64,000 nt of DNA from the NCBI RefSeq assembly GCF_900111765.1, contig NZ_FOIB01000012.1, positions 248,001 to 312,000 on the forward strand, given 5' to 3'. Under the pieces are notes generated by a model. The model saw only the letters and a list, made by a program, of their open reading frames with translations, did no database searches and had not been told where the DNA came from. The translations under genes were made by a program, and so were the position numbers. The number at the start of each line of letters is the position of its first letter. The first letter of the stretch is position 1. Below, one piece after another: positions 1-64,000 of this stretch. Origin of the DNA: Myxococcus fulvus (GTDB lineage: Bacteria > Myxococcota > Myxococcia > Myxococcales > Myxococcaceae).

Positions 1-617
1 CTGGCCCACAGCGCCGCCGTCAGTCGCGCGCTCAACAGGGTGATGCGGTCCTGCGTGTCGGAGCCGTCCTCGGCCTTCAGGGACAGGCCGGTGAGGCGCG
101 TGTCCACGCCCAGCCGCCGTCCCTCCATGGCCATGAACACGCCCATGCCGCTGCCGTCCTTGAGCCACTCCGCCTGCGCGCCCATGCGCACCAGCAGGGG
201 CACCGGCTCGTCGCGCCGGCGCGTGGTGCTCGCGCTGGAGCGCAGCGTGGACGTGCCCGTCGCCGCGGCGCCCACGCCCACGAGCGCGCCCGTCACCGGG
301 GCCCTCGCGCGCCTGCGTCGCCTCCAGGGCGCGTCATCGTCATGGGCGCGCGGGGGCTTCGTGTCGATGGCCGTCGCCGGGTGGGCCGAGGGCGCGTCGT
401 CGCGAGCCTGTCCCCCGGGGGAGGCGGGGTGCTCGCGGCGCGGCGCCTCGCGGCGGGGACGGGAGGGGGCGGGGGACGACGAGGAGGAGCGCTTGCCGAA
501 GCGGGCCTCGGCGAGGGCCGGCTCCAGCAGGACGGTGGCGGCGAGCACACAGCCCAGCACGGCCTTGGATGAGGGCAAGGTGCACTCCTCGGGGACGGGG
601 ACGACGGGGAGCGACAT
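1..617 (-). CDS. Secreted protein of unknown function, C-terminus cut by window edge
   Basis: The reading frame runs leftwards from an ATG at 615-617 off the window edge, so only the N-terminal ~205 residues are present. A hydrophobic stretch (VLGCVLAATVLLEPALAEA) ending in an Ala-x-Ala-like site is a likely signal peptide. It is followed by ARFGKRS, a Ser/Pro/Arg-rich low-complexity region, and a section with EGRRLGVDTRLTGLSL and EDGSDTQDRITLL. The same ARFGKRS junction and an equivalent GRRFGFDARVTGI / DDGSDETDGITLV section occur in the neighbouring gene at 1313-2188, so the two are paralogues with the same layout. The later repetitive beta-rich part suggests an exported or outer-membrane-associated protein. 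Function is not recognised. Confidence 0.7.
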   Translation of the reverse strand, partial: MSLPVVPVPEECTLPSSKAVLGCVLAATVLLEPALAEARFGKRSSSSSPAPSRPRREAPRREHPASPGGQARDDAPSAHPATAIDTKPPRAHDDDAPWRRRRRARAPVTGALVGVGAAATGTSTLRSSASTTRRRDEPVPLLVRMGAQAEWLKDGSGMGVFMAMEGRRLGVDTRLTGLSLKAEDGSDTQDRITLLSARLTAALWA

Positions 618-912
618 TCAAGGGCGCCCGGCCCTCGCCGGCCATGGCCCCCGAGGGTGGACGGCCGTTGGCCATCCGCTGCTGTACGGCCGTGGGCAGC
701 GCACACGGCGCCGAGTGCGCACGACGTGACAGCCGGACCACGCGAGGCTCGCGTACCCGACGCTCACACATGCGGAGCGCCCGCGCGCGGTGCATCTCCT
801 CCCGCGGGCACCGGGCGTATCCGCCTGCTCGCGTCGTGCGGATGCTCACGGTTCGACAGTGAGGCGCGGTGTGGCGGAACGACCCGTGTCAGCCCGGGAA
901 GGAGGCACTAGG

Positions 913-1323
913 GTGGCAATCGTGACCCATGTGGTGATGCAGCCGACCGTGCTCCTGGTGGAGGACGACCCGGACCTCCGGGGCGTGATGGCGGAGGCGC
1001 TCCAGGCCGAAGGCTATGACGTGAACATGGCCATCAACGCCCGCGAGGCCGTGCGGGTGCTGGCGGCCACGGAGGTGCCGTGTCTGGTGTTGGTGGACCT
1101 GGAGGCGCCGTGTGTCCAGGGGCCATCGCTCCTGGAGACGTTGAGGCAGGACGCGCGCTTCACGGGCTCGCGGGTGGTGGGGATGCGCGCGGAGTCCGGC
1201 CCGTGTCCCCAGGGGGCGGTGGCGCTGTTGCGCAAGCCGGTGCGGCTCAAGGACCTGATGGCCGTGGTCCAGGCGCACTGCCCGGACCCGCGGCCGGAGA
1301 CCGCTCAGCGCGTCAGTAGGTGA
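913..1323 (+). CDS. Single-domain response regulator (REC)
   Basis: This 136-residue protein is a stand-alone CheY-like receiver domain. It has the acidic pair in LLVEDDPDLR, a phospho-acceptor Asp in LVLVDLEAP at the end of beta-3, and the conserved Lys in LRKPVR. The usual Thr/Ser position after beta-4 reads VVGMRAES and is atypical. GTG at 913 is chosen because GGAGG (about 900-904) lies the right distance upstream; GTG 922 and ATG 937 are alternatives. No output domain is present, so it probably acts by protein-protein contact in a phosphorelay. Its 3' end overlaps the convergent gene at 1313 by 11 bases. The cognate kinase is not evident nearby. Confidence 0.8.
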   Translation: MAIVTHVVMQPTVLLVEDDPDLRGVMAEALQAEGYDVNMAINAREAVRVLAATEVPCLVLVDLEAPCVQGPSLLETLRQDARFTGSRVVGMRAESGPCPQGAVALLRKPVRLKDLMAVVQAHCPDPRPETAQRVSR

Positions 1324-2188
1324 GGCCCAGGCCGAAGAAGGGGCCGTGGAAGCCGTCGCGGTGCACCACGCCGTCCACCTGGCCCGCGTCGTCGAGCACC
1401 ATCCCCCGGTAGCCGCCGCGCAGCACGAGCGCGCCCAGGTGCAGCGCCAGCGCGGCGCTCGCGTCCACCTGCCGGTAGGGGAAGGGCGTCATCTGGGCGC
1501 GGGCCTCGAAGTCCAGCGGGCCGGCGAGGCACGCCTCCAGGGACAGGCCCAGGCTGGGGCCCACGAAGGTGATGTCCGGCGCGTTGGCGGTGCTCACGCC
1601 CGCCTCCAGGCGCAGCCGCGCGCGCTCCAGGGAGACGAGCGCCCACGTCAGGTGCGCCTCCACCAGGGTGATGCCGTCCGTCTCGTCGGAGCCGTCGTCG
1701 GCGGCCACGGCGATGCCGGTGACGCGCGCGTCGAAGCCGAAGCGCCGGCCCTCCAGGCCGATGAAGAAGTCCCCCGCGCCGCCGCTGTTGACGGGGCCGC
1801 CCTGCAGGCCCAGGCGGAAGGAGAGGGGCGCGGCGTGGCGCTCCTGGCGCAGCTCCCCGCGCTGCCGGGGCTCGTCCACGACGGTCAGCCGGTGGTTGCC
1901 GCTCGAGAGCACGAAGGCGAGGAAGCCCAGGCCCTCCACCACGTCACCCGCGCCCGAGGAGACGTGGCGGCGGTTGTTGCTCCGGCGGCGACGGGGCCGG
2001 TCGTCGTCGTCGTCATCCCGCGAGCCCACCGGCGAGGCCTCGTGGGTGTCGTCGTTCTTGTCGTCGTCCTTCTTCGAGTCGCTCTGCGAGGGCCGCGAGC
2101 GCTTGCCGAAGCGCGCCTCCGCCGACGTCGTGCCCAGGAGCAGGCCCAGCGCGAGGAAGGCACTCAAGGCGGAACGAAGAGAGAACAC
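1313..2188 (-). CDS. Secreted protein with acidic/basic linker, paralogue of the gene at 1-617
   Basis: The protein is about 291 residues. GTG at 2188 is preferred over an in-frame GTG at 2227 because AGGAG lies 8 bases upstream and the signal peptide (SLRSALSAFLALGLLLGTT then SAEA) then starts at once. Next come ARFGKRS, a low-complexity stretch of Lys/Asp and then Arg (DDDDDRPRRRR), and a C-terminal half of alternating hydrophobic strands ending in FFGLGLTY. The terminal aromatic residue and strand pattern fit a small outer-membrane beta-barrel, but no named family is recognised. It is a paralogue of the truncated gene at the left edge and is separated from it by the response regulator. Confidence 0.7.
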   Translation of the reverse strand: MFSLRSALSAFLALGLLLGTTSAEARFGKRSRPSQSDSKKDDDKNDDTHEASPVGSRDDDDDDRPRRRRSNNRRHVSSGAGDVVEGLGFLAFVLSSGNHRLTVVDEPRQRGELRQERHAAPLSFRLGLQGGPVNSGGAGDFFIGLEGRRFGFDARVTGIAVAADDGSDETDGITLVEAHLTWALVSLERARLRLEAGVSTANAPDITFVGPSLGLSLEACLAGPLDFEARAQMTPFPYRQVDASAALALHLGALVLRGGYRGMVLDDAGQVDGVVHRDGFHGPFFGLGLTY

Positions 2189-2344
2189 GGCGGGGCTCCT
2201 GGGGCGGTGGCCGTCGGGCGGCAACACGGGTCAGGACGACCGTCCGCCTGCTTTATTCATACACCCGGGGTGTACGGGCCGTCGCCCACCCCCCAGCGCG
2301 GGCCCGGGAGGTGGGTGACGACCCTCCCGGCCCCTTCGGCGCGG

Positions 2345-3838
2345 CTACTTCTTGCCGCAGAGCTTGGGGTTCTTCACGCAGGCGACCGCCAGGCACTGGG
2401 AGGCGGAGCGCTGCTCGCAGCCCTTCTTGCAGCGGGGCGGGGAGTAGCTGAAGTCGCACAGCGCCGGGTCGCACGTGACGCGGTCGCTGGGAGGCAGGGC
2501 GTCACAGGGGCTGTTGAGGACGGTGGTGATGGACTCGAGGTGGTAGGCGCCCTCCGTGTCGGCGCAGACCTCGAAGTCGCCGTCGGCGGTGACGACGGGG
2601 CCGTCGTTCACGTCGCAGGCCGCCTTGCTGGTGATGGCGTCGGGCTCGCAGGGGCCCACGGTGCGCGCCAGGCAGCCGTACGCGTTGCGCCCGCCCACCA
2701 CGGCGTTGGCGCAGACGCGCGAGGCCAGGTGCACGTCGCCCGCCACCCAGTCCCGCGAGTAGCAGGCGTGGGCGTTCTGGTACGGGTAGCCGTCGAAGTC
2801 GGGCTTGGACAGGAAGGGCGCGTAGGTGTCCATGTTGATGTGCACCTCCACGTTGAGTCCCTTGGGGTCCAGGATGTTTCCGAAGAAGGCGCCCTCGCGG
2901 AAGGTGAACGCGCCGAAGGACTCGGTGGGGTAGCGGCCGTGGGTGACGGCGGGGCGCACCCAGGAGCCGGGCGGCGAGGAGCGGTCATACGGCGCGGACA
3001 TGACGCTGTACCTGCCGCCGCGGGGGCAGGTGAAGGTGGCGCTGGGCGGGGCGGTGCCGCAGTCGTTGCCCTCTCCGAGCGCCAGGGAGTTGGCCGCCTC
3101 GCAGCCGCGGGGCTGGGCGCACACGCGCAGCACGCGGTCGCCATCGCCGGAGCCCAGCGTCGTCGTGCACGACGTGTCCAGCCGGGGCGCGCCCGCGGCG
3201 ATGGTGACCTGCTCGCCCGGCGTGCAGCTGCCCACGCCCTCACCCACCCAGCCACACTCCTCCCACGCGCCGCGGCCCCCCTGCGCACAGGGCAGGAACA
3301 TGGGGTGCCACTGCTGGGTGACGCCGGTGGGGTTGAAGAGCCGGGAGTCCTTCGGGTGCTCGCCGCGCATCGAAATCTCCACCGTGTGACCGTAGGCGTT
3401 GTTGCGCGACAGCAAGCACGCGCTCACGTAGCCCAGGCACTGGGCGCTCGGCGCGCGCACGCCCCACTCCGGGCACAGGCCCACGCCGCCCGAGAAGGAG
3501 TAGACCTCCTTCTTGCGGTCCATCCACTCCACCTTGGCGCTGGCGGGCAGGGCGCACTCCACCAGGTAGTGCATGACGTTGCGCGCGGCCGGGTCCTCCA
3601 GCTGGTGGCGCAGGCGCGCGTCCGCCTCGAAGGCGTACGTGGTCAGCGGCTGCGAGGTGAGGGCCTCCAGCGAGCGGTAGTTGGTGGTGAGGGCGTTGAA
3701 GGCCAGGTCCGCGGTGGACAGCGAGTTGAGGATGCGGATGCCCGGCTCGGCGCTGGCGCGCGAGAGCGGCAGGAGCGCGGTGAGACACAGCGCGGTCAAC
3801 AGGAGCCTGGAGGGAGCTCGGAGCTTGATGGACGACAT
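2345..3838 (-). CDS. Secreted cysteine-rich protein of unknown function
   Basis: The protein is about 497 residues. The start at ATG 3838 puts a signal peptide at once at the N-terminus (LLLTALCLTALLPLSRASA). The mature part is rich in cysteines spaced like disulphide pairs, with a very Cys-dense tail (CDPALCDFSY, CKKGCEQ, CLAVACVKNPKLCG) resembling eukaryote-like Cys-repeat segments seen in many myxobacterial secreted proteins. No catalytic motif was recognised. It is single, with about 155 bases to the next gene downstream. It is probably extracellular or surface-located; a structural or adhesive role is only a guess. Confidence 0.7.
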   Translation of the reverse strand: MSSIKLRAPSRLLLTALCLTALLPLSRASAEPGIRILNSLSTADLAFNALTTNYRSLEALTSQPLTTYAFEADARLRHQLEDPAARNVMHYLVECALPASAKVEWMDRKKEVYSFSGGVGLCPEWGVRAPSAQCLGYVSACLLSRNNAYGHTVEISMRGEHPKDSRLFNPTGVTQQWHPMFLPCAQGGRGAWEECGWVGEGVGSCTPGEQVTIAAGAPRLDTSCTTTLGSGDGDRVLRVCAQPRGCEAANSLALGEGNDCGTAPPSATFTCPRGGRYSVMSAPYDRSSPPGSWVRPAVTHGRYPTESFGAFTFREGAFFGNILDPKGLNVEVHINMDTYAPFLSKPDFDGYPYQNAHACYSRDWVAGDVHLASRVCANAVVGGRNAYGCLARTVGPCEPDAITSKAACDVNDGPVVTADGDFEVCADTEGAYHLESITTVLNSPCDALPPSDRVTCDPALCDFSYSPPRCKKGCEQRSASQCLAVACVKNPKLCGKK

Positions 3839-4012
3839 GTGGTGAGGACCTCGCGCGGAAGATGACGCGAAGCCCCAGGTAGCACGTGGCGGGCCGTGCA
3901 CCGCGTCACAGTGCTTCCAGGGGGTTACGCGCGTGGAGGCGACAAGGGCTGTTGCCTCCAGGTCCACACGGGCCGGCGGGTGTGGACCTGGGGTCCACGC
4001 GCCAGGGGACTT

Positions 4013-4387
4013 TCAGCGGCGGTGGGCCTTCTTGCCCTTGGTGGTCCGGCGGGGCTCGGCGCGGCCCTGGGCGGGGGGAGGTTCGGCGGGGGGCGCGGCG
4101 CAGGCGGCGGCCGCGCTGAGGGCCTCCTCGCGGGCCGTCTGGTGTTGCTGCTCCAGCACGCGCAGCCGCCGGGCCATGGCTTCGCGCAGGGCCTGGAGCT
4201 CCGCCACGCGGGCCTCGGACTCGGCCGCCTCTCGCTCCAACTGGACGCGGCGCTCATGCAGCGCCGACACGGAGCGCGAGCCCGCCCAGGCGCCCGTCGC
4301 GCCCAGCACGCACGCCGTTGCCAGCAGGCCCCAGGGCAACCACGCCCGGCGCCACCGCGCCGCCTCGTTTCGCCGTGTCGCTTCCAT
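4013..4387 (-). CDS. Small membrane-anchored coiled-coil protein
   Basis: The protein is 124 residues. After a short basic N-terminus there is one membrane segment (WLPWGLLATACVLGATGAWA, about residues 17-36). A heptad-like helix rich in Glu, Arg, Leu and Ala follows (about 40-90: LEREAAESEARVAELQALRE), then a Pro/Ala-rich linker and a basic tail KGKKAHRR. This topology (N-in anchor, periplasmic or cytoplasmic coiled coil) is common to small scaffold proteins, but no family is recognised. It lies alone between two unrelated genes, convergent with none. Confidence 0.55.
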   Translation of the reverse strand: MEATRRNEAARWRRAWLPWGLLATACVLGATGAWAGSRSVSALHERRVQLEREAAESEARVAELQALREAMARRLRVLEQQHQTAREEALSAAAACAAPPAEPPPAQGRAEPRRTTKGKKAHRR

Positions 4388-4562
4388 GCCCCCCGAAGGC
4401 TAGCGAGTCCCCCGCTGTAGGCCTCAAGGTGGCGGCCCTGCCACCGATTTACAGGGGGACCTCAAGTTTACAGGGCGGAAACCGGAGTCACGGGCTTGAT
4501 TCGCGGGCCGTGGCGGGGCGTCATCCGGCCCCTTTCCTCCAACTTCGGGAGTCGGTGGGCTG

Positions 4563-5411
4563 ATGGCGATTGCTTGCGTGGTGCTGGACTTCGACGGGAC
4601 CTTCACGGACGTGGCGACGGAGAGCGCGCCCTTCCTGACACACTTTCGTGACGGGCTGGCCCACGCGTTGGGGCAGGGCGTGGAGCAGGCGTGGGAGGAA
4701 GAAGTCGCGGCGCTGCGCGCGGGTGCGGACATCCTCGGTTGGAACCTGGGCGGCAAGGTGGTGGCGCCCGCCACGGCGGACCCGTACCTGACGGCGACGA
4801 CGGCCGCGCACCGCATCTTCCAGCGGCTGTCGGTGGGCACGGACGAGGCCACGCGCTCGGAGGCGGTGCAGAAGCTGTATCGCGACTCGTACGTGCACTC
4901 GGCCACGGCCTTCAAGCCCGAGGCGAAGGAGGTGCTGGAGGCGCTGCTCGCCACGGGGCTGCCCGTCACGGTGGTGACGAACGCGCACACGGAGCTGGTG
5001 GTGAAGAAGCTCGACACCCTGGCCCCCAAGGGCCGCGAGCGGCTCCAGGTGTCCGGCGACGCGCGCAAGTTCATGTTGGACGCGCCGGACGTGGCGGACG
5101 CGCGCTTCGACGCGCTGCCGGAGACGCAGACGCTGGACGGGGTGCTGCGCCGGCCGGTGTACCTGCGCCGGGGTCGCTACTTCGAGGCGCTCAAGCGCAT
5201 CTGGGACACCACCGGCACGAGGCCGGACCAGACGCTGGTGGTGGGCGACATCTACGAGCTGGACCTGGCGCTGCCGGCCGCCCTGGGCGCGCACGTGCAA
5301 CTGGTCGCGCGCGACAACGTGCTGCCGTACGAGCTGAAGGCCATCGAGCAGCTCGGCGCCCGCGGCGGCGTGGACAAGAGCCTGCACGCGCTGCTGCCCC
5401 GGCTGCGCTGA
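4563..5411 (+). CDS. HAD-superfamily hydrolase
   Basis: This 282-residue cytoplasmic hydrolase shows all four HAD motifs. Motif I is DFDGTFTD (nucleophile Asp9 and acid/base Asp11), motif II is the Thr/Asn of VTVVTNA (about 135-141), the motif III basic residue is near Lys211, and motif IV is GDIYELDL (about 228-235). A helical cap of about 100 residues sits between motifs I and II (a C1-type cap). This predicts Mg2+-dependent phosphate-ester hydrolysis through a phospho-aspartate; the substrate cannot be read from sequence. The ATG follows an upstream intergenic region, and a lipoprotein gene lies 95 bases downstream on the same strand. Confidence 0.85.
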   Translation: MAIACVVLDFDGTFTDVATESAPFLTHFRDGLAHALGQGVEQAWEEEVAALRAGADILGWNLGGKVVAPATADPYLTATTAAHRIFQRLSVGTDEATRSEAVQKLYRDSYVHSATAFKPEAKEVLEALLATGLPVTVVTNAHTELVVKKLDTLAPKGRERLQVSGDARKFMLDAPDVADARFDALPETQTLDGVLRRPVYLRRGRYFEALKRIWDTTGTRPDQTLVVGDIYELDLALPAALGAHVQLVARDNVLPYELKAIEQLGARGGVDKSLHALLPRLR

Positions 5412-5506
5412 AGCGCGCGCGATATGGTGGGCCCGGAGGCCGCGTTGAGTCAGGAGGCGGGGCCTCGAGTGCCCCGCGTCCTCGCGCTTCGCCAACAGGG
5501 GTGTCC

Positions 5507-6037
5507 ATGGGCCCGCGTCGTCCGCTGTCGATGTGCCTCTTCGCCGTGGTGCTCGGGTGCGCGTGCGCGACCTCGCCGCAGACGGTGGTGAGCCGGCCGC
5601 AGGCCTCCGTCACGCGTCCCGCGAAGGCGCCCGGCTGCGCGTTCGAGGTCTTCGAGCAGGGCGCGCCGCCCAGGCCCCACGCCGAGGTCGGCACGCTGGC
5701 GATGACGACCAACGAGTACCTGGGCGAGGAGGGTCGCAAGGAGCTCCTCCAGGAGACTGTGTGTCTGATGGGCGCGGACGCGGTGGTGCTGCCCCACCCC
5801 GTCGAGCGGAAGCTGGCGGGCGGTCAGCGCGTGCGCGAGTTCGAGGCGCGCTTCATCGCCTGGACGGACGTGCCCGCGCCCGAGGCAGAGGACAGGGACC
5901 CGCCGCCGCTCGATGACCGCCCCGTCCGGAGCGCCGAGGACGGCTACCTCATCATCCCCGTGGACCCCGAGTGGACGGGCGAATCCATCGGCACCGCGGT
6001 GCGCGAGGTGCCGGCGCGCGACGACAAGGCGAAGTAG
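5507..6037 (+). CDS. Lipoprotein of unknown function
   Basis: The protein is 176 residues with a signal sequence (MCLFAVVLGCACATS) whose Cys in LGCACA fits a lipobox, so it is predicted to be anchored to the inner or outer membrane. A compact domain follows (CAFEVFEQGAPPRPHAEVG ... GADAVVLPHPV). Its layout resembles small RcsF/DUF4156-like lipoprotein folds, where a conserved Cys and a GADAVV segment recur, but this is only a visual resemblance. ATG 5507 is chosen because the hydrophobic segment starts within ten codons. The last ~50 bases of the gene are found again, slightly diverged, just downstream (6078-6129). Confidence 0.65.
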   Translation: MGPRRPLSMCLFAVVLGCACATSPQTVVSRPQASVTRPAKAPGCAFEVFEQGAPPRPHAEVGTLAMTTNEYLGEEGRKELLQETVCLMGADAVVLPHPVERKLAGGQRVREFEARFIAWTDVPAPEAEDRDPPPLDDRPVRSAEDGYLIIPVDPEWTGESIGTAVREVPARDDKAK

Positions 6038-6129
6038 CAGTTCACCGCAAAGCCGCGCGAGGCACCCCGCTGTCCGCTCCGTCGGCATCGCGGTGCGCGA
6101 GGTGCCGGCGCGCGAAGGCAAGGCGAAGT
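5984..6129. repeat. Direct repeat: 3' end of the lipoprotein gene duplicated downstream
   Basis: The gene tail at 5984-6034 (core GTGCGCGAGGTGCCGGCGCG) recurs at 6078-6129 with four or five differences, separated by 43 bases that include the stop codon. The second copy is non-coding in this frame context, so it looks like the relic of a small tandem duplication or of a lost second gene copy. Confidence 0.75.
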
Positions 6130-6186
6130 CGCGGACCCAATGCCCCGCGGCCCTCCACGCCGCCCGTGCCGCGCCCGGAAACACGA

Positions 6187-6219
6187 AGCCCCGCCTCCCG
6201 GTGAAGGGAGCGCGGGGCT
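6187..6219 (-). terminator. Probable terminator of atpA
   Basis: A strong hairpin lies 31 bases past the atpA stop. The arms AGCCCCGC-CTCCC (6187-6199) and GGGAG-C-GCGGGGCT (6206-6219) pair over 13 bp with one bulged base and a 6-base loop. On the minus strand it is followed by a modestly T-rich stretch (TTCGTGTTT). It may also stop transcription arriving from the convergent lipoprotein gene. Confidence 0.6.
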
Positions 6220-6249
6220 CGGTGCGTCGGGCCTTGGCGGCCGGAACTC

Positions 6250-7797
6250 TTAGACCTTCGCGCCCGGGGTGGGCTGGAAGACGTCGTTGAACTCGGTGAT
6301 GGCCTTGTTCAGCGCCGCCTTGATGTCGTTGGTCAGCTCGCGCTTGGAGGCGATGTCCTTCGCGACGTTCGGGTGCTTGCCGTCCGCGAACTCCAGGAAC
6401 TCACGCATCCAGCGCACCACGTCGGAGACGGGGACGTCGCGCACCCAGCCGCGCTTCTTGGCGTCGTCGCGGTTGGTGGCGGCGTAGATCTGCATGACCT
6501 GACGCTCGACGGAGAGCGGCTCGTACTGGCCCTGCTTGAGCAGCTCCACCATGCGGGCGCCACGGGCCAGGGTCTCCTGGGTGGCCTTGTCGAGGTCCGA
6601 GCCGAACTGGGCGAAGGCCGCGAGCTCGCGGTACTGCGCGAGGTCCAGCTTCATGGTGCCGGCGACCTGCTTCATCGCCTTGATCTGCGCGGCGGAACCG
6701 ACGCGGGACACCGACAGACCGACGTTGATGGCCGGGCGGACGCCGGAGAAGAACAGGTCCGTCTCGAGGAAGATCTGCCCGTCGGTGATGGAGATGACGT
6801 TCGTCGGGATGTAGGCGGACACGTCGCCGGCCTGCGTCTCGATGATGGGCAGCGCGGTGAGCGAGCCCGCGCCCTCCTCGTCCGACAGCTTCGCGGCGCG
6901 CTCCAGCAGGCGGCTGTGCACGTAGAACACGTCGCCCGGGTACGCCTCACGGCCCGGCGGGCGGCGCAGGAGCAGCGACAGCTGGCGGTACGCCACGGCC
7001 TGCTTGGACAGGTCGTCGTAGATGATGAGGGCGTGCATCTTGTTGTCGCGGAAGTACTCGCCCATGGCCACGCCGGCGTACGGCGCGAAGAACTGCATCG
7101 GGGCCGGGTCGGAGGCGTTCGCCGCCACCACCGTGGTGAACTCCATGGCGCCGAAGCGGTTGAGCTTCTCCACGACCTGCGCGACCGTCGACTGCTTCTG
7201 ACCGATGGCCACGTAGATGCAGTAAACGTTCAGGCCCTTCTGGTTGATGATGGTGTCGATGGCGACGGCCGTCTTGCCCGTCTGGCGGTCACCGATGATG
7301 AGCTCGCGCTGACCACGACCCACCGGCACCAGCGCGTCCAGCGCCTTGATGCCCGTCTGCAGGGGCTCGTGCACGCTCTTGCGCTTCACGATGCCGGGCG
7401 CCTTCACCTCCAGGCGGCGCGTCTCGGTCCCCTGGATGGGGCCCTTGCCGTCCAGGGGCTGGCCGAGCGGGTCCACCACGCGGCCGAGCAGGCCCTTGCC
7501 CACGGGCACGGAGGCGATCTGCTGGGTGCGCTTGACGGTGTCGCCCTCGCGGATGCTCTGGAAGTCGCCCATGATGGCGACGCCGACGTTGTCCTCCTCG
7601 AGGTTGAGGACCAGGCCCTTCACGCCGTTGGTGAACTCCACCAGCTCACCGGCCAGCACGCCCTCCAGGCCGTAGATGCGCGCGATACCGTCGCCGACGG
7701 ACAGCACGGTGCCCGTCTCCGCGACGGTGACCTTCTTGCCGTAGTCCTTGATCTGCTCCCGGATGATTCTGCTGATCTCGTCGGCGCGGATTTCCAT
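6250..7797 (-). CDS. atpA: F1Fo ATP synthase subunit alpha
   Basis: The 515-residue protein has the normal length for the family. It is the non-catalytic nucleotide-binding subunit of the F1 head, working with beta, gamma, delta and epsilon to couple proton flow to ATP synthesis on the inner membrane. The N-terminus [12 protein letters not shown] matches the family start. The Walker A is GDRQTGKT (169-176), preceded by [10 protein letters not shown], and downstream blocks such as [14 protein letters not shown] and [12 protein letters not shown] are characteristic. The start at 7797 is preferred over an upstream in-frame ATG at 7851 by homology. Unusually, the gene is separated from atpH by a histidine kinase gene, and atpG and atpD do not follow; the next gene downstream is convergent. 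Confidence 0.97.
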
Positions 7798-7967
7798 GGG
7801 CGTTTTGCGTCCTCGAACAGGGGGCGGGCCGGGTCGGTTCGGGTCCGCCAAAGCTTAAGAAGTCGGGGCCCCTTACCACGCACCCCCGGCCCCTGCAATG
7901 CGCACGACATTCGGGGCTCTCGGGGCATTATCAACCCCTTAAGTCCCGGCGCTCCCACACCGGCCGA

Positions 7968-7989
7968 GCGAGGGCGCAAAGGCCCTCGC
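7968..7989 (-). terminator. Hairpin after the histidine-kinase gene, possible terminator
   Basis: A perfect 8-bp stem, GCGAGGGC with GCCCTCGC around the loop GCAAAG, lies 8 bases past the stop of the kinase gene at 7998 and about 170 bases before atpA. There is no T tract on the minus strand, so it could be a terminator, attenuator or mRNA-stabilising hairpin. If it terminates, atpA must have its own promoter in 7798-7967; a GATAAT hexamer (minus strand, 7927-7932) is a weak -10 candidate. Confidence 0.4.
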
Positions 7990-7997
7990 GGCGCCCT

Positions 7998-9473
7998 CTA
8001 GCGGACGAAGGACTCGCGGGGCAGCCAGACGACGAAGCGCGTTCCGCCCTGGGAGGACTCCACGGTGAGCCGACCCCCGTGGGCCACGGCCACCTGCCGG
8101 GCGATGAACAGGCCCAGGCCCAGGCCCTCGGCGCTGGCGGGGCGGCCCCGGCGGAAGGGCTCGAAGAGGGTGGCGTGCTCCTCCTGCGGCACCGTCAGCG
8201 AGTCATTGCGGATGGACAGCGTCACGCCCCCCACCGCGCCCACCAGCTTGAGCCACACCGGGGTGGGCTCCGGGCTGTGCTGGAGCACGCTGCCGAGCAG
8301 CGTGTCCGCCAGCTGGGTGATGCGCCCCGCGTCCCAGTGGCCCCGCAAATCACCCTGCGTCTCCATCAGCAGCGTGCGGCCCGGGTGGCCCTGCCGCCGC
8401 TCCTCCAGGACCTTCTCCACCAGCCGGTCCAGCACCAGCGGCTCCGGGCGCACCGGCAGCCCTCCGGACAGCCGGGCCCGGGTGAAGTCGAGCAGCTCGT
8501 GGATCATCCGCTCCATGCGCCGCGCGGCCTGGGCCACGTGCCCCACCAGCCGCTGCTGGGGCTCCTCCAGGTTCTCCAGCCGCTGCAGCGCGCTCGTGCC
8601 GGACTGGATGCTCTCCAGTGGGGAGCGCAAATCGTGGCCCACCACGCCCAAGAGCTGCTCCCGGAAGTGCTCGGTGCGCTCGGCGCGCTCCTCCGCCGCC
8701 TTGCGCCCGCTGATGTCCCAGATGGCGGCCAGCCGCACCTGCCGGCCCTCCCACGTCACGAACTTCCCCAGCACTTCCAGGGGGATGCGCTGGCCGTCGC
8801 GCCGCACGCACATGACCTCGTAGGGCGTCTCCACCCCCCGGGCCACCGCGGACATGACGGCGGGCCGGTACTCCGGCGCCACCCATTCGACCAGGTGGTG
8901 GCCGATCAACTCCCGGGGCGAGTCGTGGCCCAACAGGTGCGCCAGCGCGCGGTTGGCGTCCAGCACCACGCCGTTCTCGTGCAGGAAGTGCCCGTCACAG
9001 GCCACGTCGGCCAGGCTGCGCATGTGCGCCTCGCGCTCGCGCAGCCGGGCCTCCTCGCGCACGCGCTCCGTCTCGTCGCGCACCCACAGCACCACGCCCG
9101 CCAGCACCCCGGCCTGGTGCGCCGGGGACAGCCCCACGCGCAGGTGCTTCTCGCCCGAGCCCGCGGCCAGCACCCCCGTCAGCGGCGCCTCCACGACGTT
9201 CTCCCCCGAGAGGGCGCGCGCCAGAAGCGGGGCCAGCGAGAAGGCGACCTTGGGCCAGACGTCCACCAGGGGACGCCCCAGATAGGCCCGGGTCTCCATC
9301 CCCGACAGCGACGTCAGCGCGCCATTCACCCACACGGGCCTGAGCTCCCTGTCCAGCAGGGCGATGCCACAACCCGTCGCGTTCAGCAGCGCGCCGAGGA
9401 AGGGCCAGGCCTCCTCGGGGGCCACGGCGAACATCGGGCCACCAGGGAGGGGGTGAAACAGGGACTGCGGCAT
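7998..9473 (-). CDS. PAS-domain sensor histidine kinase, probably degenerate
   Basis: The protein is 491 residues and predicted cytoplasmic (no membrane segment). It has a first PAS-like domain (about 20-135), a second PAS (about 150-258), a HisKA domain with His280 in VVGHDLRSPLES, and a HATPase_c domain (about 375-488) with the G-box EGLGLGLF. The N-box, normally N-L-x-x-N-A, reads DTLLGSVLQHS: both Asn are missing, including the one that coordinates Mg-ATP, while the two related kinases in this window keep it. The D-box is also altered (IRNDSL). It may therefore be a pseudo-kinase or bind ATP unusually. It sits between atpH (upstream) and atpA (downstream) on the same strand; regulation of ATP synthase expression is only an inference from position. 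Confidence 0.85.
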   Translation of the reverse strand: MPQSLFHPLPGGPMFAVAPEEAWPFLGALLNATGCGIALLDRELRPVWVNGALTSLSGMETRAYLGRPLVDVWPKVAFSLAPLLARALSGENVVEAPLTGVLAAGSGEKHLRVGLSPAHQAGVLAGVVLWVRDETERVREEARLREREAHMRSLADVACDGHFLHENGVVLDANRALAHLLGHDSPRELIGHHLVEWVAPEYRPAVMSAVARGVETPYEVMCVRRDGQRIPLEVLGKFVTWEGRQVRLAAIWDISGRKAAEERAERTEHFREQLLGVVGHDLRSPLESIQSGTSALQRLENLEEPQQRLVGHVAQAARRMERMIHELLDFTRARLSGGLPVRPEPLVLDRLVEKVLEERRQGHPGRTLLMETQGDLRGHWDAGRITQLADTLLGSVLQHSPEPTPVWLKLVGAVGGVTLSIRNDSLTVPQEEHATLFEPFRRGRPASAEGLGLGLFIARQVAVAHGGRLTVESSQGGTRFVVWLPRESFVR

Positions 9474-9634
9474 GTTGAGGTCGTCCAGAAAACCCGGGGT
9501 TGCCCCGTGTTCTCCCGAGTATACCTCTGTCCCAGGGCTACAGGAAATGCCGGTTTGCCCCGGACTACCGGGTGCGTGGACGACCTGGGGCGTTGGCCGC
9601 GAGGATGCGGCCGCACGCCCCGGGACAGCGGGTG

Positions 9635-10174
9635 CTACTTCAGCTCGCGGCGCATCTGGTCCAGCTGGGTGCGCAGGCTGCCGTCGTAGAGGACGCTGCC
9701 CACCTGGGCGGACACGCCACCGAGCAGGCTGGGGTCCACGCGGGTCTCCAGGATGACGTCGCGCTGGGTGAGCTGCTGCAGCGTCTGGCGCAGCTGGGCC
9801 AGGGTGTCGGCCGGGAGGGCGGCGGCGCTGGTGACGTTGCCGCGGACGCGGCCGGCGCGGGCATCCGCCATGTCGCGGAAGAGGCGGGCGATGTCGTGCG
9901 CGTAGACCAGCCGGTTGCGGTCCACCAGCAGACGCAGGGTGTTGGCCAGCACCGGCTCCAGACCGGGGACGAGCTTCATCACCCCTTCCACGACCTGGCT
10001 GCGCTGGGCGCGCGAGTAGGCGGGGTTGTGGAGCACGTCCGCCAGCTCGGGGTTCTTCGCGAGGATGTCCGCGAAGGCGGTGAGCTGCTCGGCGACGGCA
10101 TCGATGCGACCCACCTCCGACGAGACGTCGAGGAGGGCACGGGCGTAGCGGCGGGCGATGGAGACGTTCACCAT
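9635..10174 (-). CDS. atpH: F1Fo ATP synthase subunit delta
   Basis: This 179-residue protein has the family's usual length. It is the stator subunit that links the F1 head to the peripheral stalk. It begins MVNVSIARRYARALLD, the classic OSCP/delta start, and has the C-terminal beta-rich domain ending DPSLLGGVSAQVGSVLYD then SLRTQLDQMRREL. ATG 10174 is chosen over an upstream in-frame ATG at 10195 by homology. It is normally followed directly by atpA; here 161 bases and a kinase gene intervene. The upstream partner genes (atpB, E, F) are not visible, since the next gene upstream is divergent. Confidence 0.93.
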   Translation of the reverse strand: MVNVSIARRYARALLDVSSEVGRIDAVAEQLTAFADILAKNPELADVLHNPAYSRAQRSQVVEGVMKLVPGLEPVLANTLRLLVDRNRLVYAHDIARLFRDMADARAGRVRGNVTSAAALPADTLAQLRQTLQQLTQRDVILETRVDPSLLGGVSAQVGSVLYDGSLRTQLDQMRRELK

Positions 10175-10332
10175 GACGGGTCGCGCCCTTAGCATGGTGC
10201 CCCATGGCCGTCCACCCCCGTGGACCGAGTGCCCGGGCGGGCAGGGAAGCGACGGGCGGAGGGCAGGTCCGACGCGAGGGGGCTTGGCGAGGAGGCGGGA
10301 AGACCCGTACCGTGGGGTCCCGACCGCCCCCC

Positions 10333-12162
10333 ATGCACGACCCCGTCATCGGCATCGACCTGGGTACCACCAATAGCGCCGTGGCCACCGTGGAAGATGG
10401 CCGGCCGCGCCTCATTCCCTCACGCGCGGGGGGCCGCCTCACGCCCTCCGTGCTCGGCGTCACCAAGAGCGGCGAGCGCGTCGTGGGCCAGCAGGCCCAG
10501 GTGCTGGCGGAGGAGCATCCGGACGCGGTGGTCTGGGCCACCAAGCGCTTCCTCGGACGACGCTACACGCCGGAGCTGGTGCAGCAGGCGAAGGCGCTGG
10601 TGCCCTATCCGCTCGTCGCGGGCCCCGCTGGTGACGTGCGCGTGAAGCTGGCCGGGCGCGTGATGCCCTGCACGCAGGTCTCCGCGATGATTCTGGGCGA
10701 GCTGGCGCTGGATGCGCAGGCGCACTTCGGCCGCCCCGTCAGCAAGTGTGTCATCACGGTCCCCGCCAACTTCGACGACAACCAGCGACAGGCCACGCGC
10801 GAGGCGGCCTCCATCGCGGGGCTCGAGGTGGTGCGGCTGGTGAACGAGCCCACCGCGGCGGCGCTCGCGTACGGGCTGTCGCGCGGCTTCGAGGGCAACG
10901 CGCTGGTGTTCGACCTGGGCGGCGGCACCTTCGATGTGTCCATCCTCGACGTGAAGTCCGGCGTCTTCGAGGTGCGCGCCACCGGCGGTGACCCCCGGCT
11001 GGGCGGCGAGGACTTCGACCAGCGAATCGTCCAGTGGCTCCTGGCCCAGGTGGACGATGAGCTGCGCCACGTGGTGTCGCAGGACGCGCAGAGCCTCAGG
11101 CGCCTGAAGGTCGCCGCGGAGGCCGCCAAGCGCGAGCTCACCGAGCACGAGGAGTCCACCATCTCCGTGACGGGGCTGGGCGACCACTCGGGCAAGGGCG
11201 GGCGCACGACGGAGCTGGAGACGGTGCTCACGCGCTCGTTCTTCGAGACGCTGTCGGAGCCCTTGTCGCGCCGCTGCCTGGAGGTGTGCGAGGGCGTGAT
11301 GCGCGAGGCGAAGATGGACCCGCGCTCGGTGGACGTGGTGCTGCTGGTGGGCGGCATGACGCGCGTGCCGCTGGTGCGCCGGCTTGTCGCGGACTTCTTC
11401 GGCCGGCAGCCGTCCACGGACGTGCACCCGGACGAGGCCGTGGCGCTGGGCGCCGCGGTGCAGGCGGACGAGCTGCTGCGACAGTCCGGTCAGGCGCTGC
11501 TCCTGGACGTGGCCAGCCAGAGCCTGGGCGTGGGCGTGCTGGGCGGGCGCGTGAAGCGGCTCATCGCGAAGAACACGGGCGTGCCCGTCGTCGCGCGCGA
11601 CATCTTCTTCCCCGGCACCTCCGGCCAGCACGAGGCGCGCATCCCCGTGTACCAGGGCGAGAGCGAGTTCCAGGACGAGAACCACAAGCTGGGCGAGGTG
11701 GTGCTCAAGAACCTGCACGTGGCCGCGCGCGGAGACGTGCCGCTGGAGGTCGTCTTCGAGCTGTCGGGTGAGGCGATTCTGTCCGTGAAGGCCACGGACC
11801 TGACGACCGGCAACATGGAGACGGTGCGCCTGGAGGCGCGCGCGGGCCTGCCGCACGGCGAGGCGGAGAAGCTGGGCGCGGAGCAGGCGAACTACGCGAA
11901 GTCGCAGGGCGTGGTGGACGCGAAGCGCGCGGAGGAGCTGTTCCGCAAGCTGCTGGAGCGCGGCGAGAAGCTGGCGCGGATGCTCCAGAAGAGCGCGCAG
12001 GAGAACCCCAGCCCGGAGGCCGAGGCCGCGGTCGGCACGGTGCAGAAGCTGCTCGACGGCGGGCGCACCGCGCTGGACAGCAAGGACGCGGCGAAGTGCG
12101 CCGCCATCGCCCGGCAGCTCACGCAGCTGTTGTCCGGCGGCAAGCAGGAGCCGCGGGCCTGA
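10333..12162 (+). CDS. Hsp70 (DnaK-like) chaperone
   Basis: The protein is 609 residues. The N-terminal ATPase domain has [14 protein letters not shown] (phosphate-1), [12 protein letters not shown] (phosphate-2) and [14 protein letters not shown] (adenosine), followed by a substrate-binding beta domain (about 385-500) and a helical lid. The C-terminus GGKQEPRA lacks the EEVD-like tail and glycine-rich segment of canonical DnaK, and the gene is not with grpE or dnaJ, so it is probably one of the several specialised Hsp70 paralogues of myxobacteria. It is divergent from atpH. The stop overlaps the start of the next gene (TGATG), implying translational coupling to the REC-PilZ regulator, which may be its functional partner. 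Confidence 0.9.
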
Positions 12163-13331
12163 TGAACGCGCCCGGCTCCACCACGCGGGAGGCCGTGTTC
12201 GTGGTGGACGACTCGCGCACCGCGCGCGAGGTGGTGCGGCTGCACCTGGCCCGGCTGGGCTGCGAGCCGGTGACGCTGGAGGGCGGCGAGGCGTGTCTGG
12301 CGGAGCTGGCCCGCCGCGCGCCCATGCTCATCCTGATGGACCTGCGCATGGAGCGCATGCAGGGCGACGAGGTGTGCCGCGCGGTGAAGTCGCACCCCGC
12401 GGGCCGCAACGTGCCCGTCATCATGTTCACCTCCGCCGGCGAGCCGCACGAGGTGATGCACTGCTGGCGCGCGGGCGCGGATGACTTCCTGCCCAAGCCC
12501 GTGGCGCTCGAGGCGCTGCAGGCCAAGCTGGTGGCGGTGCGCAACGCCCGCGAGCGCGCGAAGGAGGGGCCTCCCAAGGGGCGCCGCGTGCTGCTCGTCG
12601 AGGGTGGCCGCTTCCTGCACACGTTCCTGGGCGGCTCGCTGGAGCAGGAGGGCCTGCACGTCCTCTACGCGCGCGACGCGCAGGACGCGGAGGCGCTCGC
12701 GGCCGAGCACGGCGCGCAGCTCGACGGCTTCCTCGTCGACGTGTCGCGCGCCCCGCGAGAGACGCTGGCCCTGGCCGCGCGGCTGCGCGACGCGAACCCG
12801 AAGAAGCCGCTGGTGCTCCTGTCGCGCGCGGAGGAGTCCGGTGAGGTGCTCGCCAGGGCGCAGGCCTTGTCGGGCGCGCCGCTGCTGGAGAAGCGCCACC
12901 TGGGCGCGGACGAGCTGCTGGGGCGCGTGCTGTCGCGGCTGACGCCGGACCGCGTCCCCCTGCGGGCCGCCGAGCGCGTGCCCTTCTTCACCGTGGTGGA
13001 GTTCGCGCCGCTGGCCGGAGGCGCCGCGCTGACGGGCTTCAGCCACGACGCCAGCCCCGAGGCCCTCTTCGTGCGCACGCTCACCCCGGCGCGCGAGGGC
13101 ACCCGGTTGTCGTTGAAGGTGTCGCTCGCCGGACAGCGCGCGCCGTGCTCGGCGGAGGCCACCGTCGTCTGGGCCAACTCGCCGCGCGCCCCCGGCGCCT
13201 TCCGTGCACCGGCGGGCATGGGCCTGCGCCTGGAGCGCATGGACCCGGCGCTGACGCAGCAGTTCGTCCGCTTCGTGCCGCGGACTCACGGATTTCCCCT
13301 CACGGGGAATCCACGCGCCTCAGGTTTCTGA
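12162..13331 (+). CDS. Two-receiver regulator with C-terminal PilZ-like domain
   Basis: The protein is 389 residues. The first receiver (about 10-130) is complete: VFVVDDSRTAR, phospho-acceptor Asp in LILMDLRMERM, Thr in VIMFTSAGE and Lys in FLPKPVAL. The second (about 140-255) is degenerate: the acidic pair is replaced by LLVEGGRF and the acceptor region reads FLVDVSRAP. The C-terminal ~110 residues (FFTVVEFAPLAGG ... ALFVRTLTPAREGT ... GMGLRLERMD) follow the pattern of a PilZ domain (TIGR02266-like in myxobacteria). The full RxxxR motif for c-di-GMP is not evident, so binding is uncertain. It starts within the stop of the hsp70 gene. Confidence 0.8.
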   Translation: MNAPGSTTREAVFVVDDSRTAREVVRLHLARLGCEPVTLEGGEACLAELARRAPMLILMDLRMERMQGDEVCRAVKSHPAGRNVPVIMFTSAGEPHEVMHCWRAGADDFLPKPVALEALQAKLVAVRNARERAKEGPPKGRRVLLVEGGRFLHTFLGGSLEQEGLHVLYARDAQDAEALAAEHGAQLDGFLVDVSRAPRETLALAARLRDANPKKPLVLLSRAEESGEVLARAQALSGAPLLEKRHLGADELLGRVLSRLTPDRVPLRAAERVPFFTVVEFAPLAGGAALTGFSHDASPEALFVRTLTPAREGTRLSLKVSLAGQRAPCSAEATVVWANSPRAPGAFRAPAGMGLRLERMDPALTQQFVRFVPRTHGFPLTGNPRASGF

Positions 13332-13505
13332 GAGGCCCTGGCGCCCGCAAGCCCCTGGAAATCCCGGTGTCCCGAGTCAGCGCGGTTGCTGGCATGGGGG
13401 TGGCAAGAGCGCGCCCGGGCCGTGCCGTCATCCGGGCATGGCGGGCTGCAAGACGCCAGCTCGCGCCGCGGATGGGGCCAACAGACACGAACCGGGAGGA
13501 ATCTC

Positions 13506-15629
13506 ATGCGGCGATGGAAGCGCTACGGATGGGTGGGGCTGGTGGCGGTGGCTGCGGTGGGTTGTGACGACGAGAAGACGTATGCGCCGGTGGAGAACGA
13601 GCCGGTGGCGCAAGAGGCGCGGCTGGATGCCTTCGAGGGCTGCGAGGCGCTGGAGCAGCACATCGAGGACACGGCGACGAAGCGGATGCGCGCGTCGGTG
13701 GAGTCGATGCGGCCCCGCGGCCTGCAGTGGTGGTTCGGCGACGGCGCGGCGCCTCCCACGGGCGTGCCCATGCCGTCCGAGGACAACGGTGGCGCGGGCG
13801 CGCCGCGCGGCCCCGACGACTACACGGGCACCAACAACCAGGTGGCCGGCGTGCACGAGGCGGACTTCGTGCAGAACGACGGCAACCACATCTTCGTGCT
13901 GTCCGGGTCCAAGCTGTATGTGAATCGCTCCTGGCCCGCGGACCAGCTCACGCGCGTGTCGTCGCTGGCCATCGAAGGCCAGCCGCGCGAGATGCTCTAC
14001 GACAAGGAGCGCCAGCGGCTGGTCATCGCGTCGCAGGTGTACGAGGAGCGTCCCGGCCGTCCCTCGGTGTGGGGTGACTCTCCGATGATGGGCGCGCCCC
14101 TGCCCGACTGCGCGGGCCTGCGCTGCGGCTACATGCAGGGCGGCACGCTGAAGGTGACGGTGGTGGACGTGTCGAACCTGGCGTCGCCCCAGGTGAAGCA
14201 GCAGGTGTTCCTGCCGGGCGGCTACCTCACCGCGCGCCGCGTGGACAGCGCCGTGCGGCTGGTGATGACGGACGAGTTCCGCTGGCCCTCGGACGTGCGC
14301 TTCTACCCCGAGTACTCCCGAGAGCTGGAGAACCGCGACAAGATGAACGCGGCGCTCGACGCGCTCATCGTCAAGAACGAGAAGCTCATCCGCGACCAGA
14401 CGCTGGCGGACTGGGTGGAGCCCGGTCGCCGGGTGGCGGCGGATGGCACCACCACCGCGCTGCCGTTCTCCTGCTCGGACTTCTTCCATGCCAACGCGCC
14501 CACGGGCCTGGGCTTCGTGACGGTGCTGTCGCTGGACCTGGACACCGTGGAGGGCGCGGCGCCGCTGGGCCGCACCAGCGTGGTGTCCGCGCCGGGCGTG
14601 GTGTACGCGTCCACCGAGTCCCTGTACCTGTCCGCCAACCACTGGTGGTGGCAGCAGGTGGCGGAGCAGTCCGACCACTCGTACATCCACAAGTTCGACA
14701 TCCGTGAGCCGGCGCGCGCCACGTACGTGGGCAGCGGCTCGGTGGCCGGAGTGCTGGTCAACCAGTTCGCCATGGACGAGCACGAGGGCGTGCTGCGCGT
14801 GGCCACCACGGTGACGACGTGGCGCACGGAGGGCAATGGTGACGGCGTGTCGACGCCCACCACCAACGGCCCGGACACCGTGAGCCGGCTGGTGACGTTC
14901 GCCCCGAAGAACGGGCGGCTGGAGGAGCTGGGGCGCAGCGAGGACCTGGCGCCGACCGAGCGCATCTTCAGCGCGCGCTTCGTGGGCAAGAAGGGCTACA
15001 TCGTGACCTTCCGCCAGACGGACCCGCTCTTCACCTTCGACCTGAGCGACCCGGCCCATCCGCGCAAGGTGGGCGAGCTGAAGATTCCGGGCTTCTCCAC
15101 GTACATCCACCCGCTGGGTGACACGCACCTGCTCACCTTCGGCGAGGACCGCGATGAGGACGGTAGCTGGCGCAACCGCGCGCTGAAGCTGTCGCTGTTC
15201 GACGTGAGTGATTTGGCCAACCCCCGCGAGGCCTTCACCCACCGGATGGGGACGACCGGCTCCAACAGCGAGGCCCTGCACGACCACAAGGCGTTCAACT
15301 ACTTCGCGGCCAAGGGCCTGGTGGCGGTGCCCTTCGTGGACTGGGACTACAGCCGCGCCGACTACTGGTCCGGCTTCACCAGCGAGCTGCGTGTGTTTCG
15401 CGTGGACACGGCCACGGGCTTCACGCCGGTGGGCGCGGTGTCGGCGCGGGACATGTTCCAGCGCTTCGAGCACCCGCACTGGAGCTGGTACTGGGCGCCG
15501 GAGGTGCGACGCAGTGTGATGGCGGATGACTTCGTGTACGCCATCACCGACGCGGGCATCCGCGTGGCCAACGTGGGGGCGCTCCAGACGCCGCTGGCCA
15601 CCACGTACTTCGACGCGCCGGTGCCCTGA
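13506..15629 (+). CDS. Beta-propeller lipoprotein
   Basis: The protein is 707 residues. ATG 13506 has GGGAGGAAT just upstream (13494-13502). The signal sequence WVGLVAVAAVGCDDEK has a lipobox Cys followed by Asp-Asp, a +2 residue that in other Gram-negatives favours inner-membrane retention. The remainder matches the Beta_propel (secreted 'beta-propeller domain') family: TNNQVAGVHEADFVQNDG near the N-terminus, repeats of V-x-D-V-S-N-L/P-x-x-P (VVDVSNLASPQ, TFDLSDPAHP, LFDVSDLANPREA) and FSTYIHPLGDTHLLTFG. Family members are extracytoplasmic and of unknown enzymatic function. The gene is monocistronic, with 164 bases before the MATE gene. Confidence 0.85.
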   Translation: MRRWKRYGWVGLVAVAAVGCDDEKTYAPVENEPVAQEARLDAFEGCEALEQHIEDTATKRMRASVESMRPRGLQWWFGDGAAPPTGVPMPSEDNGGAGAPRGPDDYTGTNNQVAGVHEADFVQNDGNHIFVLSGSKLYVNRSWPADQLTRVSSLAIEGQPREMLYDKERQRLVIASQVYEERPGRPSVWGDSPMMGAPLPDCAGLRCGYMQGGTLKVTVVDVSNLASPQVKQQVFLPGGYLTARRVDSAVRLVMTDEFRWPSDVRFYPEYSRELENRDKMNAALDALIVKNEKLIRDQTLADWVEPGRRVAADGTTTALPFSCSDFFHANAPTGLGFVTVLSLDLDTVEGAAPLGRTSVVSAPGVVYASTESLYLSANHWWWQQVAEQSDHSYIHKFDIREPARATYVGSGSVAGVLVNQFAMDEHEGVLRVATTVTTWRTEGNGDGVSTPTTNGPDTVSRLVTFAPKNGRLEELGRSEDLAPTERIFSARFVGKKGYIVTFRQTDPLFTFDLSDPAHPRKVGELKIPGFSTYIHPLGDTHLLTFGEDRDEDGSWRNRALKLSLFDVSDLANPREAFTHRMGTTGSNSEALHDHKAFNYFAAKGLVAVPFVDWDYSRADYWSGFTSELRVFRVDTATGFTPVGAVSARDMFQRFEHPHWSWYWAPEVRRSVMADDFVYAITDAGIRVANVGALQTPLATTYFDAPVP

Positions 15630-15792
15630 GGCACGCGGACACACGGGTGTGACGGCTCGGGGCCTCGGGACACGATGTGGGTCCCGGGGCCCTGTCGCGT
15701 CCACCCGCCAGGTCGGTCAGGTGGGGGCACGGCGAGGCGTCCCTCGCGGTTGGCGCATTCCACGCCGGAAGGCGCTATAGGCCGAGCCCGCC

Positions 15793-17196
15793 ATGTCCAC
15801 CGCCGTCCTGCCGCCCCAGACCGAGGTCACCCGCTCTCCTTTGCGCACGGAGTTCAAGGCGCTGACGAAGCTGGCGGTGCCCATCGCCATCGCGCAGGGC
15901 GGTCAGGCGCTCATGGGCCTGGTGGACACGCTGGTGATGGGGCATGCGGGCACGTCCGCGCTGGCGTCCGCGGGCCTGGGCAACGGCCTGTTCTTCGCGG
16001 TCAGCAGCTTCGGCATGGGGCTGATGATGGGCCTGGACCCGCTGCTCTCGCAGGCCATCGGCGCTCGCAACGAGTCCCGTGCCCGCGCGCTGTTGTGGCA
16101 GGGCGGCTGGCTGGCGCTGGTGTCGGGCGTGGTGCTGTGGATGCTGTTGCTGTTGACGCCCGCGGTGCTGCCCATGGCGGGCGTGGTGGAGCCGGAGCTC
16201 ACCCAGACGCGCGACTACCTCATCTGGCGCGCGCCCTGCCTGCCGCTGATGCTGGCCTTCATGACGGTGCGCACGTACCTGACGTCCACCGCGAACATCC
16301 GGCCCCTCATCGTGGCGACGCTGGCGGCGAACGTGGTGAACCTGCTCGCGGACCTGCTGCTCGTCTTCGGCGGCGCGGGGCTGCCGGAGTGGACGGGGCC
16401 GCTGCGGCTGGTGCCGGCGCTGGGCGTGGTGGGCGCGGCGGTGGACTCGGTGCTGTGCACGGCGCTGCAGTTGGGAATCGTGCTGTGGGCCGTCAAGCGC
16501 CTGCCGGCGCCGGAGACGAAGCCGACGCGGCGGCCGGTGTGGGCGGACCTGGCGCAGGCGGCGAAGATTGGGACGCCCGCGGGGCTGCACATCGCCGCGG
16601 AGATTGGCGTGTTCGCGCTGGCGGGCGTGCTGGCGGCGGGCCTGGGGCCGGCGAGCATGGGCGCGCACCAGATCGCCATCTCGTTCTCCAGCCTCACCTT
16701 CACGGTGGCGGTGGGCATCGGCAACGCGGGCAGCGTGCGTGTGGGCTGGGCGGTGGGAGGACGGGACTCGGCGCAGGCGCGGCTCAGTGGCTTCATGGCC
16801 TTCGCGAGCGGCGCGGGCTTCATGGCGCTGGGCGCGCTGGTGTTCGCGCTGTTCCCCACGGCGCTGGCGAAGCTGGGCGGGGCGCCCGCGGACGTGCTGC
16901 CCCTGGCGGTGCCGCTCTTGATGGTGAGCGCGGTGTTCCAGGTGTTCGACGGGGTGCAGGGCGTGGGCGCGGGCGTGCTGCGCGGCGCGGGCGACACGCG
17001 CTTCACCTTCGTGGCGAACATGGTGGGGCACTACGCCATCGGTCTGCCGCTGACGCTGCTGCTGGGCTTCAAGCTGGGCATGGGCGTGCTGGGCATCTGG
17101 TGGGGCCTGTGCGCGGGGCTCATCTTCGTGGCCCTCGCGCTCCTGTGGCGCTTCCACCGCGTCAGCTCCGGCACGCTGCGCCCGATTGAGGCGTGA
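15793..17196 (+). CDS. MATE-family multidrug/cation antiporter
   Basis: The protein is 467 residues with twelve hydrophobic segments. The N-terminal half shows the MATE pattern: LAVPIAIAQGGQALMGLVD, then DTLVMGHAGTSALASAGLGN, and GLDPLLSQAIGARNE in the loop after TM2. The second half repeats it (GTPAGLHIAAEIGVFALAGV, GPASMGAHQIAISFSS). MATE proteins export drugs or metabolites against Na+ or H+ across the inner membrane; the substrate is not predictable. It ends 13 bases before the convergent esterase gene. Confidence 0.93.
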   Translation: MSTAVLPPQTEVTRSPLRTEFKALTKLAVPIAIAQGGQALMGLVDTLVMGHAGTSALASAGLGNGLFFAVSSFGMGLMMGLDPLLSQAIGARNESRARALLWQGGWLALVSGVVLWMLLLLTPAVLPMAGVVEPELTQTRDYLIWRAPCLPLMLAFMTVRTYLTSTANIRPLIVATLAANVVNLLADLLLVFGGAGLPEWTGPLRLVPALGVVGAAVDSVLCTALQLGIVLWAVKRLPAPETKPTRRPVWADLAQAAKIGTPAGLHIAAEIGVFALAGVLAAGLGPASMGAHQIAISFSSLTFTVAVGIGNAGSVRVGWAVGGRDSAQARLSGFMAFASGAGFMALGALVFALFPTALAKLGGAPADVLPLAVPLLMVSAVFQVFDGVQGVGAGVLRGAGDTRFTFVANMVGHYAIGLPLTLLLGFKLGMGVLGIWWGLCAGLIFVALALLWRFHRVSSGTLRPIEA

Positions 17197-17209
17197 GCGG
17201 GCGGCGGGG

Positions 17210-17923
17210 CTACCAGGGCAGGTACTGCTGAATCATCTCCCGCCAGACGGGCCAGTCGTGGTTGCCGCCCTGCCAGATGGCGAGCTGGTTGCCGATGTCC
17301 TTCTTCCACAACAGGCTGGAGAGGTGCTCGTTGGAGGGGCGGCAGAAGTCGTGCTCGCCCACCGCCAGCACCATCTCCACGCGCTGGAGCGCGGCGAGCT
17401 GGCTGTTGTCGTGGACGTTGGGCAGCCACTGCGTGGCGGAGTGGAAGTAGACGTCGTGGTCCTGGTGGCCGTCGAGGAACTCGTCCGTCTCGAACTTGCC
17501 GCCCATGGAGATGAGCCGGCGGAAGACGTGCGGGTGGCGCAGGCCCACGTTGTACGTGTGGAAGCCGCCGAAGCTGCACCCGGCCAGGGTGAGGCGCCCA
17601 CCGGTGCTGCGGCTCATGAGCAGCGGCACGACTTCGTTGAGCAGGTATTGCTCCCACTCCTGGTGCCGGGCGACGCGGTCGTGCGGGTGCACGGACTTGT
17701 TGAACCAGGACTCGTCGTCCACGGAGTCCGGGCACACGATGACGTAGCGGCCGGACTGGACGCGGTCGGCGATGGCGCCGATGAGGCCGAAGTCCTCGGC
17801 CTGGAAGAAGCGGCCGCGGCTGGTGGGCAGCAGCAGCACGGGCTCCCCGGAGTGGCCGTAGAGCAGGAGCTCCATGTCCCGATGCAAGCGCTCGCTATGC
17901 CAGCGGTGGTATTCGCGGTTCAT
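17210..17923 (-). CDS. Alpha/beta-hydrolase-fold esterase (esterase D-like)
   Basis: The protein is 237 residues. It has the nucleophile elbow LAGCSFGGFHT (G-x-S-x-G), an early strand PVLLLPTSRGRFFQAEDFG that supplies the oxyanion region, and NHDWPVW near the C-terminus with the catalytic His. The start MNREYHRWHSERLHRDMELL fits a family of myxobacterial esterases of the esterase D / enterochelin-esterase type without signal peptide, so it is cytoplasmic. The substrate is unknown. It is convergent with the MATE gene; the aldehyde dehydrogenase gene lies about 120 bases upstream on the same strand. Confidence 0.8.
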   Translation of the reverse strand: MNREYHRWHSERLHRDMELLLYGHSGEPVLLLPTSRGRFFQAEDFGLIGAIADRVQSGRYVIVCPDSVDDESWFNKSVHPHDRVARHQEWEQYLLNEVVPLLMSRSTGGRLTLAGCSFGGFHTYNVGLRHPHVFRRLISMGGKFETDEFLDGHQDHDVYFHSATQWLPNVHDNSQLAALQRVEMVLAVGEHDFCRPSNEHLSSLLWKKDIGNQLAIWQGGNHDWPVWREMIQQYLPW

Positions 17924-18041
17924 GGGGCGCGAGCTTAACCGCGCCGTGTCAAGGACGGGCAACGTCAGGTGCGTGTGGTCCTGACGGACCTCGCTTTGCC
18001 GTCCGGTGATGTCGAGTGCAGGAAGGAAGCCCCTGGGGACC

Positions 18042-19550
18042 TCAGTCCGGCCAGTTCCCCTCGAGGGCATGGGGCCCCTCGGTGAAGGCGTGCACCAGGT
18101 GGGTGCCTCCGACGAAGACGCCGGCCCAGGAGCCACCCTTGCCGCCGAAGGGCTCCTCGCGGTCTCCGCGGGAGCGCAGCTTGTTGATGCCGACCTTGAA
18201 GGCCTGCAGCTGGGAGGCGAGGCGCTCGGCGAGCTGTGGGTCATCGGTGGCCACGGAGGCGACGAGCGCGCCCTGGGAGACATTGGCTTCCCGGATGAGC
18301 TCCTCCTCGGAGTCCACGGACATGAGGACGTCGACGGGGCCGAAGGGCTCGCGCAGGTAGAGCTCGCTGTCGCGAGGCACGCCGAAGAGCAGGGTGGGCG
18401 CGATGTAGCTCCCGCGCGACTGGCTCGGGACGAAGGCGTCATCGGTGAGCGTGCCCTCGTACAGCACCTCGGTGCCGCGCGCGCGGGCGTCGTCGATGAG
18501 CGCGCGCAGCTCCTCCACCTTGCTGGCGGAGATGAGCGGGCCGAAGTCCACGTGGCTGCTGAGCAGTGGGTGGCCCACGCGCAGCGAGGACACGGCGTCC
18601 ACGTAGGCGCGCACGAACCTGGGGACCAGGGACTTCTCGACGACCCAGCGGGTGTAGGCGGTGCAGCGCTGCTTGCCGAAGTCGAAGCCCGCGCGAATCT
18701 GGCGGGAGAGGCCGTCCCAGTCGGTGAACCGGGTGATGGCGTAGGCATTCACGCCCTCCATCTCCAGGGCGTAGCGCTTGTTGGTGTCGCGCAGGCGGCG
18801 GTGGACCTCGGCGCCGTTGGCGCGGCCGCCGATGAAGGCGACGCCGGCGATGAGCGGGTGGCCCACGAGGGCCTCGGAGAGGTCCTTGCCGCGTCCGCCC
18901 GCGAGCGACACGGGGAGGCGCGCGCGGCGCATCAGCGCGAAGGCGAGGGTGAGCGAGACGCCGCCCCCTTGCGTGGGAATCTTCGCGATGACCGAGTTCC
19001 CCGCGAGCGTCTGCACGAGCACGTTGAGCAGCAGGACGGAGAAGGGGTAGTTCCAGGAGGCGATGTTCGACACGAGGCCGAGCGGCGCGCGGGACTCGAG
19101 CATCGGGCCGATGTTCTCCAGGTACCACTCGAGGCCCGTGAGACAGCGGTCCACGTCGTTGCAGGCCGTGGGCAGCGTCTTGCCGATGTCCCAGGCGAGG
19201 ACGCGGACGAGCAAATCCCGGTGGTCTTCGAGCAGGTCCAGCGCGTCGAGGACGGCGTGCATGCGCGCATTGAGCGAGCGGGCGGACCAGGGGAGGAACT
19301 CGCCGGCGGCCTTCTCCACGGCCTGGACGGCCTGGGCTTGCGAGAGGAGTGGCAGTGACGCGAACACCTGGCCATCGATGGGCGAGCGCGCGTCGAACCA
19401 GGCGGGCGGGTGGACCCAGGCGCCCGCGATGGGGGAGAGCAGACGGCCCTGGGCGTCGAAGGCCTCGGGGATGACTCGCCGGGCTTCGGCCAGCAGGCGG
19501 GAGCTTTCGAGGTGAAGCAGGGGCTCACCAACGAGTTCAATCTGCGACAT
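18042..19550 (-). CDS. NAD(P)-dependent aldehyde dehydrogenase family protein
   Basis: The 502-residue protein has the usual ALDH length. The fold landmarks are visible: SNIASWNYPF with Asn167, the cofactor Lys in VIAKIPTQ (Lys190), AFIGGRANGAEVH, the general-base Glu in RYALEMEGVNAY (Glu263, where the usual ELGG reads EMEG), catalytic Cys296 in FGKQRCTAYTR, and LREPFGPVDVLM. It should oxidise an aldehyde to an acid (or acyl-CoA) in the cytoplasm; the EMEG variation and low similarity to named subfamilies leave the substrate open. ATG 19550 follows a purine-rich GGAGG (minus strand) directly upstream. Confidence 0.9.
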   Translation of the reverse strand: MSQIELVGEPLLHLESSRLLAEARRVIPEAFDAQGRLLSPIAGAWVHPPAWFDARSPIDGQVFASLPLLSQAQAVQAVEKAAGEFLPWSARSLNARMHAVLDALDLLEDHRDLLVRVLAWDIGKTLPTACNDVDRCLTGLEWYLENIGPMLESRAPLGLVSNIASWNYPFSVLLLNVLVQTLAGNSVIAKIPTQGGGVSLTLAFALMRRARLPVSLAGGRGKDLSEALVGHPLIAGVAFIGGRANGAEVHRRLRDTNKRYALEMEGVNAYAITRFTDWDGLSRQIRAGFDFGKQRCTAYTRWVVEKSLVPRFVRAYVDAVSSLRVGHPLLSSHVDFGPLISASKVEELRALIDDARARGTEVLYEGTLTDDAFVPSQSRGSYIAPTLLFGVPRDSELYLREPFGPVDVLMSVDSEEELIREANVSQGALVASVATDDPQLAERLASQLQAFKVGINKLRSRGDREEPFGGKGGSWAGVFVGGTHLVHAFTEGPHALEGNWPD

Positions 19551-19706
19551 GGGTCCACCTCCTCGCGCGTCGGGATTCGCTCCGAAGGATTGAGGCCGCG
19601 TCCATGACGGGTTGCGGCATGGGCCAATATCGTCACGCGAGCGCAGGATGTCTGGGCAAGCGGGCGAGGCCCTGGGTGGACGGCTCCGCCGGATGGGCGG
19701 GTGATG

Positions 19707-21347
19707 TCAGGGATTGCGACGCCAGAGCTCTGCGTCGCGGGTGTAGTGCTCGCGGACCCATTGCTCGCTGCTGTCGGAGAGCTGCCACTCGCCTCGGCCG
19801 AGGAGGAGCAGGACGTCGCAGCGCGGGAGGAGCTGGAGGGCGGTGCGTTGCGAGTGTGCGCCCTGGAAGGCGGTCTCCGCGTTGGGGAAGCGCGTGGGGG
19901 CGGAGAGCGCGTCGTTCAGCATGAGGCCGTACGGGTCGACGAACGCGGGGGTGCCGCGGGGCAGGCCGGGGAGTCTGTCGGCCGCGATGGCCCATGCGGG
20001 CTCGAAGGCGCAGAGGGTGGAGTTCGTGGGGACGGTGGACCTGAGCGTGTCACCGAGCGGGAGGAGGAAGCGGTCCTTCTGTTTCGCGGCGCGGAGGACG
20101 CCGGGGAGGGTGGTGAGGATGAGGAGGGTGGTGACGGCGAGGGCGATTCGCTGGGTGCGCGCGCCGTGGAGTTTGCGCGCGATGAAGTCCGCGCCGAGTC
20201 CCGTGAGGATGGCGGTGGTGGGGGCGAGGTGCGCGTTGTCCTGGGACCAGTAGCTCTTGGAGGCGAGGAAGGTGGCGACGGTGAGGAGCCACGCGGCGCA
20301 GAAGAGGCGCTCGGTGCCGGCGTCCTGCTGACGCGTGCGCGCGAGGGCCACGGTGACGCCGACGGCGGTGACGAGGGTGAGGCCCAGGCGTCCGTCGACG
20401 AGGATGGAGAGCAGGCGGCTGGTGAGGCTCGAGTCTCCGTCGGGAGGGCGCAGGAGCTGGAAGCGCAGCAGGCCCTGGAGCATCGCGTCCGGGGCGAGGA
20501 GGAAGAAGGGGCCGAGCCACAGCAGGCTAACGCCCGCGGCGACGAGGATGACCCGGGCGACGCGCGAGCCTTCGCGTGACATCCCGCGAGCCCATGCGAC
20601 GGCGAGGACCCAGGCGCCCGCGGTCAGCTTGATGGCGCAGGCGGTGGCGAGCAGGGCTCCGGCGAGCACGTCGCTTCGTCGTGTCTGTCTTTGATTGTCG
20701 GTGGGGCGGAGCGAGACCCAGGCGAGGGTGAGACAGGTGAGGTTGAGGAGGGGTTCGAGGAAGGGGCCACGCTCGGTGGACACGGCCTCGGGGTAGACGG
20801 CGTAGGCGAGCGCGGCGACGAGGCCCGCGCGAGTGCCCCAGCGCTCCTGGGCGATGCGGCCGCTCAGCAGGGTGCTGAGTGCGCCCGCGAGCGGCATGAG
20901 CCAGCGGACGACGGAGAAGGCGAGGGCGGGGCCGAGACCGTGTGAGAGCGCGGCCACGGGGGAGAGCAGCACGGCGATGCCGGGCGGGTGGACGAAGAAG
21001 TAGTCGCGATAGGGCAGCAGGCCCTGGGAGAGGAGCGCGGCGGCGCTGAAGTAGACACCCTCGTCGTAGTCCACGGGGTGGCCGAGCGCGCCGCCCCGGT
21101 GGAAGAAGCCCGCGATGCGCAGGAGCCATGCGCCGGCCGCGATGAGCAGCAGGGGCCACCAGGGCTGACGATGCGTGGCGCGGGGTGAGGACCGGGGTGC
21201 ACTGGGGGGCGCGTACCAGATGGCCCCGGGTGTGTCGAGGTGAACCCTGGCTCCCGGGCGCCGTTGACTCGGGGGACGTCTGGGACGGTGACTGTCTTTG
21301 TCGCGGGGACGGTCCATACCCCCGGGGAGGTAGGGACGACCCTTCAT
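19707..21347 (-). CDS. GT39/ArnT-like membrane glycosyltransferase
   Basis: The protein is about 546 residues with around ten membrane segments, and a conserved acidic pair in the first extracytoplasmic loop (HPVDYDEGVYF), the hallmark of GT-C enzymes of the PMT/ArnT type (GT39, GT83). The next segment, LPYRDYFFVHPPGIAVLL, is also typical. These enzymes transfer a sugar from a polyprenyl-phosphate donor onto lipid or protein at the outer face of the inner membrane. The C-terminal ~100 residues form a soluble domain ending in CDVLLLLGRGEWQL. The start is uncertain (ATG 21347 or 21317). It is divergent from cas3, 90 bases away, so the CRISPR module begins immediately beyond it. Confidence 0.8.
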   Translation of the reverse strand: MKGRPYLPGGMDRPRDKDSHRPRRPPSQRRPGARVHLDTPGAIWYAPPSAPRSSPRATHRQPWWPLLLIAAGAWLLRIAGFFHRGGALGHPVDYDEGVYFSAAALLSQGLLPYRDYFFVHPPGIAVLLSPVAALSHGLGPALAFSVVRWLMPLAGALSTLLSGRIAQERWGTRAGLVAALAYAVYPEAVSTERGPFLEPLLNLTCLTLAWVSLRPTDNQRQTRRSDVLAGALLATACAIKLTAGAWVLAVAWARGMSREGSRVARVILVAAGVSLLWLGPFFLLAPDAMLQGLLRFQLLRPPDGDSSLTSRLLSILVDGRLGLTLVTAVGVTVALARTRQQDAGTERLFCAAWLLTVATFLASKSYWSQDNAHLAPTTAILTGLGADFIARKLHGARTQRIALAVTTLLILTTLPGVLRAAKQKDRFLLPLGDTLRSTVPTNSTLCAFEPAWAIAADRLPGLPRGTPAFVDPYGLMLNDALSAPTRFPNAETAFQGAHSQRTALQLLPRCDVLLLLGRGEWQLSDSSEQWVREHYTRDAELWRRNP

Positions 21348-21437
21348 GAAGCTGTCATAGCTCCCGGCGTGCGATGGAAACGCGCGTTGGATTGTGTCAT
21401 GGCTATGGCGGTGCCTGCCACGGCAGGTGGTGGGGGG

Positions 21438-23663
21438 ATGATGTCTGATAGTGAGCCTTCGTCCGGGCTGACCGAGGAGCCGCTCGCTCACGTCACACGC
21501 GATGGGCGTGCGCATCTCCTTTACGAGCACCTGACGGAAGTGGGGCGACTGGCGGCGCTGTTCGCGGCCCGCGAGGACATGCGCTTGTTCTGCGAGCTGG
21601 CAGGACGCTGGCATGACCTGGGCAAGTACCGGCTTCACTTCCAGAAGCGCATCCGCAAGGAGAACGGCTTCGAGTTCCATCTGGAGGTCGAAGGCTCCAC
21701 GGAGAGGGATCACTCGACGGCGGGTTCTCTGTGGGCATTACGCATGGACCAACGGCTGTGGCCGGTGGCCATGGCCATTGTGGGACATCATGGTGGACTC
21801 CGTGACTCGGAGGATTTCGGAGACCGGGTCGGGCGGCCGGAGAAGCGGAAGCTCCTGGAGGAGTCGCTGGCCGCAGGGGCTCCCGAGGACCTGCGCGAGT
21901 TGCCTCCATTCTTGGACCTGGGTGTCGCCGAAAAGTTCTCGCTGCACAGGCGCGAGTTCTGGACGCGAATGCTCTTCTCCGCGCTATGCGATGCGGACTT
22001 CCTGGACACCGAGCGCTTCTTGAATGCCGCTCGTGCCGCGGATCGTCGCACCAGCGTGACTCTGGAGCGGCTCTCTGCCGCGCTGAGAGCCTTCCTGGAC
22101 CGCAAGCAGAGCGGTGCTCCGGACACGGAGGTGAATCGTGTCCGGCGAGAAGTGCTCTCGTCCGTCCTGGCATCCTCGTCAAATCCGCCGGGTGTCTTCA
22201 GCCTCACCGTCCCCACGGGAGGAGGCAAGACGCTCACCTCCATGGCGTTCGGGTTGGAGCACGCCCTGGCACGTGGACTTCGACGGGTCATCGTCGCCAT
22301 CCCGTATACGTCCATCATCGAGCAGAGTGCCGCCGTCTATCGGGAGGCCTTCGGCGAGTCAGGGTGTGCGGTCATCGAGCACCACTCATCCGTGGACCCT
22401 GACAAGGAGACGGCGCTCAACCGCGTCGCCAGTGAGAACTGGGACGCACCGGTCATTGTCACCACCACAGTGCAACTTCTGGAGAGCCTGTTCGCCTGTC
22501 GAACCTCGGCCTGCCGCAAGCTGCACAACATCGCCGGGAGCGTCATCGTGCTGGATGAGGCGCAGACGCTGCCCCCCGCTTTGCTGACGACCATCCTGGA
22601 TGGATTGACGACGCTGGTGGAGGACTACGGCTGCTCGGTGGTCATCTGCACCGCGACTCAGCCCGCCTTGGGGCAGCGTGCTGGATTCCCCGCGGGATTC
22701 CCTTCGATTCGAGAGCTCGTCCCGACGGAGTTGCGTGCCTTCGAGCGACTGCGCCGCGTGACGGTACGCTGGCCCGAGAGTCGGAAGCCCATCTCCTATG
22801 AAGAGCTTGCCGATGAGGTGGCTCGAGAGCGTGATGTGCTCGCGGTGGTCCACAGTCGGGATGACGCGCGCAAGCTGTGCGCGCTGGTGGACGCCCGCGT
22901 CGGCAGCGGAACGACGCTGCACCTGTCCGCGCTGATGTGCCCGGAGCATCGCTCTCGCGTCCTCGCGGAGATCCAGGCGCGGAAGCGACGCGGAGAGCCA
23001 GTGCGACTGGTGGCGACCCAATTGGTCGAAGCCGGAGTGGACGTGGATTTCGCCGTCGTCTACCGGAGCATGGCGGGGCTGGATTCGCTGGCGCAGGCAG
23101 GCGGACGTTGCAATCGAGAGGGGCTCTTGGAGGGGCTCGGAGAGCTGCGGGTGTACGAGGCCCCGACGCCGCCGCCACGCGGAGTGCCTCAGATGGCGCT
23201 GACCGTGACGCGGACACTCCTGGCACAGGACCCTGACCTGGACCTGTCGCCCGACAACTTCCGACGGTTCTTCGAGCGGCTCTACGCGAACGCGAGCCTG
23301 GACGGGAAAGGCATTCAAGACCTCCGTGCGGCGCTCAGGTTCAAGGAGGTCGCCAAGAAGTTCCAGCTCGTGGAGGACGAGTGGAGCGCACCCGTGGTGG
23401 TGCCCTACGACGGATGCGAGCCATTGCTCGAGGAACTGCGACGGCTGGGGCCCTCCCGAGAGCGCCTGCGGGCCCTCCAGCGGTTCACGGTGACCGTGCC
23501 TCGCAAGCTACGGGATGCCTGGGTGGCGCGGGAGATGGCGCTGATTGCGGCGGACACCGTGGTGTACCTGGGGCCCGAGCGCAAGTCCGCCTACGACGAG
23601 ACCTACGGTCTGGTGCCCGGCCAAGTGGGCCTCAACGACCCGGCTTTACTCATCCGCGGCTGA
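21438..23663 (+). CDS. cas3: Type I-C CRISPR helicase-nuclease Cas3
   Basis: The protein is 741 residues and appears complete. The N-terminal HD nuclease domain shows HLLYEHLTEVG, WHDLGKY (about 57-63), DHSTAG and IVGHHGGL. The superfamily 2 helicase has Walker A VPTGGGKTLT (about 257-266), motif II VLDEAQTLPP, motif III CTATQP, and motifs V/VI QLVEAGVDVDFA and AQAGGRCNREG. It is recruited to target-bound Cascade and then unwinds and degrades the non-target strand. ATG 21438 (a second ATG follows directly) has a G-rich upstream stretch. It is the first gene of the cas operon; the cas5 ATG lies 20 bases after its stop, with its own AGGAGG. Confidence 0.97.
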   Translation: MMSDSEPSSGLTEEPLAHVTRDGRAHLLYEHLTEVGRLAALFAAREDMRLFCELAGRWHDLGKYRLHFQKRIRKENGFEFHLEVEGSTERDHSTAGSLWALRMDQRLWPVAMAIVGHHGGLRDSEDFGDRVGRPEKRKLLEESLAAGAPEDLRELPPFLDLGVAEKFSLHRREFWTRMLFSALCDADFLDTERFLNAARAADRRTSVTLERLSAALRAFLDRKQSGAPDTEVNRVRREVLSSVLASSSNPPGVFSLTVPTGGGKTLTSMAFGLEHALARGLRRVIVAIPYTSIIEQSAAVYREAFGESGCAVIEHHSSVDPDKETALNRVASENWDAPVIVTTTVQLLESLFACRTSACRKLHNIAGSVIVLDEAQTLPPALLTTILDGLTTLVEDYGCSVVICTATQPALGQRAGFPAGFPSIRELVPTELRAFERLRRVTVRWPESRKPISYEELADEVARERDVLAVVHSRDDARKLCALVDARVGSGTTLHLSALMCPEHRSRVLAEIQARKRRGEPVRLVATQLVEAGVDVDFAVVYRSMAGLDSLAQAGGRCNREGLLEGLGELRVYEAPTPPPRGVPQMALTVTRTLLAQDPDLDLSPDNFRRFFERLYANASLDGKGIQDLRAALRFKEVAKKFQLVEDEWSAPVVVPYDGCEPLLEELRRLGPSRERLRALQRFTVTVPRKLRDAWVAREMALIAADTVVYLGPERKSAYDETYGLVPGQVGLNDPALLIRG

Positions 23664-23683
23664 AGCACTTCCAGGAGGTGTCG

Positions 23684-24334
23684 ATGAAGACGAGCAAGCG
23701 GTTTCGCGTGCGGGCTGGAGGTCCCATGGCCTGCTTCACACGTCCGGAGATGAAGGCTGAGCGGATGAGCTACGAGGTGATGACGCCTTCGGCGGCTCGA
23801 GGCGTGCTGGAGGCCATCCTGTGGAAGCCGGCCATTCGCTGGCAGGTCCACGAGATTGCCGTCCTTGCTCCCGTGAAGTGGACGAGCTTCCGCCGCAACG
23901 AGGTGAACAGCCGCGCGGTGGTGGGGAAGTTCGACTACGTGGCGGATGAGGACCGCGCGCAGCGCAACACGGTGGCGCTGCGTGACGTGGACTACGCCAT
24001 CACCGCGTCGTTCTCGCTCGTGCCGGGCAAGGCGGGCTCCGAGGACAACGTCCGCAAGTTCGAGGAGATGTTCGAGCGGCGACTGGAGAAGGGACAGTTC
24101 TTCCATGCGCCGTACCTCGGCTGCCGCGAGTTCGCCGCGCGCGTGGAGCCGATGGGGGAGGACCTCCGGCCCGTGGACCTGGAGGTCGAGCGCAGACCGC
24201 TGGGGCTCGTGTTCTACGACTTCGAGTTCGGTGAATCGACGCGTCCGCTGTTCTTCGAGGCGTACCTGGACCGGGGCGTGCTCCACGTCCCGGGCCGGGA
24301 CGAGGTGCTCAAGCAGAATGGAGGCCGGCCATGA
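23684..24334 (+). CDS. cas5: Type I-C Cas5 (Cas5d/Cas5c), crRNA-processing nuclease
   Basis: The protein is 216 residues. The start ATG at 23684 is fixed by AGGAGG at 23673-23678. The family signature is clear: FRVRAGGPMACFTRPEMKAE, then RMSYEVMTPSAARGVLEAI and FRRNEVNSRAV. In type I-C systems, which lack Cas6, this protein cuts the CRISPR repeat 3' of the hairpin and leaves an 11-nt 5' handle; it then stays in Cascade. The repeat found here has exactly 11 bases after its stem. The last four bases overlap the cas8c start (ATGA), so the two are translationally coupled. Confidence 0.96.
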   Translation: MKTSKRFRVRAGGPMACFTRPEMKAERMSYEVMTPSAARGVLEAILWKPAIRWQVHEIAVLAPVKWTSFRRNEVNSRAVVGKFDYVADEDRAQRNTVALRDVDYAITASFSLVPGKAGSEDNVRKFEEMFERRLEKGQFFHAPYLGCREFAARVEPMGEDLRPVDLEVERRPLGLVFYDFEFGESTRPLFFEAYLDRGVLHVPGRDEVLKQNGGRP

Positions 24335-26082
24335 TGCTCACGGCGCTCAACGACTTCGCGCGGGCGCGAGGATTGATTGACGATCCGCTCTACGAGTTGA
24401 AGCCCGTGGACTTCCTCATCCGCCTGGATGTGAAGGGGAAGTTCAAAGGGTTGGAGTACACGCAGGACGAGAATGGACGGGGCATCGCTCGACGGATTCC
24501 TCGGCTTCCTGCGCGCTCGATGAATGTCGCCGCCGGGTTCCTGGCGGACAACACCAAGTACGTGTTGGGACATGACCCGGAGGCTCGCGAGGGGAAGGCG
24601 GGCAAGGGCGTTGCACGGCTCGCGGCGTTCGTGAAGCTGGTGAAAGAAGCAGTGGCTGAGACGGACGTCCCCGAGCTTCGGGCTGTAGAAAAATTCCTCG
24701 AGAGCGATGCCGCACGCGCAGCAGCACTCGCGGATCGGAACCCAGAGGAGACTTGGACGGGCTCGGAGATGCTCGCGTTCGTCGTGGGCGACTCGCTCGA
24801 CCCCGTGCATCAGCTTCCCGAGGTTCATGCATGGTGGGTGAAGCGCAGAGCGCGGGCTGCAACCCAGGGCAAGGTCGGACTGTGTCTGGTGACTGGAACA
24901 ATAGGGGTAGTGGAGAGGACGCATCGGAAGTTGATGAATGTTCCGGAGACTCAGGGCTCTGGGGCGTCCTTGGTATCATTCAAGCCAAGCGCTTTTGAGT
25001 CACATGGCCTGAAGCAGGGTGACAACGCACCCATCTCCCAACAGGCCGCACTCGGGTATGTGCTTGCACTCAATGAGCTGCTTCGCAGGTCGGACGAGCG
25101 CCGCTTCCGGCAAGGGGTTCAGCTCGGAGAGGACTCGGTGATGCTGTTCTGGACGAACAGTACGGCGGCGCAGGAGCGGGAGTTGCAGGATGTGATGGAC
25201 CCGACCGAAGAGAGTTTGCGCAAGCTCATTGAGTCTCCACTCAAGGGCTTGGAGCGGGCGGAGTTCGATACGAAGCGCTTCTATGCTGTCACTCTCGCCG
25301 GTAACTCGGGGCGTGTCGCCGTACGTGATTGGTTCCAGGCGAGCATTGGCGAGGTGAAGCAGAACCTTCGTCGCTACTTCGCGGACTTGAGCCTGGGCGA
25401 GGACACGAGACTCAAGCCCACTCCCATCTGGCGTCTCCTCAAAGCCGTGGAGGCACCTTCAGGTCGGGGGCTGCCTTCGAATGTCGCGACGCGGATGATG
25501 GGCGCGGCCATCCGAGGACATGCGTTCCCTCGCCAGCTCCTTTCCGCGGCGCTGGACCGGCTGAGGTTGCCGCCTTCGGACGACAAGTTCGAGCGCGAGC
25601 AACTCCGCCTCCGTATTGCGCTCATCAAGGCCACCCTCATCCGTCTTTCCCGCAGTGGACCCGCTTCCGTGGAGGTTTCCGTGTCATTGGATAAAGCCAA
25701 CACTTCCCAGCCCTATGTCCTCGGGCGCCTCTTCGCCGTGCTGGAGCGTCTGCAGGGCGCGGCGTTGGGTGACATCAATGCCTCCATCCGGGACCGCTAC
25801 TTCGGTGCGGCTTCGCGAAACCCCGCCACCGTCTTCCCCCGGCTGATTCAGCTCTCCGTGCATCACGCTGCGAAGGCGGAGTCGGGCGGATGGCTGGAGA
25901 AGAAGAAGGGTGAGGTGATGGCGCTGCTGCCGCCGGAGAAACCCTTCCCGCCAGTGCTCACCTTGGAGAATCAGGGACTCTTCGCTGTGGGCTACTACCA
26001 CCAGCGCGAGGAGTTCTTCACGAAGCGTCCGCAGGCCGAAGGCAAGGCCGCGAAGGACGCCCCCTCCGAAGCCGACGACTGA
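24331..26082 (+). CDS. cas8c: Type I-C Cascade large subunit Cas8c (Csd1)
   Basis: The 583-residue protein has the normal Csd1 length. The N-terminus [18 protein letters not shown], the block [20 protein letters not shown], and later [18 protein letters not shown] and [12 protein letters not shown] are characteristic of Csd1. Within Cascade it recognises the PAM and contacts the target. In type I-C, an internal start in this gene often also yields Cas11c, the small subunit, which would correspond to the C-terminal third. No obvious internal Shine-Dalgarno could be confirmed. Parts of the gene (about 24650-25300) have lower GC than flanking core genes, consistent with horizontal origin. Confidence 0.95.
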
Positions 26083-26125
26083 CGCGCCCTGCCTCCAACC
26101 CTATTCACACGAGAGAGAGAACACC

Positions 26126-27040
26126 ATGTCCGAGCTCAAAAACCGCCACGACTTCGTCCTGCTGTTCGACGTCCAGGATGGCAACCCCAATGGAGACCCC
26201 GACGCGGGCAACCTGCCACGCATCGATCCGGAGACGGGCGATGGCCTGGTTACCGACGTGAGCCTCAAGCGCAAGGTGCGCAACTTCGTCCTGCTCACCC
26301 AGGAGAAGAAGCCGGGGTTCGACATCTTCGTGAAGGAGAAGGCTGTCCTGAACGCCTGCATCGACGCGGCCTATGAGGGCTTGGGCATCGACCTGAAGGC
26401 GAAGCCCAAGAGCGGCAAGGATGGGAAGAAGCGCGAGAAGGAGGGCAGGGCCCAGGGCTCTGAGGTCGAGGATGGGCGCAAGTGGATGTGCAAGACCTTC
26501 TTCGACGTGCGCACCTTCGGCGCCGTCATGTCCACGGGCGCCAACGCGGGACAGGTACGCGGGCCGGTGCAGCTCACGTTCGCCCGTTCGGTGAGCCCCA
26601 TCGTCTCGCAGGAGCACTCGATCACCCGCATGGCCGTGGCGACGGAGGCCGAGGCGGAGAAGCAGAAGGGCGACAATCGCACCATGGGGCGCAAGAACAC
26701 GGTGCCGTACGGGCTCTATCGCGCGCATGGCTTCGTCTCACCGCACCTGGCGAAGCAGACGGGCTTCAGCTCGGGTGACCTGGACCTGTTGTTCAAGGCG
26801 CTCCTGAACATGTTCGAACTGGACCGCAGCGCGGCGCGCGGCCTGATGTCCATGCGCAAGGTCATCGTCTTCAAGCACGGGTCTGAGTTGGGCAATGCGC
26901 CTGCGCACGCGCTGTTCGACCGGGTGCATGTGGATCGCGTGCAGACGGAGAAGCCGGTGCGCTCCTTCAAGGATTACAAGGTGAAGGTGGACACGGCGGG
27001 GATGCCCAAAGGGGTAGAGGTGATGGACTTGGCGGGATGA
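26126..27040 (+). CDS. cas7: Type I-C Cascade backbone Cas7 (Csd2)
   Basis: The protein is 304 residues and shows the Csd2 signature: [63 protein letters not shown] and [18 protein letters not shown]. Multiple copies line the crRNA in the effector complex. It lies 43 bases after cas8c. In most type I-C loci cas4, cas1 and cas2 follow here; none is present in the 472 bases before the array, so the locus has interference genes only. Confidence 0.96.
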
Positions 27041-27512
27041 GGACCGCTGGAGTGGAGAGGGCGTCGCTGTTCGCTTTGCGATGCCTGTTGCTCTGCGCGG
27101 GGTAGGGTCGTTCATCCACATGGAGCAGCGTTGGGCGGGGAGGATGCCCGCACCTCAATGGAGGGCTGCTCCATGTGCGAGGGATTCTCCCAGGCATGTC
27201 GCTTGGCCCGGGCGGCACGTGGATCGCGAGGCGGCTGAGCTGGGAGAGACTGCGGCTGGTGGAGTATGCGGACCTGATGGGTTACCACTGGGGGGCCACG
27301 AGTCTCACTGAATGGCGGCCGTACACTGTACTGGCTAGAGCGTAGAGATTTCATCTCGGTGCATGCTCCACATGATGCTCGCGCTCTTTGACATCCTCAT
27401 AGTCGTTACGAAGTATGTGGAGCGAGACAGGTGAGAGGCCTCGCCTGCGTAGACCCAAGTTCGTGCGTGCCGGTCTGATTGAGATGCTATCAGTGTGGCA
27501 TAGCCGGGCTGA
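27041..27512 (+). other. Leader-side region of the CRISPR array; no adaptation genes
   Basis: These 472 bases lie where cas4-cas1-cas2 normally stand in type I-C loci. No reading frame here resembles those proteins. The only open stretch of note is a 49-codon frame (27196-27345: MSLGPGGTWIARRLSWERL...), of unrecognised origin and low confidence, and a short palindrome GTACA-C-TGTAC at 27321-27331. The last ~170 bases are less GC-rich than the surroundings, as expected of a CRISPR leader, and carry a promoter-like element. The repeats read GTCGC...GAAAC on the plus strand, so the leader is on this side. Confidence 0.6.
27388..27416 (+). promoter_or_regulatory. Candidate leader promoter for pre-crRNA
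   Basis: A perfect -35 hexamer TTGACA (27388-27393) is followed after 17 bases by AAGTAT (27411-27416) as a partial -10. The position, about 100 bases before the first repeat on the repeat-reading strand, suits the promoter of the array transcript. It would need to drive about 5.3 kb of pre-crRNA to reach the last spacer. Confidence 0.45.
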
Positions 27513-30500
27513 GTCGCGCCTCATGACGGCGAGGGGCGTGGGTTGAAACCTCGGCGGATCTGCGCGGTCGCGCTTCGCGACCAGTCGCTCTTCGTGGCCG
27601 TGTGGGGGTGGGTTGAAATCCGGACGTGCAGTGGATGCCGTCGCCCAGGTTGGTCGCTCCTGGTGGCCGCGAGGAGCGTGGGTTGAAATGACCGCTACCT
27701 GGCGGAGCACAGCGCTCCGAGGTAGTTGCCCCTCGTGGCCGCGAGGAGCGTGGGTTGAAACGTGTGACCGATGAGGCAGCTCTCGCCACCCGTCAGTCGC
27801 TCCTCGTGACCGCGAGGCGCGTGGGTTGAAACCACTGCGTCTGGTCGATGACTCGGACGAGTCCCGCCCCTCCTCGTGACCGCGAGGAGCGTGGGTTGCA
27901 ACCAGGATGAGCTGCGCAGCATGCTGCCCGGCCAGTAGGCCGCTCCTCTCGTGACCGAGAGGAGCGTGGGTTGAAACACGAAGCTGCGGCGGACGCTGGG
28001 CCGCCTGACGTCGCTCCTCGCGACCGCGAGGAGCGTGGGTTGGAACGCGGACGGCGCTAAGCGAGTCGTCGCGAAGCGTCGCACCTCGTGACCGCGAGGA
28101 TCGTGGGTTGACGCCGGTTCGGCGGCTCGCGCATCACGGACGACACGCTCGTCGCTCCTCCTGACCGCGAGGAGCGTGGGTTGAAACCTCGGGGACAGCA
28201 CCACGAAGCGGGTGCCGTTCAGTCGCACCTCGTGACAGCGAGGATCGTGGGTTGAAACTCGGGTCCATCGCGGAGTGCACGCGCGGCCATGGTCGCACCT
28301 CGTGACCACGAGGAGCGTGGGGTGAATCGTCAATAGCCTCAACACCGGCGATGTCGAGATCGTCGTGGCTCCTCGTGACCGCGAGGAGCGTGGATTTAAA
28401 CCTGGCTGCGTGTCTTATTGCGGAACAATGCTGTCGCTCCTTGTGACCGCAAGGAGCGTGGGTTGAAACCGAAACGGCACCGTCGTGGAGAGCGTCGATT
28501 CCAGTCGCTCCTCGTCACCGCGCGGCGCGCGGGCTGAAACCAGTATCTGACCAACCGCAACGCCCGCGTCATGTCGCTCCGCGTGACCGAGAGGAGCGTG
28601 GGTTGAAACTGCCACTGGGCTTCGTGGCCGGACTTCCACGACGTCGCTCCGCGTGACCGAGAGGAGCGTGGGTTGAAACTTCAACGACGCCACGCCGGGC
28701 GCCCTCATCGCGGTCGCTCCTCGTGACCGAGAGGAGCGTGGGTTGAAACCGGGCGTGGCGGGCGCCGTCACCAAGACGCAGCGTCGCTCCTCGTGACCGC
28801 GAGGAGCGTGGGTTGAAACGACGAGCCCGCGGTGGTGCGCGAGCAGGTGGCGCGTCGCTCCTCGTGACCGCGAGGAGCGTGGGTTGAAACACGTACAACC
28901 TGGGCGCGCCGCTGCGAGAGGCCCGTCGCTCCTCGTGACCGCGAGGAGTGTGGGTTGAAACACCGACGTGGCTGGCGCGTTCGGCCAGACGGTGTCGCTC
29001 CTCGTGACCGCGAGGAGCGGGGGTTGAAACGTGAAACCGAAGCAGGGATTGAAGGTGCGCGACGTCGCTCCTCGTGACCGCGAGGAGCGTGGGTTGAAAC
29101 TGCGTCTGCTCCGTCACTTCCTTCGCCAACAGCGCCGTCGCTCCTCGTGACCGCGAGGAGCGTGGGTTGAAACCGCTCGCGCGAGGCTTGAGTGTCTCGG
29201 CTCAAGCAGTCGCTCCTCGTGACCGCGAGGAGCGTGGGTTGAAACGCGAAGAAAACCCCGTTCGACACCCAGGAGGTCAGTCGCTCCTTGTGACCGCGAG
29301 GAGCGTGGGTTGAAACCCGGTGGCGCTGGACGGCCTCGCGGAGTTGCTCGGTCGCTCCTTGTTACCGAGGGGAGAGTGGATTGAAACCAGCACGCTGGTT
29401 CAGATGTGTTGTTCCAAGAGGTGGTCCCTCGTAACCGCGAGAGGTGTGGGTTGAAACGTTGATGTCGTAGCGCAACGTCCGCACGTCATCGGCGCTCCTC
29501 GTGACCGCGAGGAGCGTGGGTTGAAACCAGGCTGAGGCATGCCGTCTCGTCCCCAGCCTGAAGTCGCTCCTCGTGACCGCGAGGAGCGTGGGTTGAAACG
29601 GTCGCTGGGGGGGCCACTCAGGAGTCTATGTCGCTCCTCGTGACCGCGAGGAGCGTGGGTTGAAACCGTGCCCCCAACGACACTTGGCGCGCCAGTCCGG
29701 TCGCTCCTCGTGACCGCGAGGAGCGTGGGTTGAAACACGTCACGCTCCCGGTGTAGCCCAGCAGGCGCGGTCGCTCCTCGTGACCGCGAGGAGCGTGGGT
29801 TGAAACCGCGTCATGCGAGCCACGGGTCGCTTGCGCTCACAGTCGCTCCTCGTGACCGCGAGGAGCGTGGGTTGAAACACCGCGACGAGGTTGTGGTGGC
29901 TGAGGAGCACTGTCGCTCCTCGTGACCGCGAGGAGCGTGGGTTGAAACAGGTGTCGTCGATATAGGCGAACGCCATGGGCGTCGCTCCTCGTGACCGCGA
30001 GGAGCGTGGGTTGAAACATCGGTGACTCCGTATGAGGGCCCGCCCCGGAGGTCGCTCCTCGTGACCGCGAGGAGCGTGGGTTGAAACGGTGGGAGCGACA
30101 TGTACCAGTCGGCGGGTGGCGTCGCTCCTCGTGACCGCGAGGAGCGTGGGTTGAAACCTCATTCCCATGATGACCAGGAGGCCCACCAAGAGTCGCTCCT
30201 CGTGACCGCGAGGAGCGTGGGTTGAAACACCAAGGGCCGCCCCGAGGGCTACGAGCTCTACGTCGCTCCTCGTGACAGCGAGGAGCGTGGGTTGAAACCA
30301 GGTATGCAGCCCCGCCGCGATGAACAGCACCAGTCGCTCCTCGTGACCGCGAGGAGCGTGGGTTGAAACGACGCCGAGCGCACGAGCCGCGGGCACGCAG
30401 AGTTGCTCCTCGTGACCGCGAGGAGCGTGGGTTGAAACGACTGCTCCGGACTCGTCACCTGGGCGCTTCGCGTCGCTCCTCGTGACCGCGAGGAGCGTGG

Positions 30501-32701
30501 GTTGAAACAACGCAATCATGCAGTACACGTACGAACCCGGCTCGCTCCTCGTGACCGCGAGGAGCGTGGGTTGAAACTCGCTGGACGAACTCTGGGAGAC
30601 CGCGCCCTCTCGCGTCGCTCCTCGTGACCGCGAGGAGCGTGGGTTGAAACCTTCCGAGAGGGACGTCGCGCGGGCGAAGATGCCCGGTCGCTCCTCGTGA
30701 CCGCGAGGAGCGTGGGTTGAAACGTGGTCCCGCTCCTCATGCGTCGCCGGATTCTTGGCGTCGCTCCTCGTGACCGCGAGGAGCGAGGGTTGAAACTTGC
30801 CGGAGGTGCCGCCCTCCTCCTCCAGCCACAGTCGCTCCTCGTGACCGTGAGGAGCGTGGGTTGAAACACGTGGCCCCAGCACAGCCCCCCGCGCCGCGCT
30901 GTCGCTCCTCGTGACCGCGAGGAGCGTGGGTTGAAACCGCCACTTTCGCTCGACATACGCGACTGCCCTGTCGCTCCTCGTGACCGCCAGGAGCGTGGGT
31001 TGAAACCAGACGATGCCCTCGGGCGTCTGGACCCTCTCGTCGCTCCTCGTGACCGCGAGGAGCGTGGGTTGAAACAATGCGCCGGACGGTCTGCACAGTG
31101 TCCTGCTCCGGTCGCTCCTCGTGACCGCGAGGAGCGTGGGTTGAAACATCAAGGGCTATCAGACGGTCGCTCACGGGTGGGCGTCGCTCCTCGTGACCGC
31201 GAGGAGCGTGGGTTGAAACGAGATCCTCACCCCGACGTCAGACCTCACGCACGTCGCTCCTCGTGACCGCGAGGAGCGTGGGTTGAAACCGACGCCGTCG
31301 GCGCGTGGCTGACGCTGGCCAGTCGCTCCTCGTGACCGCGAGGAGCGTGGGTTGAAACCGGGTGCTGAACGCGCTGTTCCGCCGCCGCCGCGTCGCTCCT
31401 CGTGACCGCGAGGAGCGTGGGTTGAAACGCCAACATGTCCACCTCGGGTACGGAGAGGCGGGTCGCTCCTCGTGACCGCGAGGAGCGTGGGTTGAATCGA
31501 CATGACTGCCTCCTGCGGTTGGTGTTGCGGTGTCGCTCCTCGTGACCGCGAGGAGCGTGGGTTGAAACAGCCTGGACGCCGCGTGGGACGGGACGGAAGA
31601 CGACGGTCGCTCCTCGTGACCGCGAGGAGCGTGGGTTGAAACGGCCGACAGCGGTCCGGCAGGGAGCCCCGTGATGGTCGCTCCTCGTGACCGCGAGGAG
31701 CGTGGGTTGAAACAGGCGCTTGGCCTCGGCGTCCTTGCGCGCCCTGGTCGCTCCTCGTGACCGCGAGGAGCGTGGGTTGAAACCCGTGGGCGCTCTGTTG
31801 CAGGCGGCAGGGCCACGTCGCTCCTCGTGACCGCGAGGAGCGTGGGTTGAAACTCGGCCAGCCGCATGCTGGACGCCGCCAACGTGGTCGCTCCTCGTGA
31901 CCGCGAGGAGCGTGGGTTGAAACGCCCACGAACCCTCGCGCCGCGCCGTGCAGATGTCGCTCCTCGTGACCGCGAGGAGCGTGGGTTGAAACATGTCCCG
32001 GGGGACAGAGGGGATAGGGGTGGACAGTCGCTCCTCGTGACCGCGAGGAGCGTGGGTTGAAACCCTGCAACACCAGCAGGTTGCACGCGCGATTCAGCGT
32101 CGCTCCTCGTGACCGCGAGGAGCGTGGGTTGAAACAGCTGGCGCAGGTGGAAGCGGGGGCCGTCCGGCTCGTCGCTCCTCGTGACCGCGAGGAGCGTGGG
32201 TTGAAACCTGCGTCGCGCAGTCCTCGCAGAAGTCGGAGTGTCGCTCCTCGTGACCGCGAGGAGCGTGGGTTGAAACGAGGGCACACCCTCGGACCCGCCG
32301 CGCGCCCGCCCGTCGCTCCTCGTGACCGCGAGGAGCGTGGGTTGAAACCACTTTCGCGACCTCGATCGTCTCGGCCTCATCGAGTCGCTCCTCGTGACCG
32401 CGAGGAGCGTGGGTTGAAACCTCTTCCACGTCTTCCTGGGCCCGAGGCCCGATCGCTCCTCGTGACCGCGAGGAGCGTGGGTTGAAACGCGGGGCTGGGC
32501 TCGGTGGCCGGCGCCTGCTCCGTCGCTCCTCGTGACCGCGAGGAGCGTGGGTTGAAACGGGACGACGGACGGCAGGCTGCTCATCAACGACGTGTCGCTC
32601 CTGGTGACCGCGAGGAGCATAGGTTGAAACACCGGAGCGCAGGCGGCGGGTGCTGGCAACAGGCGTCGCTCCTCGTGACCGCGAGGAGCGTGGGTTGAAA
32701 C
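27513..32701 (+). CRISPR. Type I-C CRISPR array, about 74 repeats
   Basis: By hand count there are 74 repeats and 73 intervals. The 37-nt consensus is GT, stem CGCTCCTCG, loop TGACCG, stem CGAGGAGCG, and tail TGGGTTGAAAC: a perfect 9-bp hairpin with an 11-nt tail equal to the type I-C crRNA 5' handle. Spacers are mostly 33-38 nt. Repeats 1-18 (27513-28749) are strongly mutated; 19-26 are near consensus. Repeat 27 (29351-29387) and repeat 28 (29421-29457) are decayed; 29-74 (29491-32701) are almost uniform, apart from small changes such as those at 30402, 31462 and 32594. The 33-nt 'spacer' between repeats 27 and 28 resembles the sequence after the last repeat, so the array looks like two arrays joined. 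No repeated spacer was noticed. Confidence 0.98.
29388..29420 (+). repeat. Internal copy of the array's 3' flank (trailer)
   Basis: The sequence after decayed repeat 27 starts CAGCACGCTGGTTCAGAT, and the sequence after the true last repeat (from 32702) starts CAGCACGCTGGTGCAGAT. The match continues through GTTGT with two further differences and then drifts. Repeat 27 itself is decayed, as terminal repeats often are. This is best read as the old end of an upstream array. Confidence 0.7.
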
Positions 32702-32991
32702 CAGCACGCTGGTGCAGATTCGTTGTGAAGAACTCACCCCTGATGAACGTGGGGTGCATGGGTAACGCTGGCGGCACTTGTAGGAACTCTGCCGAACCAA
32801 GGCTGCTCTCGGTGGCCATCGGGAAGTCGTTTGATGATGAGGCCCTTCGTCTGCGGCCCTGAAGTCCTGTCGATGGAGGCACGCCGTAGAAGTGCAGCAG
32901 GTTGAAAACTCTCGCGGCCCGCTGAAGTTGTCAGTCCCCGCCGGCAGGATGGACAGCCCTGCCTCCCAACGAGGCGCCTCCAGGGGACTCC

Positions 32992-34293
32992 ATGAAATGG
33001 GCTTCAGTCGCTTCGTTGCTGCTTCTTGCCGTGGGGTGCTCAACTACCCGAGTCGTCCATATCGATGTCGGCAATGGACAGCGGGTTGTCCACGAACCGG
33101 TGGAGGTCGCTCCAGTCGAGGTGAGCGAGGAAGAGTTCAAGTCTGCTCTCACCCGAATTATCCTCGATATGCGCATGGACGTTGCCTTCCGGGACGCCGA
33201 TGAACTGGATGCGCGAGGGTGGGAGCGGTCCAGGACGCTGCTCGCTTCCGCGAAGGGCCTTGCGGACTCCCGCTCGGGGACTTCACCCGAGGCCTTGTAC
33301 TCGCGCATCTGTCCCGATGTGGACGACTGTCTGACCCTCGTCGATGGAACGGGGCTGACGTTCTCACGAATGGACCGGACGCTCATGGCGCTGTCCTTCG
33401 CGCTCGATACCGTGTGGGAGAGTGTCGAAGCGGAAGTCGGCAAGATGCTGAACCCGGCCGCACTCAAGGCCATGGTGACCTCAGCCGCGCTGACCGTGCT
33501 GATCACGATGACCCTGCCCGAACCCGTCACCAAGGTCATCGCGGTGGCACTGACGGCGGCGATGGTGGCCTATCTGGGCGTCGTGCCGGTCTGGGAGATT
33601 GGACGCGGCTTCGTCCAATTGTGGGATGATGCGGGAACGGCGATGAGCGTCATCGAGTTGCAGGACATTGGTCGTGGCTTCGGAAAGGTTCTTGGCGCGA
33701 ACGGCACACGTGTCCTGGTGCTCGTCGTCATGGCCGCCCTTGGTGGAAAGAGCGCGATGGCGAGCCAAGGGCCGAAGCTCCCCGGGTTTCCGCAGGCCGC
33801 GCTCCGGGTGCAGAGTGAGGCTGGCTTCCAACTCAGTGCGGCGTTGAATGGTGGCGTGTCATCCATTGCGCTGCCCGCCGCTGGCGTGCTGAGCGTGACA
33901 CTGGCCCCAGGGGCTGCGGCGGCTCTCGCGATGTATTCGGACGGACGGCATCCGGGTGATGCGGAAGGCCCGGTCCATCACATCTGCACGAACAAGAATC
34001 TGGTCTCTCCGGCCTCTGGTGGCCCGTGGACGCCGTTGTGCGAAGAAGTCTTCGCCCGCGCAGGGATGTCCCTGGAGGATGTGGCCAACAAGGTGCGCCT
34101 GAGCGGGCATCAGGGACCCCATCCGCGCGCATACCATGAGGCCGTGTTACGGAGGCTGAATGATGCGCTCGGAAAGTGCCGGAACAAGGACGCATGCCGG
34201 AGCCGATTGCTCGAGGAACTCGCGAAGATCTCCGACGACCTCCTGAGGTCAGATTCCGAGCTTCGACGCCTGATCGTTCCCAGCGAGGGTTAG
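32992..34293 (+). CDS. SitA-like lipoprotein toxin with C-terminal AHH nuclease domain
   Basis: The protein is 433 residues. A lipoprotein signal (ASVASLLLLAVGCSTTR, lipobox Cys16) is followed by a helical region, hydrophobic segments at about 155-200 and 238-250, and a C-terminal HNH/EndoVII-fold AHH nuclease motif. The motif residues are HH at 329-330 (PVHHICTNKN), then SGHQGPHPRAYHEAVLRRL with His373, His377 and His382. Lipoprotein toxins of this layout in myxobacteria are Sit (swarm inhibition) effectors that pass between kin by TraA/TraB outer-membrane exchange; that delivery route is inferred from family knowledge. The gene starts 290 bases past the CRISPR array and is followed after 3 bases by its presumed immunity genes. 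Confidence 0.85.
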   Translation: MKWASVASLLLLAVGCSTTRVVHIDVGNGQRVVHEPVEVAPVEVSEEEFKSALTRIILDMRMDVAFRDADELDARGWERSRTLLASAKGLADSRSGTSPEALYSRICPDVDDCLTLVDGTGLTFSRMDRTLMALSFALDTVWESVEAEVGKMLNPAALKAMVTSAALTVLITMTLPEPVTKVIAVALTAAMVAYLGVVPVWEIGRGFVQLWDDAGTAMSVIELQDIGRGFGKVLGANGTRVLVLVVMAALGGKSAMASQGPKLPGFPQAALRVQSEAGFQLSAALNGGVSSIALPAAGVLSVTLAPGAAAALAMYSDGRHPGDAEGPVHHICTNKNLVSPASGGPWTPLCEEVFARAGMSLEDVANKVRLSGHQGPHPRAYHEAVLRRLNDALGKCRNKDACRSRLLEELAKISDDLLRSDSELRRLIVPSEG

Positions 34294-34296
34294 TGG

Positions 34297-34878
34297 ATGC
34301 CTGACGAGAACTTCTACGACATCGGAATTGCGGATCTCCCTCAGTGGGTCCTGGAGCTACCTGTTCCGGCTGTTGGTGGCGAACTGGAAGACCCCTGGAT
34401 GTTCAGCGATGGGAGACTCTTGCCAGACCCAGGACTTTTGAGAAGCAGCCCGTTCCGTGACGGACCGCAGAGGTCCTTCTCGGTGGCGAATTCGGGGCGA
34501 ACTCCTATCGCGGATGAACAGGTCGCGAGGGTCTTCCGCAAGCTGGCTCCCGATGACGTCCAGGTCTTCCCCATCGAGGTCGAGGGTGCGAAGACGCCGC
34601 TCTACATCATCAATGCAACCCGGTGCTTCCAGTGTGTCGATGAAGAGAACTCGTTGGAGGTGCAGCGCTACCCTCCAGAGGGCGTCGCGCCCGAAAGGGT
34701 GGGGACGTACCGTGCAATCCATGGGTTGCGTATAGACCTCGCCAAGACCTCAGGAGCCCGCGTCTTCCGGATACAGGGTTACTCCTCCGCGCTCATCGTC
34801 TCCGAGGAACTCAAGCGCGCGCTGGAGGAGGTCGGAAACCTTGGCGTTTCATTCGAGCGTGTCACTGGACCGCGCTGA
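34297..34878 (+). CDS. Imm11-family immunity-like protein, copy 1
   Basis: The protein is 193 residues. It matches the Imm11 (DUF1629) pattern: an N-terminal FYDI start, a central strand block LAPDDVQVFPIEVEG, then YIINATRCFQCVDEENS and a C-terminal GLRIDLAKTSGARVFRIQG ... LIVSEELKRALEE. Imm11 proteins are predicted cytoplasmic antidotes of polymorphic toxins. It begins 3 bases after the toxin stop and is followed after 15 bases by a double-CXXCG gene, so the three genes read as one operon. Which of the four downstream genes neutralises the toxin is not decidable from sequence. Confidence 0.8.
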   Translation: MPDENFYDIGIADLPQWVLELPVPAVGGELEDPWMFSDGRLLPDPGLLRSSPFRDGPQRSFSVANSGRTPIADEQVARVFRKLAPDDVQVFPIEVEGAKTPLYIINATRCFQCVDEENSLEVQRYPPEGVAPERVGTYRAIHGLRIDLAKTSGARVFRIQGYSSALIVSEELKRALEEVGNLGVSFERVTGPR

Positions 34879-34893
34879 AGAGGACGAGGACAC

Positions 34894-35616
34894 GTGGGGC
34901 GACTTTTCTGGGTGGACGAGGACAATCGGGTCGCGGATGGATATGGCGGGAGGGTCAATGCCTCGCACCGATGGGGGCTGCCCGGCTTGAGGGACTGTCC
35001 CGGCTGTGGCGAGACCTGGAGTTCCTCCGGTCACGCCTATCCGAGCGTCGACCTGTCTCTCCTGGAAGAGCACCGCGAGTTCGAGGGCGCCAGGCCCGAG
35101 CCATATCCGGAGTTCATGCGGCTGCGAGAGTTGGTTCGTCCCCTGGCACCCTCTGGGGACTCGCTGCCTCCGGGGACGGAGTTCGGTCCCCTCGAAGGAA
35201 AAGCGCTCGGGAAGTACCCTTCGTTCGCTTGGCTCGGCTCAAGCCTTCTTGTCCACCACCTGGACCTGGAGTCCCTTCAGGAAGCAGGGCTCAAAGGACT
35301 GGTCGGTTGCCCGACCGCGCTGACGGCTCGTCAGAAACCGGTGACAGATTTGCTGGAACTTGAGGTGCTCCCGCGAGGGGCTCTCCACCCCGACTGCTTT
35401 CCTCCCGACGAGGCTCCTCCGTGTTCGACCTGCGGTCGACTGGGCCTCAGTCGTCCCGACGAGCCGCTCCTCGACGCGGCCTCCCTGCCCACGGCCTTGG
35501 ACCTGTTTCGCGTGGGCAACTTCGCCACGATGGTCATTGGCACGGAGCGCTTCAAGGAGGCCGTCGAGCAGTTGGGCCTCGATGGCCTCACCTTCCGTGA
35601 GCTCCCAACCCGTTGA
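34894..35616 (+). CDS. Double-CXXCG immunity protein (SitI-like), copy 1
   Basis: The protein is 240 residues. It carries the two motifs that define the Myxococcus double-CXXCG paralogous family: CPGCGETW (about residue 34) and CSTCGRLGL (about 178), probably one zinc site. Members pair with Sit toxins and some are annotated as SitI6-type immunity proteins. The GTG start at 34894 is preceded by GAGGACGAGG. The C-terminal block FRVGNFATMVIGTERFKEA resembles the end of Imm11 proteins, so the two families may share a fold element. The stop overlaps the next start (TTGA). Confidence 0.82.
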   Translation: MGRLFWVDEDNRVADGYGGRVNASHRWGLPGLRDCPGCGETWSSSGHAYPSVDLSLLEEHREFEGARPEPYPEFMRLRELVRPLAPSGDSLPPGTEFGPLEGKALGKYPSFAWLGSSLLVHHLDLESLQEAGLKGLVGCPTALTARQKPVTDLLELEVLPRGALHPDCFPPDEAPPCSTCGRLGLSRPDEPLLDAASLPTALDLFRVGNFATMVIGTERFKEAVEQLGLDGLTFRELPTR

Positions 35617-36188
35617 GGCCCCACTCTCGATACTTCCTCCTCAAGGAGGACGTGAAGGCCGGGGCTTGGTTTCTGGGGGATCCATTGGACGCACTCGGCC
35701 AGAAGGTGGAAGACATCTGGGCCTTCACAGAGGGGCGTCCGGTTCAGGCGCAGGGTCGCCTGAAGATTCCCGTCATCGAGCCCGGCCTTCGCTTGGAGTT
35801 CAGCGCGGCAGGCGTCGGCGCGACACCCATCGTCCATGTCCGCGTGGCCACGGTCCTCGCGGAGTTGGCCCCGGAGGACGTGCAGCTCATCCCCGTGGAA
35901 GTCGAAGGCTGCCCTGACCAGTTCCTCATGCTCGTGGCCACGAAGTTGGTGCGCTGCATCGATGAGACCGCCTCGCGAGAAGTGCAGCGCTACGGGCCAG
36001 ACGACGGACGGCCAGAGAAGCTCGGCCAATACCAGAGCGTCGCCGGGATGCGGATCGACCCAGCCCAGGTTGGCGACGCCAAGGTGTTTCGCACCTGGGG
36101 TTGGACCATCGCCCTCGTCGTCTCGGAGGACATCAAGAACTCCCTGGAGCGTGCGAAGATCGAGGGGGCCACGTTCGAGGAGGTCTGA
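35613..36188 (+). CDS. Imm11-family immunity-like protein, copy 2
   Basis: The protein is 191 residues and paralogous to the gene at 34297. Shared blocks include LAPEDVQLIPVEVEG, LVATKLVRCIDETAS, EVQRYGPDDG and MRIDPAQVGDAKVFRTWG. The start is taken as TTG at 35613, overlapping the previous stop by four bases; it gives almost the same length as copy 1, which supports it, whereas the first internal ATG would remove a conserved N-terminal section. It is more diverged from its paralogue than the CXXCG pair is, by eye. Confidence 0.75.
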   Translation: MRPHSRYFLLKEDVKAGAWFLGDPLDALGQKVEDIWAFTEGRPVQAQGRLKIPVIEPGLRLEFSAAGVGATPIVHVRVATVLAELAPEDVQLIPVEVEGCPDQFLMLVATKLVRCIDETASREVQRYGPDDGRPEKLGQYQSVAGMRIDPAQVGDAKVFRTWGWTIALVVSEDIKNSLERAKIEGATFEEV

Positions 36189-36193
36189 ACCCC

Positions 36194-36916
36194 ATGGGGC
36201 GGTTCTTCTGCATCGGTGAAGACACGGAGGCCGCGGCCGGGTACGGCGGGAGCTTCAATGCCGAGCATCGGTGGTTCCTGCCCGGAGTGAAGGACTGTCC
36301 CGGCTGTCGTGCGAGCTGGAGTGACCTCGGTTGCTCCTATCCCAGCGTCGACCTGTCCTCCCTCGCGGAGCACCGCTCGTTCGAGGAGAACAGGTCCGAA
36401 CCCTTCAAGGAGTTCGTGCGACTGCGGGACCTCGTTCGCCCGCTGCTCCCTCCCGATTCCCCACTGCCTCCTGGGACTCAGCTCGGTCCCCTCACCGGCA
36501 AGGCGCTCGGGAAGTTCCCCTCGTTCTCCTGGTTCATCGCTTCGCTCGTCGTGAACCACGGGGACCTGGAATCACTCCAGGAACATGGGCTCACAGGACT
36601 CGTCGGTCACCCCACTGCGCTGACAGCTCGGCAGAAACCCGTGACGGACCTGGTGGAACTCGAGGTCCTCTCTCGTGGTTCCCTGCATCCCGCTTGCTTC
36701 CCTCGCAACATTCCCGCGCCTTGCTCGACCTGCGGTCGGCTCGCGCTCCGTCGCCCCGACAAGCCCATCCTCGACGCGGCCTCACTGCCCACGGACCTGG
36801 ACCTGTTCCGCCTGACGAACTTCTCCGCGCTGCTCATCGTCACCGAGCGCTTCAAGGACGCCGTCGAAGCGCTGGGACTCGATGGGCTCACCTTCCTCGA
36901 CGTGGCCTCACGCTGA
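36194..36916 (+). CDS. Double-CXXCG immunity protein (SitI-like), copy 2
   Basis: The protein is 240 residues, exactly the length of copy 1 (34894), and alignable along its whole length, with roughly two-thirds of positions alike by eye. Both Cys pairs are kept, but the first motif is CPGCRASW (Gly replaced by Arg); the second is CSTCGRLAL. It starts 5 bases after the Imm11 copy 2 stop. Its 3' end overlaps the convergent hydrolase gene by nine bases. A specificity shift after duplication, or protection against a different toxin allele, is the natural reading. Confidence 0.8.
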   Translation: MGRFFCIGEDTEAAAGYGGSFNAEHRWFLPGVKDCPGCRASWSDLGCSYPSVDLSSLAEHRSFEENRSEPFKEFVRLRDLVRPLLPPDSPLPPGTQLGPLTGKALGKFPSFSWFIASLVVNHGDLESLQEHGLTGLVGHPTALTARQKPVTDLVELEVLSRGSLHPACFPRNIPAPCSTCGRLALRRPDKPILDAASLPTDLDLFRLTNFSALLIVTERFKDAVEALGLDGLTFLDVASR

Positions 36917-37600
36917 ACCGCCCCAGGGCCGCAGGAACGCCGTTGTCTGCTCCAGGATGAAGGGCAGGGACGCCGTCAGCTCGTGCCCGTCGTCCACCTC
37001 CACCAGCTTCACGTTGCGACGGCCCTGGGCCCACTGACGCGAGTTGGCGATGTCACACGTGTCGTCCGCTCGCCCGTGGATGAGCAGCGTGGGCACCCTC
37101 ACGTCGGGCCAGTTCCCCAGGCGCTCGTCCAACGCCAGCGCGTCCTCGACGAAACCCCAGTGGACTCGCGACGTGCGCTTCTCCGCGAAGTCCTCCGTCG
37201 GAATCCAACCCGACGTCCGCCAGTGCTCCCAGAACGCCTCGCCCATCCGCTTTCGCAGCTGCGTCACGATGTGGAACGCCGGCGCCATCAACACCAGGCC
37301 ACACACTCGCGCGTCCTCCGCCGCGACTCTCGCCGCCGTCAGCCCTCCCAGGCTCGAACCCAACAACACCACCCGGTCCTGCTCCCCACCCAGCGCCGCT
37401 CGCACCGTGTCCGTGATGGCGCTCAGCTTCAGCTCCTCGAAAGAAGGCACCCTCAGGTTCAACCGCTCGATGTGGAGGCCCAACGGCTCGAAGTGGCGGC
37501 TCAATGCCAGACCCTTCGTCGAGTCCGGCCCCGAGGCGAAGCCATGCAGATACATGAAGCGAGGAGCCAGGGGCACGGGCGCTGGAGGATGGTCGCTCAT
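36908..37600 (-). CDS. YqiA/YcfP-like alpha/beta hydrolase
   Basis: The protein is about 230 residues. It opens with FMYLHGFASGPDSTKGLAL, typical of YqiA-type esterases, and has the nucleophile elbow LLGSSLGGLTAARVA (G-x-S-x-G), the acid loop LIHGRADDTCDI and the catalytic His in DDGHELTAS. It is a cytoplasmic esterase or lipase-like enzyme of unknown substrate. The start is either ATG 37600 or GTG 37609; a GGAGG lies between them, so the choice is uncertain. The 3' end overlaps the last immunity gene on the other strand. Confidence 0.82.
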   Translation of the reverse strand: MSDHPPAPVPLAPRFMYLHGFASGPDSTKGLALSRHFEPLGLHIERLNLRVPSFEELKLSAITDTVRAALGGEQDRVVLLGSSLGGLTAARVAAEDARVCGLVLMAPAFHIVTQLRKRMGEAFWEHWRTSGWIPTEDFAEKRTSRVHWGFVEDALALDERLGNWPDVRVPTLLIHGRADDTCDIANSRQWAQGRRNVKLVEVDDGHELTASLPFILEQTTAFLRPWGGSA

Positions 37601-37650
37601 GTCCTCCACTGTAACGTCGCCCCGGGCCCCCGGCTCAGGTGATTACCCGG

Positions 37651-38001
37651 TCACTTCACCTCGCGCGAGAGCCTCGAGTCCCACGGGCACCAGTGGCCAC
37701 CCGGAAGGAACGCTCCCCCCGCCTCGTCCAGGTGGTCCTCCACGTACACCATGTTCGCGTCGCAGACCTCGATGGCCATCGAGAAGAATCGGATGGTCGA
37801 TGGGTCCAGGTGGAACGAGAACTTCGGGTTGTACGGCTGGGTCCGCTTGACGATGCGGCCATGCACGTGCACCTCGTTCTTCTCCTCGCCGGAGAGAATC
37901 TTCCGGGCATGGGCAATCGTGTTGTCGTCCGTCAGCTCGATGATGAACTCGGTACCAGGGGAGCTCGGCTGTGTGAAGGCGAAGCGGGTGGCGGTGGCCA
38001 T
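37651..38001 (-). CDS. Small BP74-like protein of unknown function
   Basis: The protein is 116 residues and starts at ATG 38001 with AGGAG 7 bases upstream. There is no signal peptide or membrane segment. The sequence (RFAFTQPSSPGTEFIIEL, HARKILSGEE, VHVHGRIVKRT, FHLDPSTIRFFSMAIEVCD, VEDHLDEAGGAFLPG) resembles the BP74 N-terminal domain first known from Dictyostelium and found in scattered bacteria; this is recalled from memory and could be wrong. It lies 134 bases downstream of the retron reverse transcriptase on the same strand, so it might belong to the retron unit. Confidence 0.6.
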   Translation of the reverse strand: MATATRFAFTQPSSPGTEFIIELTDDNTIAHARKILSGEEKNEVHVHGRIVKRTQPYNPKFSFHLDPSTIRFFSMAIEVCDANMVYVEDHLDEAGGAFLPGGHWCPWDSRLSREVK

Positions 38002-38135
38002 GGCACAACTCCTGTGAGGGTGAGGAGCGCCCGATGTAAAGGCTTCGCAATTCCCGCACCACGCGCCCGCAGGGCAGATGTGGAGAAGCGGTGAGTTCCG
38101 AGGGCGCGCCCGCAGCCTTTTCGACAGCGGGCCAA

Positions 38136-39416
38136 TCACCCTCGCGGCTTGCGTCGCCTCGCGAGACGAGCCGCGTGCTCCGGATTCAACATCTTCACGT
38201 ACGCCAGCATCCCGTCGATGCGCGCGCGCTGCTTCGCGTCCCCGCCATCCTCCTGGTGAATCATCGCCCGCAGCTTGCGCCGCTCCTCGCGCGACAGCCC
38301 GAGCCCCGCGTTCACCGTCACGCCCGTGACGCGCTGCCGCCCACCCCGGCGCTGCACCCGCGTCTTCGCTGCGTTCACCTCGAAGCCCTCGTCCCTCACG
38401 TACCTCGCGGCGAGCGCCCGCACCTTCTCCAGCGCCCCCACGTCGTCCCCGGAGAACGTCAGGTCGTCCGCGTAGCGCGTGTACGTATACCCATACCGCC
38501 GCGCCAGCCCCGCGAGCCTCCGGTCCAAGCGCATCACCACCGCGTTGCACAGCCCGGGGCTCGTCGGCGCGCCCTGCACGCACGCTCGCGGCCCCACCGG
38601 CACGTGGAACACCGTCCCCTCCACCTCCACCGGCTGACGCTCCGCCTCCGTCATCAACACCGCCAGCGTCGCCGCCACCGGATAGCCATACCCCAACGCG
38701 AGCAGCAGCCCTCGCACCCGCCCCACCGTGACCGACGGGAAGAAGTCCTTCACGTCCAGCTTCAACACCACCCGGCGCCCCACGTGCGGCGCCGCGCCCG
38801 TCTTGATGGAGCGCCCCGACACGAAACCGTGCGCGTGCTCGCTCCGAGGCAGCTTCGCCACCAGCAACGTCAGGAGCCGGCGCTGCAGCGCCTTGAGCTT
38901 GCGCTTGGGCGCATGCAACAGCCGCGTGCCCCCCGAGCGCTTCGGCACCGAGAACGTCACGTAGTGCGACACCCGCTCGCGGATCCGGTGCGTCGCGTAG
39001 TGCCGGAGCTGACCCACGGTGAGCTCCAGCGCCGCCGCCACGTCCTCCTCCGTCCGCCACACCGGCAGCCCGTAGCGCGTCAGCTGCGCCTCGTCCGTCA
39101 GCAGGTCGCGCACGTCACGGTTGCGCGTGCGGAACGTCGTGGAGAAGAAGCGCCGCGCCTCACCCCGGGTCATCAGGGGCTTGCGGCCCGGTGTGTAGAC
39201 GCGCCTGCCCTTGGGCAAGAGCCGCGCATCCCGGATGATTTCGCGCCGGTGTCCGGGCTTCAGCGGGCCCGAGGTGGCCACCGTCTCCCGCACCACGTCC
39301 GCCGCGCGGCCGCTCGCATCACGCGCGGAGCCGTCGAGCCGCGAGACGTCCCGCGTCACCGGCTTGGGGGTGAAGAGCCCCTTGAACCAACCCAGCGTCG
39401 AGTCGAACCAGCTCAT
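38136..39416 (-). CDS. Retron reverse transcriptase (Mx65-like)
   Basis: The protein is 426 residues. The palm and fingers motifs are clear: HAPKRKLKALQRRLL, VLKLDVKDFFPSVTVGRV (first catalytic Asp), VQGAPTSPGLCN, the active-site YTRYADDLTFSG, and the retron-specific VTG block RVTGVTVNAGLGLSREER. An N-terminal ~110-residue extension precedes the RT core, as in myxobacterial retrons. ATG 39416 is chosen, with GGAG five bases upstream; the length is close to that known for Mx65 RT (about 427) and shorter than Mx162 (485). It primes from the branching G of the msr RNA to make msDNA. The msr-msd locus lies directly upstream. Confidence 0.93.
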   Translation of the reverse strand: MSWFDSTLGWFKGLFTPKPVTRDVSRLDGSARDASGRAADVVRETVATSGPLKPGHRREIIRDARLLPKGRRVYTPGRKPLMTRGEARRFFSTTFRTRNRDVRDLLTDEAQLTRYGLPVWRTEEDVAAALELTVGQLRHYATHRIRERVSHYVTFSVPKRSGGTRLLHAPKRKLKALQRRLLTLLVAKLPRSEHAHGFVSGRSIKTGAAPHVGRRVVLKLDVKDFFPSVTVGRVRGLLLALGYGYPVAATLAVLMTEAERQPVEVEGTVFHVPVGPRACVQGAPTSPGLCNAVVMRLDRRLAGLARRYGYTYTRYADDLTFSGDDVGALEKVRALAARYVRDEGFEVNAAKTRVQRRGGRQRVTGVTVNAGLGLSREERRKLRAMIHQEDGGDAKQRARIDGMLAYVKMLNPEHAARLARRRKPRG

Positions 39417-39419
39417 GGT

Positions 39420-39580
39420 GCTCCGGGAGGGGCCAGGGGACGACCTGCGAGGCGCTGGACCCGGGGCTCCCTGCGTTCCGTACGCAGGGACCCTGGAGAA
39501 GAAGTGGGGACAAAACACCGCCGCGGCGAAACACCACGGCACCGACGGCTCATCTGTGAGCCCCAGCCCTTCCCGTGAGC
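39420..39580 (-). ncRNA. Retron msr-msd RNA with a1/a2 inverted repeats
   Basis: Just upstream of the RT, two segments on the minus strand pair over 18 bp with one bulge and one mismatch. They are a1 (39580-39561, GCTCACGGGAAGGGCTGGGG) and a2 (39440-39420, TCCCCTGGCCCCTCCCGGAG then C). About 120 bases lie between them, fitting the small Mx65 type (49-nt RNA plus 65-nt DNA) rather than the Mx162 type. After a1 comes a short GGCTCA / TGAGCC hairpin and then a 7-bp GCCGTGG / CCGCGGC hairpin (39540-39520) as the msr part. The msd part holds a stem CCCTGCGT / ACGCAGGG around ACGGA (about 39471-39491). The exact branching G could not be assigned. Confidence 0.75.
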
Positions 39581-39581
39581 G

Positions 39582-41198
39582 TCACCGGTTATCGTCATCA
39601 CCGTCCTCGCCGTCAAGCGCCTCGCCCCCGTCCTCGTCCTCGCGCTTCGCCGCCTTCTCCATCCGCCGGGCGTCGAGCGCGGCCTCCGAGGGCGCCGCCG
39701 AGCTCGCCCGCTCCTGGCGTCGCGTCTTCGCCAGCCGCAGCAGCGCGAGCAGGTGCGCGCACGGCCCGTGGTTCATCAGGTTCTCGCGGAAGAACTCGCA
39801 CCCACACTTGCCGAACAGCAGCCGGTCCTCGTCGTTCAGCACCAGCTCCACGGCGGTCTGCGGCCCCACGCTCCCGTGCACCACCCAGTCGCGATGCACC
39901 ACCTCGCGCAGCACCGGGCCCTCGGGCGTCGGCAGCTTGCGCACCTTGCGCGTCTCGCGCACGTCCTCGCTCGTCACGACCACCTGGCCCGCCGCCGTCA
40001 GCCGCTCCGCCTCCTCGCGCCTCGGGTCCGGCGGATACATCCGTCCCAGGTCCACCGGCGTCGCGAACAACTCGCGGTGACGCCAGCGCCGCGCCTCGAC
40101 GTCGAACATCACCCGTCCCGTCGCGCACTGCGCCGCCAGCGCTGCCGCCACTCGCGCCTTGTCCGCGCCCAGGGCCTGCACGACCTCCTCCGTGGAGGCG
40201 TGGAAGCGCTCGCGCAAGAGCCCGAGCACGCGTGTCGCCAGCGCCTCGTCCCGCTCGGGCTCCAAGAGCAGGTCCATCCCCGCGGTGCCCGTCCACCGGT
40301 TCGCCGTCCACCCGGACAGCCCCAGCACGAAGCGCACGCGCGGCCCCAGGTGCACGCTGTAGAAGTGCGGCAGCGCGCGGCCCTTCAGATACACGTCCAC
40401 CGAGTCGGCGTACGGCAGCAGCGGCTCCAGCAGGCGCAGCCGACGCCGTCCCCACGTGCGCACCGTGCGCGGCTCCGTGTGGCCATGCACCGCGCCTCGC
40501 AGCGGCACCCCCTGCTCCCAGGGCTCCAGTACGAGCCTCGCGTCCTGGTCCGGCGTGAACTCGTACCGCAGCGCCCGCGGTGACACCCGCGCCTTGGTGA
40601 AGGTGAGGAAGCGCACCGCCGCGAGCAGGTCCACCGGACGCACCGTCAGCTTCGTGCCCGGCATCGCCATGCCGCCCTGGAGCTGGAGGAAGCCTCGCAC
40701 CCAGTCGTCCGGCACCTCCACCTTCTGCTCGAAGCGTCCGCCCGCGCCCTCCGTGCGCACCTCGAAGCCCTCGGCGCCCACGCGCAGGTGCGTGTCCCGG
40801 CTGGTGCGCAGCTCCCCCAGCGCGGACCACAGCCACGCTGTGAAGTCCACGTTCGTCGTGCCGCAGGCCACCTCGCCCTCGGGCTCGAAGCACTCGCGGT
40901 CCACGATGACCATCCCGTACGCGCTCTGGTCCTGGCTGAACGCCTCGAAGAAGACCCGGTCCGGGTGCACGGTGATGATGGGGTCCAGCACTCCCCACCA
41001 CGTCGAGGTCCACTCGTCCGAGTGCCAGATGAGCTGCCCCAGCGCCTGCAGCGCCAGTCGCAAGGGCAGCACGTCCTTCGCCACCTTCGCGTGGAAGCGC
41101 ACTGGCCGGTGCTGGTCCACCGACAGGCCCAACAGCGAACGCTCGCGCGTGGACTCGAAGACGGAGGGCGTCGCGTACAACAGGCCGAAGGTCGTCAC
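39582..41198 (-). CDS. SWIM zinc-finger protein
   Basis: The protein is 538 residues. Near the C-terminus is a SWIM motif: CGCEFFRENLMNHGPCAHLLAL (C-x-C ... C-x-H, about 461-482), followed by an acidic tail (EDEDGGEALDGEDGDDDN). The long N-terminal part is a mixed alpha/beta region without a recognised enzyme motif; a winged-helix-like piece (ERFHASTEEVVQALGADKARVAAALAAQC) lies in the middle. SWIM domains bind nucleic acid or protein. The GTG start at 41198 overlaps the stop of the gene at 41195-43138 by four bases, so the two are coupled. Together they stand back-to-back with the MoxR operon and probably belong to it. The stop lies just upstream of the retron a1 element. Confidence 0.85.
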   Translation of the reverse strand: MTTFGLLYATPSVFESTRERSLLGLSVDQHRPVRFHAKVAKDVLPLRLALQALGQLIWHSDEWTSTWWGVLDPIITVHPDRVFFEAFSQDQSAYGMVIVDRECFEPEGEVACGTTNVDFTAWLWSALGELRTSRDTHLRVGAEGFEVRTEGAGGRFEQKVEVPDDWVRGFLQLQGGMAMPGTKLTVRPVDLLAAVRFLTFTKARVSPRALRYEFTPDQDARLVLEPWEQGVPLRGAVHGHTEPRTVRTWGRRRLRLLEPLLPYADSVDVYLKGRALPHFYSVHLGPRVRFVLGLSGWTANRWTGTAGMDLLLEPERDEALATRVLGLLRERFHASTEEVVQALGADKARVAAALAAQCATGRVMFDVEARRWRHRELFATPVDLGRMYPPDPRREEAERLTAAGQVVVTSEDVRETRKVRKLPTPEGPVLREVVHRDWVVHGSVGPQTAVELVLNDEDRLLFGKCGCEFFRENLMNHGPCAHLLALLRLAKTRRQERASSAAPSEAALDARRMEKAAKREDEDGGEALDGEDGDDDNR

Positions 41199-43138
41199 GG
41201 CGAGGCCTCCTTCGTGGACGCGGAGAAGATGCGGGGCGACTCGGCGGGCCCGCGCAGCTCGGGCCAGCGCTGGAGCACCTTCGCCAGCAGCTCCACCAGC
41301 TCCTCCTTGGGATAGCGCTGGTCGGGCAGGGCGAAGGCGTCGCGCATCCGGGCGAGCAGCCTTCGCGCCGTGTCCACGTCATGCAGCGCCGCGTTGGACA
41401 GCGCGCTGAACGCCATCAGCCGCGTGCGACGGTGCAGGGGACGCAGGAGCGCGGCCTGGAGCACGTCCGTGTTGCTCGCGGCGAGCTCACGCGCGCGCGG
41501 GGAGTCGCGACCGAGGAGCCGGAACGCGAGCGCCTGCACGTGAATCTGCGGCGACTCCAGCAGGTCCCTCACCGCGCGCGGGTCCGCGAGGTAGAGCTCA
41601 TCCGAGCGCATGAGCAACAGCCGCGCGAGCCGATTCTGGGACAGGAGCGTCTTGTCCGCCCAGATGGCGTACGCGGGGATGGCCCCGAGCACGTTGGCGG
41701 CGCGGCGCGCGAAGACGCCGTCCTCCTTCGGCAGCTCCTCGTAGTGCGTGGCGAGTGCATCCAACACCCGGACCCACTCGCGCTGACGCTTGTTGCCCGA
41801 GTGCGTGGGCGGGGCCTGCGTCGCCGCGCGGCTGGCGAGGAAGTCCAGCAGCTCCTCGTCCCGGCGCTCCAGCGCGCGCCCCACCAGCTCCGGGTACGAC
41901 GAGTGCCAGCCGGAGGACACATGCATGCGGAACGGGCCGCGGAGCAGCTCCGGGAAGCGCGCGTACAGCATCACCGCCGTGGTGTCCGTCAGCGGCAGCA
42001 CGCGGGTGATGCCGAAGCCGGGCCGGTTCCACTCGCCGCCCGTGCCCGCCACCTGGAGCAGCCGCCCGCGCGTCACCGTCGGGTCCGCCTTCGCGTCGTG
42101 CACCAGCGAGAGCACCTCCTGGTCGAAGGTCTCCGCCGTCGCCGACGTGCGCAGCGCCGTGCCCCACACGTCCTCCCAGCCGCGCACCCGGCACAGCTCC
42201 AGCAACTCCGGCAGCCCCTTCGCGTTCTTGCCCCGGGAGCCGTAGCCCGACCAACGCGGGAAGACCGCGGACAGGTGCGCGAGCAGGTAGGGCACCACGT
42301 CGCGCCCGCGCTTCTCCGCCAGCTCCACGAAGACCTCCGCCGCTCCCGTCGGCGCGAGGTCCGGGTGGTGCTCCTCCAGCGCGCGCACCAGCGCCTGTGC
42401 ATCCGTCACCGACTGCGTGAGCGCGAACACGTCCGCGCGCCACGCGTCCTCGGTGACGAGCCGGCGATAGATGGCCCAGGCCAGCTCGGTGTCTCCGCGC
42501 GCGAGCAGCCGCTCCCGCAGCGTGGTCCACATCGCGTGCTGCTTCTCCTGGGGAACCCCGGGGCCCCACGCGAAGGGCAGGCGTTGACGGATGAAGGGCC
42601 GGGCGAGCTCCGCGTCCACGTCATCCAGCGCGAGCGCCGTCGCCTCGTCGAGGCGCCCCGTCTCCACGTCCAGCTTGGTCAGCACCAGGTGTCGGGCCGC
42701 CCGCGTCCTGGCGTCGCCAAAGCGCTTCGTGAGGTCCTCGCGCCAGCGGGCCTCGGCCTTCTTCATGCCCAGGCCCTGCTGTCGCCACTCGTACAGCCGG
42801 CGGAAGACCTCCACGTCGTCGTGGCGGTCCGCGTCCGCGAGCCACGTCTCCAGCGCGGCGGCGTTCTCGCCCTGCCAGGGGTCCACCCACGCCCCGGCCG
42901 CGGTGAGGTTGCCCACCCTCAACCACGACAGGATGAGCGGACGGAACAGCACGCGGTCCCTCACGTGCAGCGACGGGCCCCACAGCCAGGAGAACTCCCG
43001 GAACCAGGGCCGCTGCGCGAGCGCCTCCAGCTCCGCGCGCAGCTCCGCGTTGGATTGCCTGCGCGCGAAGGTGCTCCGGATGGCGGCGTCCATCTCCCGC
43101 GCCTCGCGTCGTCTGCGCTGCTCCCAGCTCTCGCTCAC
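41195..43138 (-). CDS. Large alpha-helical repeat protein, partner of the SWIM protein
   Basis: The protein is about 647 residues, predicted cytoplasmic, and made almost wholly of amphipathic helices with HEAT/TPR-like spacing (LETWLADADRHDDVEVFRRL, ARELAASNTDVLQAALLRPL, RTRLMAFSALSNAALHD). No catalytic motif was seen. A GTG at 43138 (VSESWEQRRRREAREMD...) is chosen as start; ATG 43093 is an alternative, and neither has a clear Shine-Dalgarno. It is coupled to the SWIM gene by a four-base overlap, and follows the outer-membrane protein gene by 52 bases on the same strand. A scaffold or sensor role is an inference. Confidence 0.65.
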   Translation of the reverse strand: MSESWEQRRRREAREMDAAIRSTFARRQSNAELRAELEALAQRPWFREFSWLWGPSLHVRDRVLFRPLILSWLRVGNLTAAGAWVDPWQGENAAALETWLADADRHDDVEVFRRLYEWRQQGLGMKKAEARWREDLTKRFGDARTRAARHLVLTKLDVETGRLDEATALALDDVDAELARPFIRQRLPFAWGPGVPQEKQHAMWTTLRERLLARGDTELAWAIYRRLVTEDAWRADVFALTQSVTDAQALVRALEEHHPDLAPTGAAEVFVELAEKRGRDVVPYLLAHLSAVFPRWSGYGSRGKNAKGLPELLELCRVRGWEDVWGTALRTSATAETFDQEVLSLVHDAKADPTVTRGRLLQVAGTGGEWNRPGFGITRVLPLTDTTAVMLYARFPELLRGPFRMHVSSGWHSSYPELVGRALERRDEELLDFLASRAATQAPPTHSGNKRQREWVRVLDALATHYEELPKEDGVFARRAANVLGAIPAYAIWADKTLLSQNRLARLLLMRSDELYLADPRAVRDLLESPQIHVQALAFRLLGRDSPRARELAASNTDVLQAALLRPLHRRTRLMAFSALSNAALHDVDTARRLLARMRDAFALPDQRYPKEELVELLAKVLQRWPELRGPAESPRIFSASTKEASP

Positions 43139-43190
43139 ACGTGGAGGTCTACACCGTCCCGGCTTGGGCGCGCACGCGGGAAGGTTTCGC

Positions 43191-43784
43191 TCAGAAGCGG
43201 ACCACCGGGCCGACAATCACGGACTGGAGGAGCTTGGCGCACTCGTTCACCGACTCGCGCGAGAGCTTCACGTCGCAGAACTGGAACGCGGTGGCGGCGG
43301 AGATGCCCCAGCGCGAGCTGAACCAGCCATCCACGCCCACGCGGAAGGCCATGCTCGTGGTGTCCACGTTCTTGCGCAGGAAGGTGCCGAACTCGTCCGG
43401 CGCGAAGGTGCTGCCCCAGCTCTTCGACAGCCGCGCGCCCACCCACGGGTTGATGGGCTTGTCCCGGAAGAAGCGCAGCCGCGCCTCGATGCCCACCGCC
43501 TTGTAATCCAGTTGCGTCCGCTCCAGGCGGTCCTGCCGGGCCGCGTCCCGCAGCTCGTTGCCCCACGTCTCGGAGACCTCCGCGAGCAGGCCGATGGACA
43601 GCCCCGGCGGCGACTCCACGCCCAGGTAGCCGTGCAGCGCGGGGCCCTTCGCGCGCAAGTCGCTCAGGTGGTCCAGGGTGATGCCCGCGCCCAGTGACGC
43701 GTAGCCATGCCAGCCGTCCGCCACCGCTTGTGTGCCCACGCCGAGCACACCCACCAGCGCCACCCACTTCGACATCTTTTTCAT
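43191..43784 (-). CDS. Small outer-membrane beta-barrel-like protein
   Basis: The protein is 197 residues. MKKMSKWVALVGVLGVGTQAVADG is a clear signal peptide. The rest shows alternating strands (YASLGAGITLDHL, LSIGLLAEVSETWGNEL, AVGIEARLRFFRDKPINPWVGARLS) and ends in IVGPVVRF, whose terminal Phe fits the BAM recognition signal. A transmembrane barrel of about eight strands is likely. It is the first gene leftwards from the divergent region 43785-43973 opposite the MoxR gene, and may share regulation with the SWIM arm, though its biological link is uncertain. Confidence 0.75.
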   Translation of the reverse strand: MKKMSKWVALVGVLGVGTQAVADGWHGYASLGAGITLDHLSDLRAKGPALHGYLGVESPPGLSIGLLAEVSETWGNELRDAARQDRLERTQLDYKAVGIEARLRFFRDKPINPWVGARLSKSWGSTFAPDEFGTFLRKNVDTTSMAFRVGVDGWFSSRWGISAATAFQFCDVKLSRESVNECAKLLQSVIVGPVVRF

Positions 43785-43973
43785 GGAACGCAGTCTATGT
43801 CCGACCCGACGCCGGGGCATGAAGAGGTGTGAGTGCCCTGGGGTCGGCCTGGGTGGGCGACCTGGCCATTCCTGTCGCGCTGGAATCCCGGCACCGCGAG
43901 GCAGGCGTGTGTCGACTGGAGGGTGTCCGGGGACTCTTCGCGCCGGCCAAGTCCGGCGGTTAGGCTTTCGTGC

Positions 43974-45158
43974 ATGTCCGTCACCTTCGAAGCCGCGGCC
44001 AGCGCCGTCCGCGATGCCCTCTCCGACGCGGGTCGGGGGCTCGTCGAGCGCGAGGCCATGGTGGAGCTCATCGCGCTGTCCGCCGTCGCCGGTGAGCACC
44101 TGCTCGTCATCGGGCCCCCCGGCACCGCGAAGAGCGAGGCCGTCCGTCGCACCGCTCGCGCGCTGGGCGGCTCCTACTTCGAGTACCTGCTGGGCCGCTT
44201 CACCGAGCCGTCCGAGCTGTTCGGTCCGGTGGACCTGCGCAAGCTGCGCGAGGGCCTGGTGGAGACGCAGACCACGGGCATGTTGCCGGAGGCGGACGTC
44301 GCGTTCCTCGACGAGGTCTTCCTCGGCTCCACCGCCATCCTGAACACGCTGCTGGGGTTGCTCAACGAGCGGACGTTCCGACGGGGGCACACGCGGATGA
44401 AGTGTCCGCTGCGCGTCTGCGTGGGCGCGGCGAACGCGCTGCCGGAGGACGAGTCGCTCGCGGCGTTCGCGGACCGGTTCCTGGCGCGCATCTTCGTCGA
44501 GCCCGTGCCGGACCCGCGGCTGGAGGACCTGCTCGCCGGTGGCGCGATGCCGTGGGACGCGGAGGGCGGGCGGTGGGTGTCGTTGGAGACGCTCGATGTG
44601 CTCTCGCGGGCGGCGCGCGAGGCGGACCTCGCGGGCGTCCGGCCGCAGCTGGCGCATGCGCTGCGCTCGCTGCGCGCGGCGGGGCTGGGGTTGTCGGACC
44701 GGCGCGCGGTGAAGGCACAGCGCCTGGTGGCCGCCGCGGGAGTGCTGGCGGGGCGCTCGGTGCCCACGGCCTCGGATTTGTGGCCGCTGGTGTACGTGGT
44801 GCCGACGAAGGAGGGACAGGCGCTCGCGCGCGATGTGCTGCGGGACGTGCTGGCCTCGTCGGAGAACCCGGCGCTCGCGGCGGCGGCGCTGGAGGCGAGT
44901 GCCGGTCCCCGGGCTCGCGCGCAGCGGCTCGCGCAGGCGGGACAGGCGCTGCTCGCGGAGCGGCCCGCGTCGGACTCGGCGGAGGCGCTCGCGGTCTGGC
45001 GGCTGAAGCTGGAGGGCGTGGCTCGGGAGATGGACGCGAGCTTCGCTCCGGAGTCGCTGAGTGATGACCTGAAGGTGCTGCGCGCGGGGCTCACCGAGGC
45101 GCTCGCCGTGAATGGGGCGGTGAGTTCCGAGACGGTGGCCCGGGTGCAAGGGGTCTGA
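43974..45158 (+). CDS. MoxR-family AAA+ ATPase of a ternary system
   Basis: The protein is 394 residues. Walker A is LLVIGPPGTAKSEAV (about 44-58), Walker B is VAFLDEVFLG (109-118), sensor 1 lies in VCVGAANALPED, the Arg finger region is FADRFLARIFV, and an alpha-helical lid follows. RavA/MoxR ATPases work as chaperone-like remodelers with vWA-domain partners. Here the gene is followed by a small bpX gene, a vWA-like/beta-propeller gene and a bpX6 gene, which is the composition of the predicted MoxR-vWA-beta-propeller ternary conflict systems. ATG 43974 is preferred because homology begins there; upstream in-frame starts exist. The next gene is 259 bases away. Confidence 0.9.
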   Translation: MSVTFEAAASAVRDALSDAGRGLVEREAMVELIALSAVAGEHLLVIGPPGTAKSEAVRRTARALGGSYFEYLLGRFTEPSELFGPVDLRKLREGLVETQTTGMLPEADVAFLDEVFLGSTAILNTLLGLLNERTFRRGHTRMKCPLRVCVGAANALPEDESLAAFADRFLARIFVEPVPDPRLEDLLAGGAMPWDAEGGRWVSLETLDVLSRAAREADLAGVRPQLAHALRSLRAAGLGLSDRRAVKAQRLVAAAGVLAGRSVPTASDLWPLVYVVPTKEGQALARDVLRDVLASSENPALAAAALEASAGPRARAQRLAQAGQALLAERPASDSAEALAVWRLKLEGVAREMDASFAPESLSDDLKVLRAGLTEALAVNGAVSSETVARVQGV

Positions 45159-45199
45159 GGCGCCCCGAGGGGTCTTCAGGCCCCGGTGCTCGGACCTTG

Positions 45200-45417
45200 G
45201 CGAGGACAGGCTGTGGGGAGGCGTGTGTGTCGAGGCATGGACAGGCGCGGCGTGACGCGGGTGCTCGCCGGGAGTGGACGATGGGCGGGTGTGCGGCGGA
45301 GCACGGACAGGCTCGGTGGGGCGCAAGATGCCGCGCTGATGCGGCAGGCTTTCGGCTCGGAGCGCCTGGTGCGAGGCGTGTGGTGGAGCATCGACAGGCG
45401 CGCGGTGGAGCACGGAC
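45200..45417. repeat. Degenerate short repeats between MoxR and the bpX gene
   Basis: The gap between two otherwise tightly packed genes carries several copies of a GGACAGGC-like unit followed by a G-rich run: near 45204 (GGACAGGCTGTGGGG), 45239 (GGACAGGCGCGGCGTG), 45305 (GGACAGGCTCGGTGGGG) and 45392 (CGACAGGCGCGCGGTGG). The last is followed by GGAGCACGGACATGAG at the start of the next gene, and a similar GGAGCACGGACAG lies at 45298-45310. No gene is seen in the gap. Confidence 0.5.
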
Positions 45418-45873
45418 ATGAGCGGTGAGACACAGGGTGCCCTTCCGGTGCGGTGGGGCCCTCGCGCGCAGCCGCTGGAGCCGCTGGCCGTGGTGGGCGT
45501 GGGATATGTGGCCCGTGCGCTCGCCCGGCGCGTGCTCCTGGAGGATGACGCTCGGCTCTCGTCGTGGAATGGCGTCGCGGGACGGGGCGTGCTCGTGCTG
45601 CTGGGCGCCGTCGAGTCCCTGCCGTGGGTGGATGGCGTCACGTACCTGGGGCGTGAGGTGTCGGCGCCGTCATTGTTGCTGCCGTGTGCGCTGGCTCCCG
45701 AGGTGCTCGTGTCCGTGCTGGAGCGGGCGCTGCTCTCGCGCGTGGAGGTCGGTGGAACGCCGTGGGCCGTGTTGCCCTCGGGGCCGTGGTTGCTGTCCGT
45801 CGCGTCGGCCCGGCCGGTGCACCGCGCGACGCTCGCCGCGTGGCTGGCGGACGAGGAGGGCGGGGCTTCATGA
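45418..45873 (+). CDS. Small bpX-type subunit of the ternary system
   Basis: The protein is 151 residues without signal peptide. It has a compact alpha/beta pattern: LEPLAVVGVGYVARALARRVL, RGVLVLLGAVESLPWVDGV, TYLGREVSAPSLLLPCALAPE, VEVGGTPWAVLPSGPWLLSV. It is probably one of the bpX accessory domains (bpX5-like by position and size) reported with MoxR ATPases; the exact subtype is not certain. The stop overlaps the next start (ATGA), so it is translationally coupled to the vWA/beta-propeller gene. Its start region repeats elements of the upstream gap. Confidence 0.65.
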   Translation: MSGETQGALPVRWGPRAQPLEPLAVVGVGYVARALARRVLLEDDARLSSWNGVAGRGVLVLLGAVESLPWVDGVTYLGREVSAPSLLLPCALAPEVLVSVLERALLSRVEVGGTPWAVLPSGPWLLSVASARPVHRATLAAWLADEEGGAS

Positions 45874-47792
45874 GCGCGCTGCCTCCCTCGCTGAGCCCCT
45901 GGGCCGAGTCCCTGTCGCTGTTCCCCGAGCCCCTGTCGCTCCACGTGGGCGCGTATGTGGCGCGACTGGCCGCGGCCGTCGGTGGGATGCGCTCGCGCTC
46001 CAACAGGGAGGGCGGTGAGCCGGAGGGGTATGACGGGCTGTCCCGACGCGGCTCGTTCGACCGGCTGCTCGTCAGTGAGTGGCTCTGGGCGCTGGAGGCT
46101 CCCGAGGAGCTGGTGCGTCGCGCCGCCTTCGGAGAGCTGTCGTACCTGAAGCCCTCGTTCCGACAGCCGCAGGGCGCGCGTCGCACGGTGGTGCTGCTGG
46201 ACGCGGGGCCGGACCAGCTCGGCAACCCGCGCATCGCGCATCTGGCGTTGCTCATCGTCATGGCCCGCCGTGCCGAGGCCGCGGGGGCGGCGTTCACCTG
46301 GGGCGTGCTCCAGGCGCCTCCTCCGAAGCAACGCCCGTACTCCGAGGTGACGCCATCGTTGGTGTTGTCCTGGCTCGGCGCGAGGGACATCGCGCCGCCC
46401 TCGGAGGAGCAGCTCGCCGCGTGGCGTGAGGCGCTCGCGCTGGAGGCCACTCCGGAAGATGCGTGGCTCGTGGGCGATGCCCGGCTGGCGCGGCTTCCGA
46501 GCGCACGAGGGTTGTCTCGCGTGGAGGTGGGCGAGGTGATGGAGCCTGGTGAACGCAAGCTCCAGGTGGACGTGCGCCCCGCGTCGCGTGAGGCGCGCTC
46601 GGTGGTGCTGGAGTTGCCGCCCGCGGACGACTGCGTCCGACTCCTGAGAGACCCGTTCCAGGCGCGCGTCGCGAAGCCCGTGGTGCGCCTGTCCGAGGAC
46701 CGGCCCACGTCGTTCCACTTCTCCGCGGAGGGCCGCCGACTGGTGACGTTCCACGCGGATGGCAGTGTGTCCGCGATGGCCATCCCCGCCTCGCCGACGG
46801 CCACCCTCCCCAAGCCCCGGCGCATCAAGGTGAAGCCGAACCAGACGGTGCTGGCCGCGGGCTGGCGTCCGAACGGCGGGCTGCTCACGTTGATGGAGCG
46901 CGAGGACCGCTACGTGCTCCATGGCACGCTCTCGCAGCCGCGCATCAGCCGAGGCGTGGGGTCGGCGGAGATCATCGGCGGGTGGTCGTCCGGCTATGCG
47001 CCCACGTTTCCCTCCGCGACTCCGGGGCCGGGGCGACTGTTCTCCTGGAGGGACCGGGGCCGTCAAGAGATGGTGTTGCTGCTGACGCGCACCGGGGGGC
47101 TCTTCCTCGTGTATCGCGTCGAGGCCGAGCAGCGCATCGAGATGGTGGCGCTCGACTACCCGGTGACGGCGATGGCGGAGGTGGGCAACAAGCTCGTCTA
47201 CATCCGTGGCGGCGCGAAGGTGCCTGTCAGCTCGCGACTGGAGCGACTGAGGCGTGAGAAGTGGCAGACGGGGGATGACGGCAAGCCCGTGTTCGTGCTC
47301 GCGCCGCAGGAGGATGCGCCCCCACCTCCGCCGCGGACGTCGCTGCACGTCATGGGCACGTGGGACGCCGAGGACGTGGTGCTGAACGTGAAGCAGGGCG
47401 AGGCCTGTTTCGGTTGGGCGAGCGATGTCCCGGTGGTTCAGGGCATGGGGCTGCTCGCGGCGCGGCACGCGTCGAACGTGTGGCGCATGTTCCTCGCGGA
47501 CCACCAGGTGGACATCACCGTGCCGGATGGGGCGCGTGTCGTCGGCGTGGGCGGCTGTCACGTCGCGGAGCACCAGGTGGGACTGTTCGTCCTGGGCGCG
47601 GACCAGCGCACGCTCCTGTGGCTGACGGAGAAGCGCGAGACCGTGCTGCGGAAGGCGTCGGAGGTGGTGACACACGCCGAGGTCAGCCACTCCGCGCCGC
47701 TCCTGGCGTGGCTGACGCGAAGTGGAGAGTTGGTGGTGATGGACCTGACGATGGGGCGGGTGCTCTACCGCGCGACGACGGGAGGGATGTGA
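45870..47792 (+). CDS. vWA-like plus beta-propeller protein of the ternary system
   Basis: The protein is 640 residues. After an N-terminal helical part (to about 100) is a Rossmann-like segment starting RRTVVLLDAGPDQLGNPRIA and continuing LIVMARRAEAAGAAFTWGVL, in the place of a vWA domain. Its metal-site motif is D-A-G rather than D-x-S-x-S, so metal binding may be lost. From about 285 onward, WD-like blades follow (FHFSAEGRRLVTFHADGSV, VLAAGWRPNGGLLTLMERED, VVGVGGCHVAEHQVGLFVLG). ATG 45870 overlaps the upstream stop, and the stop overlaps the bpX6 start (TGATG). The vWA part is the expected partner of MoxR; the propeller is the predicted recognition surface. Confidence 0.75.
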   Translation: MSALPPSLSPWAESLSLFPEPLSLHVGAYVARLAAAVGGMRSRSNREGGEPEGYDGLSRRGSFDRLLVSEWLWALEAPEELVRRAAFGELSYLKPSFRQPQGARRTVVLLDAGPDQLGNPRIAHLALLIVMARRAEAAGAAFTWGVLQAPPPKQRPYSEVTPSLVLSWLGARDIAPPSEEQLAAWREALALEATPEDAWLVGDARLARLPSARGLSRVEVGEVMEPGERKLQVDVRPASREARSVVLELPPADDCVRLLRDPFQARVAKPVVRLSEDRPTSFHFSAEGRRLVTFHADGSVSAMAIPASPTATLPKPRRIKVKPNQTVLAAGWRPNGGLLTLMEREDRYVLHGTLSQPRISRGVGSAEIIGGWSSGYAPTFPSATPGPGRLFSWRDRGRQEMVLLLTRTGGLFLVYRVEAEQRIEMVALDYPVTAMAEVGNKLVYIRGGAKVPVSSRLERLRREKWQTGDDGKPVFVLAPQEDAPPPPPRTSLHVMGTWDAEDVVLNVKQGEACFGWASDVPVVQGMGLLAARHASNVWRMFLADHQVDITVPDGARVVGVGGCHVAEHQVGLFVLGADQRTLLWLTEKRETVLRKASEVVTHAEVSHSAPLLAWLTRSGELVVMDLTMGRVLYRATTGGM

Positions 47793-50700
47793 TGCGTCCT
47801 TCGCCCTCGCCACGTCAGCACCTGCATCGGGGCACGGTGAGCGCCGTGGCGTTCTGGTTCGACCCGGTGCTCCTCTCTGAGGACGAGGCGCGTCGGCGGG
47901 TGATGTCGCTGTGGGCGCCGGGCGCTTGCGTGCTGTGGGTGGCCCACGGGTACCTGCTGCGCCTGCCTGTCGCGCGTCGCTGTGACGCGGGGACGAGTCC
48001 GGGCCTCGCGCTCACGCTGGAGCGGGGTGTGCTCGTCTCGGCGCCGCTGTCGTCCGTGGAGTGGGAGCGGGTGGAGGCGCGGCCGGGCTCGCTCGTGCTC
48101 GTGCGGGGTGGACAGGCCCGTGTGCATCCGGTGACGGGCGCGCCGCCGGTGGATGTGTCCTCGTGGTTGGATGTGTCGGCGTGGACGGTGGTGCCCACGC
48201 GGGGGCTGGGCGCGCCGCCGGCTCCCGTGGTGTCCGTGGTGGAGCCGAAGGCGCCGCTCACCCGGGCCTTCTTCGGCTCCGCGGTCCCTGAGCTGTCGAC
48301 GGAGGCGAAGGAGGTGATGGCGCGCATGCAGGGGCGCGTGGTGGAGGCGCCCGTCACCGTGAGGCCCGTGGGGTGGAGGGAGCGACTGCGCGCGGCGTTC
48401 GGGCGGGGGGGCGCGACTGCACGCGTTGGCTTGCTGTCGCGGTTGCGCGCGGCCCTCGGACCTGGGGAAGGCGCGTCGCCACGACGGCGTGGGGCTGATG
48501 GTTCGGCGCCCGGTGATGGAGCGCGTCCTGGTGTGTTGGCGCGTCTGCGCGCCGCGTTCGGGCGAGGCGAGGACTCCAAGTCTGGCGAGGGGAAGCGTCC
48601 CGGCATCCTGTCGCGACTGAGCGCCGCGTTCGGACGAGACGAGGACTCCAAGTCCGGTGAAGGAACGCGTCCCGGAGTGCTGTCTCGACTGAGCGCTGCG
48701 TTCGGACGAGGAGCTGCTTCCGAGGGCTCGCGGCCTGGTGTGTTGTCGCGTCTGCGCGCGGCCTTCGGGCGAGGCGGGGGCGCTCGTCCAGGTTCGATGT
48801 CGAACTCATCCGCCGCTGGGCGTGAAGCCCCGGCGGGGTGGTGGAGTCGGCTGCGCGCGGCTTTCGGCGGAGGTGATGGCGGCGCGGAGACACAGGACCC
48901 GGCGGCGATGGCCCGGTCCTCTGGCGCGAGCACGGGTGGTTGGCTCGGCCGGTTCGCCGCGTGGCTCGGGAGCGGTGTCACCTCGAGCGAGGGCGCGCAC
49001 CGTGATGCGCTCACCTCCGGGAATCCGTCCTGGTTGGGTCGGTGGCTGTCATCCCTGTTCTCCACCGTCGAGAATTCACAGCCCTCGGGTGCTCGCGCCC
49101 AGGCTCCGGGGCCGCGCCCCGCTCCTCCGAGCCCGGGTGTGTTCTCACGCCTGTCCAGATGGCTCATCCACCAGTCGCCGCTGAGCCACCTGCTCCTGCG
49201 TCGCAAGGCGGAGTACCTGCGCCGCCTCTTCGAGATGTTCGAGGACGGAGACCTGAAAGAAGCCCTGCGCCATGCCGTGCCGCTGGGCGGGGGCGCCCCC
49301 GATGCGAACACCCGCGAGGCGCTCGGACTGCCGGGCCCTCGCGAGAAGCTCACGCTGCGGCTCGGACCCCGAGGTCCCGCCACCACCTTCGCGGGCGGCG
49401 AGGACCTCTACGAGGCGCTGCGCCAACGCTACCGCGCGGCCTTCCAACGCTTCGAGCGCGAGGGCCGCATCGACGAGGCCGTGTTCGTGCTCTCCGAGCT
49501 GCTCGGCGCGCACCTGGAGGCCGTCGCCTTCCTGGAGAAGCACGGCCGCTTCCAGCTCGCGGCGGAGCTCGCGGAGGGCCGCGCCCTGGGCCCCGGGCTC
49601 GTCGTGCGCCAGTGGTTCCTCGCGAAGGACCCGCGGCGCGCGGTGGCCATCGCCCGACGCAGTGGCTGCTTCGCGGACGCCGTGCTCCGACTGGAGCGCA
49701 CGCACCCCGAGGAGGCCCGCGCGCTCAGGCTCCTCTGGGCCCAGGACCACGCGGACGCGGGCAACTGGTCGCAGGCCGTGCAGGTCATCTGGCCCGTGGT
49801 GGAGAAGCGGGAGCTGGCGCGCGAGTGGCTGGAGCGCGGCGTCGACGTGGGAGGCGTCACCGGCGCGCGACTGCTGGCCCGCTGGGCCTGCGCGCTCCCA
49901 GAGGGGCTGTCCTCCACGCGCGCTCGCGCGTCGTCCCTTCTGGATGACGAGACACCCCAGGGCGGCCTGGAGCGGCTCGCGTTCGCCGAGGCCCTGTCAC
50001 AGGAGTCCGTCTCCGCCACGCGCGCGACGCTGCTCCAGTCCACGGTGCGCGCCCTGCTGAAGGACCGCGCCACGGGCCGCGCGCACGTCACCGTCGACTT
50101 CCTCGAGCGACTGCTCAAGGAGCTGCCCGACGGCGCCCTGCGCGCGGACCTGCCCACGCTGCCCGTGCAGACCCTCCCGGCCTGGGGCTCGGACCCGAAG
50201 CTGCCTCCCGTCGTCGCGGCCGCCTCGCTCGCCGACGCGGGCACTCACTTCGTCCACGACGCCGCGGCGCTGTCCGGTGGCCGCGTGCTGCTCGCGCTGG
50301 GCGAGGCGGGCGCGATGCTGCTCGACGCCGAGGGCCGCGGGCTCGCGCACCTGGATGTCCCCGCCTTCTCGCTGGTGGCCTCGCTGCACCAAGACCGCGT
50401 GCTGGCCCTGGCGCCCCGGGGCGAGCTGCACCGCGTGTCCCGCATCGACGTGATGGCGCGCAAGGCCACGCACTGGTGCGACCTCGCCATGGAGAGCTGG
50501 GCGCCCACCTACGACGGCGGGAGCTGGTTCGTCGTGTCCGGCCACACGGTGATGATGCTGGATGCCCAGGCCCCCGACGCGCGGGCCCTGTGGCGCGTGG
50601 CGGACGTGCCCGGCACCGTGCGCTCCCTGGCCGTGGACGATTCGTGGCTGAGCTTCACCACCAGCCACCTGGAGCGCTGGACGTACGAGCTGCGCAACGG

Positions 50701-51157
50701 CCCCACGCTGCGCGCCCGCGGACCCCTCGTGTCGGGACCGGCGGAGGCGGTGCTGGGGCTGCGCTCCTGCGCGCTCACGCCGGACGGCGAGGCCCGCGCG
50801 GCCGTGCTCATGGTCGGCGAGGACCCCCTGTTCCGCCACGTGGACTGGCTGTGGCTGCCGCCCAACATCCCCCGACAGGCCACGCCGTGGGTCTCCGACG
50901 CGGAGCTCGGTGAGCCCGTGCACCAGGTGCTCACTCCGACCTGGCGCGCGGAGGTGGTGCGCTGCGTGGAGGGCTGGGACGCGCGACTGCTCGACGCCCG
51001 CGGACTCCTGCGCGCCCGGCTCACCCTCACCTTCGAGGGGGACACGCCGCCTCGCGTCCGGCTGAGCGCCTCGACGCTGCTCGTGTACGACGTGCACGGC
51101 CGCGTGCTGCGCCTGGACCTGGAGCACGGCACCGTGCGCCACGTCGTCGCCGCGTGA
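47792..51157 (+). CDS. bpX6-domain protein with amphipathic repeats and C-terminal propeller
   Basis: The protein is 1121 residues. The N-terminal ~140 residues (VSAVAFWFDPVLLSEDEARR, GACVLWVAHGYLLRLPVA, ARPGSLVLVRGGQARVHPV) fit the bpX6 domain. Residues ~190-460 hold at least six near-identical units of the form LSRLRAAFGRG (also LSRLSAAFGRD) separated by Gly/Ser/Asp-rich linkers, then related WLGRFAAWLGSG and WLGRWLSSLF units. A helical TPR-like region follows (about 470-770: RIDEAVFVLSELLGAHLEAV, NWSQAVQVIWPVVEKREL) and then a beta-propeller to the C-terminus. ATG 47792 overlaps the previous stop. The repeats look like amphipathic helices able to bind membrane. It ends 11 bases before a convergent regulator. 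Confidence 0.78.
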   Translation: MRPSPSPRQHLHRGTVSAVAFWFDPVLLSEDEARRRVMSLWAPGACVLWVAHGYLLRLPVARRCDAGTSPGLALTLERGVLVSAPLSSVEWERVEARPGSLVLVRGGQARVHPVTGAPPVDVSSWLDVSAWTVVPTRGLGAPPAPVVSVVEPKAPLTRAFFGSAVPELSTEAKEVMARMQGRVVEAPVTVRPVGWRERLRAAFGRGGATARVGLLSRLRAALGPGEGASPRRRGADGSAPGDGARPGVLARLRAAFGRGEDSKSGEGKRPGILSRLSAAFGRDEDSKSGEGTRPGVLSRLSAAFGRGAASEGSRPGVLSRLRAAFGRGGGARPGSMSNSSAAGREAPAGWWSRLRAAFGGGDGGAETQDPAAMARSSGASTGGWLGRFAAWLGSGVTSSEGAHRDALTSGNPSWLGRWLSSLFSTVENSQPSGARAQAPGPRPAPPSPGVFSRLSRWLIHQSPLSHLLLRRKAEYLRRLFEMFEDGDLKEALRHAVPLGGGAPDANTREALGLPGPREKLTLRLGPRGPATTFAGGEDLYEALRQRYRAAFQRFEREGRIDEAVFVLSELLGAHLEAVAFLEKHGRFQLAAELAEGRALGPGLVVRQWFLAKDPRRAVAIARRSGCFADAVLRLERTHPEEARALRLLWAQDHADAGNWSQAVQVIWPVVEKRELAREWLERGVDVGGVTGARLLARWACALPEGLSSTRARASSLLDDETPQGGLERLAFAEALSQESVSATRATLLQSTVRALLKDRATGRAHVTVDFLERLLKELPDGALRADLPTLPVQTLPAWGSDPKLPPVVAAASLADAGTHFVHDAAALSGGRVLLALGEAGAMLLDAEGRGLAHLDVPAFSLVASLHQDRVLALAPRGELHRVSRIDVMARKATHWCDLAMESWAPTYDGGSWFVVSGHTVMMLDAQAPDARALWRVADVPGTVRSLAVDDSWLSFTTSHLERWTYELRNGPTLRARGPLVSGPAEAVLGLRSCALTPDGEARAAVLMVGEDPLFRHVDWLWLPPNIPRQATPWVSDAELGEPVHQVLTPTWRAEVVRCVEGWDARLLDARGLLRARLTLTFEGDTPPRVRLSASTLLVYDVHGRVLRLDLEHGTVRHVVAA

Positions 51158-51167
51158 CGACCAGGAC

Positions 51168-51857
51168 TCAGGAGCGGGTGAGCAGGTCCTGCGGCAGGTC
51201 GACGGAGGTGGCGCGCAGCACGCGGGCCTCGTCGTCCACGTCCAGCACCACCCGCACGCCCTCGACGGAGACGAGCAGCGCGGGAGGCGTGCCCGGCAGC
51301 GCCATCAGCCACGTGGACGCCATGGGCAGCTCGGAGCCCACCAGCTCCGCGGCGCGCAAGAGGTGCATGCGCACCGAGTGCAACACCGGCGCGGGCAACA
51401 GGCGCAGCGACAGGGACACGTCCTCGCGCAGCTCCAGCGAGTACGTGCCGGACGGCTCGCGCGCGGGAATCTCCCCCGCGAAGCGCAGCCGCGAGCGCAC
51501 CGCGCCCATCATCGACTCGGGCGTGGGTGGCTTGTGCAGGTAGCCCACCACGCCGCCCAGCGGCACCTCCTGGCCGTGCAGCGCCTCGGAGAACATCAGC
51601 ACGTTCAGGTGCCGCAACCGCGCATCCATGCGCAGCTGCCCGTACAGCTCCCAGCCATCCATGCGGGGCAACATCAGGTCCAGCAGGATGAGGTCGGGGT
51701 GCCCGGCGCGCGGGTGGGTGCGCAGCCAGTCCAGGGCCTCCACCCCATCCGAGGCGTGGCTCACGGCGACGCCCTCCGCGCGGGCGGCATCGTCCAGCCG
51801 CTTCCGCCAGGAAGGGTCGTCCTCGACGAGGAGGAGGTGGCGTACGGAGTGAGACAT
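51168..51857 (-). CDS. Response regulator with unrecognised C-terminal domain
   Basis: The protein is 229 residues. The N-terminal receiver has LLLVEDDPSWRKRL, acceptor Asp in LILLDLMLPRMDGW, Ser in VLMFSEALHG and Lys in YLHKPPTPE. About 110 further residues (SLELREDVSLSLRLLPAPVL, ALLVSVEGVRVVLDVDDEARV) do not match a known output domain; no DNA-binding helix-turn-helix was seen. It begins at ATG 51857 and is convergent with the ternary system, so functionally it more likely belongs to the signalling cluster on its other side. Confidence 0.8.
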   Translation of the reverse strand: MSHSVRHLLLVEDDPSWRKRLDDAARAEGVAVSHASDGVEALDWLRTHPRAGHPDLILLDLMLPRMDGWELYGQLRMDARLRHLNVLMFSEALHGQEVPLGGVVGYLHKPPTPESMMGAVRSRLRFAGEIPAREPSGTYSLELREDVSLSLRLLPAPVLHSVRMHLLRAAELVGSELPMASTWLMALPGTPPALLVSVEGVRVVLDVDDEARVLRATSVDLPQDLLTRS

Positions 51858-52073
51858 GAGGGATGGGGGGGAAAAGACCCCTTCTCATTAGCGCGCGCCA
51901 CTTTTTCGTGCTCGCGGTCGGCGAATCCCGCCGTTGGCTGGAGGACAGCCTGGCACAGGACACGCGGTGGCTCGCGGGGAATCCAGATTCGCGGAAGTTG
52001 GAAACGAACGAGTGCCTTGGACCCCAGGCACGTCTTGTTCCAGGGGGCGCAGGTGGTCAACCTGACATGGACC

Positions 52074-52325
52074 ATGGCACTGCGACTCCAGCTCATGCCC
52101 GAGGCCCTGTGTACGCTCTGCGAGTGTTCCGCGCCGGTCCGGCAGCAGCTCCAGGGCGAGCTGGCCGCGCTGGCCGCGGGGCTCCCGCTGGAAGGTCCCC
52201 TGTCTCCGGGACAGGCGGGCCTGGTGGTCCTGGGCTCGGGCTTCCGCGTCCACTATCTGCTGGAGCAGGAGCACCGCCTGCTGCGGCTGACGGAGGTCAC
52301 CGCGCCCACCTCCCCGTGGGGGTGA
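52074..52325 (+). CDS. Small hypothetical protein
   Basis: The protein is 83 residues. It has a Cys-containing N-terminal helix (LMPEALCTLCECSAPVRQQL) and a C-terminal strand-turn section (GLVVLGSGFRVHYLLEQEHR, LLRLTEV). The latter recalls the end of RelE/ParE-like folds, but there is no antitoxin gene beside it and length and catalytic residues are not convincing. An in-frame GTG at 52053 could extend it by seven residues. Codon bias in the frame supports real coding. Confidence 0.45.
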   Translation: MALRLQLMPEALCTLCECSAPVRQQLQGELAALAAGLPLEGPLSPGQAGLVVLGSGFRVHYLLEQEHRLLRLTEVTAPTSPWG

Positions 52326-52418
52326 AGGACGGGGCGTGAAGTGTGGGCTGGATGGCGCAAGCCATCTCGGCGGTTGTCCGGGCCTGGGGGAGTGACCTAG
52401 ACCCGGGGGTCCCCTCCT

Positions 52419-54902
52419 GTGCCCGGCCCGGAACCCCACCCCGACACGCCCTTGCCCATCCCCCTGGCTGACTTCCTGCTGAAGAACCGCGACGCCATCA
52501 TGTCGGCCTGGGAGGTGGAGGTGCGCTCCATCCCCGCCGCCCAGGCGCTGGCGGGCCCCGCGCTGCGCGATGGCCTGCCCCGGTTGTTGGAGACCATCGC
52601 GTTGATGATGCGCGAGCCCCGGCCGGAGCTGACCCAGGGGCTGGGCGCCATCAGCGACCACCACGCCCTGGAGCGGCTGGGAGAGGGCTTCGACCTGCGT
52701 CAGGTCGTGGCGGAGTACCGGCTGTTGCGCTCGTGCGTGCTGAGCCTGTGGTCCTCGCGCGGGGGCGCCACGGCGCGGCCCGACGAGGAGCGCGTCTTCC
52801 ACGAGGCCATGGACGAGGCGGTGGCCGCGTCCGTCAGCCGCTACACCCGCGCGCGCGAGCGCACGCTCCAGGCGCTGGACCGCATCAGCGCGGCGGCGCT
52901 GGGCAGCCCCGACGTGGCGGGCTTCCTGCCCCGGCTGCTCCAGGTGCTGCGCGAGACGGTGGTCGCGGTGGACGTGGCGGTGGTGCTGCTGCGCGAGGGC
53001 GACAACCTGCTGCGCGTGGAGAGCGCCGTGGGCGAGGGCGTGGACGTGGGGGGCCGCGTCCCGGTGGGCCAGGGCTTCGCCGGCACCATCGCCGCCACCC
53101 GGCAGCCCCTGCTGGTGCACGACGCGAGCAGCGACGTGCGCGCCCACTCGGACGTGGTGCGCACCTCCGACGTGCGCGCGCTGTACGGCGTGCCGCTGGT
53201 GCTCGACGACGCGCTCATCGGCGTGGCCCTGATGGGCAGCCGCGCCACCAGCGAGCTGTCCGAGGAGGACCTGCTGTTGTTCCGCGCGATGGCGAACCGG
53301 GCCACCGCGCTGCTCGCGCAGGCGCAGGCGCACGCCCGCGAGCGCGAGGCCCACGAGGAGGCGGAGGTGTCGCTGGGCCGGCTTCGCGAGAGCGAGGCGG
53401 GCCTGCGGCGCTGGGAGGAGGTCTTCTTCCGCCTGGGCGTGGGCGTGGTGGTGGTGGCCGGCGAGCACGACGTGCTGCTGGACGTGAACCCCGCCTTCGC
53501 GCGCATGCACGGGGCCACGCCCGAGGAGCTGGTGGGCAAGCCGCTGGAGACGGTCATCGCCCCGGAGGCGCGCGGCATGCTCCCGCGCCACGCGGCCGCG
53601 GCGCGCTCCAAGCCCTCGCACGAGTACGAGTCCTTGCACCTGCGCAAGGACGGCAGCCGCTTCCCCGCCTTCACCCACGTGACGGCCTTCCGCGACGAGA
53701 CGGGCAAGGTGGCCCAGCGCGTGGCCACGGTGATGGACATCACCCAGCGGCGCGCGGTGGAGACGGACCGGCAGCGGCTGTTGTCCACCATCGAGTCGGA
53801 GCGCGCGCGGCTGGCCGCGGTGCTCGAGCAGCTCCCCGCGGGCGTGGTCATCGCGGACGCGGCCAGCGGCCGGCTGGCGCTCGCCAACCGGCAGGTCTCC
53901 ACGCTCACCGGCCGCCCGTTCCAGCCCATGTCCAACGTGGACGCGTTCGCGGGCGACTACGGCGCCTGCCACCTGGACGGGCGCCCGTACGCGCCGGACG
54001 CGTGGCCCCTGTCGCGCAGCCTGCGCACGGGCGAGGTGGTGCAGGGCGAGGAGGCGATGCTGCGGCACGAGGACGGCCGCTCGATGACGGTGCTCGTCTC
54101 CAGCGCGCCCATCCGGGACAGGGACGGGGACATCATCGCCGGCGTGGCCACGCTGACGGACGTCACCGAGCGCCGGCGCGCCCAGGAGGCCGCGCTGCAG
54201 GCGGCGCGCTTCGGCGAGCGGCTCATCGCCATCGTCAGCCACGACTTGCGCAACCCCCTCAACGCCATCCACCTGTCCACCACGCAGCTGCTCCACAGCG
54301 AGGCCCTGCCCGAGCGCGAGCGCCGGCTCGTCACCCGCATCGCCCGCTCCAGCGCGCGGATGACGCGGATGATTTCGGAGCTGCTGGACTTCACGCGCGG
54401 CCGGCTGGGCGGCGGCATCCCCGTCCACCGCACCGCCGGGGATTTGCGCGCCGTGGTGCGCCAGGGCGTGGAGGAGCTGGAGGCCGCGTGGCCGGAGCGC
54501 ACCCTGCGCGTGGCGGGCGGCACCGGGCGCTACGAGGGGCAGTGGGACGCGGACCGGCTGCTGCAGGTGGTGAGCAACCTGGGCGGCAACGCGCTCCAGT
54601 ACAGCCAGGCGGATGTGCCCGTCACCCTCACGCTGACGGACCAGGGCGACACGGTGGTGCTGGAGGTGCACAACCCCGGCGAGCCCATTGCCCCGGACGC
54701 GCTGCCCCACCTGTTCGACCCGTTCCGCCGCGCGACGAACAACCACCCTGTCAGCGGCAACAGCGGCGGCCTGGGCCTGGGGCTCTACATCGTCGAGCAG
54801 GTGGTGAAGGGCCACGGGGGCCACATCGAGGTGACGTCCACGCAGGAGGCCGGCACGGTGTTCCGGGTGACGCTGCCGCGCGCGCCGCCTCCGCCGGCCT
54901 GA
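52419..54902 (+). CDS. Multi-sensor histidine kinase (RsbRD-GAF-PAS-PAS)
   Basis: The protein is 827 residues and cytoplasmic. The N-terminal helical domain (LADFLLKNRDAIMSAWEVEV, about 15-150) resembles the RsbRD/RsbT co-antagonist N-terminal fold. Then come GAF (about 165-310: GQGFAGTIAATRQPLLVHD), PAS (about 335-455: VNPAFARMHGATPEELVG), a second PAS (about 465-595), and HisKA with His near 608 in IVSHDLRNPLNAI. The HATPase_c domain has an intact N-box (VVSNLGGNALQYS) and G-box (GGLGLGLYIVEQVV). It should autophosphorylate and pass phosphate to a receiver; the neighbouring single-domain regulator at 54913 is the obvious candidate. The start is GTG 52419. Confidence 0.92.
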   Translation: MPGPEPHPDTPLPIPLADFLLKNRDAIMSAWEVEVRSIPAAQALAGPALRDGLPRLLETIALMMREPRPELTQGLGAISDHHALERLGEGFDLRQVVAEYRLLRSCVLSLWSSRGGATARPDEERVFHEAMDEAVAASVSRYTRARERTLQALDRISAAALGSPDVAGFLPRLLQVLRETVVAVDVAVVLLREGDNLLRVESAVGEGVDVGGRVPVGQGFAGTIAATRQPLLVHDASSDVRAHSDVVRTSDVRALYGVPLVLDDALIGVALMGSRATSELSEEDLLLFRAMANRATALLAQAQAHAREREAHEEAEVSLGRLRESEAGLRRWEEVFFRLGVGVVVVAGEHDVLLDVNPAFARMHGATPEELVGKPLETVIAPEARGMLPRHAAAARSKPSHEYESLHLRKDGSRFPAFTHVTAFRDETGKVAQRVATVMDITQRRAVETDRQRLLSTIESERARLAAVLEQLPAGVVIADAASGRLALANRQVSTLTGRPFQPMSNVDAFAGDYGACHLDGRPYAPDAWPLSRSLRTGEVVQGEEAMLRHEDGRSMTVLVSSAPIRDRDGDIIAGVATLTDVTERRRAQEAALQAARFGERLIAIVSHDLRNPLNAIHLSTTQLLHSEALPERERRLVTRIARSSARMTRMISELLDFTRGRLGGGIPVHRTAGDLRAVVRQGVEELEAAWPERTLRVAGGTGRYEGQWDADRLLQVVSNLGGNALQYSQADVPVTLTLTDQGDTVVLEVHNPGEPIAPDALPHLFDPFRRATNNHPVSGNSGGLGLGLYIVEQVVKGHGGHIEVTSTQEAGTVFRVTLPRAPPPPA

Positions 54903-54912
54903 GGGGGCTTGT

Positions 54913-55284
54913 TCAGCCCTGGGCGCTCACCACGCGGGCCAGCGTGGCGCGCAGCTCGGTGAGGTCCACCGGCTTGGGCACGGTGCCCTGGATGCCCTCG
55001 GGCATGGCCTGGTGGTTGCCCGCGCCGGAGACGACGACGACGGGCAGCTGCTTGAGCCGGTCATCCTCGCGCACGTGGCGCATCAGCTCCCAGCCGCTCA
55101 TCACCGGCATCATCAAATCCAGCAGCACCGCGTCCGGACAGGGCAGCCGTGACAGGCGCTCCAGCGCGGACTGGCCGTTGCCGGCCGTCTCCACGGCGAA
55201 GCCCTCCATGGTCAGGAACTCCTCCAGGAGCTCTCGACTGTCGACGTGGTCTTCCACCAGGAGGACGAGGCTGGGCGTGCACAT
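54913..55284 (-). CDS. Single-domain response regulator
   Basis: The protein is 123 residues and a complete stand-alone receiver: VLLVEDHVDSRELLEEFL, phospho-acceptor Asp in AVLLDLMMPVMSGWEL, Ser in VVVVSGAGNH and Lys in TVPKPVDLTEL. There is no output domain. It is convergent with the multi-sensor kinase, 10 bases from its stop, and is probably its phosphorelay partner. ATG 55284 is taken as start. Confidence 0.9.
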   Translation of the reverse strand: MCTPSLVLLVEDHVDSRELLEEFLTMEGFAVETAGNGQSALERLSRLPCPDAVLLDLMMPVMSGWELMRHVREDDRLKQLPVVVVSGAGNHQAMPEGIQGTVPKPVDLTELRATLARVVSAQG

Positions 55285-55403
55285 GGAGACTCAGCCTCGT
55301 ACCGAGGTCCGACATCCGCCAGCCGCGGCGCGTCGAGACGTCCTCGCGTGGACGTCCCGGGTGTCCGCCCGTGAACATCAGGCGGTTCGGAGGTGAGCGG
55401 AGC

Positions 55404-56543
55404 TCAGCCCGCAGGGTCCTCCTCCGGCAGCAGCCTGTCCTCCAGCACCTCCTGCGGGGACTCGCCCGCCTGCACGCGCAGCGCGGCGTAGCGCAGGCCC
55501 GTCACCTCCGCGAGCGCCTCCGCCCGGCCGAAGACCAGCCCCGCGCGGCGCGCGTACAGCCGCAGGGCCCGCGCCAGCTCCGCGCCCGTGGAGAAGCGCT
55601 CCTCGCGCGCCGGCGCCAGCGTGCCCCTGAGCAGCGGCTGGAAGGCCGCCGGCACCGCGCGCAGCGCGTCCTCCAGGTCGTCATGGCCGTAGGCGCGGAT
55701 GCGGCGGCGCAGCTCCCGCGCGGCGGCCAGGCCCACCGCGTTCTTCATGGCGTCCTCCAGCGCCTCTCCGGAGTCGGACGGGGGCTGGGTGAGCGCGCGC
55801 TCGTGGCGGTGGCGGCGCTCGGCCTCGAAGCGGTCCGCGCCCTCGAAGAGGTGGCGGCCGGTGAGCAGCTGCAGCAGCACCAGCCCCAGGCCGAACAGGT
55901 CCGCGCGGCCGTCCAGCGGCTGGCGCGCGACGTGCTCGGGCGCGGCGTAGGCCAGGCTCACGGGGGGCGCGGCGCGCGCGGCGTCCCCGGAGAACACGGA
56001 GGTGGCGGCGCCGAAGTCGAGCAGCTTCACCGCGCCGTGCTCGGTGACGAGGATGTTGTGGGGCGCCACGTCGCGGTGGACCACGCGCAGCGGGTGGCCG
56101 TGCTCGTCGGTGAGGGTGTGGGCGTGGTGGAGCGCCTCCGCGATTTCGGCGGCGACGTAGAGCGCGAAGCCCTCCGAGAAGGGCAGGTGCGAGCGGGAAG
56201 ACGCCTCCAGCAGCGAGTCCAGCCGGTGGCCGGGCGTGTGCTCGAAGACGAGCACCGGCGTGTCGTCCGGGCCCTTGAGGTGGTGCACGGAGGCGACGTT
56301 GGGGTGGTGCAGGAGCGCGGTGAGCCGGCCCTCCTCCAGCAGCCGGTGGATGGCCGCGGCGTCCTCGCCCAGCGGGCGCTTGATGACCGCGTAGCCGCAG
56401 AAGTCCGCCTCGTAGCGACGGCGGGCGAGCAGCAGCTCCCCGTGGTGCGCGGCCCCCAAGGACTTCACGAACTCATACGACGCGCGGCCGGAGCGCAGCA
56501 GGACTTCCGGAGGCATGGAGGCGTCGGACGACGGGGGCGACAT
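55404..56543 (-). CDS. Eukaryote-like Ser/Thr protein kinase
   Basis: The protein is 379 residues. The kinase domain covers about 20-285: a loose Gly loop (SLGAAHHGELLLA), Lys55 in YAVIKRP, the catalytic loop VVHRDVAPHNILV (Asp158), DFG in KLLDFGAATS and APEHVARQPLDGRADLFGLG. The Lys of the usual HRDxKxxN is Ala here, a common myxobacterial variant. No transmembrane segment follows; the last ~90 residues are helical (FSTGAELARALRLYARRAGL). Targets are unknown. It is preceded by a 569-base gap that must hold its promoter. Confidence 0.9.
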   Translation of the reverse strand: MSPPSSDASMPPEVLLRSGRASYEFVKSLGAAHHGELLLARRRYEADFCGYAVIKRPLGEDAAAIHRLLEEGRLTALLHHPNVASVHHLKGPDDTPVLVFEHTPGHRLDSLLEASSRSHLPFSEGFALYVAAEIAEALHHAHTLTDEHGHPLRVVHRDVAPHNILVTEHGAVKLLDFGAATSVFSGDAARAAPPVSLAYAAPEHVARQPLDGRADLFGLGLVLLQLLTGRHLFEGADRFEAERRHRHERALTQPPSDSGEALEDAMKNAVGLAAARELRRRIRAYGHDDLEDALRAVPAAFQPLLRGTLAPAREERFSTGAELARALRLYARRAGLVFGRAEALAEVTGLRYAALRVQAGESPQEVLEDRLLPEEDPAG

Positions 56544-57112
56544 GGGCGGCTCTCCTTGCGACGGCGATGGGCCCGATGGGCCCGTGGGCTCACCGTGAAA
56601 AGTATGTTCGTCCTCCGGCTGGAAGTCACCCCATGGGTAGTGCGTGCCCCGTCCACCGCGGCCCGCGCCTGGCGCCCGTTCCTTTCGCGCGCCATCCGTC
56701 CGCTGACGGTGGAGGCTCCGTCCGGGGTGCTTCCTGTTTCCGACCTTGAACAGTTTTGGGGCGAAGTCTTGATTTTCAGTTTTGCGAATGGGAGGTGTGA
56801 GGTGGGCTCCGAAGGGTGTCCAGGACCTGGGAGGGCGGTCCCGGATGGCCGGAGAAGTCCAGCGGTGGACGCTGGATGTCCCAGGTCGGATGGAGGGGGT
56901 GCCGCCGAGGGGCGGCGGGGGGAGGGAGCCGGGCGCTCCGGGCGGGGGTGGGAGGGGTGCGCGGAGGGCTGGAACCGGGTCCGAGGACTACCCGGCGTAT
57001 CGGTATTTCGCCTGATGACGTGGTGGGTTATAAGCCGGTTCGGACACACGTCCGAGGGAGGCCTGAGGCGGTGCAGGCCGGGGCCTCGGTCCGAACTCAC
57101 AAGGTTGACGCG
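56544..57112. other. Intergenic region between Ser/Thr kinase and XRE gene
   Basis: The two flanking genes diverge from this 569-base gap, so it should hold both promoters. A short relatively AT-rich patch at about 56743-56795 (with TTGAACAGTTTTGGGG and TTGATTTTCAGTTTTG) is the best promoter candidate, but no -35/-10 pair with good spacing could be fixed. Short open frames here (for example 56782-57015) show no coding bias that convinces. No RNA gene was recognised. Confidence 0.4.
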
Positions 57113-57583
57113 GTGAAGACCCACCCTGAAGGTTCCTCCACCCCTCGCAGGTCGTCCCGAGCGTCCAGCAAGGGCCGGCCGAGCGACCGCGCCCGTCAGT
57201 CGCGTCAGCAGTTGGAGCGGCGGCTGGCGGTGAGCGTGGGCGAGGAGGCCCGCTCGGCGCGGATGCGCGCGGGGCTGACCCAGGCGGACGTGGCCGAGCG
57301 CATCGGCATCGCCGCGGAGGTCTACGGGCGGATGGAGCGCGGGAAGATGATGCCCAGCGTGCCCACGCTGTTCCGGCTCTGCCTGGCGCTGCGGCTGTCG
57401 GCGGACGTGGGGCTGGGGCTGGTCACGGCGGCCTCGGTGGGGGCGGCGCTGTGGGAGGAGGACTCGCGGGACAAGGACCACCTGCCGGAGATGCGGCGCC
57501 TCTTGCGCACGCTGCGGCGCATGTCCCGGGGCCAGCTCAAGCTGGTCAACCAGGTGGCCGCCGCCATCCTGCCGCAGCGCTGA
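57113..57583 (+). CDS. XRE-family helix-turn-helix regulator
   Basis: The protein is 156 residues. A basic, Ser/Arg-rich N-terminal tail (about 1-35) precedes a Cro/C1-type HTH: EEARSARMRAGLTQADVAER, IGIAAEVYGRMERGKMMPSV, PTLFRLCLALRLSADVG. The C-terminal part is helical (MRRLLRTLRRMSRGQLKLVN). The start is GTG 57113 with AAGG upstream. It is probably a transcriptional regulator; targets are unknown. It ends 3 bases before the convergent small secreted-protein gene. Confidence 0.85.
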   Translation: MKTHPEGSSTPRRSSRASSKGRPSDRARQSRQQLERRLAVSVGEEARSARMRAGLTQADVAERIGIAAEVYGRMERGKMMPSVPTLFRLCLALRLSADVGLGLVTAASVGAALWEEDSRDKDHLPEMRRLLRTLRRMSRGQLKLVNQVAAAILPQR

Positions 57584-57586
57584 GCT

Positions 57587-57838
57587 TCAGCGGCTCGGCA
57601 GGCACAGCGTGTCGACCGGGCAGCGCTCGGGGAGCGGTGCTCCGGGGCGCACAGGCTCCCTCAGGTGCATGGGCGTCTCACGGGGGGCCAGGGTCTGCTC
57701 CGCGGTGAGCGCGCCCCGCGGGGTGGACTCGGCCGAGGCGGCGGGCATGAAGCTCAGCGCCACCAGCACCAGCAACACGCCCAAGAGCAGCTGGAGCAGG
57801 CGAGCCCGGAGGATGCGGAGGGAAGGCGGGGCGATCAT
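57587..57838 (-). CDS. Small exported or membrane-anchored protein
   Basis: The protein is 83 residues from ATG 57838. One strong hydrophobic segment (LLQLLLGVLLVLVALSFMP) ending AASAES fits a signal peptide or anchor. The short mature part is Pro-rich with two Cys near the end (PERCPVDTLCLPS) that could form a disulphide. An in-frame upstream ATG at 58021 would add 61 Arg/Pro-rich residues, judged unlikely. No family is recognised. Confidence 0.5.
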   Translation of the reverse strand: MIAPPSLRILRARLLQLLLGVLLVLVALSFMPAASAESTPRGALTAEQTLAPRETPMHLREPVRPGAPLPERCPVDTLCLPSR

Positions 57839-58219
57839 CTCGCGGGCCTCCGCGCGGCGCACGCTCGAGCGAGGACGACGTCCCGGCCCACCGGAGAGGC
57901 CGAGGACACGAGGCGAGACGGGGACGACGACGGGGCGAGGACGGCCCGCCGGCACCAGGACAGGGACAGACGAAAACGCATGACGCGGGGCTCCGGAGTG
58001 CGGGGAAGTTGGTGAGCCCACCCCCGGGTGTCCTCCCTCCCTTCAAGACAGGTCCGTTGTTCACCCCAGGACGTGCCGCGTCGCCTCCGTCGGGCACCGG
58101 ACGCGGGGCGCGCACGACGATTGCCCGTGCTCTCCGGGTGACGCCTGGGCGGCCTGGGTGCTTGTCACCCTGCCGGGTCCCTGGCCTCATGGGGCCTCGA
58201 GGGGCCGACGAGAAGCGAC
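57839..58219. other. Intergenic region upstream of the TonB-dependent receptor
   Basis: This 381-base gap lies between the divergent small secreted-protein gene and the receptor. It is very GC-rich and open in several frames by composition alone. No convincing gene, promoter consensus or RNA element was found. Confidence 0.4.
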
Positions 58220-61015
58220 GTGACGGATTCGATTCGGGGAAGGCGGCGGCAGGGACGCTGGCCGCGCGCGCTCATGGCGGTGTGGCTGCTGGTGCTGTGC
58301 GCGCCGGTGGGCCGCGCGAGCGCCCAGGCCCCGTCCACCCCCGACGCGGGAGTGCCCCCCGTGGCCGCCGAGGTGGACCTGGCGCGCACGGACGCGGGCT
58401 GGACGGTGGACACGGGGCCCTCCGACGCGGGGTCCGTGTTCCTGCCGCCCGCGCTCGCCCAGGACGCTCCCGCGCCGTATCCGCCCCAGCTCGCCGCCGA
58501 GCGCGTCTCGGGCGTCGTCCGGCTGGAGCTGCTCATCGACGCCTCCGGCGAGGTGGAGTCCGCCACCCTGGTCCAGGGCATCCACCCGCTGCTGGACCGG
58601 GCCGCGCTGCACGCCGCGCCCCACCTGCGCTTCACGCCCGCCACCGTGGACGGCCAGCCGGTGCCGGTGCGGCTGGGCTTCGAGTACCGCTTCGAGGCGC
58701 CCGTGCTCCCGCCCGACGCCGTGGCCCAGGCCCCCGTCACGCTGAGCGGACGCGTGCGCACCAAGGGCAACCGGCGCCCCGTCGTCGGCGCCACGCTGGT
58801 GTCCGAGGCCGTCCCGGACGCGCCGGTGCAGACGGACGCGCAGGGGCACTTCCAGGCGCGCTGGCCCGCGGGGGAGCACCGCGTGCGGGTGTCCGCGCCC
58901 GGCCACAAGGCGGGCACCTTCCGCGAGGTGTTGAAGGCGCAGGAGGCGCTGGAGGTGGTGTACGGGCTGGAGCCGCTCGTCATCAACCCGTACGAGACGG
59001 TGGTGCGCGCGGACCGCGAGCGCACCGAGGTCAGCCGCGTGACGCTGCACGACGCGGAGTTGCGCGAGGTGCCCGGCACCATGGGCGACCCGTTCCGCGT
59101 CGTGATGCTGCTGCCGGGCGTGGGCAGCATGCTGTCCGGCGTGGCCTACCCGGTGGTGCGCGGCAGCCAGCCCGCGGCCACGGGCTACTTCCTGGACGGC
59201 ATCCGCGTCCCCATCCTGTTCCACCTGTTCCTCGGCCCCGCCGTCATCCACCCGGACTTCATCGACACCATCGACTTCTTCCCGGGCTCACCGCCGCCGC
59301 GCTACGGGCGGCTGCTGGGCGGCGCCATCGAGGGCCGGCTGAGTCGTCCGCGCGATGACCGGGTCCACGGCAGCGCGTACGCGGACCTCATCAACGCGGG
59401 CTTCTTCCTGGAGACGCCGTTCCCGTCCACCGGCACCAACGTCAGCGTGGCGGGCCGCTACTCCTACACGCCGTGGCTCATCGCGCTGGCGGCCAACAAG
59501 CTGCAGGACCCGCCCGCGCCGGGGCGGCTCAACGAGAAGGTGGTGCTCGACTTCTGGGACTACCAGCTGCGCGTGGAGCAGGACGTGGGCCAGGGCAAGC
59601 TGCGGCTGTTCGCGTTCGGCTCGTCGGACACCTTCGGCACCGAGGCCCAGGACGCGTTCGGCGACACCGCGATGCAGTCCATCGTCTTCCACCGCATGGA
59701 CCTGCGCCACCGTCACCCGCTGGGGGGCGGCGAGCTGGAGCTGGGCGTGACGTGGGGCCTGGACCGCTTCGCCATCGTCAGCAGCGACCCGCCGGACGAC
59801 GCGACCGCCATCCACATCGACCAGGGCACGTGGGCCGCGCGCGCGGGCTACACCCTGCCGTTGGACTCCACCGCGACGCTGCGGCTGGGCGGGGACGTGG
59901 ACCACAAGCGCGCCATCGTCGACTTCTACGAGCTGACGCCCGACGAGGAGACCGAGCAGCGGGCCCCCGTGGCGCTGGCCACGTTCATGGGCGCGTGGGC
60001 GGAGCTGGTGTATCAGCCCTCCCCCCGGTGGTCCTTCGTGCCGGGCCTGCGCGTGGACAACTACCACCTGTCGCCCGGCATCGACCACGCGGCCATCGAG
60101 CCCCGGCTCACCGTGCGCCACCAGTTCAATGACTCACTGGTGCTCAAGGGCTCCGCGGGCCTGTTCCACCAGCCGCCCACCTCCCTCATCAGCCTGCCCG
60201 TGGTGGACGTGGGCAGCCTGCTCTTGGGTCTGCAGCGCGGCGTGCAGCTGTCGCTGGGCGCCGAGTGGAAGGCGTTGAAGGGCCTGGAGCTGGGCGTGGA
60301 CGCGTACGTCAACCCGCTGGTGCGCACCATCGAGCTCACGCCCTTCTCCGACGAGGGCCTGACGGACGAGGAGACGCCGCTGCCGGACCCGGAGCCCGGC
60401 ATCCCCGACCGGGGCGACATCGACTTCCCGGACTTCCAGAGCAGCGGCGTGGCCTACGGCCTGGAGCTGCTCATCCGCCACCCGCTGGGGGACAACTGGT
60501 TCGGTTGGCTGTCGTACACGCTGCAGCGCAGCGTCCGCCGCACGCGCTTCTACCGGTACGACTTCGAGGGCAACGTGATGGGCGAGGCGACGGGAGATCT
60601 GCCCTTCGCGTTCGACCAGACGCACGTGCTCAACCTGGTGCTCAGCTACAAGTTCTCCAACAGCGTCACGCTGGGCGGGGTGCTGCACTTCAACACCGGC
60701 CGCCCCGAGTACGGGACGCTGGGCACCCAGACGCACCGCCCGGGGCGGGACGGCTCGGGCAGGCCGTCGTGGGTGAAGGCGGACCGGGACGCGGTGGACC
60801 GGCTGCCGCCCTTCTTCCGCTTCGACATGCGCCTGTCCAAGGCCTGGGTCTATGAGACGTTCAGCCTGGAGGCCTACCTGGACATGCTCAATGTCACCAT
60901 CAGTCAAGAGACGGTGAGCTTCGAGTACGACGGGGGCGGCGGCCGGCCGCTGTCCAAGAAGGCCGTGGGGCTGCCCATCGTCCTGCCCATCCTGGGGATG
61001 AAGGGGCGATACTGA
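58220..61015 (+). CDS. TonB-dependent receptor with N-terminal TonB-C-like domain
   Basis: The protein is 931 residues. A signal peptide (ALMAVWLLVLCAPVGRASAQ) is followed at about 80-170 by a region matching the TonB C-terminal fold: APYPPQLAAERVSGVVRLEL, IDASGEVESATLVQG, AALHAAPHLRFTPATVDGQP. Next is a carboxypeptidase-regulatory-like domain (about 175-255), the plug (about 265-400: VSRVTLHDAELREVPGTMGD, GSQPAATGYFLDGIRVPIL) and the barrel, ending LGMKGRY with an aromatic terminal residue. TBDRs import ligands across the outer membrane using ExbBD-TonB energy; a TonB-like domain at the receptor's own N-terminus is unusual. The start is GTG 58220 with no strong Shine-Dalgarno. Confidence 0.9.
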   Translation: MTDSIRGRRRQGRWPRALMAVWLLVLCAPVGRASAQAPSTPDAGVPPVAAEVDLARTDAGWTVDTGPSDAGSVFLPPALAQDAPAPYPPQLAAERVSGVVRLELLIDASGEVESATLVQGIHPLLDRAALHAAPHLRFTPATVDGQPVPVRLGFEYRFEAPVLPPDAVAQAPVTLSGRVRTKGNRRPVVGATLVSEAVPDAPVQTDAQGHFQARWPAGEHRVRVSAPGHKAGTFREVLKAQEALEVVYGLEPLVINPYETVVRADRERTEVSRVTLHDAELREVPGTMGDPFRVVMLLPGVGSMLSGVAYPVVRGSQPAATGYFLDGIRVPILFHLFLGPAVIHPDFIDTIDFFPGSPPPRYGRLLGGAIEGRLSRPRDDRVHGSAYADLINAGFFLETPFPSTGTNVSVAGRYSYTPWLIALAANKLQDPPAPGRLNEKVVLDFWDYQLRVEQDVGQGKLRLFAFGSSDTFGTEAQDAFGDTAMQSIVFHRMDLRHRHPLGGGELELGVTWGLDRFAIVSSDPPDDATAIHIDQGTWAARAGYTLPLDSTATLRLGGDVDHKRAIVDFYELTPDEETEQRAPVALATFMGAWAELVYQPSPRWSFVPGLRVDNYHLSPGIDHAAIEPRLTVRHQFNDSLVLKGSAGLFHQPPTSLISLPVVDVGSLLLGLQRGVQLSLGAEWKALKGLELGVDAYVNPLVRTIELTPFSDEGLTDEETPLPDPEPGIPDRGDIDFPDFQSSGVAYGLELLIRHPLGDNWFGWLSYTLQRSVRRTRFYRYDFEGNVMGEATGDLPFAFDQTHVLNLVLSYKFSNSVTLGGVLHFNTGRPEYGTLGTQTHRPGRDGSGRPSWVKADRDAVDRLPPFFRFDMRLSKAWVYETFSLEAYLDMLNVTISQETVSFEYDGGGGRPLSKKAVGLPIVLPILGMKGRY

Positions 61016-61048
61016 ACCCCGCGATTGATGGATAGCGCACGCTTGCCG

Positions 61049-61087
61049 GCCCTCCCCGCGAGCGGCTTGCCCCAGGAAGGGGAGGGC
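61049..61087 (+). terminator. Hairpin after the TonB-dependent receptor gene
   Basis: A perfect 9-bp inverted repeat, GCCCTCCCC (61049-61057) with GGGGAGGGC (61079-61087), has a 21-base loop, starts 34 bases past the receptor stop and is followed by ACGGTTTGATT. It is a plausible terminator separating the receptor from the hybrid kinase gene, although the loop is long and the T run is short. Confidence 0.45.
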
Positions 61088-61195
61088 ACGGTTTGATTCA
61101 GGCCCGGAGCGTGTTGAAGGGAGCCGACCTGCCCCCAGGACGGATGGACACTCCCAGGCTCCACGGTGGACCGCCCGACACCAGGTGAAGACGCC

Positions 61196-62995
61196 ATGTT
61201 CCACGAAGGAATTGCGACGACGATGTCGGAACGGCCGCCGCAGCGGGAGACATCCCCGCGTGGTGTGTTGGGGCTGGCCAGCCTCCCCGCGCCGCGGGAC
61301 GACGCCTCCGACAACACGGTGACGCGGGGCTCCGAGGCGCCCGGCGTGCTGGTGGTGGACGACAACCCCGCCAACCTGGTCTCGCTGGAGGCCATCCTCG
61401 AGCCGCTCGGCGTGCGCCTGACGAAGGCGAGCTCGGGGGAGCAGGCGCTGCGCTTCCTGCTGCGCGAGGACTACGCGGTCATCCTGCTGGACGTGCGGAT
61501 GACGGGGATGAACGGCTTCGAGACCGCGTCCCTCATCAAGCAGCGCGAGCGCACGCGCAACGTGCCCATCATCTTCCTCACCGCGTACGGCCGCGACGAC
61601 ACGGAGCTCGTCACGGGCTACTCCACCGGCGCGGTGGACTTCCTGCAGAAGCCCTTCCCGCCGGAGGTGCTGCGCTCCAAGGTGTCCGTCTTCGTGGAGC
61701 TGTTCCGCGCGCAGCACCAGGTGCGGGCGCAGTCGGAGCTGCTCCGCCAGAAGGAGGCGGAGGCGCGCGAGCTGGCGCACCGGGCCGCGGGGCACATCGA
61801 CCGGCTGCGCGACTTCACCGCGCGGCTGTCGGAGGCGAGCACGGTGGCGGAGGTGTGCCGGGCCCTGTTCGAGCAGGGGCTGGTGGCCGCGGGCGCCAAG
61901 GCGGGCGCGGTGAACCTCTTGAGCGATGACGGCGAGGCGCTCGAAATCGTGGACGCGGTGGGCTACCCGGAGCAGGTGCTGTCGCGCTGGCGGCGCATCC
62001 CCCTGTCCCAGCGCGTGCCCCTGACGGAGGCGGTGCGCGAGCAGAAGCCCATCTGGCTGGGCTCGCTGGAGGAGTGGACCGAGCGCTACCCGCACCTCAA
62101 CGCGCACGGCATCCACGAGTCCGCCATCGCGCTGCCGCTCCTGGTGAAGGGGCGGGCGCTGGGTGTCATCGGCCTGTCGTTCGCGCGGGCGCGGCTGTTC
62201 ACGGAGATGGACCGGGCGTTCTTCTCCGCGCTGGCGCACGCGTGCGCGCAGGCGCTGGAGCAGGTGCGCCTCATCACCGAGGAGCGCCGCGTGCACGAGG
62301 AGCTGCGGCGGCGCTCGGAGTTCGAGCAGCAGTTGGTGGGAATCGTGTCGCACGATTTGCGCAACCCCCTGGCCGCCATCGCGATGTCGGTGGGGCTGCT
62401 GGAGAAGAAGAACGAGCTGTCCGACAGCCAGAAGCGCACGGTGCAGCGCATCGGCCAGGCCTCCGAGCGCGCGGCGCGGATGATTCGCGACCTGCTCGAC
62501 TTCACCAAGGCGCGGCTGGGGGGCGGCATCGCCCTGCACCGCCAGCCCACGGACCTGAAGGACGTGGTGACGCAGGTGCTGGACGAGGTGCAGCTGGCCC
62601 ACCCCGGGCGGCATGTCGACGTGGAGGTGGCGTCGGACGTGCGCGGGGAGTGGGACCCGGACCGCATCGCCCAGGTGGTGACGAACCTGCTCTCCAACGC
62701 GCTGGCCTACAGCCCGCAGGGCGCGCCCGTGCGGCTGCGCACCTTCGCGGAAGGGGGGCACGCGCTCCTCAGCGTCTACAACGGCGGGGACCCGATTCCG
62801 CACGAGCTGTTGTCGCGCCTGTTCGAGCCGATGACGCGCGGGTCGCTCAAGGAGGGCCAGTCCAGCCGCAGCATCGGCCTGGGGCTCTACATCGTCCGGG
62901 ACATCGTCCGGGGCCATGGGGGCAGCGTGGACGTGGTGTCCTCCCAGGACGACGGGACGACCTTCACGGTCCGCCTGCCCCGCCTGACGGAGTGA
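61196..62995 (+). CDS. Sensor histidine kinase with N-terminal receiver and GAF domain
   Basis: The protein is 599 residues. The N-terminal receiver (about 48-170) is complete: VLVVDDNPANLVSLE, acceptor Asp in VILLDVRMTGMNGFE, Thr in IIFLTAYGRDD and Lys in FLQKPFPPEVL. A short coiled coil precedes a GAF domain (about 200-360: GAVNLLSDDGEALEIVDAVG, ALPLLVKGRALGVIGLSFAR). HisKA has its His near 385 in IVSHDLRNPLAAI; HATPase_c has an intact N-box (VVTNLLSNALAYS) and G-box (SIGLGLYIVRDIV). The receiver at the N-terminus suggests the kinase is itself controlled by phosphotransfer. ATG 61196 is chosen (AGGTGA upstream); GTG 61166 is an alternative. Confidence 0.9.
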   Translation: MFHEGIATTMSERPPQRETSPRGVLGLASLPAPRDDASDNTVTRGSEAPGVLVVDDNPANLVSLEAILEPLGVRLTKASSGEQALRFLLREDYAVILLDVRMTGMNGFETASLIKQRERTRNVPIIFLTAYGRDDTELVTGYSTGAVDFLQKPFPPEVLRSKVSVFVELFRAQHQVRAQSELLRQKEAEARELAHRAAGHIDRLRDFTARLSEASTVAEVCRALFEQGLVAAGAKAGAVNLLSDDGEALEIVDAVGYPEQVLSRWRRIPLSQRVPLTEAVREQKPIWLGSLEEWTERYPHLNAHGIHESAIALPLLVKGRALGVIGLSFARARLFTEMDRAFFSALAHACAQALEQVRLITEERRVHEELRRRSEFEQQLVGIVSHDLRNPLAAIAMSVGLLEKKNELSDSQKRTVQRIGQASERAARMIRDLLDFTKARLGGGIALHRQPTDLKDVVTQVLDEVQLAHPGRHVDVEVASDVRGEWDPDRIAQVVTNLLSNALAYSPQGAPVRLRTFAEGGHALLSVYNGGDPIPHELLSRLFEPMTRGSLKEGQSSRSIGLGLYIVRDIVRGHGGSVDVVSSQDDGTTFTVRLPRLTE

Positions 62996-63295
62996 GTCGC
63001 GCCCTGCACCCTGTGGGTGCGGCGCCTTCCTGCCCCGGGGGGCAGTGGCGGGTGTCGCCCGGGGTGCACTTTGCTTCGGGCGTGGGTCGGTAGGGGGCCG
63101 CGCCCGTCGGGACAGCGGGGCCGCGGGGCGGAGTGTCTCTCGCCAGCGCAGTGCTTACGGGTGAGCACTGCGGGATGGGCTGTACCCGAGGACAAGTTCG
63201 CGACACCTCGGACATGGCACTCTCTGCCAACGCGCGGTGCGCGCCCCGGTCCCCGCACGTGGGCTCCAGGGGTGCCGCTCGCCGGGGGGAAGTCG

Positions 63296-64000
63296 ATGGT
63301 GAGCCTGTCGTCGCTGCCAGGGCATGCCCTGGCACGGTCGCTCCATGCCGCAAGTCCCGCACCGTGCATCCGCCTGGAGGCCGTGCGGGGGAACTCGGGA
63401 GAGGTGCTCGACTTCGAGTGCGCGTCGCTCAACGCGGCCGCGGAGCACCTGGTGCGCGACTGGGGCGTGCCCTCCCGTGTCTCGCGCTGGGCCCAGCACG
63501 GGCTTGGCGGCGTGGACCTGGAGGCGTGCGTGCGCGCGGCGTCGTCCGGCGTGCCCCTGTCCGCGACGCTGCGGCTGACGCGCGACGGGCTCCACGGGCG
63601 CTTCCAGGTGGTGGGCGTGAGGGAGGCGGACGCGCTGGTGCTGTGGCTGCTGGAGCCGGACGGGGAGGACCCGGCGGTGGCGGAGGGCGCGCTGGAGCGC
63701 GAGCGCGAGGCGCGGCGCCGGGCGGAGGCGGCGCTGGAGTCCGCGCGCGCCGCGCTGGCCCGCGAGGAGCTCCTGCGACAAGCCTTGTCCAAGGCCCGCA
63801 TGGTGGCGTGGGAGTGGACCGAGGCGCGGCGCGCGGTGACCTGGTCCCAGGACGCGGCGGCCTTCTTCGGCCAGTCGCCGGGCGCGCTGGGCGGCTCGCT
63901 GCCGTCCTTCCTGTCCTGCGTCGTGGTGGAGGACCGGCCCCGGGTGGCGCGGGGAATCGAGCAGGCGCTGGCGATGGATGGCGCGTACGCGCTCAAGTTC
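63296..64000 (+). CDS. PAS-type sensor protein, C-terminus cut by window edge
   Basis: The frame is open from ATG 63296 (preceded by GGGGGGAAG) to the window end: 235 residues without a stop. The N-terminal ~125 residues form a PAS-like fold (IRLEAVRGNSGEVLDFECAS, LNAAAEHLVRDWGV, GRFQVVGVREADALVLWLLE). A charged coiled coil follows (EREREARRRAEAALESARAA), then the start of a second PAS domain (ARMVAWEWTEARRAVTWSQD, FFGQSPGALGGS). This is the usual N-terminal layout of a PAS sensor histidine kinase; the kinase part would lie beyond the edge. Confidence 0.75.
   Translation, partial: MVSLSSLPGHALARSLHAASPAPCIRLEAVRGNSGEVLDFECASLNAAAEHLVRDWGVPSRVSRWAQHGLGGVDLEACVRAASSGVPLSATLRLTRDGLHGRFQVVGVREADALVLWLLEPDGEDPAVAEGALEREREARRRAEAALESARAALAREELLRQALSKARMVAWEWTEARRAVTWSQDAAAFFGQSPGALGGSLPSFLSCVVVEDRPRVARGIEQALAMDGAYALKF

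What the first reader, a model, noticed from the sequence alone, without database searches (positions are those of the whole stretch)
27513..32701. CRISPR array looks like two arrays fused end to end
The interval after repeat 27 (29388-29420) is homologous to the sequence that follows the very last repeat (from 32702): the first 25 bases differ at about four positions. Repeat 27 is decayed as terminal repeats typically are, and repeat 28 is decayed too, after which 46 near-identical repeats begin. The simplest reading is array A (27 repeats plus its trailer) joined to array B (47 repeats plus the same trailer) by unequal recombination or tandem duplication. Array B has no leader of its own.
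Basis: seen in the sequence. Interest (0 to 1): 0.75.

Follow-up and report, generated by a model that had tools for sequence, protein, structure and literature searches.

The report
Two CRISPR memory arrays joined together
A bacterial immune memory locus that seems to have lost the genes for recording new infections looks like an old, decaying record with a younger record spliced onto its end, which suggests that such memories can be recombined as well as recorded.

Summary
In a 74-repeat array the interval after repeat 27 matches the sequence after the last repeat at 22 of 25 bases; the next best of 73 spacers scores 11. The sister genome G005 has the same element once, near the end of its array among worn repeats. 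So the 'trailer' is the array's ancient last spacer; a 75th, degenerate repeat follows it. Array A keeps a worn leader. cas4 is a fragment, cas1 and cas2 are missing from the locus, and no cas1 was found in the genome. Repeats 1-18 average 3.4 mismatches, repeats 29-72 average 0.2. New spacers enter beside the leader, so a younger B beyond A's oldest spacer was probably built elsewhere and joined through the repeats. Exchange with another lineage is my favoured route, since cas8c-cas7 next door are patchwork. Collapse of two tandem arrays is a serious rival: two relatives have array-cas-array on one contig. Recapture of the same phage site, and recent duplication, are less likely. Clean repeats 19-26 inside A are unexplained. 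Related processes are known; this is an unusually legible case.

The parts
21240..27040 (+). cas3, cas5d, csd1 (cas8c) and cas7: interference genes, all open
   Evidence: Pfam Cas3/HD, Cas_Cas5d, Cas_Csd1, Cas_Cas7; no stops, pairwise dN/dS of the window against five relatives 0.11-0.24
24600..26750 (+). patchwork region in cas8c-cas7 where the sister relation to G005 is broken in patches (about 24.7-25.0 and 25.7-26.7 kb)
   Evidence: sliding identity; dS to G005 0.51 and 0.50 against 0.28 and 0.13 for cas3 and cas5
27041..27330 (+). broken fragment of cas4; the rest of cas4, cas1 and cas2 missing
   Evidence: alignment with G005; tblastn cas4 46.6% over 58 aa, no cas1 or cas2 match in 19001-38000
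27374..27512 (+). worn leader of array A
   Evidence: aligned with G005 leader, score 82, best of 300 shuffles 36
27513..28749 (+). repeats 1-18, worn
   Evidence: mean 3.39 mismatches, 0 of 18 perfect
28783..29316 (+). repeats 19-26, clean, unexplained in a two-part model
   Evidence: mean 0.38 mismatches, 5 of 8 perfect
29351..29387 (+). repeat 27, degenerate
   Evidence: 6 mismatches
29388..29420 (+). S27, internal copy of the founder (last) spacer
   Evidence: 22/25 to sequence after repeat 74; related to G005 interval after repeat 37 of 39
29421..29457 (+). repeat 28, degenerate; probable junction repeat
   Evidence: 7 mismatches, all in its first 25 bases, p 0.047, not decisive
29458..32701 (+). 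array B, intervals 28-73 and repeats 29-74, nearly clean
   Evidence: repeats 29-72 mean 0.20 mismatches, 35 of 44 perfect
32702..32732 (+). S74, terminal copy of the founder spacer (31 nt)
32733..32769 (+). repeat 75, very degenerate terminal repeat
   Evidence: 16 mismatches; 14 of 58,260 other positions as close

Best explanation
The array is a splice of at least two arrays of different age. The left one, behind a worn leader, belongs to a locus that lost cas4-cas1-cas2, stopped recording and mutated; it still ends in the ancestral last spacer with degenerate repeats. Recombination between repeats, at or beside repeat 28, attached the interior and end of a younger array that carries its own diverged copy of the same last spacer. 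Shown: the two end units, their relation to the single end unit in the sister genome, the worn leader, the missing cas1, the step in repeat wear. Inferred: that B was built beside a working leader elsewhere, that repeats were the crossover sites, and that the partner came from another lineage. The splice itself I hold at about 0.8; with the other-lineage route at about 0.5. Proposed working: the intact interference genes can still use crRNAs from the cleaner part, so a locus that can no longer record can have its memory renewed by recombination (function not tested).
For: S27 and the sequence after repeat 74: 22/25, next best spacer 11/25. Same element in G005 at the array end among repeats with 7, 1, 9 and 14 mismatches. 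Repeats 27 and 28 are the only ones from 19 to 72 with 3 or more mismatches. Best change point in wear after repeat 28, 0 of 2000 permutations as strong. Leader-side wear goes with loss of cas1: 0-2 distinct variants in the first ten repeats of 17 leader-attached arrays from 16 genomes, all with a cas1 match, against 35 in the window (inflated by an indel in repeat 2) and 9 in G026, the two cas1-less genomes with a long array. A and B share only the founder spacer. Patchwork descent of cas8c-cas7 shows exchange at this locus in the window's line or G005's.
Against: Repeats 19-26 are clean in the middle of A. Of 49 variants in repeats 1-18 (repeat 2 left out) only 27 are private, so part of the wear was copied during earlier growth and the contrast in age is smaller than 17-fold. 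G026 shows worn repeats 1-13 then clean ones without an internal founder spacer, so wear can stop sharply without this kind of fusion, or G026 is a second splice. No donor array or shared B spacer was found among the fetched arrays. Which genome, G000 or G005, holds the foreign cas patches is unknown, and the patches are not contiguous with the array.
Confidence: 0.5

Rival explanations
1. Cis collapse of tandem arrays: the locus once held two arrays around a cas operon. The first decayed, the second kept recording; a deletion between A's terminal repeat and a B repeat removed the operon and leader between them, fusing the arrays and possibly removing the last cas1 in the same step.
For: G017 (L085) and G002 (L083) carry array - complete cas operon - array on one contig, and two leaders in G017 agree at 138 of 150 columns. 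Explains a young B and the absence of cas1 together. All 41 perfect repeats of the window's genome lie in this one array.
Against: No trace of a second operon or leader at the junction. G005 shows repeats only on two contigs that fit one array. The terminal spacers of the two arrays in G017 and G002 do not look alike by eye. Also leaves repeats 19-26 unexplained.
Confidence: 0.25
2. Recapture: S27 is an ordinary spacer taken from a phage related to the one that gave the founder spacer; there is one array and no fusion.
For: Look-alike spacers from related sites occur: L080 spacers 6 and 27 match at 23/25, window spacer 20 and G005 spacer 3 at 21/25. In type I systems the PAM fixes the start (recalled), so register is not proof.
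Against: Exactly the two repeats flanking S27 are degenerate, as at the G005 array end; a recently captured spacer would sit between clean repeats. The copies differ by gaps as well as substitutions.
Confidence: 0.12
3. Recent tandem duplication of the whole array within this lineage.
For: Two copies of the same end unit in one array.
Against: No other shared spacer between A and B; the two founder copies are as far apart as each is from another species; unequal wear.
Confidence: 0.05
4. Assembly artefact joining two arrays.
For: The genome is in 42 contigs and arrays of some relatives break contigs.
Against: Repeats 27 and 28 carry unique mutations and the intervals around them are unique, so no exact repeat longer than about 37 nt bridges the junction. 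Reads were not available.
Confidence: 0.03

Closest known systems
Type I-C CRISPR-Cas loci of Myxococcaceae (PMC11237760, abstract and passages seen)
   Same: cas3-cas5-csd1-cas7 order, 37-nt repeats ending in GTTGAAAC, conserved place in the genome
   Different: no cas1 or cas2 at the locus, worn leader, two founder-spacer end units in one array
Conserved trailer-end spacers and polymorphic terminal repeats (reviewed in PMC8047081, passages seen)
   Same: oldest spacer and worn terminal repeats kept at the distal end
   Different: here such an end unit also lies inside the array
Spacer duplication, rearrangement and between-array recombination (PMC11472070, passages seen; it cites Kupczok et al. 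for recombination being rare, that paper not held)
   Same: repeat-mediated rearrangement of spacer blocks
   Different: a whole younger array end appended behind the founder spacer of an older array
Array-cas-array loci in the same genus (G017, G002; this work)
   Same: two arrays with the same repeat family at one locus
   Different: still separated by a complete cas operon and a second leader

Membership tests
Type I-C CRISPR-Cas (interference module) | cas3, cas5d, csd1/cas8c, cas7 together | tested here: met
   Pfam matches above cut-off for Cas3 domains, Cas5d, Csd1, Cas7; the subtype name itself is recalled
Type I-C CRISPR-Cas (complete, recording) | cas4-cas1-cas2 beside the leader | tested here: not met
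   cas4 fragment only, no cas1 or cas2 match at the locus; no Cas1 family match in the genome. cas2 was not searched genome-wide
Type I-C CRISPR-Cas (complete, recording) | conserved leader before the first repeat | tested here: inconclusive
   recognisable but worn against G005 (82 vs best shuffle 36); above shuffles for 5 of 8 leaders compared, not for L079, L095 and L089
Fusion of two arrays | two copies of an array-end unit in one array | tested here: met
   S27 and S74 units
Fusion of two arrays | different age of the two parts | tested here: met
   change point after repeat 28, 0 of 2000 permutations; but repeats 19-26 are clean
Inter-lineage recombination as the cause | foreign tract with boundaries at the array and a donor | tested here: inconclusive
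   patches in cas8c-cas7; no donor, direction unknown
Tandem duplication | shared spacers in the same order in both halves | tested here: not met
   only S27/S74 at local score 15 or more among window spacers
Functional memory | crRNAs made from both halves | not testable with these tools
   needs RNA reads

The most novel reading that the evidence does not exclude
Lineages that have lost spacer acquisition renew their CRISPR memory by homologous import of array segments from relatives that still record, with the repeats as crossover sites: immunity passed sideways without Cas1-Cas2. G026, the other cas1-less genome with a long array, may be a second case.
Probability: 0.3. Interest if true: 0.75.

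Novelty: new variant of a known kind. Interest (0 to 1): 0.45.

Why it matters
An internal founder spacer is a fossil of array splicing, an event that spacer-order reconstructions treat as rare. Wear of repeats after loss of cas1 gives a rough clock for when a memory block joined. If import is the route, CRISPR loci without adaptation genes, usually regarded as frozen, could still gain immunity, which strain comparisons can test directly.

Tried and rejected
Leader on the right: repeat wear (left worn, right clean) first suggested reading the array the other way. In relatives the clean repeats and the leader lie on the cas2 side and worn repeats at the far end, and the window keeps a recognisable leader on the left, so this was dropped.

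Crossover inside repeat 28: all 7 mismatches lie in its first 25 bases (p 0.047), but the G005 repeat after the founder spacer also has a mostly clean 3' half, so this was not used.

Interval 28 as relative of G005 interval 38: scores no better than unrelated spacers. Founder spacer in G007, G016 and G019: the G019 end spacer agrees at 15 of 25; left open.

Downstream flank as donor DNA: 32702-32990 has only short hits outside its own genome (best E 0.0014 over 27 bases). The AHH/Imm11 stretch behind it has relatives elsewhere in the genus, for example G024:C1:5317517-5319475 at 78%, so it looks like a separate insertion; beyond 36.9 kb the sister is 94% identical.

G006 as a second fusion: its two odd internal repeats (44, 45) look like 1-nt deletions, not an array end.

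Founder pattern elsewhere: with up to 3 mismatches in 96 genomes of the family only the window's own two copies (G005's copy has a gap and is missed by such a pattern). In public named genomes a 17-base pattern gave 56 stretches, no record title naming a myxobacterial genus, three titled Deltaproteobacteria; the stretches were not read, and records near the window's genome may be left out.

Phage targets: for 29458-32664, 11 phage records at E up to 1; for 27550-29457, 2 records. The best, MT839601 (E 2e-4), matches four pieces of the query to the same 86 bases, hence probably the repeat; not followed up. The others are at E 0.6-1. Three degenerate patterns (founder spacer, spacer 8, spacer 20) had 0 exact matches in IMG/VR.

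Backbone clock: of 15 ORFs tried against G005, only four (13386-15629 +, 18042-19550 -, 40456-41409 +, 41195-43216 -) had dN/dS of 0.4 or less and no stop in the G005 match; their dS is 0.10-0.13. The other 11 were dropped as uncertain frames or genes.

Not included in the leader-wear comparison: G007 (2 repeats left), G022 (no array in the stretches fetched) and the genomes without a repeat match.
Full report
What was checked. The array was chained with the repeat consensus: 74 repeats of 37 nt at 27513-32701. The intervals after repeat 27 and after repeat 74 begin with the same sequence, 22 of 25 bases; no other of the 73 spacers scores above 11. By base composition the chance is 8.5e-10, or 6e-8 over 73 comparisons, but this does not count repeated capture of related phage sites, which exists in these arrays (L080 spacers 6 and 27, 23 of 25). 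What singles out the interval is its setting: repeats 27 and 28 carry 6 and 7 mismatches, and no other repeat from 19 to 72 has 3 or more.

What the shared sequence is. The window lies in a 10.8 Mb genome (G000) of a genus represented by 27 genomes, its own included. G005 is the closest of them: 94% identity at 36.9-43.4 kb and 91% at 13.4-21.2 kb. There the same element is the interval after repeat 37 of the 39 on the contig with the array's end, where repeats 36-39 have 7, 1, 9 and 14 mismatches. After the last repeat of the window's array a 75th, very degenerate repeat is recognisable at a spacer's distance (32733-32769, 16 mismatches; 14 of 58,260 other positions are as close). The 'trailer' is thus the oldest spacer, followed by a worn terminal repeat. 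The three copies are about equally distant (5 of 31, 6 of 31 and 5 of 30 aligned bases differ, with 2-3 gap columns).

Orientation, leader and lost genes. In relatives with cas4-cas1-cas2 the repeats on the cas2 side are clean and the far end is usually worn. In the window the sequence before repeat 1 aligns with G005's leader (score 82, best of 300 shuffles 36). It exceeds its shuffles for five of eight leaders tried (G005, L081, L082, L084 and barely L094) and not for L079, L095 and L089. G005's leader scores 124-162 against L079, L081, L082 and L084, but only 85 and 62 against L094 and L095, so the window's 82 is low for a sister though not outside the range of the genus. cas7 is followed by a cas4 fragment; cas1 and cas2 have no match within 19001-38000. 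The Cas1 family has no match in the window's genome; 20 of 27 genomes of the genus have one. cas2 was not searched genome-wide.

Age of the parts. In 17 leader-attached arrays of 16 other genomes, all with a cas1 match, the first ten repeats hold 0-2 distinct variants; in the two cas1-less genomes with a long array they hold 35 (window, inflated by the indel in repeat 2) and 9 (G026). Wear near the leader therefore goes with loss of recording. The clock is rough: repeats 1-18 differ from consensus at 0.092 per site, 0.076 without repeats 1-2, against 0.0055 in repeats 29-72. Only 27 of 49 variants in repeats 1-18 (repeat 2 left out) are private, so some were copied while the array still grew. 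Backbone dS to G005 in four usable ORFs is 0.10-0.13, about 0.05-0.065 per lineage. A thus looks dead for a time of the order of the species split, B for much less.

Why B was probably not built here. New spacers enter beside the leader (PMC8047081, passages). Here the leader, A and A's founder spacer all lie on one side of B. A younger B beyond A's oldest spacer was then assembled beside another leader and joined later. A and B share no spacer but the founder at the threshold used, which argues against recent duplication.

How it was joined. The join keeps the repeat register, as expected of recombination between repeats. Route 1, exchange with another lineage: cas3 and cas5 are sister-like to G005 (dS 0.28, 0.13), parts of cas8c and cas7 are not (dS 0.51, 0.50), with patches at about 24.7-25.0 and 25.7-26.7 kb where other species are as close or closer. 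So exchange happened at this locus in the window's line or in G005's. An exchange that replaced cas8c to A over a resident, recording B would explain foreign patches, dead leader, missing cas1 and clean B together; but the patches are not contiguous and no donor was found. Route 2, collapse in cis: G017 (L085) and G002 (L083) have array - complete cas operon - array on one contig, and a further leader on another G017 contig agrees with that of the downstream array at 138 of 150 columns. A deletion between two such arrays would fuse them. I give the splice about 0.8 in all, route 1 about 0.5, route 2 about 0.25.

What does not fit. Repeats 19-26 (28783-29316) are clean between worn ones (0 of 5000 permutations): a third segment, or uneven wear. 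Spacer 8 of A resembles the interval after repeat 35 of G005's end contig (22 of 25); if inherited, what lies to its right in A should be older still, which makes clean repeats 19-26 stranger. In G026 repeats 1-13 are worn and 14-42 clean (0 of 2000 permutations; repeats 43-45 left out) with no internal founder spacer seen: a second splice, or a sign that wear starts at the leader for another reason.

Function. The four interference genes are open, and the window's pairwise dN/dS against five relatives is 0.11-0.24, inside the 0.05-0.31 seen among relatives; these pairwise values do not isolate the time since cas1 was lost. Whether the leader still works and which repeats are processed could not be tested. 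Phage searches gave no convincing target (details under tried and rejected).

Literature. PMC11472070 (passages): about 3% of spacers need complex events, mostly duplications, and it cites Kupczok et al. for recombination between arrays being rare; that paper is not held. PMC8047081 (passages): conserved trailer ends and polymorphic terminal repeats. PMC11237760 (abstract and 12 of 32 passages): I-C common in Myxococcaceae; fused arrays do not appear in what I saw. Six phrases for fused or merged arrays gave 3 papers, one of them on CRISPR arrays (PMC11472070). I found no description of a founder spacer repeated inside a natural array in searches, of which I mostly saw listings; the library lacks most subscription journals.

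Verdict. A real composite array with a clear polarity and a marked age difference; a known kind of process in an unusually legible form. That the organism is a member of Myxococcaceae is my inference; no call names it.

Noticed in passing
L085, L086 (G017); L083 (G002): Two species have an array both upstream and downstream of a complete cas operon on one contig; in G017 a further leader-attached array on another contig has a leader 138/150 identical to that of the downstream array.
   Followed up: partly
L089 (G007): Locus in collapse: cas4-cas1-cas2 absent, cas3 with a large internal gap in its match, array reduced to one repeat, an end spacer and a degenerate repeat.
   Followed up: partly
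L095 (G026): Second genome without any Cas1 match; leader-side repeats 1-13 worn, the rest clean.
   Followed up: partly
window 32992-34878: AHH nuclease-domain gene followed by an Imm11-family gene directly behind the array, absent from that place in G005; relatives of the pair lie elsewhere in other genomes.
   Followed up: partly
window 34894-35616 and 36194-36913: Two Gmx_para_CXXCG-like copies, 67% identical proteins, in tandem.
   Followed up: no
window spacer 20 (28891-28924) and L076 spacer 3: Look-alike spacers (21/25) in two species whose differences fall mostly on every third base, as if the same coding site of related phages had been captured twice.
   Followed up: no
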